This document shows, one piece after another, positions 1-25,624 of a stretch of DNA of 25,624 bases (the stretch's first letter is position 1; each line of letters starts with the position of its first letter). The stretch spans positions 1 to 25,624 of the IMG/VR virus record IMGVR_UViG_3300009431_000722; one strand, written 5' to 3'. The notes under the pieces are model-generated. The model searched no databases and was not told where the DNA came from. It saw only the letters and a program-made list of their open reading frames with translations. The DNA is from a virus. The position numbers and the translations under genes were made by a program.

Positions 1-465
1 AGGGAATTAAATGTTTCCCCCCTTGATGATGGTTTCTATCATTCGATGATTCACCCTACAGCTATCGATGCACTTAGAGGGCATACGGACTGGATAACAT
101 GGAATCAATATACTCGACCAGAGAAAATGGAAAGAGGTCTTATGGGTGAAGTTGAAGGAGTAAAATTCTATGATGATCCCAATATGTCAACTTCCAATTT
201 CTCAGGTATGCAGGTATCAACTTGTATCGGTTCTTCATTTGGAACAGTATATGGCACTATAATCTTCGGAAGAGGTGCTTACGCTGTTACCGAATTAGAA
301 GGTGCTGGCACAGGTGATAATGCAACAAAGGTTTATGTTGTTCCAAGGTCCAGACCTGATAAAGCTGACCCACTACAGCAGTTTAGTTATGTGGGTTATA
401 AGGCGACATTAGCAGCAAAAATTCTTAACCCAAGTTGTGGTGTTGTTTTAATCACAAATATATAG
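1..465 (+). CDS. Major capsid protein, N4-gp56 family (3' part; start lies outside the window)
   Basis: The frame is open from base 1, so this is the C-terminal ~154 residues of a longer protein; the ATG at 46 is internal. It reads like the end of N4-gp56-type HK97-fold capsid proteins: an early MIHPTAIDALR segment, then a GEVEGVKFYDDPNM stretch (in the family, 'GeiGxxxGvRfxes'), then FGRGAYAVTELEG, and a closing DPLQQFSYVGYKATLAAKILNP block. The latter matches the family's 'DPLgQ...vgwK...a..iLn' ending. Upstream one would expect portal, scaffold/protease and terminase genes. It stops with TAG, followed by a hairpin that separates it from the glycan genes. The capsid assignment is confident; the exact subfamily is not tested. 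Confidence 0.85.
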   Translation, partial: RELNVSPLDDGFYHSMIHPTAIDALRGHTDWITWNQYTRPEKMERGLMGEVEGVKFYDDPNMSTSNFSGMQVSTCIGSSFGTVYGTIIFGRGAYAVTELEGAGTGDNATKVYVVPRSRPDKADPLQQFSYVGYKATLAAKILNPSCGVVLITNI

Positions 466-482
466 AGGTTAATTAAGATAAA

Positions 483-510
483 GGGGCTATTACTCCTCAA
501 CGATAGCCCC
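483..510 (+). terminator. Hairpin after capsid gene, possible terminator or processing site
   Basis: GGGGCTAT (483-490) pairs perfectly with ATAGCCCC (503-510) around a 12-base loop. It lies between the capsid stop and the next start codon at 523. There is no T-run after the stem, so it is not a classical intrinsic terminator; it may be weak, or protect the 3' end of the highly expressed capsid mRNA. The loop contains CTCCTC, which is anti-Shine-Dalgarno-like, and the next gene has no obvious ribosome binding site. Confidence 0.45.
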
Positions 511-522
511 CTGCTCAAAAAT

Positions 523-1140
523 ATGAAGGAAAGAAGAATATTAGGTATAGCATCCCATCCCGACGATTTAGAATTTGGTTGTTTTGGGACTTTTAAGAGA
601 TACCAGCAACAAGGTTATAAATTATATTATCTTATCCTTACTAATGGTGGTGATTCTGGAAATGGCGACATAAGAAAAGAAGAACAAAGCGAGGCAGCAG
701 ATTTATTAAAGGCAGAAGTTAAATTCCAAAATTTGCCTTCTGCATATTTGAATAATGATTCTGGCAGGGAAACCATTAAGGCAATAGAAAATTCAATAAA
801 TTTAGTGAAGCCACAAGTAATATTTACTCATTCTGATAACGACAGACATCAAGATCATAGATTGGTTAATAAAGCAACGACATCGGCTTGTAGATTTTTT
901 CAAGGTCAATTATATTTTTATGAAGGACATAGTTCTTTGAAATATTTTAAACCTAATCTTGTATATAGAATTGATGCTTTCTTTGAAGATAAACTAAGAA
1001 CAATGAATCTGTTTATAAGCCAAGCGACAAAGTTCTATATGAATCCAAAGGTAATTCGAGCCATAGCAACATTTCGTGCTGCTCAATTTGGTTTTTTGGG
1101 TAAGGCGGAAGCCTTTGAAGTAGGAGGAATAGTTAGATGA
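523..1140 (+). CDS. PIG-L/LmbE-family N-acetylglucosaminyl deacetylase
   Basis: A 205-residue zinc-dependent de-N-acetylase of the PIG-L (LmbE-like) family, which removes acetyl groups from GlcNAc-type sugars or sugar conjugates. The hallmark SHPDD motif is at residues 11-15 (H12, D14, D15) and the second motif HSDNDRHQDH at 103-112, giving the expected zinc ligands H12, D15 and H112. R51 and E54 fit the conserved R..E stretch after the GGDSG segment. Length is normal for the family. It opens the glycan cassette and overlaps the next gene by ATGA, so the two are translationally coupled. Its substrate is unknown; a nucleotide sugar or a glycan built by the neighbouring transferases is the natural guess. 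Confidence 0.85.
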   Translation: MKERRILGIASHPDDLEFGCFGTFKRYQQQGYKLYYLILTNGGDSGNGDIRKEEQSEAADLLKAEVKFQNLPSAYLNNDSGRETIKAIENSINLVKPQVIFTHSDNDRHQDHRLVNKATTSACRFFQGQLYFYEGHSSLKYFKPNLVYRIDAFFEDKLRTMNLFISQATKFYMNPKVIRAIATFRAAQFGFLGKAEAFEVGGIVR

Positions 1141-1853
1141 AGCATTTGGTTGTCGGATTTGGAGATGTTGGTAGGGGGCTTTATGAAATATTGCAAGAAA
1201 ATAAAAAAGAGGTTGTAACTATTGATAAAGATAACAACTTAGAGGGGAAATTTGATGTTCTGCATATTTGTTTTCCTTATTCAGCTCAATTTATAGATTA
1301 TATTCACGATTACATAGCAAAATATAATCCATCTTTAGTTATTATTCATTCTACTGTAGCACCTGGCACGACAGAAAACATTAGGTTTATTAAAACAGTT
1401 CATTCTCCCGTAAGGGGAAGATACCCCCGAATGGCAGGAGATATAAAATCTTATATTAAATATTTCGGAGGGAAACATTCCGAAGAGGCTTCAAATATTT
1501 TTCAAGAAATGGGCTTGAGGACAAAGTGTTTTAAATCTGCTAAAGTTACTGAATTAGGAAAATTATTGTCTAATATTCGCTGGGGATTGAATATTGCTTT
1601 CGCACAGGAACAAAAAAGAATGTGTGAATATTATGGCATAAGCTATGAAGAAGTTGTAAATGAATTTGAACATTCACGTAATGAAGGATTAAAAAAGATT
1701 AACCGTCAGAATGTTGTTATGCCAATATTATTTCCTGGATATATTGGTGGGCATTGTGTAATGCCTAACGTAAATATCCTTATGCAGGAATATCCCTCAA
1801 TGTTTTTAAGAGTGATAGTTGATAGCAACGAAAGATATGGACAAAAAATATAA
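1137..1853 (+). CDS. Compact UDP-sugar (UDP-glucose/GDP-mannose family) 6-dehydrogenase-like protein
   Basis: A 238-residue NAD(P)-dependent oxidoreductase. The N-terminus is a Rossmann fold with GFGDVG at 7-12 and an acidic end of strand 2 (D30, D32). STVAPGTTE (72-80) is the typical UDP-sugar dehydrogenase motif. The catalytic helix carries ELGKLLSN with K142 and N146, and GGHC at 214-217 corresponds to the active-site Cys motif (GGHCIPVDP in WecC/WbpA-type enzymes). Family members usually have over 400 residues; here the C-terminal sugar-nucleotide domain is missing and the protein ends about 20 residues after the Cys motif. Key catalytic residues are therefore present but the substrate lobe is absent. 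It could be a minimal enzyme, a truncated one, or one using a different substrate such as a sugar-like acid. It sits next to a 2-epimerase and an acetyltransferase of the same type of pathway. Confidence 0.7.
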
Positions 1854-2250
1854 ATCCTACGAACCTGTAAATATTTATCCTACCGCAGAAATTGGAGAAG
1901 GCGCTCATATTGGTATGTTTGCCGAGATAGGCGACTGTGTAAAAGTTGGTAAATATTGCAAGATTGGCGCAGGAGCATTTATTCCCAAAGGTGTAACGAT
2001 TGAAGATGAGGTTTTTATTGGTCCTAATGTTGTTTTTTGCAACGACAAGCATCCAAGGGCAATAGGTGGTTGGGTAGTAACTCCCATATTGGTTGAAAAG
2101 GGGGCGTCTATTGGGGCTAATGCGACTATTCTTCCAGGTGTGAGAATTGGAAGAAACGCAAGAATAGGTGCTGGTTCAGTAGTAACCAAAAGTATTCCAC
2201 AAGATGAATCTTGGGCGGGAAATCCTGCAATAAAAATAAATAAAATATGA
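1837..2250 (+). CDS. Hexapeptide-repeat N-acetyltransferase, WbpD/WlbB-like
   Basis: A 137-residue left-handed beta-helix acyltransferase. Hexapeptide repeats run through the whole chain ([48 protein letters not shown]). The segment [16 protein letters not shown] closely resembles the 'FTND.yPRA' signature of WbpD/WlbB, the acetyl-CoA-dependent enzymes that acetylate the 3-amino group of UDP-GlcNAc3NA; D70 and H72 fall in this catalytic segment. The ending AGNPAIKI is the usual 'GNPAr.i' close. I choose ATG 1837 rather than the in-frame TTG 1819 because it removes a non-family tail and leaves a 17-base overlap with the upstream gene. The stop overlaps the next ATG (ATGA). Confidence 0.8.
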
Positions 2251-3164
2251 GATATTTGACTATATGTGGCACTCGCCCAGAAATAATTAAACTTTGTGAT
2301 TGGGAAGATGAGATTATTTTTACGGGACAGCATTTTAGCTATGATATGGGGGAGAAATTTTTATTAAACAAGAAATCAACCAGGGTTCACTTTTTACCTA
2401 CAGATATAGACCATTCAAATATTGGTGTTCTTACCCAACAGCTTGAAGAGAAATTAGTTTTGTTAGGTAGTGATATAATTATAGTTCACGGGGATACCCG
2501 TTCAACATTAGCAGGTGCCAGGGCAGCGCATAAATTAAAGATGTGTCTTGCCCATATTGAATCAGGAGTTAGGTGTTTTCGTGATACTGTTGAAGAGACA
2601 TATAGAAAAGAAATAGACCAACTAGCGAACTACAATTTTTGTCCTGTGCCGAATGCAGTTGAACATCTTAAAAAGGAAGGCATAACCGAAGGCGTATATT
2701 TCACGGGAGATATTCTCTACGATAGATTTTTAGAAAACAGGGAATGTTGGGATTTTGTATTTGTTACTATTCATAGGCAAGAAAATATAGAAAATAAGGA
2801 TAAATTGAAACAGCTCATTGACAGTTTGAAAGATTATGGTTATATAATTTTTCCGCTTCATCCCCATACAAGGGAGTGCCTTGAGAAATTTAAAATAGAC
2901 CTGCCACGCAATGTGGTTGAGATGCCCCCCCTGGGTTACGAAGAAACCCTCCGTTACATCAAAGACGCAAAATTGATATTAACGGATTCTGGTGGTATCC
3001 AAAGAGAAGCCTACTGGTCGGGCACTCCCTGTAAAGTAGCACGTGAATCTACTGAGTGGGGTTATTATACGGGTGCTTTTGGCAATGGAAAAGCAGGAGA
3101 TAAAATAAAAGAAATTTTAGATAACAGGAAACCATATAGAAAGGTGGAAGGTGGTTATGCCTAA
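2247..3164 (+). CDS. wecB: UDP-N-acetylglucosamine 2-epimerase (WecB/WbpI-like, short form)
   Basis: A 305-residue GT-B-fold non-hydrolysing UDP-GlcNAc 2-epimerase, which converts UDP-GlcNAc (or a 2,3-diacetamido uronic acid form, as WbpI does) to the manno isomer. Active-site elements are all visible: GTRPEIIK with R10 and K15, HGDT with D83, HIESG with E105, E116/E117 and R120 in [15 protein letters not shown] with H176, and TDSGG..RE at 246-254 for UDP binding. It is about 60 residues shorter than typical WecB (roughly 370), mainly by loss of N-terminal domain segments between K15 and the FTGQH motif, so it is a compact but apparently intact enzyme. It follows the acetyltransferase by ATGA and overlaps the next gene by 8 bases. 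Confidence 0.88.
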
Positions 3165-4734
3165 GATTTCGTTGGTAATGCCGATTTATCGCACAGAACG
3201 ATTTTTAGAAAAAGCTATTGAAAGTATATTAGACCAAGATTATAAAGATTGGGAATTAATTTGCGTATCAGATGGTTATTCACGTAAAGCCTCATTGATA
3301 ATTAAAACCTTTAACGATCCACGTATTAAGCATATTAATATTTCTCACGGAGGGGCGTGTAAGGCAAGAAACGAAGGGGCAAAAGTAGCTGCGGGTAAAT
3401 ATATATCTTTTTTTTCTTCTGATTTTAGAGCAATTCCTGGAATGTTGAGAAAATGGGTTGATACTTTTCAGGAACATCCAGAAGCAGATTTTATTTATGG
3501 CGGATATATGTTTCCTAATAGGCAGATATATCCTTCAGAAGAGTTTGATCCAAGACAATTAGAAGTTTATAACTATATAGATGGTGGGTTTCCATTAAAA
3601 AAAGAAATTTGGGAAAAATACCCTTGGGATGAAAAGATAAAATCTCTCAACGATTGGGATTTTTGGTTGAGAATTGTTAAAGTGGGATATAGGGGATATT
3701 ATCTTGGTAATTATTATTCATATATTGCAGAACCGCCCAGAACAGGCGGATTATCACACGACAGTTCACAGAATTGGATAGAAAGGGTAAAGCAAATAAG
3801 AGAGAATAATAATATTCCACAGAGGTCGATTGTAGTTGCTTCATTGGGAGCTCCGTTCTTTGGGAAGAACTTGGCAAAGTTTTTAGATGCAGATTTTATG
3901 CCCATGCCTTCGTTTAAACCTCACACATACAAGATGGTTTACTTATTGGGTTTTTATCCTAATTCAGCAGATAAACACGCAAGGGTATTTCTTAACTGCC
4001 AGAAAGACTGCAAGAAGGTTATCCATTGGTTAGGTTCTGATATTGCAGGACTAAAGAAATTATCTTGGGAAAGTTTGAATGCTTTAGGAAACACATTAAA
4101 CCAAACTATGTCTATTATGTTTGCCGAATCAAAAGTTCAGCAGAGAGAATTGATTAAGATGGGAATAAAAACAGAAGTCCTGCCTCTATTAAGAGATATT
4201 AGTTCTTTTACAAGAAAACCAATGCCCAAGGATTTTGCTGTAGCTGTTTATTTACCTGGAGTAAATACGGATAACTACCATCCCATTCTTATTGAAAATA
4301 TTACTAAGAATATGCCTGATGTTCAATTTTATCTTTACGGAGATAGGGGAGTAAAGGAACAACAGGATTTTAAGAATGTTCATATTGTGGGTTGGAAAGA
4401 TATAAATGAAATAATCGACAAAACCTCAATACTCCTGCGATATACGGTTCACGATGGATTGCCTACAGCACCTATGGAATTTTTGATGTCGGGAAGATAT
4501 GTAGTCAGTAATGTTGATATGCCTTACATAGAAAAGATAGATAGCAAAAAAGACGAAGAAGGCGTAAGGAAAATTATTATTGAGAAGATAAGACAGATAA
4601 AGAAGAAGATAAGAAAAAAACAATATCCTACAGATGAGGCAGTTCAGTATTATAAAGACTATCTCAATCCTAATAAAATCAAAAAAAGACTTCATTCAAT
4701 AATCAATGGTGTTTATAGAAATAAATCCATTTGA
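3157..4734 (+). CDS. Two-domain glycosyltransferase: GT2 N-terminus fused to GT-B (GT4-like) C-terminus
   Basis: A 525-residue protein. Residues 1 to about 225 form a GT-A, family-2 domain: ISLVMPIYRTERFLEKAI start, WELICVSDG nucleotide site, GGACKARNEGAKVAAGKYISF core, and NDWDFWLR near its end. The usual DxD is replaced by SSDF, so metal binding may differ. Residues ~228-525 look like a GT-B domain, ending with VHDGLPTAPMEFLMSGRYVVS, which matches the 'DG.p....EAm..G.pVv.s' donor site of GT4 enzymes. The ATG at 3157 has GGAAGGTGG upstream and is preferred over GTG 3151. The C-terminus is very lysine-rich. Two transferase domains in one chain suggest two consecutive sugar additions. The acceptor is unknown. 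Confidence 0.78.
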   Translation: MPKISLVMPIYRTERFLEKAIESILDQDYKDWELICVSDGYSRKASLIIKTFNDPRIKHINISHGGACKARNEGAKVAAGKYISFFSSDFRAIPGMLRKWVDTFQEHPEADFIYGGYMFPNRQIYPSEEFDPRQLEVYNYIDGGFPLKKEIWEKYPWDEKIKSLNDWDFWLRIVKVGYRGYYLGNYYSYIAEPPRTGGLSHDSSQNWIERVKQIRENNNIPQRSIVVASLGAPFFGKNLAKFLDADFMPMPSFKPHTYKMVYLLGFYPNSADKHARVFLNCQKDCKKVIHWLGSDIAGLKKLSWESLNALGNTLNQTMSIMFAESKVQQRELIKMGIKTEVLPLLRDISSFTRKPMPKDFAVAVYLPGVNTDNYHPILIENITKNMPDVQFYLYGDRGVKEQQDFKNVHIVGWKDINEIIDKTSILLRYTVHDGLPTAPMEFLMSGRYVVSNVDMPYIEKIDSKKDEEGVRKIIIEKIRQIKKKIRKKQYPTDEAVQYYKDYLNPNKIKKRLHSIINGVYRNKSI

Positions 4735-4906
4735 TATACATTTTGGCGATCCCCAATATGAAACTAATTGGAAATCTATTATTGAATTAGATTTTCCCTA
4801 GCAAATAAAGATATTCTTTCACGAAGGATTAAGGCGATGGGATATTATGGGCATACAGGAAAGATATAATTATTATGGCATCCCAGAACATCTTATTAAA
4901 TTGTGA
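4706..4906 (+). pseudogene. Small ORF interrupted by one in-frame TAG (or read through), unknown function
   Basis: From ATG 4706 this frame gives 31 residues (MVFIEINPFDIHFGDP...), then TAG at 4799-4801, then 33 more sense codons without another stop, rich in aromatic residues (FFHEGLRRWDIMGIQERYNYYGIPEHL), to TGA at 4904-4906. That TGA overlaps the GTG start of the next gene (GTGA), just like the other junctions in the cassette, and the ATG overlaps the previous gene. Without the TAG it would be a ~65-residue protein filling an otherwise empty gap. It is either a gene freshly killed by a point mutation, a sequencing error, or a read-through product (TAG is followed by CAA ATA). I recognise no family. 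Confidence 0.5.
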
Positions 4907-6192
4907 AGATTTTATTCGTTTATCCCAATATAACCAGGCAAACAACTCCGCAAGTGGGGATAGCTTCATTAATTTCCGTTATTTTAAAAAAACACGATGT
5001 AAGACTTTTTGATTTAACTATTATAAAATCAGGTGGGGAAAAATCCGCCTTTTTAGAGAATCTTGAAACATTCCTTCCTGATTTAGTATTGGTTTCCTGC
5101 CGAAGCAACGAATGGGGATATGTAAAAAAAATCGTTGAATGGTCTTATCCTATACCCGTAATTCTTGGAGGAATACACCCCACTATAAACACAGAAGAAG
5201 TTTTAGAACACGCTAAGATGGTAATAAGGGGTGAAAGTGAAGAAGCTCTTGAGGAATTGCTTGACAGGTTGGAAAGAGGAAGAGATATAGGCAGGATAAG
5301 AAATCTTTGGTTTAAAAGAAGGGGTAGGATTGTCAGGAATGATGTAAGACCTCTTATACAGAATTTAGACGAGCTTCCTTTTCCTGAATGGAAAGCTTTT
5401 CCCAAAGACCATTTTTATAATTCCTACATTAAGTCGTTATTTAAAGATATTAGATGCGTAGGGACATTTGAAACGACTAGGGGATGCCCTTATTTATGCT
5501 CATATTGTTGTAATGAATATTTACAAAAGATTTACAAGGGAAAAGGAACATATCACCGTAAAAAATCTCCTCAACGGGTTGTTAGTGAAATTAGGAGCTT
5601 TCGTAGCCTGTATCCTGATTGCAACTTTTTATATTTTGTTGATGATACTTTTATGGTTGAGGGAAATTGGCTCGAAGAGTTTAAGGATATTCACGACAAA
5701 ACGCCATTTGTTTTTATGACACGACCAGAAATGGTTACAAGAGAAAAAATGAGACTGGTTGCCGAGGCGGGTGGTAAGGCAGTTAGCATTGGGGTGGAAA
5801 GTGGAAATGAAAAATTCAGAAAAGAAATTCTTAACAGAAAGATGTCTCAGGAACAGATTATTGAAGCGTTTAAAATCGCAAAAGATTTTGGTCTTATGGT
5901 GTATTCATTCAACATGGTGGGTTTGCCCTATGAAACCAGAGAAGATATACTCGCTACAATAGAATTAAATAAAAAACTTAAACCAGATATAGCACAGTTT
6001 ACCATATTTTTTCCTTTTAAGGGAACAAAGCTCTTTGATATATGCACGAAAGAGGGTTATCTTGCTAGAGAATATCCTGAACTTTTTAACTATTACAATA
6101 AGTCCTTTTTAAATCATCCGAATTTTAAAGAAGGGGAACTTGAAAAATGGGCAGAAAAAGCCGAAAGAATATTCAAAAAGAAAAAGAAATAA
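4903..6192 (+). CDS. B12-binding-type radical SAM protein
   Basis: A 429-residue protein with an N-terminal cobalamin-binding-like Rossmann domain (residues ~1-140: ILFVYPN, GIASLISVL-type helix, LVLVSCRS, VILGGIHPT), then a linker with the usual 'ld.LPfPeW' segment (147-153), then a radical SAM domain. The cluster motif CPYLCSYC gives C195, C199 and C202, with the typical TRG just before it. FVDDTF, SIGVESGNE and MVGLPYETREDI follow in the order expected of the TIM barrel. The classical DxHxxG cobalamin His is not evident, so B12 binding is unproven. The start is GTG 4903, overlapping the upstream frame. Relatives modify sugars, lipids, peptides and P-methylated compounds; here a sugar or lipid carrier is likely from context. 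Confidence 0.85.
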   Translation: MKILFVYPNITRQTTPQVGIASLISVILKKHDVRLFDLTIIKSGGEKSAFLENLETFLPDLVLVSCRSNEWGYVKKIVEWSYPIPVILGGIHPTINTEEVLEHAKMVIRGESEEALEELLDRLERGRDIGRIRNLWFKRRGRIVRNDVRPLIQNLDELPFPEWKAFPKDHFYNSYIKSLFKDIRCVGTFETTRGCPYLCSYCCNEYLQKIYKGKGTYHRKKSPQRVVSEIRSFRSLYPDCNFLYFVDDTFMVEGNWLEEFKDIHDKTPFVFMTRPEMVTREKMRLVAEAGGKAVSIGVESGNEKFRKEILNRKMSQEQIIEAFKIAKDFGLMVYSFNMVGLPYETREDILATIELNKKLKPDIAQFTIFFPFKGTKLFDICTKEGYLAREYPELFNYYNKSFLNHPNFKEGELEKWAEKAERIFKKKKK

Positions 6193-6860
6193 AAATCAGT
6201 TATGTTTTACCTACGTATAACAGAGTGGAATATTTGGGTGAATGTATTGCAACTTTATTAGAGCAGGATTTTAATTCCGAAGAATTTGAAATAATCATAG
6301 TCGATGATGGTTCTACTGACACTACAGAAGAATTGATGTGTTGGTTGTGTAGTCAACATAAAAATCTACACTATTACAAAAAGAAACACGCAGGAGTGGA
6401 AAGTGCTAGAAATTTTGGCAATAAGCTAGCTAGAGCAGAGATTATAGGTGTTTGTGATTCTGATGATTTATACCACCAAGACAGAACAAAAATAACATAC
6501 AATTATTTTAAACAATATCCCAATGTAGATATTTTGACTGGTTCATACATAGAGATAAATCATAGGGGATTACCTCTAAAAGTATATAAGGCAGAACCAA
6601 TAAAGAAAAGAATGTTTTTTAAGGGTAGAATGACTTTTTTCTGCCACGATAATTGTGCTTATAAGAAAGAAAAGATTTTAAAGACGCCATACCGTAAAAA
6701 TGGCAATCAGACAGATGATTGGAAGTTAATTCATGATTGGCTTAAAGCTAATTATAAGTTTGGCTACACAAAAAAAGAACTTTGTAAAGTCAGAACCCTG
6801 CGTAATGGCATAATGGGTGCAAGACGGGAAAGGATGGGAATAAGGCTTTCTTATGTCTAA
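6147..6860 (+). CDS. Family 2 glycosyltransferase
   Basis: A 237-residue GT-A glycosyltransferase. The domain starts near residue 18 with ISYVLPTYNRVEYLGECI and continues with EIIIVDDGSTDTT (nucleotide site), AGVESARNFGNKLA and VCDSDD, the metal-binding DxD. The C-terminal third has QTDDWKLIHDW, where an acidic catalytic base is expected. The ATG at 6147 overlaps the radical SAM gene by 46 bases; AAGGGG lies about ten bases upstream of it. The first ~15 residues are lysine-rich and lie before the conserved domain, so translation from a downstream non-ATG codon cannot be excluded. It probably transfers one nucleotide-activated sugar within the cassette's glycan. Confidence 0.85.
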   Translation: MGRKSRKNIQKEKEIKISYVLPTYNRVEYLGECIATLLEQDFNSEEFEIIIVDDGSTDTTEELMCWLCSQHKNLHYYKKKHAGVESARNFGNKLARAEIIGVCDSDDLYHQDRTKITYNYFKQYPNVDILTGSYIEINHRGLPLKVYKAEPIKKRMFFKGRMTFFCHDNCAYKKEKILKTPYRKNGNQTDDWKLIHDWLKANYKFGYTKKELCKVRTLRNGIMGARRERMGIRLSYV

Positions 6861-7947
6861 TCAATTTAAGATTCTTTTTATGCCTACAGCTAATGCGGGG
6901 GTAACCTGGCAGAGAATGTTTTTATTCTTTCAGCAATTTAAGAAAGATAAAACTCTTTCGCCTGCAATGGATAGCTTTGATCCTAACAGAAGTATGCCTT
7001 ACGAGTGGCAATTTGATAAATTCAGAAGCACAATGCTTGAACTTCAGATAGAAAAGCTTGTGGGTATGGCTGATGTGGTAGTTATTGGGTATGTAATTTG
7101 CGATTATGGCATTGCTCTTATTAAAGGATTGAAAATGCTCTTTCCTAAAAAACCTATTCTTATGGAGATAGATGACTACTGTTTTCAATTAAATGATTAT
7201 TCTCCAGCTTTTAATGTTTATAGAGCAGGTAAAGAAGCCTGTGATGGACTGGAAGAACAATTAAAAATTTCAGATGGTGTGATAGTTTCAACTCCATATT
7301 TGAAAGATTTATACGCTGACCACAACAAAAATATTAAAGTTATGAGGAATGGAGTTGATTTTAATATTTGGAATTTCCCCATAAAAGAAAAAAAGGGGAA
7401 GAAAATAAAAATAGGTTGGGCTGGTGCATATACACATTCTGAAGATGTAAGATATATTGAAAAAATTGTTTACAGGATACTTGACAAATATAAAAATGTG
7501 GAATTTTACTTTATGGGAGGAGCACCTGATTTTTTTATTAAAAAACATCCCCAAATAAAATGTCATAATGCCTGGTCTAACCCCTACAATTACCCAGAGG
7601 CTTTATACAAAAAGAATTTTGACATAGGATTAGCCCCCTTGCTTGACAATAATTTTAATAGGGCAAAGAGCAATTTAAGATGGCTTGAATATTCGGCTTT
7701 AAAAATACCTACAATAGCAAGTAATGTGGAGGATTTTAAGAGGACTATTGAAGAAGATGATACTGGTTATTTATGTTCAGAACCAGAAGAATGGTTTTAT
7801 AAATTATGTATGCTTATTGAAAACGGTGAAAAAAGGAAACAAATAGGTGAAAATGCCTATAGAGAGGTAAAGAAAAATTTTAATATGGAAATTTTAGCAA
7901 AAGAATATAGCGATTATCTCAAGGGAGTTTACGATGACTTTAAGTGA
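6853..7947 (+). CDS. GT-B (GT4-like) glycosyltransferase
   Basis: A 364-residue glycosyltransferase. The N-terminal half has KILFMPTANAGVTWQRM, an acceptor-site-like segment, and a DVVVIGYVICDYG strand; the C-terminal half has IGWAGAYTHSED, YFMGGAP, and the donor-binding region DIGLAPLLDNNFNRAKSNLR followed by EYSALKIPTIAS. These are the usual order and spacing for GT4 enzymes. It overlaps the upstream GT2 gene by 8 bases and the downstream adaptor gene by 14 bases, so the glycan cassette is physically stitched into the virion operon on this side with no promoter or terminator between. Sugar and acceptor cannot be deduced. Confidence 0.82.
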   Translation: MSNQFKILFMPTANAGVTWQRMFLFFQQFKKDKTLSPAMDSFDPNRSMPYEWQFDKFRSTMLELQIEKLVGMADVVVIGYVICDYGIALIKGLKMLFPKKPILMEIDDYCFQLNDYSPAFNVYRAGKEACDGLEEQLKISDGVIVSTPYLKDLYADHNKNIKVMRNGVDFNIWNFPIKEKKGKKIKIGWAGAYTHSEDVRYIEKIVYRILDKYKNVEFYFMGGAPDFFIKKHPQIKCHNAWSNPYNYPEALYKKNFDIGLAPLLDNNFNRAKSNLRWLEYSALKIPTIASNVEDFKRTIEEDDTGYLCSEPEEWFYKLCMLIENGEKRKQIGENAYREVKKNFNMEILAKEYSDYLKGVYDDFK

Positions 7948-8623
7948 AATTAGAACAAGAATTAGACTGATGATGCCAGAGGCAGATACCACGGTTATAA
8001 ATAATCAGGATTTAGATATTTTGATTAACGATGCTGTAATGGATATAACTTCAAAGACGGAGTGTATCCAAAATTATGCAGACCAAACTGTAACTGCTGA
8101 TACTCAGGAATATTCTAAGCCAACAGACGCTATTAGCATTACTGCTGTTTATTATGGAGGCTCTGGCAACTGGGAGAAACTACCCAGGGTTACTATGGAT
8201 TTTCTTTCTAATGAGGTAGATGAAGATTGGTTTGATGATACTGGAACAATCTATGCTTATTTTATCAGAAGGGATAAAATAGGTCTTTATCAAATACCCA
8301 CATCTAGCGAAGCGGGAACTGATTATTTAAGGGTGTATTATGTGGAACAACCTGATACTTTATCTGACAATGGAGATGTTCCATTTAATAGTTTGAATCA
8401 TTTAAAATCTTATCACGAATTGATTATTCTCTATGTGATTTATCATCTTAAGCAAATAGTTGGTAAATGGCAACAATCGGATTATATAGAGAAAAATTAC
8501 CTCGCCAAGACAGTTAATATGAAGGTTGAACTTAACAGGATGGAAGATTTTCAACAAGTTATCCGACCCTACCATAAGGGAGCCGGAGGAAGTTCACTCA
8601 AGCAGAATCCCTTAGACCAATAA
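7934..8623 (+). CDS. Phage head-tail adaptor-like protein
   Basis: A 229-residue protein starting MTLSEIRTRIRLMM and continuing with DLDILINDAVMDITSKT, the helical opening typical of podovirus adaptor proteins of the SU10 type, which form a ring below the portal. The middle is beta-rich (YYGGSGNWEKLPRV, YAYFIRRDKIGLYQIPT, LRVYYVEQPD) and the end is again helical with HLKSYHELIILYVIYHLKQ. AAGGGAG precedes the ATG by seven bases. The capsid gene lies upstream across the glycan cassette and the nozzle-like gene follows, the order expected for these virions. Assignment rests on recalled sequence character and position, not on a catalytic motif. Confidence 0.65.
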   Translation: MTLSEIRTRIRLMMPEADTTVINNQDLDILINDAVMDITSKTECIQNYADQTVTADTQEYSKPTDAISITAVYYGGSGNWEKLPRVTMDFLSNEVDEDWFDDTGTIYAYFIRRDKIGLYQIPTSSEAGTDYLRVYYVEQPDTLSDNGDVPFNSLNHLKSYHELIILYVIYHLKQIVGKWQQSDYIEKNYLAKTVNMKVELNRMEDFQQVIRPYHKGAGGSSLKQNPLDQ

Positions 8624-8647
8624 GTAAATCAATAAGGAAAAATTAAA

Positions 8648-11608
8648 ATGTATGATACTTTTCAAGAAGAAGATGTTGCTTTAGCTATAGATGTATTTAA
8701 AGGACTAGATAAAAAAACACCTTCAGAGAATCTACCTATAGGCGTATCTGATATATGCCAGAATTGGCGATTTGATGAAAAGGGTAATTTATCTCGTAGA
8801 CCTGTCTATGCAAAATATAATGCAACGTCGTTAGGTGCTAATCCTATTAAATATTTAGATAGGATTTACATAGGAACAAATAAATATCTTTTAGCTGTCT
8901 ATGATACCAATTTAAAAGTGGGGAATGATGCAGCGGGAACATTCTCAAATCTAAAAACAGATTTAACTGCTGACCTCGATTATACAGGAGTAACTTTTAA
9001 AGATTTTCATTATCTGGCAAATGGAACTGACAATATTATCAGGACAGATGGTGTTGATATAAAAGATGCGGGTTGTGAAGCCCCCGATACAGCTCCTTCC
9101 GCAGCCGAAGGTGTAGCAGGCACTATGGCAGCAGGCACATATAAATACAAAGTTACCTATGAATTTGATGGTTACCAAGAAGGAAATAGCCAATCAGGGG
9201 ATTGTTCTGTAACAATAGGTGCAAGCAAAACCGTAGATTTAACTGATATTCCTGTTGCTAATTTTGATTCTTATACGAAATTATTACTTCCACTTGAAGG
9301 GGCTGATGCAGCTACTACCACTACTGATGTTGGAGAATTTCACGCTGCGACATTCAATGGCACAGCACAGATAGATACAGCACAGAAGAAATTTGGTTCT
9401 TCTTCGCTATTACTTGATGGAAATAGTGATTATTTGACTTTTCCTGACCATGCTGATTGGAGTTTTGGAACAGGTGATTTCACCATAGATTTTTGGGCAA
9501 GATTTAATGATTTGACCAATAGACAGGCATTTGTTTGTCAAGACGATACTACAAATTATTGGCTTTTAGAGAAATATACCAGTGCCAATGGTAACAAATT
9601 AAGAATGATTTTTATTAATGAAAGCGGGGTTACTAAGGGCGATTATGTAATGACAAATAATTGGTCTGTTTCTGCGGATACCTGGTATCACCTTGCTTTT
9701 GTAAGAAATGGCTCAAATGCTTATATACTTATTGATGGCACGCCCCAAACCCTTACTGAAACTACTGCCTTTGGTTCTAATGATGTAGGAAATATAGCCG
9801 CTTCTTTATATGTCGGTTACTCTCCTGGATTAACGACATATCTTGATGGTTGGATAGATGAAGTGAGGATTTCAAAAGGCATAGCAAGATGGACTGCCAA
9901 TTTTACTGCGCCTACCACGCCCCATGCAGATGCTTTTGATATAACAGGAAGAAAGATTTATAGAACAGAAGCGGATGGCACTACCTATTACTATTTAACT
10001 GAGTTGGCAGACAACACCACAACTGTATATAACGACGATGACGTAGATGCCAATTTAGATACTACTATAACCGTTCCTACTGATAATGGGGCTCCTCCTG
10101 TTACAAAATATCTCAGGTTACATAAAGATAGGGTATTTTCGGCAGGGAATAGCACCAATAAATCAAGGGTATATTATTCCAAAATTTCAGGTATTATTGC
10201 TTATCCCGAAATATACCCAGCCAATAATTACATTCCTGTTTCACCAGATGATGGCGACGAAATAACTGGAATAGCTGTTGACCCTACAGGATATTTGTGT
10301 GTATTCAAAAAGAATACCATAAGGAAAATATTTACTGATGGAGACCCTGATATATGGTCAGTATCCGAACCATTCAGTAAATATGGTTGTGTATCTCCTT
10401 ATTCAATTAAAGAAACACCTGCTGGAATATTATATCTTGCTATTGATGGTTGGCGACTTTTTGACGGACAAAATTCAAGACTATTATCAAATAGCGATAG
10501 AGTAAACAAAATTACCACAGATGAAATAATGCTTTCTAGGCATGATAAATGCAAGGGACATTATCACGACCACATCTGTTATCTTGCATATACAGATAGA
10601 GCTTCCAATGTTACTTATAACAATCGGGTTCTTTTGTATGACACCCTGACAGACAATTTTTCAATCGAACATAAAAAGATAGATTCATTTTGCACCCTTT
10701 CTGGTTCTGATGATTGGGGGGAGATTTATTATGGAGATAGCCAGAATGGATTTGTTTATAAAGAAGAAACTACTATAAGTGGTGAAGTATTCAGTAAATT
10801 ATCCGAATTTAGACCAAGTGGAACACTCTCTAATTTGTTTGTTTTTGGAACTGAAGAAAGCCCTACTTTAGAATTGGGTGGTCGTTATACGCTAGACCGT
10901 ATGACAGGAAGTTCTTTAGATGATTGGACTGGTTCTGCTTTGGATGATTTTCCTTCTGCCTATGCTCCTTCTGGAACTTATATATCACCAGTATTACAAC
11001 TTAATGCGAGTAATCTTTACTATATGTATTGGAATGAAACATTGGGTGATTATGGAGATGCAACTGTAGCTCTAAGGACATCTACTACTTCGGCAGGTTT
11101 ATCTGGAACTTGGTCATCTGAATATAGTAATGCTTTAGGTTCAGATATTACAGGTGAAACAGCCCAAGATTGGCTTCAATTTAGAATTACCCTATCTTCA
11201 TTTGATCCAAATAAAGATAGCACTCCGCAACTTTATGTAAAAAATGATTACTTATTCAAGTTAACTTATGGAGTAACGGGCACGGAAGTAGAAACAGCGA
11301 TAGATTGCGATTGGAGAAGTGGCTACCTGCAATTTACTCCACAGGCAACGCCTGTTAGGTTGCGTAGATTTGAAATAGACCACGATGGTTCGGATGGATT
11401 ATTAAGCTGTATTTGGGAATTGGATAATGAAAGTGTTTCAGGAATATTTACTGTGAATTTAGCTAATGACACCAAAACTTATAAATCACCCTTTCCTACA
11501 ACTGCTTTTGGTAAAAGGGGAAGATTTAGACTTAAATATAATGATATAGAAGATTTAACAATTAAAGCTGTGAATTTGCTATTAAGCCCACAGCCAGAAA
11601 GATATTAA
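8648..11608 (+). CDS. Large tail protein, probable nozzle, with inserted LamG/concanavalin-like domain
   Basis: A 986-residue virion protein. The N-terminus (PIGVSDICQNWRFDEKGNLSRRP) resembles podovirus tail nozzle or 'stabilisation' proteins, which open with a remark of gene-product topology and then beta-propeller-like repeats. Residues ~205-428 form a LamG/pentraxin jelly roll: FGSSSLLLDGNSDYLTFP, FTIDFWARF, WYHLAFVRNG, LDGWIDEVRISKG, a fold that commonly binds sugars. After ~430 the nozzle-like part resumes with LRLHKDRVFSAGNSTNKSRV and a VDPTGYLCVFKKNTIR strand. The LamG domain therefore looks inserted in a loop. It probably contacts the host glycan. RBS AAGGA lies upstream; the next gene starts 12 bases after the stop. 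Confidence 0.7.
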   Translation: MYDTFQEEDVALAIDVFKGLDKKTPSENLPIGVSDICQNWRFDEKGNLSRRPVYAKYNATSLGANPIKYLDRIYIGTNKYLLAVYDTNLKVGNDAAGTFSNLKTDLTADLDYTGVTFKDFHYLANGTDNIIRTDGVDIKDAGCEAPDTAPSAAEGVAGTMAAGTYKYKVTYEFDGYQEGNSQSGDCSVTIGASKTVDLTDIPVANFDSYTKLLLPLEGADAATTTTDVGEFHAATFNGTAQIDTAQKKFGSSSLLLDGNSDYLTFPDHADWSFGTGDFTIDFWARFNDLTNRQAFVCQDDTTNYWLLEKYTSANGNKLRMIFINESGVTKGDYVMTNNWSVSADTWYHLAFVRNGSNAYILIDGTPQTLTETTAFGSNDVGNIAASLYVGYSPGLTTYLDGWIDEVRISKGIARWTANFTAPTTPHADAFDITGRKIYRTEADGTTYYYLTELADNTTTVYNDDDVDANLDTTITVPTDNGAPPVTKYLRLHKDRVFSAGNSTNKSRVYYSKISGIIAYPEIYPANNYIPVSPDDGDEITGIAVDPTGYLCVFKKNTIRKIFTDGDPDIWSVSEPFSKYGCVSPYSIKETPAGILYLAIDGWRLFDGQNSRLLSNSDRVNKITTDEIMLSRHDKCKGHYHDHICYLAYTDRASNVTYNNRVLLYDTLTDNFSIEHKKIDSFCTLSGSDDWGEIYYGDSQNGFVYKEETTISGEVFSKLSEFRPSGTLSNLFVFGTEESPTLELGGRYTLDRMTGSSLDDWTGSALDDFPSAYAPSGTYISPVLQLNASNLYYMYWNETLGDYGDATVALRTSTTSAGLSGTWSSEYSNALGSDITGETAQDWLQFRITLSSFDPNKDSTPQLYVKNDYLFKLTYGVTGTEVETAIDCDWRSGYLQFTPQATPVRLRRFEIDHDGSDGLLSCIWELDNESVSGIFTVNLANDTKTYKSPFPTTAFGKRGRFRLKYNDIEDLTIKAVNLLLSPQPERY

Positions 11609-11620
11609 AGGAGGAAACAA

Positions 11621-12115
11621 ATGTCATTTGATAAAACCTTACCTGCTAATGGTAGAGATTGTGCGTCAGTAGATAACGATATAAGGGATAACTTTGAAGG
11701 AATACAAAAAGGAGACCATTGGACTGCGGACACAGAGCCATCTTATAAAGAGGAGGGTTGTCCCTGGTATGATTCTACCAACGACATAATGAAGTTCTAT
11801 GATGGCACGACTTGGCAACATTGGAGATTTGGAACTTGGACTTCTAAAACAATAGGAACAACTTATCAAGCAGATACAGATGGTTTTGTAACAGCGTGGT
11901 CTGTTTCATCGAGAGGAGATATTGATATACAAGGCATTACAGATTCAAATGCTACACCCACGACTGTAAGAATAAGACATTATGCAAATTATGAAGGCAG
12001 TGGCACAGGACACGCTTGTATTATGTTTCCTGTGAAAAAAGACGACTATTATAAAGCGACTGTTAGTGGAGATGTATCCACTGGAACTATGTTCTGGCTT
12101 CCATTAGGAGCATAA
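11621..12115 (+). CDS. Probable tail/fibre-associated protein
   Basis: A 164-residue protein directly behind the nozzle-like gene, with the strong RBS AAAGGAGG. The first ~70 residues (LPANGRDCASVDNDIRDNFEGI, PWYDSTNDIMKFYDGTTWQHW) resemble the short 'dN.iR.N...i' plus 'YDstN..lk.ydGttW' segment found in phage fibre and appendage proteins. The rest (residues ~75-164) is beta-rich with a SSRGDIDIQGITDSN repeat-like stretch and no membrane segment. I cannot name the family. A role as a small tail or fibre subunit is inferred from position and composition. Confidence 0.55.
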   Translation: MSFDKTLPANGRDCASVDNDIRDNFEGIQKGDHWTADTEPSYKEEGCPWYDSTNDIMKFYDGTTWQHWRFGTWTSKTIGTTYQADTDGFVTAWSVSSRGDIDIQGITDSNATPTTVRIRHYANYEGSGTGHACIMFPVKKDDYYKATVSGDVSTGTMFWLPLGA

Positions 12116-12337
12116 ATGGGTAGAAAGCAATTCCAGAGATTACCAAATATTTCAGAACAGCATAATGAGGTTCATAGAAAAACCTATGATTTACCTTATT
12201 TGTTAAGGAAGGTTTCTACCTATCCTACGGATGATGAAATGGATATGGATGAGATGTTGTTATGTATGAATAGCAGCACTTCGGCAATTTGTATAAAAGT
12301 AAATGATTCTGCAATATTGAGTGCGGGATTGACATAG
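12116..12337 (+). CDS. Hypothetical protein, 73 residues
   Basis: Starts immediately after the stop of the previous gene (TAAATG junction) with GGAG six bases upstream, and ends in TAG abutting the next ATG. It has a basic N-terminus (GRKQFQRLPNISEQHNEVHRK) and an acidic methionine-rich middle (DDEMDMDEMLL). The end is a short Ser/Ile-rich segment that may form strands. No family recognised. The exact gene-to-gene abutment on both sides and the RBS support that it is real. Confidence 0.6.
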   Translation: MGRKQFQRLPNISEQHNEVHRKTYDLPYLLRKVSTYPTDDEMDMDEMLLCMNSSTSAICIKVNDSAILSAGLT

Positions 12338-12547
12338 ATGCAAGAAGATAAATGTTTAAAATGTGGAAGATGTTGTTATATGGGATTCTATGATAGAAGG
12401 GGATTTAAAACAAAAACAACTATAAAATGTCCATATTTGACAGAGGATAATTTATGTAACGTTTATAATAATCGCCCTAAATGGTGTATAACAGCAGAAG
12501 AAATGAAAAAGAAGAGTTTGTTACTCGATGGATGCGGGTATAAATAA
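12338..12547 (+). CDS. YkgJ-like cysteine-cluster protein, 69 residues
   Basis: A small Cys-rich protein with C6, C9, C12, C13, C31, C40, C50 and C66. The pattern C..C..CC near the N-terminus, CPYL.....C..Y..RP..C in the middle, matches the YkgJ (Fe/Zn cluster-binding) family in short form; Y43 and the RP at 46-47 sit in the typical 'C.vY..RP..C' segment. Such proteins bind a metal or iron-sulphur cluster; their function is poorly known. It lies among virion genes, between two structural genes, and starts directly after the previous stop. It could be a virion component or a regulator expressed with them. Confidence 0.75.
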   Translation: MQEDKCLKCGRCCYMGFYDRRGFKTKTTIKCPYLTEDNLCNVYNNRPKWCITAEEMKKKSLLLDGCGYK

Positions 12548-12559
12548 GGAGGTTTTACT

Positions 12560-13294
12560 ATGGGTTTATGGGGAGCATTGGGAGCTATTGGTTCGTTAGC
12601 TACTGGAGCAGGAAGTTTAATGGGTGCTTTTAGTGGCGGTGGTAGCGGAGGCTTAGAAGATGCTGACAGAGATTTATTAAGGGCTATGTGGGGTGAACAA
12701 CTAGCCCAACAGAGAATGGGAACTGAGTGGATGCAATATGTTTCTCCTTACCTACAGGAAACATTGGGACAACTTCAGCCATTAATAGCACAGAGACTTG
12801 AACAACCAGGATTACCACCTGAATTAGAAAATCAAGTATGGCAGTTAGCTAGACAGAGATTAGCTAGAGGCTATGGTGATTTAGAAAATCAACTAGGAAC
12901 TTTAGCAGCAAGTAGGGGCATGCTTACTTCTGGACCTGTTGGACAGAGTTGGCTTCAAAATGTAGGTTTAGCCAAGGCACAAGGTGAAACAGGTTTAGCA
13001 ACAGAACGATCCCTAGCCAATTACAATGCTATGCAACAGGCAATAGGTGAAGCACAAAGTTTATTGGGTGTAATGCCTACTTCGGGAGGAGCTATGCCGA
13101 GTATGGGCTTAATGTATAATCAACCTTCCCAACCAATGGATTTAGCTGGCTTTGGAAGTTTATTTGCAAGAGGGTTAGGAGCTTGGGGAACACAACCTGG
13201 TATGGGTGGTGGTGGTTTTAGCCAATATGGTAATTATTATGGTAGTAATACTCCCCAGGGAGTTCAAGATATGGGAACATGGAGCCAATTTTAG
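12560..13294 (+). CDS. Probable internal virion / DNA ejection protein
   Basis: A 244-residue protein with the strong RBS AAGGAGG. The N-terminus is a glycine-zipper-like hydrophobic helix (GLWGALGAIGSLATGAGSLMG), followed by a long Gln/Leu-rich helical region (residues ~35-165) with AASRGMLTSGP in its middle, and a Gly/Gln/Tyr-rich tail. This architecture, a membrane-active N-terminus plus a helical body, is seen in podovirus ejection proteins that leave the head with the DNA. No specific family motif was recognised. It stands in front of two more probable internal proteins. Confidence 0.55.
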   Translation: MGLWGALGAIGSLATGAGSLMGAFSGGGSGGLEDADRDLLRAMWGEQLAQQRMGTEWMQYVSPYLQETLGQLQPLIAQRLEQPGLPPELENQVWQLARQRLARGYGDLENQLGTLAASRGMLTSGPVGQSWLQNVGLAKAQGETGLATERSLANYNAMQQAIGEAQSLLGVMPTSGGAMPSMGLMYNQPSQPMDLAGFGSLFARGLGAWGTQPGMGGGGFSQYGNYYGSNTPQGVQDMGTWSQF

Positions 13295-13303
13295 GAGGTA
13301 AGA

Positions 13304-13972
13304 ATGGGAAATTTTGACTGGAATGCAGCTTCAACCTTTCTTAAAGGTTTTCTTCAAGAACAAGATAGATTGAAAGCGGAGAAAAAGGTTAATGCTGCTT
13401 TAAAAGATAAAAATGTTGTAGTTAGTTCAACTGTTAATCCTGTTACGGGTCAGGTGCAATATTCTATTAAACCGAAACCAACAATGACACCTTATCAACA
13501 AGCACAAATTGGTTTAGCAAGACAAAAGTTGGGTCAACAACAATTACAACCAGTTCAGAAATTCCAGAATTTAGCAGCAGGACAAGGTTGGAATTTGAAT
13601 GTTGCTTCTAATTTACCACCTAGTAAACAAGTTGAAACAGCAAGACAGTTATATGCTGCAAAAAAAAGTAGGGAGGTAAGACAACCTTCGTGGGCTCAGC
13701 AACAAGAAGTTGCAGCTTTAAAATCGGGAATTGCTAGGGGACACGTAGTAATTGGAAGATTTGGAGGAGAACCAGAGGAATTTGATGTTAAAAATCGAGT
13801 AGATGCTTTAAGAGCAATCGAATTAGCTGGATTTAATCCTGTGGATTTTCAAGATGTCTTAGCACAATATCCTGAAATCAAAATTGATGACATAATTAAA
13901 AAAGGTGGAAAAAGTTACAGGGTAGTTGGAATTGATAAAGATGGAGTTCCATTAGTGGAATTAATAAAGTAG
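13304..13972 (+). CDS. Probable internal virion protein, 222 residues
   Basis: RBS TTAGGAGG sits seven bases before the ATG, and the gene begins nine bases after the previous stop. The protein is Lys/Gln-rich and mainly helical: NWNA/DWNAASTFLKGFLQEQDRLK at the start, then a low-complexity stretch with QQAQIGLARQKLGQQQLQP (~65-85). The last ~80 residues (GHVVIGRFGGEPEEFDV, ALRAIELAGFNPVDF, KKGGKSYRVVGIDKDG) may form a small folded domain. No family recognised. Position between the ejection-like protein and the 895-residue protein suggests a scaffold or internal-core role. Confidence 0.55.
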   Translation: MGNFDWNAASTFLKGFLQEQDRLKAEKKVNAALKDKNVVVSSTVNPVTGQVQYSIKPKPTMTPYQQAQIGLARQKLGQQQLQPVQKFQNLAAGQGWNLNVASNLPPSKQVETARQLYAAKKSREVRQPSWAQQQEVAALKSGIARGHVVIGRFGGEPEEFDVKNRVDALRAIELAGFNPVDFQDVLAQYPEIKIDDIIKKGGKSYRVVGIDKDGVPLVELIK

Positions 13973-13984
13973 GAAGAGTGTTTT

Positions 13985-14104
13985 ATGCTTTTGACTCTCA
14001 TAACCTCAAAAAATAGTAATACAATTAAAAAGAGGGCTACGTCCTTTGACGACTTTCTGACGACCCAAACTTGGGAAGCAAGATATTCCAATATATCTTT
14101 TTAA
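13985..14104 (+). CDS. Possible 39-residue leader peptide or small protein
   Basis: ATG 13985 follows GGAAGAG by about five bases and opens 39 codons to TAA 14102-14104. The product starts MLLTLITSKNSNTIKKRATS and ends in WEARYSNISF, a plausible soluble peptide. Its 3' part (14070-14078) contains one arm of a helix that can pair with 14159-14167 in the following untranslated stretch, so its translation could influence RNA folding ahead of the 895-residue gene. It may instead be chance; there is no family. Confidence 0.4.
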   Translation: MLLTLITSKNSNTIKKRATSFDDFLTTQTWEARYSNISF

Positions 14105-14219
14105 TCAATTAAAGCTTGCTATTATTTTTATTATTAGCTCTTGGGACTTTCGGAGAGACTTCCCAAGAAAGAAAAGAAAGTCGGTTTCTCCGAAAGAAAA
14201 GAAAGAAGGGTTTCAACCC
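14070..14219 (+). other. Structured leader with competing helices / pseudoknot potential before the 895-residue gene
   Basis: Helix A pairs CTTGGGA 14140-14146 with TCCCAAG 14161-14167. Helix B pairs CTTTCGGAGA 14147-14156 with TCTCCGAAAG 14187-14196 (10 bp, perfect). The arms alternate A5'-B5'-A3'-B3', the layout of an H-type pseudoknot. An alternative helix pairs CTTGGGAAG 14070-14078 with CTTCCCAAG 14159-14167 (9 bp), competing with helix A. A purine-rich repeat AAAGAAAAGAAAG occurs at 14168-14180 and 14194-14206, and GGGT/ACCC at 14208-14219 is a small extra hairpin. A regulatory RNA is possible; none matches a known class I recall. Confidence 0.5.
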
Positions 14220-14244
14220 ACTTAATATAAATTAAAAGGATAAA

Positions 14245-16932
14245 ATGCCAATTCGTTTAACGGATATAAAAGAAGAAGGAATAAGATTAACCAATATTCC
14301 AGAAAAATCGCAAGGAATTAGATTAACGGATATACCAGAAATAACTTCCAAAGGAATTAGATTGACTGACATAATAACTAAAGAGGATACTCCTTTTTCT
14401 AAAATGTCTAAATTTGGTAAGGTTTTAGATATAATTGGTCGTCCTGTGTATGGTTTAAAAGCTATGGTGGCACAAGCCCAAAGAGAAAATTTGGAGGCTA
14501 TGAAAGGTATTCCAGAGACAGATTTAATTGCCCGTTCTAAAGTTCTTCTCGATAAAAAACCCCAAATCAAAAAAAGATTTGAAGCATTTTGGAGGGGACT
14601 TAGTGGTCAAGAACGACATACAATTAATGAATTGGCAGAAAATGTGGGCATAAGAAATATTCCCTTTATGGGTTTTGCTGCCGAGGTTACTCTCGACCCG
14701 TTAATGTATGGTGGTTATCAAGCGGTTACAAAAGGAATTGGTAAAGCAGTGGGTCTGACAACCAAGGGGATAAAAAAAATACCTGGAGTTGTTAAAGTGG
14801 GAACTTTTATTGCAGAAAAAGTTCAACCAGTTACTTCCACTTTAAAAACAATGTTTATTACCAAAACTGGTATAGGTAATCTTGGAGAATTAATTGATAA
14901 ATATTTATCTAAAAGAGAGTGGTTAAAATATAAAGAATTAAAATTTGGAATAAAAGCAAGAAATGTAATTCAGAATATCTCTAAAAAAACAGGTCATTCT
15001 ATTGATGATGTGGAAAAACAAATAGTTAATTTGATTGAACAACCTCAAATAATTCCTCGAAATGTTCCCCAAGAATCTATAGCATTAGCCAATATTTTTA
15101 AATCCCATTTAACTAATATATTAACTACGGAATTACATGCAGGAGTTCCGATTACTTCTTTAGCTGGTGGAGTAAGAAATATAATGTATTTCCCTCGTAT
15201 TACTACTAAAGAAGCAATGCGTCTTTTAAATCAAGCAAAACAAACTAATTTTGGTGGAAATGCAAAAATATGGTATCCCAAACTAAAAAATGCCATTCGA
15301 CGCAAAACAAGAGATTTTACTCTTGGAGAATGGAATGATCTTTGTGCTCAATATGGAGTTTCATCTTTAGGTGGTAAAACCGTTGAAAATTTCTTTTTGC
15401 AGAAACCCTCTATTGCTGTAGCAATAAGGGGTATTCGTTCAGCTAAAGCAGTTACTTCGGCTCAATTTTTGGATGATGTAGGTAAAACATTTGGATTAAA
15501 AACAGCACCTTCTTTTTGGGAAGAATTACCTGGCACTATTACAAAATTAAATCCTTCTTTAAAAAATTTAAGGTTTGACCCAGAGATTGCAAGTGAAATT
15601 ACAAGAATTACTCCAAAATATTTTAATCCCAATGAAACAGGAATATTTCTAAAAGGATGGAGTGTTGTTCAAAATTTATGGAAGAAATGGACACTTGCAC
15701 CATTCGCTAAATACCATTTAAGAAATATGGTGGGCAATTTATGGAATGTTCATTTAGAGGGAAGTGCTAGACCTCGTCATTTTGCTATGATGCAAACCCT
15801 ACAAACTTATAGAAAATATAAAGGGACTGGTGGAATACAAGAAAGATTTGCTTTAGCAGAATTAAGAAAATTTAAAATTCTTCCACAACAAGCAGATGAT
15901 CTTATCTTAAGAATGGAACAAACTCAAACATTAGGACACGGTTGGTATGCTGCTGATATTGAAACAAGCATAGTAGAACAATTTGAAAGAGGATTTTTAA
16001 GGCTTCCTTTAAAGAAAAAGATAGCAAAAGTTGCAACGGGAAGAATAGTAACAGAGAAGGGTATGGCATTAGGAACCACGATTGAGAATAATGCAAGGGG
16101 AGCATTGTTTTTAGCCAGGTTAGAAAAGGGGGATGATGCTTTACGGGCATCTTTGGTAGTCAAGAAATATTTATTTGATTACCAAAATTTAACTGCTTTT
16201 GAAAAACAAGTAATGAAACGTGCATTTCCTTTTTATACTTGGACAAGAAAAAATATTCCTCTTCAACTAGAAAATATATGGAAACAACCACAAAAGTTTG
16301 CTCGTTTAGCCCCAGTATTAAGGGAAAGAAGCCCTCAAGATTTGTTAAGACTTAAATATGCTATGCCACAATTATATGAAAGATTACCTATTGAATTGAA
16401 AAGAACCGTAGATACGGTTACCTATGTTCCGTTAGAAGGATTATTACCTGCTGGAGATTTAGCAAAAATTGTAAGACCACAAGAAATATTCCAAGAATTA
16501 CTTTCACCCTTTGTAAGAGCACCATTAGAATTGGCATTTAATAAAAGTTTGTATTTTGAAAGCGAAATACAAAGATACGACAAGCAAACTCAAGAGTTGT
16601 TAAAAAAGGATATACCCATTAGATGGAAATATCTCTTAACCACGATTTTGCCTCAAGCAAGACTGGTTAATGAAATAAATAAACTTATTAAAAAGCAAAT
16701 AAGAAAAGAAAAATTAACTCCGGATGAACAATTATTTCATCATACTTTATCTACGGTATATAAGATTAATTTAAAAGATTTAAGAAGAAGAGCATTACAG
16801 GTAATAGAAAGAAAAATGCAGGATTTAGAAAAGGGTGGCTTTTGGGCTAAGAAGTATGAAAGATTAAGGGAACTTGAAAGAGTTAAACAAACAATTCAGG
16901 AATACAGGCAATTAAGAAAAACATTGAGATAA
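14245..16932 (+). CDS. Large internal virion protein, 895 residues
   Basis: RBS AAAAGGA precedes the ATG. The N-terminus has four copies of the motif (G/P)IRLT(D/N)I within residues 2-45, spaced ~10-13 residues, which looks like a repeated docking peptide. The rest is long, basic and mostly helical. Segments KYHLRNMVGNLWNVH (~488-502) and FPFYTWTRKNIPLQLE (~661-676) recur in large phage virion proteins and in phage 'polyvalent' proteins, as far as I recall. The C-terminal ~130 residues are highly charged and likely coiled coil. No catalytic motif (transglycosylase, polymerase) was seen. A role as internal core or ejection protein, or one riding with DNA, is inferred. Confidence 0.6.
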   Translation: MPIRLTDIKEEGIRLTNIPEKSQGIRLTDIPEITSKGIRLTDIITKEDTPFSKMSKFGKVLDIIGRPVYGLKAMVAQAQRENLEAMKGIPETDLIARSKVLLDKKPQIKKRFEAFWRGLSGQERHTINELAENVGIRNIPFMGFAAEVTLDPLMYGGYQAVTKGIGKAVGLTTKGIKKIPGVVKVGTFIAEKVQPVTSTLKTMFITKTGIGNLGELIDKYLSKREWLKYKELKFGIKARNVIQNISKKTGHSIDDVEKQIVNLIEQPQIIPRNVPQESIALANIFKSHLTNILTTELHAGVPITSLAGGVRNIMYFPRITTKEAMRLLNQAKQTNFGGNAKIWYPKLKNAIRRKTRDFTLGEWNDLCAQYGVSSLGGKTVENFFLQKPSIAVAIRGIRSAKAVTSAQFLDDVGKTFGLKTAPSFWEELPGTITKLNPSLKNLRFDPEIASEITRITPKYFNPNETGIFLKGWSVVQNLWKKWTLAPFAKYHLRNMVGNLWNVHLEGSARPRHFAMMQTLQTYRKYKGTGGIQERFALAELRKFKILPQQADDLILRMEQTQTLGHGWYAADIETSIVEQFERGFLRLPLKKKIAKVATGRIVTEKGMALGTTIENNARGALFLARLEKGDDALRASLVVKKYLFDYQNLTAFEKQVMKRAFPFYTWTRKNIPLQLENIWKQPQKFARLAPVLRERSPQDLLRLKYAMPQLYERLPIELKRTVDTVTYVPLEGLLPAGDLAKIVRPQEIFQELLSPFVRAPLELAFNKSLYFESEIQRYDKQTQELLKKDIPIRWKYLLTTILPQARLVNEINKLIKKQIRKEKLTPDEQLFHHTLSTVYKINLKDLRRRALQVIERKMQDLEKGGFWAKKYERLRELERVKQTIQEYRQLRKTLR

Positions 16933-17076
16933 TTAATCTGGAGAAGGAATTTGTGGATCAACAAAAATAATGTTCGCAATATCTGGATAGTGTAAAAAAA
17001 GTTGGTATATTCCAAAAAAAAATAAACTAATAATTAACCAAAAGCCGAGTGTATATAAATTTATCTTTTTCATCAT
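16933..17076 (-). CDS. Possible small single-TM membrane protein on the opposite strand (47 residues)
   Basis: On the minus strand, from the ATG ATG at 17076-17071 to TAA at 16935-16933, this ORF gives MMKK followed by one strong hydrophobic helix (LGFWLIISLFFFGIYQLFL) and a short Pro-ended tail. It fits exactly inside the gap between two + strand genes, its stop abutting the stop of the 895-residue gene. A consensus-like promoter lies directly upstream with the predicted start about at the ATG, so the mRNA would be leaderless. It is the only minus-strand candidate in the virion block. Function unknown; it could be a small moron or inhibitor of membrane processes. Confidence 0.45.
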   Translation of the reverse strand: MMKKINLYTLGFWLIISLFFFGIYQLFLHYPDIANIIFVDPQIPSPD

Positions 17077-17080
17077 CTCA

Positions 17081-17108
17081 ATTATATCATAAATCCAATC
17101 AAAGTCAA
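17081..17108 (-). promoter_or_regulatory. Sigma70-like promoter facing left
   Basis: Read on the minus strand: TTGACT (17108-17103), 16-base spacer, TATAAT (17086-17081). This is 11 of 12 consensus positions. The predicted start is near 17074, at the first ATG of the small membrane-protein ORF. It also covers the region just before the + strand fibre gene. AT-rich DNA raises the chance of coincidental matches. Confidence 0.5.
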
Positions 17109-17117
17109 GAGGAATAA

Positions 17118-18707
17118 ATGAGCTGGTATTACAATCCATTTACAGGAAACTTAGATTACTATAAAGACTATACAGAAGTATTAGCACACGCCGACCTATC
17201 TGATATGCCTGATACTGGCGGGACTGTCTCTGACCATGATGCAAGGTATTATAAATCAGGCGATAGTCCTTCTTTTGGTTCTATTACTCTAACTGATGAT
17301 ACTTCCGTTATTTCTTCGGCTAATGCAATAGACATCAGACCAAGTGGTGACACCGACGATTATTTACAATTCCTTACCTCAGGTAATACTCCTTATATCA
17401 GAAGAGTAGGTGGCGGTGAAGTTATACTTTCTACAGATGGTTCTTTTATTCAACTAACCTTATATGAAAGTACTACCTCAGAATCCTATCTACAGCATAC
17501 CAACTCTACTGATGATTTAATAATCCAAGCTCAAGATAAGATAAATCTTCGTGCTAATGAAGAGATAGACCTTAGACCAAGTGGAGATTCAGATGACTAT
17601 ATCGCCCTACAAACAGTAGGTGGTGTTCCAGAGATAACGACAGTAGGTGCTTGTGATTTAAAGATTACATCAAGTAGCGGTGAAATAGATTTTGATAACG
17701 AAAATTTGACTACCGCAGGGAATCTTACTTTATCAAAAGTCTTAATAGATATTACTGATGCAGAGGCATTATTAGTCCGCAAGAATGGAGATACGGGAGA
17801 TATATTAACGGTAGATACTACCAATTCTGTCGTAGAAATAGGCGGTTCTGGTCGTTCTATATTCAACGAAGGTGCTGTAATAAATGAGGGTGCTAATGAT
17901 AGCGACTTCAGAGTAGAAAGTCAAAGCAATATTGAAATGCTTTGGGTAGATGCAAGCACAAATAGAGTAGGTGTCGGCACTGGAGCTTTAGATAGGACAC
18001 TCCATATACAAGAGAGTAATACTTCTAATGCTAGTTGTGGTTTTAAAATAGAAAATACCAGCACCAATGTAGGAGCTGATGCTGTTTGTCAATTCAGGGT
18101 AGTAAGTCAAGATTTTATTATGGGAATTGATAGCACAGATGATGATTTTAAAATTGGCGAAGCAACCACATTGGGCACATCTGTAAGACTTACCATAGCA
18201 GATGGAACAGGTGATATTACTATTGCTCAGGATTTAACGGTATCTGGGGATTTGACTGTTGGCAAGATAACTTCGACTGCAAGTGGATATTTATCTATAA
18301 CCACAACTGCTTCTTCTACTGCTACAGCTCTTGAATTTGATGTATTTGATGAGGATAACTATGCTACATATACTTTTGATAGTAATGTAACTGCCGATGG
18401 AATAACTTATACTCAAGCAAATGGCAGATTTACTGCTAATTCAGACGGGATATATCTTATTACTGTAACATTCATTCTTAATATATCATCTTCAGGTCTT
18501 GTTGTATTAGCAGTTAAAGATAACGGTGCAGCTTTCTATTCACACGATTTTTATATTCATAGTGCAGTTGATCCTGTGATCAGGTCAATATCAGTAATAA
18601 GAGGTTTAAGCAATAATGATTATATAAATGTAACTTTAGATAGTTCGGGAGCAGGAACATTAAGTGCTTATGATGGAACTACAATGACAATAAGTAAGAT
18701 GAAATAA
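17118..18707 (+). CDS. Tail fibre / appendage protein with C1q-like tip
   Basis: A 529-residue beta-rich fibre. It begins MSWYYNPFTGNLDYY and has SDHDARYY (~37-44), the HD.RYY motif common in fibre attachment regions. The shaft has two similar modules beginning IDIRPSGDTDDYLQF (~70) and IDLRPSGDSDDYIAL (~150), then collagen-free repeats with VGIGG-like elements. The C-terminal ~140 residues (from about 386) look like a C1q/TNF-like jelly roll: ALEFDVFD, GRFTANSDGIYLITVTF, VVLAVKDNG and a final TMTISKM strand. Such tips trimerise and bind receptors. RBS GAGGAA lies upstream. No chaperone gene follows, so folding is probably autonomous. Confidence 0.75.
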   Translation: MSWYYNPFTGNLDYYKDYTEVLAHADLSDMPDTGGTVSDHDARYYKSGDSPSFGSITLTDDTSVISSANAIDIRPSGDTDDYLQFLTSGNTPYIRRVGGGEVILSTDGSFIQLTLYESTTSESYLQHTNSTDDLIIQAQDKINLRANEEIDLRPSGDSDDYIALQTVGGVPEITTVGACDLKITSSSGEIDFDNENLTTAGNLTLSKVLIDITDAEALLVRKNGDTGDILTVDTTNSVVEIGGSGRSIFNEGAVINEGANDSDFRVESQSNIEMLWVDASTNRVGVGTGALDRTLHIQESNTSNASCGFKIENTSTNVGADAVCQFRVVSQDFIMGIDSTDDDFKIGEATTLGTSVRLTIADGTGDITIAQDLTVSGDLTVGKITSTASGYLSITTTASSTATALEFDVFDEDNYATYTFDSNVTADGITYTQANGRFTANSDGIYLITVTFILNISSSGLVVLAVKDNGAAFYSHDFYIHSAVDPVIRSISVIRGLSNNDYINVTLDSSGAGTLSAYDGTTMTISKMK

Positions 18708-18714
18708 GGAAGCT

Positions 18715-19329
18715 ATGATAGAAGTTCAATTACAAGATAACGAACAACCACACCCAGCGATAGGGCATATCATCTGGTGGGGTAGGCGTGCAAAGTTTTG
18801 GGATATGGATTTTATTGAGGATGCTACTGATTTACAATTAGATACCCTTAAGCAGGCATTAGATGAGTTCGTAAATATAATGGATGACCATTTTACGGAT
18901 ATGGGAGTTAGAGATTTAATTAAGGATTATGAAATATGTGGTTCTTTCGCATACGGTAACCAAAGGATATGGAGTGATTTTGATATACAACTTACTACTG
19001 AAGATAGAGATAAACAGGAACAATTAAGAACAATTTTTCTTGAAGATTTATCTTTCTTTATGGAACAAGTATATAAGATGCAGCACAGATTAAAAGTCAG
19101 TATAGAGGTTCGTTTTGGTGAATGGAAAAACAAACAATACAGCGAGGTTTATTCATTGAGAGAAAGAAAATTATATAATAGAGAACCTCATACAAGACGA
19201 CCTGATACATTTAAAAGGAGATACAATCGAGATACCCGAAGATATGAGGAAGTAGAAATGTTGGTAGCACCTACTTGGGATACTATTTATTGGACACAAG
19301 ATGGAGAGAGGACAGATGCCCCAGCTTAG
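18715..19329 (+). CDS. Nucleotidyltransferase-like protein (Pol-beta superfamily), 204 residues
   Basis: Starts 7 bases after the fibre stop with AAGGAA. The core motif ICGSFAYGNQRIWSDFDIQL gives G76-S77 and the D88/D90 metal pair of the Pol-beta-type nucleotidyltransferase fold, and E131 in SIEVRF is a candidate third carboxylate. The N-terminal helix bundle (residues 35-70) and basic C-terminus (RRPDTFKRRYNRDTRRY) flank it. Known relatives transfer NMPs to proteins, RNA or antibiotics, or serve as MNT toxins/antitoxins. I cannot tell the substrate. It lies between two fibre/tail genes, an unusual place for a nucleotidyltransferase. Confidence 0.7.
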   Translation: MIEVQLQDNEQPHPAIGHIIWWGRRAKFWDMDFIEDATDLQLDTLKQALDEFVNIMDDHFTDMGVRDLIKDYEICGSFAYGNQRIWSDFDIQLTTEDRDKQEQLRTIFLEDLSFFMEQVYKMQHRLKVSIEVRFGEWKNKQYSEVYSLRERKLYNREPHTRRPDTFKRRYNRDTRRYEEVEMLVAPTWDTIYWTQDGERTDAPA

Positions 19330-19915
19330 CACTTACGGTTCGACAGAAGATGGATATATTACCACACTTGCTATTAACAAGACAGCCACTACCTTGATAG
19401 TTGGTGCTCCTTCTTCATTCGCACAAGACCAAGATACTTATGAGTGGCACGGTTTTTTCTTCTTTGATACATCAAGTATTGGTGCAGGAGCTATAGTATC
19501 AAAAGTTGTATTAAGATATGTAGTTACTGCTGTAGTTGGCGGACTTGATATGAGGGCATTAAGGTTAAAATTTTATATGGGGGATGATGCAGGAACTACT
19601 CTTGAAACTACTGATTATAAGGATGTTGTGATTGGAGGAACCTTGGGTTATACCGAGGTAAAGCAACCCGTGGTTCAAACATACACACGAACTTTCTTAG
19701 TTGCTTCCTATCCTGAAGTAAATCTAACAGGCACAACCAATATTGAGATAGATGCCCATTGGGCAGGTGCTATAACAACTGATACACACGCAGTAATAGG
19801 AACACAGGAAAATGCAACAGAAGCAAACAGACCTTTACTTACAGTTGATTATGATTATGCAGGTATATCCAATGCTGATTTAAAGAATGCTGAATTAAGA
19901 AACGCTAAGCCATAG
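19316..19915 (+). CDS. Beta-sandwich (DNRLRE/CBM-like) tail protein
   Basis: A ~199-residue protein. I choose ATG 19316, which has GGAGAGAGG about five bases upstream; ATG 19301 lies in frame but has no comparable site. The gene overlaps the nucleotidyltransferase by 14 bases. Sequence character is that of a disaggregatase-related DNRLRE-type beta-sandwich: FFFFDTSSIGAGAIVSKVVLRYVV in the centre, then FYMGDDAGTT, TTNIEIDAHW and RPLLTVDYDY near the end. These domains occur in extracellular carbohydrate-binding and polysaccharide-related proteins and in phage appendages. The last 15 residues (ISNADLKNAELRNAKP) resemble a short pentapeptide-like repeat. Confidence 0.6.
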   Translation: MPQLSTYGSTEDGYITTLAINKTATTLIVGAPSSFAQDQDTYEWHGFFFFDTSSIGAGAIVSKVVLRYVVTAVVGGLDMRALRLKFYMGDDAGTTLETTDYKDVVIGGTLGYTEVKQPVVQTYTRTFLVASYPEVNLTGTTNIEIDAHWAGAITTDTHAVIGTQENATEANRPLLTVDYDYAGISNADLKNAELRNAKP

Positions 19916-19923
19916 GAGGAATT

Positions 19924-20115
19924 ATGCCAAAGTTTGATTTCAGTAATGAAGAAGTTAAGATGTTAAAAGGATTTCTTGATGTAGCAGTAAAGGCATTGGG
20001 GATACAAGTTGCTAGTAATGCTTTAATGCTTTTGAAAAAACTCAATAATCCCTCACTTAGGGAAAAACAAAAGGAGAAAGATGGTGAGGAAGAAAAGAAA
20101 CCTGACGATAAATGA
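19924..20115 (+). CDS. Small charged protein, 63 residues, unknown function
   Basis: RBS AGGAGG lies seven bases upstream. The first ~43 residues (FDFSNEEVKMLKGFLDVAVKALGIQVASNALMLLKKL) form a predicted amphipathic helix; the C-terminus is a long charged tail (REKQKEKDGEEEKKPDDK). No family recognised. It opens a run of short, overlapping genes encoding membrane proteins. Confidence 0.55.
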   Translation: MPKFDFSNEEVKMLKGFLDVAVKALGIQVASNALMLLKKLNNPSLREKQKEKDGEEEKKPDDK

Positions 20116-20245
20116 ACGATTAATTGTAATAGAAACTCTATTAAGCAACCATCTTAAGCATCATGAATGGGTAACCCTTGCGATTCTTTGTCCGATCTTA
20201 GTGATGGTTGTGGGAACATTTATTAAGATACTTTTTACTAAATGA
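20081..20245 (+). CDS. Small membrane protein, 54 residues, XhlA/holin-like architecture
   Basis: ATG 20081 lies inside the end of the previous gene in another frame with AAGGAGAAAG just upstream. The product has a basic N-terminus (MVRKKRNLTINERL), an amphipathic helix IVIETLLSNHLKHHEW and one hydrophobic segment (VTLAILCPILVMVVGTFIKIL) to the end. N-helix plus one C-terminal membrane segment is the layout of XhlA-type holin-associated proteins. Stop overlaps the next ATG (ATGA). Confidence 0.55.
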   Translation: MVRKKRNLTINERLIVIETLLSNHLKHHEWVTLAILCPILVMVVGTFIKILFTK

Positions 20246-20382
20246 AAAAGAAAAAGAAACGATATAGAAAACATCTTACAAAATTTGGAGATATATTAAC
20301 TGCTCCTGTATTAGCATTGGGATTACAAGAATGGATAAAGAAAAATCAAAAGGTTGGCACAAGCTCGACTGTCCAAAGATAA
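20242..20382 (+). CDS. Small basic protein, 46 residues, unknown
   Basis: Starts with ATGA overlap to the previous gene. Very Lys/Arg-rich N-terminus (MKKKKKRYRKHL), then a moderately hydrophobic stretch (FGDILTAPVLALGLQEW). Overlaps the next candidate gene by 52 bases in another frame, so one of the two may not be expressed. No family recognised. Confidence 0.4.
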   Translation: MKKKKKRYRKHLTKFGDILTAPVLALGLQEWIKKNQKVGTSSTVQR

Positions 20383-20609
20383 GTTACACGCAATTAGGGA
20401 AAATATTACACAGTATATCTAATGTTACGACTGAAATAACAGGAGTAGAATTAAAGCTTAAAGATAGAAAAGAACCAGAATTAAAAAAATTGGGAAAAAA
20501 ACTCTCACATATACGAAGAGGGATAGGTAAGGAAATAAGGAATATATATAGTGTTATTAATGATGAACAAAATCGCATAGTAAAAATGTCGGAGGAAAAG
20601 AATGATTGA
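20331..20609 (+). CDS. Helical charged protein, 92 residues, unknown
   Basis: A strongly charged, almost entirely helical protein (HSISNVTTEITGVELKLKDR, KLGKKLSHIRRGIGKEIRN). No Shine-Dalgarno is obvious at the ATG, and the 5' end overlaps the upstream small ORF by 52 bases, so a later start is possible. The stop overlaps the start of the next gene by eight bases, whose RBS (GGAGGAAAAG) lies inside this gene, supporting translation coupling. Confidence 0.5.
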   Translation: MDKEKSKGWHKLDCPKISYTQLGKILHSISNVTTEITGVELKLKDRKEPELKKLGKKLSHIRRGIGKEIRNIYSVINDEQNRIVKMSEEKND

Positions 20610-21072
20610 GGTTATCTATATTTTGATGATGACGTTTGCTGGTGGATTATGGGCTTTTGGTGGTTGGGGCATAGAGCCTCCTGTATGGTGGCAGGGAAAA
20701 TATTGGAGAAGATTTGCTTTACCTACGATATTACTTGGATTATTATTTTGGCTTCAAAATTATTTACCAATACACGGTTGGCAAATAATTTGTGCGTGGC
20801 TAAACCTTATTGCAATAGCTCATTTGGGGTATGGGGAAAGTAGTTCTTGGAAAAAGAAAACCCTAACAGCAATATCCTATGTAACCCCCGCCTTGTGGTT
20901 TGGTTGGACTTGGTGGATGTTATTAACGCCCCTAATATTTTTATGCACATTTGCTTTATCTAATTGGAATAAGACCTCTAAAGATTTTGTTTGGAAAATT
21001 GCCGAGTATATCACAGGTAGCACAATAGCAATGACAATTATAGGGGCATTGCAAAGGAGATGGTTAGGATGA
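20602..21072 (+). CDS. Multi-pass membrane protein, 156 residues
   Basis: RBS CGGAGGAAAAGA precedes the ATG. Hydrophobic segments at about 3-21, 40-57, 61-77, 88-100/105-122 and 136-150 predict four to five membrane spans. Unusually Trp-rich (FGGWGIEPPVWWQGKYWRRF, WFGWTWWMLL). This is not a typical small holin, but its position among tiny membrane proteins makes a membrane/lysis role plausible. No family named with certainty. The stop overlaps the next ATG. Confidence 0.6.
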   Translation: MIEVIYILMMTFAGGLWAFGGWGIEPPVWWQGKYWRRFALPTILLGLLFWLQNYLPIHGWQIICAWLNLIAIAHLGYGESSSWKKKTLTAISYVTPALWFGWTWWMLLTPLIFLCTFALSNWNKTSKDFVWKIAEYITGSTIAMTIIGALQRRWLG

Positions 21073-21194
21073 GCCTTGCTAGTTTAGTATTGGTAGAATA
21101 CTTAGCTACTCTTATTTTAAATGCCTCACTTAAAGTTGTGATGATATGGGCAATTATAAAATATATAAACAAAAGAATATTAAAGAGGAGGTGA
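21069..21194 (+). CDS. Tiny membrane protein, 41 residues
   Basis: ATGA overlap with the upstream gene. One long hydrophobic helix (LASLVLVEYLATLILNASLKVVMIWAIIKYI) followed by a basic end (NKRILKRR). Its last codons (AGG AGG TGA) form the RBS of the next gene, so the two are coupled. Looks like a single-span holin-like or holin-regulator peptide. Confidence 0.55.
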   Translation: MSLASLVLVEYLATLILNASLKVVMIWAIIKYINKRILKRR

Positions 21195-21198
21195 ATCA

Positions 21199-21429
21199 AT
21201 GATAAAGAGTTTATTAAGAAAGCTTATTCCTAAAAACTTGGCGGGTATTGTAGGGTTGATACAATCAGCTTTACCGCTTATAAGGGAGTTTCTTATGGTA
21301 ATAACTCGTATTTGTGCTGTATTGATTCCTGGAAACAAAGATGATTTATTAGTAGAAAAGATAGGAGACTTCTTTGATGGATTTGAGGAAATATTTGAGA
21401 AAATCAAGGATTTCTTCTTAGAGATATAG
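21199..21429 (+). CDS. Small amphipathic protein, 76 residues, unknown
   Basis: Strong RBS GAGGAGG. Basic N-terminus (MIKSLLRKLIPKNLAG), then a hydrophobic helix (IVGLIQSALPLIREFLMVITRICAVLIP, ~17-44) that could enter a membrane, then an acidic amphipathic helix (EKIGDFFDGFEEIFEKIKDFFLEI). The dipolar helices suggest oligomerisation at a membrane surface. Part of the same small-gene run; function unknown. Confidence 0.55.
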   Translation: MIKSLLRKLIPKNLAGIVGLIQSALPLIREFLMVITRICAVLIPGNKDDLLVEKIGDFFDGFEEIFEKIKDFFLEI

Positions 21430-21436
21430 GTGAATA

Positions 21437-21661
21437 ATGATAGGAGAGATAGCAGGTGTTATAAATAAGGTTCTTGGTTTCTTTTCGGTTAAAGAAAGAA
21501 AGCGTAGATTAAAAGGTAAATTGCGTGGTTTAAAGAAAAAAAGAAATAAAACCTGGAAAGCAATTAAGAAAAAACACGCAGAAGATAAAGAATTTTTGCT
21601 TGTTGATAATCTTAATAGACGAATTTCCGATTTAGAGGATAAATTGTGGGATTATGATTAG
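21437..21661 (+). CDS. Small basic coiled-coil protein, 74 residues
   Basis: AGGTG lies upstream. A short amphipathic N-terminus (MIGEIAGVINKVLGFF) leads into a lysine/arginine-rich helix (SVKERKRRLKGKLRGLKKKR) and an acidic last third (NLNRRISDLEDKLWDYD). Could bind nucleic acid, or be a spanin-like peptide lacking a clear membrane segment. No family recognised. The next gene follows after an AGGAGG site overlapping the stop. Confidence 0.5.
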   Translation: MIGEIAGVINKVLGFFSVKERKRRLKGKLRGLKKKRNKTWKAIKKKHAEDKEFLLVDNLNRRISDLEDKLWDYD

Positions 21662-21669
21662 GAGGCAAT

Positions 21670-22353
21670 ATGCCTATTGCTCCTGTTAAACAACTCACCA
21701 AAGCTGAGATAGTTTGGTTAGGCACTCACCGATGTAAATGCGAACACACCTATCTTGAGCATTATAATTGTTACGTAAAAGAGAATCCACAGCATCAATC
21801 AGTCGGCTTCCTTGATATAGAGGCGTCAAACTTAAAAGCCCCATTTGGCATTGTTTATACTTATTGTATAAAAGAGCTGGATGGGGTTCTTTTAAAGAGG
21901 GCGGTTACTCTTAAAGAACTTTATGAGGAAAAATATGATAAAGAACTTTTAAAACAATTTATCAAGGATACCGAACGGTTTGGTAGATTAGTGGTTCACT
22001 ATGGAACAGATTACAAGTTTGATTTGCCTTTTTTAAGAACGAGGGCGGTTAAATGGAATTTGCCTTTTCCTGAGTATAAATTTACCTATGCCTCAGATAC
22101 GTGGTCTATCGCAAAAAGCAAATTTTGCTTTCATTCTAATAGACTAGAGACGATTTGCCAGTTTTTTGGAATTTCCTGCAAGAAACATAAACTCAATCCC
22201 AATGTATGGATTAAGATGTTTACGGGAAATCCTAAGCTTATGCAACAAGCCCTTAATTACATAATGAAACATAATATAGAAGATGTAATGAGCTTAGAAG
22301 CATTGTGGAAAAAGATTAATAAATACGCAAATATTTCAAAAACAAGTATCTAA
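21670..22353 (+). CDS. DEDD-type 3'-5' exonuclease-like protein (RNase H-like)
   Basis: A 227-residue RNase H-fold exonuclease. Motif I is FLDIEASN (D49, E51), motif II YKFDLPFL (D118, normally in 'N.fDlpfl'), and motif III HNIEDVMSLEALW with D205. Position 201, normally Tyr in DEDDy or the His of DEDDh one residue further away, is His at D-4. A Cys/His group at the N-terminus (C22, C24, H26, H31, C34) may bind zinc. RBS AGGAGG precedes the ATG. It begins the nucleic-acid block after the membrane genes and could act in DNA repair, replication or degradation of host DNA. Confidence 0.75.
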   Translation: MPIAPVKQLTKAEIVWLGTHRCKCEHTYLEHYNCYVKENPQHQSVGFLDIEASNLKAPFGIVYTYCIKELDGVLLKRAVTLKELYEEKYDKELLKQFIKDTERFGRLVVHYGTDYKFDLPFLRTRAVKWNLPFPEYKFTYASDTWSIAKSKFCFHSNRLETICQFFGISCKKHKLNPNVWIKMFTGNPKLMQQALNYIMKHNIEDVMSLEALWKKINKYANISKTSI

Positions 22354-22354
22354 A

Positions 22355-22735
22355 ATGAAAAGAATAACGCCTATAAGATTTATAAAAGAGGGTGCAAAGG
22401 GAAGATACTACGAGGCAAAGATAAACTGCGCCAAGATGAAAATTATCATTGCCGATGGCGAGGATGACTACCCTGTGCGTGTTACCTGTCAATATACTGG
22501 TGATGGAGGCTGTGATGCTAATTTGGGAGCTATCCAAAGGTTAGTTACCTCAATGTTGGAGTGCAACGTTAGGGCGGAGATAATCATTAATGACTTAAAT
22601 AAAATTACCTGTGATGCCTGTAAACGAAAACTCTATAAAGATAAGGATAAAACAATCGCATTAAGTTGTGCCAGGGCAATAGCGGGTGCTTTAAATAAAC
22701 ATATAACCAAGGAAAATGGAGAGAAAAAGGAATAG
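22355..22735 (+). CDS. TSCPD-domain-like protein, 126 residues
   Basis: The segment YTGDGGCDANLGAIQRLVTSMLECNV (C53, N56) plus IINDLNKITCDAC (C86, C89) follows the TSCPD pattern ('gC.gN..ai.rlv...le.gv...eii..L.gi.C..C'), a domain found alone and at the C-terminus of B12-dependent ribonucleotide reductases. The Cys residues may bind metal. The start lies one base after the upstream stop with no clear RBS, implying coupling to the exonuclease. A second SCARAIAGAL element follows, also typical. A link to nucleotide metabolism is inferred; the protein has no reductase domain. Confidence 0.6.
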   Translation: MKRITPIRFIKEGAKGRYYEAKINCAKMKIIIADGEDDYPVRVTCQYTGDGGCDANLGAIQRLVTSMLECNVRAEIIINDLNKITCDACKRKLYKDKDKTIALSCARAIAGALNKHITKENGEKKE

Positions 22736-22747
22736 GGAGTAGGTGTT

Positions 22748-22927
22748 ATGATACGGACATTCTACGAACATAAAATAATTTGCCCTAAATGCAAAAAGGA
22801 CTTGGGGATAATTTGCCACGAATTTAATAATCATCAATGTCCATATTGTGGACACGAAGAAGATAGAGAAAAATTCAAAAAGACAATAAGATTTGTGTAT
22901 AAAGGTAAATTTTTAGATGAAGTGTAA
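22748..22927 (+). CDS. Small zinc-ribbon protein, 59 residues
   Basis: ATG 22748 follows GGGAGTAGGTG. The product has ICPKCKK (C12, C15) and QCPYCGHEE (C31, C34), two CxxC knuckles of a zinc ribbon separated by 15 residues, then a basic tail (KFKKTIRFVYKGKF). Short zinc ribbons are common in phage early regions, where they bind nucleic acid or host proteins. The stop overlaps the start of the next small gene. Confidence 0.6.
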   Translation: MIRTFYEHKIICPKCKKDLGIICHEFNNHQCPYCGHEEDREKFKKTIRFVYKGKFLDEV

Positions 22928-23066
22928 GGATTGTCCTAATTTTGATAAGACGCAACAAATGTGTTTAGCCGATACAACCGAATTAGAAGATAATACTTGT
23001 TTATTAAGGTTAATCTATTGGACACTTAATGACGAAGAAGGAGATGAATGGAAGTATCAACATTAA
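22917..23066 (+). CDS. Small Cys-containing protein, 49 residues
   Basis: Starts inside the end of the zinc-ribbon gene (11-base overlap). C3, C6, C16 and C28 (KCKDCPNF, MCLAD, NTCLL) could form one metal site; the rest is acidic (LNDEEGDEWKYQH). No family recognised. The overlap chain with both neighbours supports it being translated. Confidence 0.5.
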   Translation: MKCKDCPNFDKTQQMCLADTTELEDNTCLLRLIYWTLNDEEGDEWKYQH

Positions 23067-23149
23067 TTTCTTTATTTAATTTCTTTCTGTTAATAGGGCT
23101 TTATTGGTGGATGTGGAAGTTGGGACACCACTATTATAAAGATGATTAA
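23048..23149 (+). CDS. Tiny single-span membrane protein, 33 residues
   Basis: ATG 23048 follows AAGGAGATGA. One hydrophobic helix (LISLFNFFLLIGLYWWMW) and a short polar tail (KLGHHYYKDD). It overlaps its upstream neighbour by 19 bases and downstream neighbour by 8, as do the other genes in this row. Function unknown. Confidence 0.45.
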   Translation: MEVSTLISLFNFFLLIGLYWWMWKLGHHYYKDD

Positions 23150-23321
23150 ACAAAATCACCATATCAGCTATGACCCAGAGATTATAGTTCCTATTTTTAA
23201 AGGAGAACATTGGATTCTAACACAACTTCATCGCAGAAAGCATATTTCTAAAGGTTTTTGTAAGGCTCTTAAGACCTGGCTTGCTTTGAACGAAGATAAG
23301 GCGCAGGTTTTAGACCTTTGA
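23142..23321 (+). CDS. Small protein with HHI...H element, 59 residues, unknown
   Basis: Begins MIKQNHHISYDPEIIVPIFKG and continues with GEHWILTQLHRRKHISKGFCKALKTWL. The HH plus a later H in a beta-alpha setting recalls an HNH/His-Me core without its Cys pairs, but the match is weak and I do not assign nuclease function. Its 3' end runs 53 bases into the convergent minus-strand regulator gene, so the last part is shared on opposite strands. It marks the end of the + strand run before the control region. Confidence 0.45.
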   Translation: MIKQNHHISYDPEIIVPIFKGEHWILTQLHRRKHISKGFCKALKTWLALNEDKAQVLDL

Positions 23322-23571
23322 GTTTCTTCAAATCCACATACTCATCATATAGGTTTTTTGTAGAATCTTTCTCTGCCTTATTTAACGAAATCCTACCAGC
23401 TTGCACTTCCAAAATGTCCATATAGAAATAATCTATACAGTCAGAAAAGAAGCGTTGATAGGTGACCCCAAACAGCTCGCAGATGTGCTGTAGTTTGGCT
23501 TCCTGAAATCGAGTAAGGCGAATCGCAGTTTTCTTACGTTGTGTGCCTATGTTGTCATAAATACCCATCAT
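23269..23571 (-). CDS. Probable ribbon-helix-helix-type regulator, 100 residues
   Basis: The only clear minus-strand gene. Its N-terminal part (RKKTAIRLTRFQEAKLQHICELFGVTYQRFFSDCIDYF, residues ~12-49) has a basic strand KTAIRLT followed by two helices, the pattern of ribbon-helix-helix repressors. The C-terminal ~50 residues are charged and helical and may mediate oligomerisation. A TTGACA-16-TAAAAT promoter precedes it with a very short leader. It is divergent from the + strand regulator at 23669 and its 3' end is convergent with the last small + gene. It could be the repressor of the early/late switch. Confidence 0.65.
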   Translation of the reverse strand: MMGIYDNIGTQRKKTAIRLTRFQEAKLQHICELFGVTYQRFFSDCIDYFYMDILEVQAGRISLNKAEKDSTKNLYDEYVDLKKLKGLKPAPYLRSKQARS

Positions 23572-23584
23572 TTATCACCACCCT

Positions 23585-23612
23585 ATTTTAGCCTTTTGAT
23601 TCGTTCTGTCAA
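23585..23612 (-). promoter_or_regulatory. Sigma70-like promoter of the minus-strand regulator
   Basis: On the minus strand: TTGACA (23612-23607), 16-base spacer, TAAAAT (23590-23585), an 11/12 consensus match with a perfect -35. The predicted start is about 23578, seven bases before the ATG at 23571. GGTGG near the -10 could act as a weak ribosome site only if the start is further upstream. Confidence 0.6.
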
Positions 23613-23625
23613 TGATATATCTCAT
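23612..23625. promoter_or_regulatory. Candidate operator between divergent promoters
   Basis: ATGA (23612-23615) and TCAT (23622-23625) form an inverted repeat around TATATC, overlapping the palindrome GATATATC (23614-23621). It lies between the -35 boxes of the two opposing promoters, where a ribbon-helix-helix protein could block both. Short and AT-rich, so only suggestive. Confidence 0.3.
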
Positions 23626-23630
23626 AAATC

Positions 23631-23659
23631 TTGTAAATAAGCTGATTTTATGGTATATT
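23631..23659 (+). promoter_or_regulatory. Promoter of the + strand regulator
   Basis: TTGTAA (23631-23636), 17-base spacer, TATATT (23654-23659). Predicted start near 23666, three bases before ATG 23669; the message would be almost leaderless. The two -35 boxes of the divergent pair are 18 bases apart. Confidence 0.45.
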
Positions 23660-23668
23660 TATATTAGG

Positions 23669-23854
23669 ATGAGCAAAAGCGATGCTTACATCACATTTAG
23701 GCTACCTAAAGAGACAAAAGAGACTTTTCTTAGATACATTCCTCATTATGTAACGGTTAGTCGCTTTCTTTATATGATGACCAAGCATTGGATTCAATGT
23801 CCAAAATTTCCTAAAAAGTGTTGTGCTTACCAAAAAATCTTTCTTAAAGACTAA
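23669..23854 (+). CDS. Small ribbon-helix-helix-like regulator, 61 residues
   Basis: The start is taken as ATG 23669 (MSKSDAYITFRLPKET); an upstream in-frame ATG at 23612 would extend the protein through the promoter region and is rejected. YITFRLPKETKETFLRYIPHYVTVSRFLYMM is the classic ribbon-helix-helix shape: a strand with alternating hydrophobics, then two helices. The C-terminus has PKFPKKCCAYQK with paired Cys. It is divergently paired with the minus-strand regulator and could act as its opposing (Cro-like) partner. No Shine-Dalgarno is evident. Confidence 0.6.
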   Translation: MSKSDAYITFRLPKETKETFLRYIPHYVTVSRFLYMMTKHWIQCPKFPKKCCAYQKIFLKD

Positions 23855-23862
23855 AAAAATGC

Positions 23863-23890
23863 TTGACAAAGAACAGGATTATGATACAAT
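23863..23890 (+). promoter_or_regulatory. Strong-looking sigma70 promoter
   Basis: TTGACA (23863-23868, perfect), 16-base spacer, TACAAT (23885-23890, 5/6). The predicted start is near 23897, which happens to be an ATG opening a 56-codon frame; the downstream terminator suggests the real product is a short RNA instead. Confidence 0.65.
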
Positions 23891-23896
23891 TAGATT

Positions 23897-24010
23897 ATGA
23901 TTGAACTTCCTATAATATATGTTAGCCTTGCTGATTTAAACTTCTCGTCGAATAATCATCAAATTGCCGACACTTTGTCCCCACATTGGGACACGGTTGT
24001 CGGCTTTTTG
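23897..24010 (+). ncRNA. Candidate small RNA 1 (~114 nt)
   Basis: Bounded by the TTGACA/TACAAT promoter and an intrinsic terminator. The first ~70 bases carry no strong stem that I can find. The frame ATG 23897-TGA 24067 would read through the terminator, so a coding role is less likely. It could be a regulatory RNA or an attenuated leader for the genes downstream. A minus-strand promoter at 24021-24049 would produce RNA complementary to all of it. Confidence 0.5.
23966..24009 (+). terminator. Rho-independent terminator
   Basis: GCCGACA (23966-23972) pairs with TGTCGGC (23998-24004), and inside it TGTCCC (23976-23981) pairs with GGGACA (23988-23993) around a six-base loop; small internal loops separate the two helices. 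TTTTT (24005-24009) follows the stem directly. Confidence 0.8.
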
Positions 24011-24020
24011 TCTATCTATA

Positions 24021-24049
24021 AGTATAACACAATCCCTAAAAAAAGTCAA
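24021..24049 (-). promoter_or_regulatory. Back-facing promoter, antisense to small RNA 1
   Basis: On the minus strand: TTGACT (24049-24044), 17-base spacer, TATACT (24026-24021), 5/6 in each box. Predicted start near 24014. The transcript would run leftward across small RNA 1 and the + strand regulator and then, if not terminated, in the sense direction through the minus-strand regulator gene. Confidence 0.5.
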
Positions 24050-24063
24050 GGATTGATGCAATG

Positions 24064-24092
24064 TTGATATGAAAATAAAATCTCTTGATAAT
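24064..24092 (+). promoter_or_regulatory. Promoter of the structured RNA / downstream operon
   Basis: TTGATA (24064-24069), 17-base spacer, GATAAT (24087-24092), 5/6 in each box. Predicted start near 24099, about 14 bases before the first stem of the three-way junction. Confidence 0.5.
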
Positions 24093-24098
24093 CTAATT

Positions 24099-24180
24099 AT
24101 TACTTTAAAACCGAACCGAGAATTTGGTGTCGCAAGGCATCAAAACCTGAGAAGGTTAAGAGATTCTCGGTTCTCTTTTT
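24099..24180 (+). ncRNA. Structured RNA: three-way junction with two GNRA tetraloops, riboswitch/attenuator candidate
   Basis: Stem P1: 24113-24123 with 24163-24173 (11 bp, GAACCGAGAAT / ATTCTCGGTTC). P2: TGGTGTC 24125-24131 with GGCATCA 24136-24142 around GCAA (two G-U pairs). P3: AACCT 24144-24148 with AGGTT 24153-24157 around GAGA. Junction strand AAGAG 24158-24162. Both loops are GNRA tetraloops. P1 followed by TCTTTTT makes an intrinsic terminator, and AAGGAG plus the next ATG come directly after. I do not recognise it as a known riboswitch class. It can be a free small RNA or control the operon behind it. Confidence 0.6.
24113..24180 (+). terminator. Intrinsic terminator formed by the outer stem of the structured RNA
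   Basis: An 11-bp perfect outer stem ends at 24173 and TCTTTTT runs to 24180. It is placed immediately before the RBS (24181-24186) of the next gene, so read-through, or an alternative fold, is needed to express the downstream genes from upstream promoters. Confidence 0.6.
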
Positions 24181-24192
24181 AAGGAGAATAAA

Positions 24193-24375
24193 ATGAAAAT
24201 ACTTGATTTAAAAGAAGAACTTTATAGAGAAAAAGTAGCTTCAAAATGTGAATCATTAGATTGGATTATTACTGCATTGGGTATCAGAACGGAAACATTG
24301 TCTTTAAAACAAGTCCAAAGAATGGAAGAAATTGCAGATAGGAGAATAGAAAGAAATGCCAGAGAAATTAAATAA
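24193..24375 (+). CDS. Small helical protein, 60 residues, unknown
   Basis: RBS AAGGAG seven bases upstream, directly after the structured RNA. Helical and charged throughout (LKEELYREKVASKCESLDWI, LKQVQRMEEIADRRIERNAR); the middle may form a small helix-turn-helix-like unit, but no family is recognised. Overlaps the nuclease gene by 20 bases, so they are co-translated. It may be an accessory or regulator of that nuclease. Confidence 0.55.
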   Translation: MKILDLKEELYREKVASKCESLDWIITALGIRTETLSLKQVQRMEEIADRRIERNAREIK

Positions 24376-25063
24376 ACGAGAATATAATCTAAAATATCCA
24401 CGCAGAAACGGTTGGTATTATTCTAACGGTGAAGATTTTGTTTTTGGAGAACGCAAAGCGAGTGTAACTAATGTGTTGGATGTTCTTAATAAAGGTGGAC
24501 TTATGTATTGGGGTATGCAACAAACAGCACGTCTTTTAATGGATCAACCTATATTACTAAACGAAACAGAAAGGGAGGTGATAGGAAGGGTTTACAAAAT
24601 GGTGGGGCGTAAGGCTGAGGTGGGAACTACTGTTCATAGTCTAGCCAATAAATATTCACAGGGGATGAAGATTAAAATTGATAAAATCGCTGGAGAACTT
24701 CAACCTTATGTCCTCGCTTTTATGAAATTTTTAGAAGAAACCAAACCTACGGTTTTATTGACAGAAAAGATTGTTTATTGTAAGGCGGGATGGGCTGGCA
24801 GGATTGACCTTTTATTAGAACATCAAGATAAAAGCATTGGTTTGTATGATATTAAAACAGGAAATGTTTATCCTAACCACGGACTACAGCTATCAGCTTA
24901 TGAAGCCTGTTTACTAGAAATGAGTTTGGTTAAGGCGATTGACGTTACCGCTTGTTTACAGTTAAAAGATGATGGTAACTACAATCTCATTACTTTAAAC
25001 GAACCGCTAGAAGTATTCAAAGCGTGTTTAGAAATATTTAGATGGAAGAAAGGAGATACATAA
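24356..25063 (+). CDS. PD-(D/E)XK nuclease (RecB/Cas4-like phage exonuclease)
   Basis: A 235-residue nuclease of the RecB-like PD-(D/E)XK superfamily. Visible motifs: GTTVHSLANKY (H94), TEKIVY (E137), GRIDLLLE (D151), LYDIKTGN (D165, K167) and GLQLSAYEA (Q178, Y182), in the usual order. Missing Cys clusters argue against an iron-sulphur Cas4 enzyme. Such phage exonucleases act in recombination with an annealing or ssDNA-binding protein; the next gene fits that. The stop shares its last base with the ATG of the following gene (TAATG). Confidence 0.85.
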   Translation: MPEKLNKREYNLKYPRRNGWYYSNGEDFVFGERKASVTNVLDVLNKGGLMYWGMQQTARLLMDQPILLNETEREVIGRVYKMVGRKAEVGTTVHSLANKYSQGMKIKIDKIAGELQPYVLAFMKFLEETKPTVLLTEKIVYCKAGWAGRIDLLLEHQDKSIGLYDIKTGNVYPNHGLQLSAYEACLLEMSLVKAIDVTACLQLKDDGNYNLITLNEPLEVFKACLEIFRWKKGDT

Positions 25064-25404
25064 TGCCAGATTTAGGAGAATTAAGAATGAACTTTAAGAA
25101 TGAAGATGTTAAGGAGGGTGATGTTGTTACTTTTATGAATAAAGGGAAGATTGAAGAGGTTGATTTTTCCAAAGCTCAGGATAGAACAGCTTTAAAAACA
25201 GTTTTTCAAATCGATATTCAATTACCTAATGGGGGAGTAAAAACCTTAACACCTAATTCCAGCACCAGAAAAAGCCTATCTAAAGTATATACTACAAATT
25301 CTGATAACTGGGAAGGTAAAAAAGCAAAAGTAACCTTTGTAAAGCAGGCTGTATTTGGAGAAATAAAGGATGTATTAGTTCTTGAGCCGATAGATGAAAA
25401 ATAA
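25063..25404 (+). CDS. Probable phage ssDNA-binding-like protein, 113 residues
   Basis: I take ATG 25063, with AAAGGAG upstream, over the in-frame ATG at 25042 inside the nuclease gene. The product is beta-rich with GDVVTFMNKGKI, a VFQIDIQLPNGG strand pair, LTPNSSTRKSLSKVYTTNSDNW and GKKAKVTFVKQ. It resembles the small OB-fold-like proteins that phages place next to PD-(D/E)XK exonucleases ('N.ts.k.L...yg.dt..W.Gk.v'). ssDNA binding is inferred from that resemblance and context, not from a diagnostic motif. Confidence 0.55.
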   Translation: MPDLGELRMNFKNEDVKEGDVVTFMNKGKIEEVDFSKAQDRTALKTVFQIDIQLPNGGVKTLTPNSSTRKSLSKVYTTNSDNWEGKKAKVTFVKQAVFGEIKDVLVLEPIDEK

Positions 25405-25617
25405 AATTAATTTTATATCACCCATTTCAATCAACCAATGTTTTGAATTAGTTTATGAATATCATTATTCAAAAATAAAGCCAAAATTAACAAAATTATG
25501 CTTGGGGGGCCGGTGAAAGGTAAGCTTGCCTGCGGAGATGTGGGGGAGGGTTGTCTCGCTCCTGTTGAGACTATTGTGGCTGCAGTTAAGAAGATTATCA
25601 CAACAGGCAGAAAATAA
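25394..25617 (+). pseudogene. Mom-like (DNA-modification acyltransferase-type) ORF, frameshifted at a run of six G
   Basis: The frame from ATG 25394 (overlapping the previous stop) gives NFISPISINQC, ELVYEYHYSKIKPKLTKLCLGG and then TGA 25514-25516. The next frame, from ATG 25498, carries on as GGPVKGKLACGDVGEG, with APVETI, to TAA 25615-25617. Joined by one extra G at the GGGGGG run (25503-25508), the product has 'HYSk..PkL.k...G....G.L.G....G.G..P..TI', which matches the opening of Mom-family proteins as I remember them. The G run suggests a sequencing error, a phase-variable tract, or a true mutation. The window ends seven bases later. Confidence 0.4.
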
Positions 25618-25624
25618 GGCTCTT

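Follow-up and report, generated by a model that had tools for sequence, protein, structure and literature searches.

The 25,624-nucleotide viral sequence analysed here (IMG/VR record IMGVR_UViG_3300009431_000722, positions 1 to 25,624; hereafter, the window) raises the question of what a block of sugar-modifying enzymes does among the head genes of a phage, and which molecule receives the sugar. Analysis of ORFs and Pfam matches confirmed that eight genes for such enzymes, as described in an initial annotation, are located between the genes for the major capsid protein (MCP) and an SU10-type head-tail adaptor (Table 1); every enzyme named there is supported by a Pfam match, and the 14-base overlap of the last cassette gene with the adaptor gene is equally real. 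The description of the cassette as eight overlapping ORFs is accurate for six of the seven internal junctions, using mechanically assigned starts, but the fifth and sixth genes are 168 bases apart. Misassembly of a single contig can be discounted: contig 3300013117_000152 (38,184 b) matches the window at 99.93% identity over 18,620 b, without any difference inside the cassette. The GC content of the cassette (0.32–0.38) resembles that of the flanks. The short interrupted frame between genes 5 and 6 may be a decayed gene; a phmmer search, in which the stop was entered as X, found no homologue among the ORFs of the loci collected by that stage, and recoding of its in-frame TAG was dropped as an explanation, given this result and the fact that the MCP gene itself ends in TAG. 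The LamG protein, which forms the downstream boundary of the module, is 39–51% identical in segments to its counterparts in two distant phages. A variable patch is present in its gene; a diversity-generating element was considered and rejected, as there is no second copy in the window or in contig G003 and many of the changes are silent.

Table 1. Features of the cassette and its surroundings, numbered from the first base of the window
Feature	Position	Strand	Support
MCP, C-terminal part, 154 residues	1..465	+	PHROG 1357 major head protein, E 1e-22
Stem of 9 bp, loop of 10 bases, just 3' of the MCP stop	483..510	+	Fold -14.3 kcal/mol
PIG-L-type zinc N-deacetylase	523..1140	+	PF02585, E 2.3e-24
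Mini UDP-sugar dehydrogenase, WecC/WbpA-like	1137..1853	+	PF00984 central domain, 7.7e-08
Left-handed beta-helix (hexapeptide) acetyltransferase	1819..2250	+	PF00132, 1.2e-24
Non-hydrolysing UDP-HexNAc 2-epimerase	2247..3164	+	PF02350, 4.5e-53
Two-domain glycosyltransferase (GT2/GT-A + GT1-type), 527 aa, cassette signature gene	3151..4734	+	PF00535 1.4e-21; PF13692 1.8e-05 (below Pfam's cut-off)
Short frame, TAG at 4799-4801, in frame on to TGA at 4904-4906	4706..4906	+	Sequence
B12-binding-domain radical SAM enzyme	4903..6192	+	PF02310 2.4e-10; PF04055 1.9e-26
GT2 glycosyltransferase	6147..6860	+	PF00535 3.1e-28; counterparts in two distant phages
GT1-type glycosyltransferase, usually the last cassette gene	6853..7947	+	PF13524 1.5e-07; PHROG 7162 1e-42
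SU10-type head-tail adaptor	7934..8623	+	PF24175, E 2.5e-18
Virion protein, 986 aa, LamG/ConA-like lectin domain	8648..11608	+	PF13385 1.5e-18; PHROG virion/baseplate matches

The sugar-synthesis enzymes of the window have recognizable structural neighbors in the PDB. The PIG-L protein, with what we take to be HPDD and HxxDH-like motifs, is closest to a GlcNAc-malate deacetylase (6p2t, 6.5e-13), and the radical SAM enzyme to putative apramycin biosynthetic oxidoreductase 4 (6fd2, 9.2e-12). The nearest entry for the hexapeptide acetyltransferase, for which an alternative ATG start at 1837 is possible, is the N-acetyltransferase 7s3u (2.3e-28), and 3mqg also matches (9.6e-22). The epimerase best matches a UDP-2,3-diacetamido-2,3-dideoxyglucuronic acid 2-epimerase (8sxv, 1.3e-41), with the UDP-GlcNAc 2-epimerase 4neq close behind (5.8e-40), and its residues D83, E105, E117 and H176 are invariant in all eight sequences compared. 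The dehydrogenase, nearest to the ManNAcA dehydrogenase 4r16 (8e-05), consists of only 238 amino acids and has no Pfam match to the C-terminal UDP-binding domain; cysteine 207 of its GGHC motif and Lys142 are invariant in seven of seven aligned sequences. These conserved residues of the two enzymes are presumed to be catalytic, and we count them in favor of a glycosylation module. The two-domain transferase was modeled with a pLDDT of 90.8, and Foldseek places its N-terminal domain nearest to SpsA (1qg8) and WrtF, which says no more than "GT-A like"; its metal motif is SSD in the window and DxD in the other five aligned sequences. In Pseudomonas and Bordetella the WbpA-B-E-D-I (Wlb) pathway leads to UDP-ManNAc3NAcA, and of this set of five the window has only dehydrogenase-, acetyltransferase- and epimerase-like members, neither an oxidase nor an aminotransferase having been found in its cassette. 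Because of these gaps, the short dehydrogenase and the SSD motif, the pathway of the window is possibly reduced.

The initial annotation proposed searching related phage contigs for the same gene order, and the order does recur. A scan of viral contigs with the two-domain transferase returned 50 loci in 41 clusters at 80% identity, four of which contain query sequences. The MCP gene is upstream on the same strand in 38 of the 41 clusters (34 of 37 without the four query-holding ones), and the last GT1 gene is downstream in 30, with at most 3.4 kb of sequence left downstream in ten of the remaining 11; 21 have an adaptor match with an E value no higher than 1e-5, which in three of them is weaker than 1e-10. 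The three glycosyltransferases recur across loci, whereas the complement of sugar-synthesis genes that they enclose differs, one clade having WbpB/WbpD-like enzymes; core gene order and position are kept even where the flanking structural proteins have diverged to ~30% identity. In two phages with MCPs ~36% identical to that of the window, in which the last GT1 has counterparts of 40–42% identity, the block occupies the same interval over 10.3 and 12.3 kb; the largest MCP-adaptor distance, 14.6 kb in locus L075, depends on a weak adaptor match (2.9e-06). In locus L107 the cassette precedes the terminase and the MCP lies downstream, and in L108 and L111 no MCP is in view. In a control selected by MCP and restricted to loci retaining 4 kb or more of downstream sequence, glycosyltransferases follow the MCP in all 20 loci with MCP identity of at least 40%, seven of which are contigs not returned by the transferase scan. 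Distant MCP relatives were without the cassette (0 of 5 in this control, 0 of 9 in an initial MCP scan). The MCP also matched seven fecal phage records at 27–33% identity; none of the four retrieved from among these has a cassette gene after the MCP, as judged by profiles. An adaptor-based scan of viral contigs returned the near-identical contig alone, and tblastn against phage records gave no matches for the adaptor or the mini dehydrogenase and 70 matched records for the two-domain transferase, none over 80% of its length. A terminase scan of bacterial genomes produced one distant Planctomycetota contig, which breaks off ~1.8 kb past the portal gene, neither capsid gene nor cassette being in view.

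The chemistry encoded between the core transferases differs markedly among relatives. Four clusters of the 41 (L073, L075, L077 and L101) contain all five WbpA-B-E-D-I families by local profiles; DegT and Gfo/Idh are Pfam-confirmed in each, and the dehydrogenase match is weak, falling below the Pfam cut-off in L075 and L101. The resemblance to the Wlb pathway is seen in L075, which combines a WbpB match (3o9z, 1.2e-33), an acetyltransferase (3mqg, 1.5e-46), a DegT aminotransferase, a mini dehydrogenase and an Epimerase_2 protein, although its aminotransferase has ArnB rather than WbpE as the best PDB match and its dehydrogenase is short. The complete 40,140-b genome of Caudoviricetes sp. ctQWt234 (MW202801.1, Manatee Spring) also has sugar genes after the annotated MCP, namely an Fe-S oxidoreductase, two glycosyltransferases, PhyH, a methyltransferase and a NodB-like gene, and local profiles matched its MCP, SPASM radical SAM, GT2 and last GT1 proteins; unlike the window, it has no two-domain transferase by profile, and its last transferase is only 25.7% identical to that of the window.

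On the basis of these data, we consider it probable that the cassette is a module of the capsid operon and serves to glycosylate the virion, with the head as the likeliest site and the MCP as the putative acceptor. The core transferases diverge in step with the MCP about as the portal does (MCP versus two-domain transferase, rho 0.69, n=30; versus last GT1, 0.63, n=25; versus portal, 0.65, n=19; all three at 0.002, the lowest value that the permutation test could give). This co-divergence does not single out the MCP, because the last GT1 tracks the adaptor as well (rho 0.65, n=18). The full MCP, 350 residues in the near-identical contig (L003:9413-10462), was modeled with an HK97-type capsid fold (mean pLDDT 76; best PDB match the N4 capsid 9e99, E 3e-14). 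The window MCP extends four residues beyond the conserved motif and has no Ser/Thr-rich C-terminal tail; such a tail, of 23–49 residues, is present in 10 of 32 cassette MCPs, all from one sister clade, and since it reflects a single monophyletic event, its association with cassette type carries no independent weight. The Ser+Thr fraction is 0.184 in these 32 MCPs versus 0.166 in the 20 with which they were compared (p 0.003, ignoring relatedness), an excess so small that we dropped it as strong evidence.

The proposal that the cassette is expressed with the capsid genes agrees with the layout, which is the whole of its support: 203 of 209 cassette ORFs of at least 100 aa in the relatives are on the plus strand, and 127 of 172 neighboring pairs overlap or abut, a count inflated by taking ORFs from the first start codon. 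A strong RNA hairpin lies 3' of the MCP gene in 27 of 35 loci; the mean MFE of the 65 nt after the MCP in 35 relatives is -21.3, compared with -9.4 after 170 other genes (p 6.6e-9 against 84 other genes that precede a gap of at least 40 nt). The hairpin of the window itself folds no better than shuffles (z -0.6) and is notable only through the set of relatives, and nothing resembling an intrinsic terminator was flagged in the window between the MCP gene and the cassette. The element is probably an mRNA 3' end or an attenuator, which suggests lower expression of the cassette relative to the MCP.

Under the glycosylation scenario, the phage enzymes would take up a host nucleotide sugar, for example UDP-GlcNAc, as starting material. 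In the window, this sugar would be epimerised, oxidised, deacetylated and acylated by the 2-epimerase, mini dehydrogenase, PIG-L protein and hexapeptide acetyltransferase, with an additional radical SAM step. The three glycosyltransferases, one of them with two domains, might then act in the cytoplasm, adding a short oligosaccharide to a virion protein during assembly; the likeliest acceptor would be the MCP, encoded just upstream. The gene content, the fixed position in many phages, the co-divergence with the MCP and the absence of the tested membrane families are observed; we infer the order of reactions, the identity of the sugar, the acceptor and the benefit, be it shielding or binding in the environment.

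That absence bears on an unlikely alternative, the alteration of host surface glycans, which the initial annotation also raised. In this reading, the cassette would feed altered sugars and transferases into the lipid-linked pathway of the host during infection, so as to mask receptors or exclude superinfection, and its place in the late operon would be a matter of timing only. The implied sugars are typical of O-antigens and capsules, both PDB entries matched best in L075 being named lipopolysaccharide enzymes, and two GT2-domain proteins of the window match GtrB-like PHROGs (7e-06 and 2e-17); such sugar enzymes are able to act peripherally on lipid intermediates. Against this, the families of initiating transferases, flippase and GtrA (PF02397, PF01943, PF04138, PF00953) were each found in 0 of 20 records, with matches in 9, 13, 7 and 12 of 14 positive-control genomes, respectively; the search comprised these four membrane families, and as many records are fragments, the absence of lipid-carrier genes is not final. 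Hydropathy is at most 1.24 in seven of the eight cassette proteins of the window, and the one strongly hydrophobic stretch is in the last GT1 (1.91); across relatives, such stretches occur in 18 of 224 cassette ORFs, two of them transferases. A Gtr serotype-conversion cassette has a GtrA flippase together with membrane-bound GtrB/GtrC; here, PF04138 is missing from the 20 records and no membrane-anchored transferase was recognised by hydropathy in the window cassette. Late expression with capsid genes would also leave little time for a surface change, and the place beside the MCP is kept while gene content varies. Virion glycosylation is the better supported of the two putative functions.

Glycosylation of a virion part other than the capsid shell, such as the adaptor, the LamG protein or fibers, is in our estimation rather improbable. 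It would fit the last GT1 gene, which abuts the adaptor gene and co-diverges with it, the lectin-like protein encoded next, and the tail-tube glycosylation reported for mycobacteriophages (PMC12619734, citing Freeman 2023), but the core transferases co-diverge about equally with the MCP, and the block begins after the MCP in the one complete deposited relative, too. We see very little chance that the transferases decorate hypermodified DNA bases as a restriction shield: phage glycosyltransferases that glucosylate DNA are reported in PMC12619734, but this cassette sits among head genes, and the thymidylate synthase family (PF00303), the one base-modifying family covered, is absent from all 20 records, several of them fragments, compared with 9 of 14 controls. 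Equally hard to credit is a host-acquired sugar island carried as neutral cargo; the strong variation between the core transferases and the other position in L107 are what such cargo would show, whereas core order and position persist next to highly diverged structural proteins, the cassette co-diverges with the MCP, and it is retained in every closer MCP relative with enough sequence.

For the preferred reading, virion glycosylation, the closest known case would be that of the actinobacteriophages. Corndog is reported to have glycosyltransferases and an O-methyltransferase in the virion operon (gp35-gp38, portal to protease), its capsid being poorly seen by MS (PMC4351075); mycobacteriophage capsid and tail-tube C-termini are reported to carry glycans (Freeman 2023, cited in PMC12619734 and PMC11256854); and Maravista, a Che8 relative, is reported to have its transferases near the genome 3' end and not in the structural arm (PMC11256854). 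The earlier statement that sugar genes are normally outside structural operons thus agrees with Maravista but not with Corndog or the present group. The mycobacteriophages, including Corndog and Che8, resemble the window phage in having glycosyltransferase genes proposed or shown to modify capsid and tail tube, and Corndog also in their location within or near the structural operon; the window group differs by the added nucleotide-sugar synthesis genes, by the MCP-to-adaptor position, and in consisting of uncultured SU10-portal/adaptor phages in which a glycan is predicted from the genes. Chloroviruses and mimivirus are large eukaryotic viruses, with capsid and genes unrelated to those of the window phage. 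A works-like comparison can be drawn with them, in that the virus supplies nucleotide-sugar enzymes and transferases, and the major capsid protein of PBCV-1 is glycosylated (PMC4691112). In the published literature searched, with most subscription papers lying outside, the available text has no description of an MCP-to-adaptor sugar cassette, and the phage capsid glycosylation documented there concerns few phages and a handful of transferases.

A more general proposition, which we advance tentatively and at somewhat less than even confidence, is that in a broad group of uncultured phages a capsid-operon module makes a dedicated, often non-host sugar that coats the phage's own capsid, with exchangeable chemistry between three conserved transferases, of the diacetamido-uronic acid type in one clade, as a bacterial-virus counterpart of the autonomous capsid glycosylation of giant algal viruses. 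If the module works in this way, a virus-made sugar coat of the head would be the norm in a large group of environmental phages and would be passed on along with the capsid genes; the reasons for coating a head, such as shielding, surface adsorption or stability, would become testable, and the cassettes would be a source of compact enzymes for glycan synthesis, including an unusually short sugar dehydrogenase. Many records of the group are ~40 kb in length, and the module accounts for as much as about one quarter of a record.

The genes of the block and their order, as proposed in the initial annotation, were borne out by ORF calls and by Pfam and PHROG matches (see table); its eight ORFs, described there as overlapping, do so at six of the seven internal junctions, with genes 5 and 6, the two-domain glycosyltransferase and the radical SAM enzyme, spaced 168 b apart. 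No homologue was found of the short frame lying across this gap. A second contig is 99.93% identical to the 25,624-b virus record over 18,620 b, contains the same block with 0 differences, and reaches further upstream through terminase, an SU10-type portal and the full major capsid protein (MCP), which is modeled with an HK97 fold and the N4 capsid as nearest structure. Twelve of the 13 differences between the contigs, a mix of silent and non-silent changes, fall within 45 bases of a LamG-domain virion protein gene, a patch that looks like recombination with another allele.

Features of the window, in order along the sequence
Feature	Position	Strand	Basis or remark
MCP (end)		+	ORF, Pfam/PHROG
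RNA hairpin	483-510		directly 3' of MCP
PIG-L deacetylase		+	ORF, Pfam/PHROG
Mini UDP-sugar dehydrogenase		+	ORF, Pfam/PHROG
Hexapeptide acetyltransferase		+	ORF, Pfam/PHROG
UDP-HexNAc 2-epimerase		+	ORF, Pfam/PHROG
Two-domain glycosyltransferase	3151-4734	+	ORF, Pfam/PHROG
Short frame	4706-4906	+	one internal TAG; final TGA overlaps radical SAM GTG start
B12-type radical SAM enzyme		+	ORF, Pfam/PHROG
GT2		+	ORF, Pfam/PHROG
GT1 (last)	6853-7947	+	ORF, Pfam/PHROG
SU10-type adaptor		+	ORF, Pfam/PHROG
Patch in LamG-domain gene	9845-9889		12 differences
CxxCxxCC metal-binding protein	12338-12547		69 aa, within structural region
Protein with C1q/BclA-like C-terminal domain	17118-18707		structural region; possible fibre tip

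In two distant phages, whose identity to the window's phage is 36% in MCP, 33% in portal, 29% in adaptor and 62% in terminase, the interval between MCP and adaptor again holds a sugar cassette, 10.3 kb long in one and 12.3 kb in the other. The two-domain transferase (34%), GT2 (up to 37%) and last GT1 (40–42%) are common to all three; the remaining enzymes differ (SPASM radical SAM, methyltransferases, a weak polysaccharide-deacetylase match), and PIG-L plus a formyltransferase occur in one of the two. At 12033-13258 of the related locus L006, within the cassette, a formyltransferase adjoins the PIG-L deacetylase, which suggests that a sugar is deacetylated and then N-formylated.

Six two-domain transferases, every one from such a cassette locus, were aligned and used for a scan that gave 50 loci, or 41 clusters at 80% protein identity. 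In related phage contigs, where the initial annotation had proposed to seek the same gene order, the cassette mostly keeps its place: an MCP lies upstream on the same strand in 38 of the 41 clusters (34 of 37 after removal of four query clusters), the call being a partial match in L092 and the product of a six-frame search in L090, L102 and L104. The last GT1 lies downstream in 30 of the 41 clusters and an adaptor match (E ≤1e-5) in 21, 18 of them at ≤1e-10, with an MCP-to-adaptor distance of 2.7–14.6 kb (median 7.7, n = 21; the 14.6 value comes from a weak adaptor match); L020 is included in these positional counts. The exceptions are L107, where the cassette precedes terminase and the MCP is downstream, L108, otherwise similar to it, and L111, the MCP being out of view in the latter two; since the L107 cassette is upstream of terminase, the module can sit elsewhere. 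The complete deposited genome MW202801.1 has a comparable block 3' of the MCP that lacks the two-domain transferase. In a further phage group (L047-L052), a 576–582 aa protein with a last-GT1-like match is encoded shortly after the MCP, and a two-domain transferase match is absent.

As a capsid-based control, MCP alignments served as queries in three further scans. The first gave 28 loci, 13 with at least 4 kb downstream; among these 13, glycosyltransferases were found in the 4 loci at MCP identity of at least 35% (one being the window's own phage and two the distant phages) and in none of the 9 at 33% or less. The other two, with MCP groups from cassette phages, gave 47 loci (24 and 23), of which 46 were scored (L089, mapped earlier, was omitted) and 21 were set aside for having less than 4 kb of downstream sequence. 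In the remaining 25, glycosyltransferases follow the MCP in 20 of 20 loci with MCP identity of at least 40% and in 0 of 5 at 29% or less; 13 of the 20 are on contigs already within the two-domain-transferase set, and seven are new, all positive (L121, L142, L150, L151, L152, L157, L159). No cassette gene was matched by profile after the MCP in four fecal phage records, whose MCPs are distant. The module thus goes with certain capsid lineages rather than with the capsid family as a whole.

The recurrent core consists of the two-domain transferase, GT2 and last GT1, and the genes between them vary. In one clade (L069, L071-L073, L075, L077, L079, L082, L086, L101) the two-domain transferase has a C-terminal methyltransferase domain by Pfam in all nine complete copies (that of L086 is cut), and the cassette includes an aminotransferase, usually with a Gfo/Idh oxidoreductase, acetyltransferase and 2-epimerase. 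All four occur in 7 of the 41 clusters according to local profiles, and all four plus the mini dehydrogenase in 4; Pfam confirms aminotransferase and oxidoreductase in L069, L073, L075, L077 and L101. In L075, WbpB (1.2e-33) and the lipopolysaccharide acetyltransferase 3mqg (1.5e-46) come out as best PDB matches, as would partly suit the WbpA-B-E-D-I pathway to UDP-ManNAc3NAcA, but ArnB is nearest to its aminotransferase. The window's set is smaller and includes PIG-L and a radical SAM enzyme, the latter nearest to an apramycin-biosynthesis oxidoreductase; its epimerase is nearest to UDP-diacetamido-glucuronic acid 2-epimerase (1.3e-41), with 4neq, named UDP-GlcNAc 2-epimerase, nearly as close (5.8e-40) and 1f6d far weaker (1.2e-18). 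Residues presumed to be catalytic are invariant in the epimerase (D83, E105, E117, H176; 8 of 8 sequences) and the dehydrogenase (Cys207, Lys142; 7 of 7). Counting against activity are the SSD motif of the window's GT-A domain, versus DxD in the other five aligned sequences, and the lack of a Pfam match to a UDP-binding domain in its dehydrogenase. Inside the L088 cassette, MCP and two-domain transferase are separated by a series of ORFs, most of them short; seven contain a strongly hydrophobic stretch.

Cassette ORFs, called mechanically with smaller overlapping ones removed, lie closely packed on one strand, with 203 of 209 on the plus strand and 127 of 172 neighbors overlapping or abutting. 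The 65 nt after the MCP, examined in 35 loci, contain a hairpin with a mean MFE of -21.3 (z -3.6; 27 of 35 at ≤-15), versus -9.4 (z -0.4; 15 of 170) after 170 other genes, control segments that often enter coding sequence; under a stricter control with a gap of at least 40 nt, 27 MCPs average -21.1 versus -10.5 for 84 other genes (p 6.6e-9). The structure is kept across loci despite differing sequences, and a single locus of the 35 has a U-tract 3' of the last stem. Such a hairpin could serve as a device giving much MCP and little enzyme.

In the parts of the literature covered, glycosyltransferases in the virion operon (PMC4351075) and capsid glycosylation (PMC12619734) are known from actinobacteriophages, with the transferases located elsewhere in the genome in Maravista (PMC11256854); our searches of this material found no description of the present arrangement. 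New points are its scale, the pairing with nucleotide-sugar synthesis, a fixed location between MCP and adaptor, and its distribution over a group of uncultured phages.

Two initiating-transferase families, a flippase and GtrA were found in 0 of 20 records, as was thymidylate synthase, with positive controls in both cases and many of the records being fragments. Transferases that appear to lack a lipid carrier and would be made with the capsid fit glycosylation of a cytoplasmic virion protein, most likely the MCP. Co-divergence with the MCP is comparable for the two-domain transferase (rho 0.69), GT1 (0.63), portal (0.65) and terminase (0.57); GT1 co-diverges with the adaptor too (rho 0.65). 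The window's MCP lacks the C-terminal tail of 23–49 residues (S/T fraction 0.24–0.45) present in 10 of 32 cassette MCPs, which form one monophyletic clade (support 0.992) and whose tail calls to mind the glycans reported at the C-termini of mycobacteriophage capsids (cited in PMC12619734).
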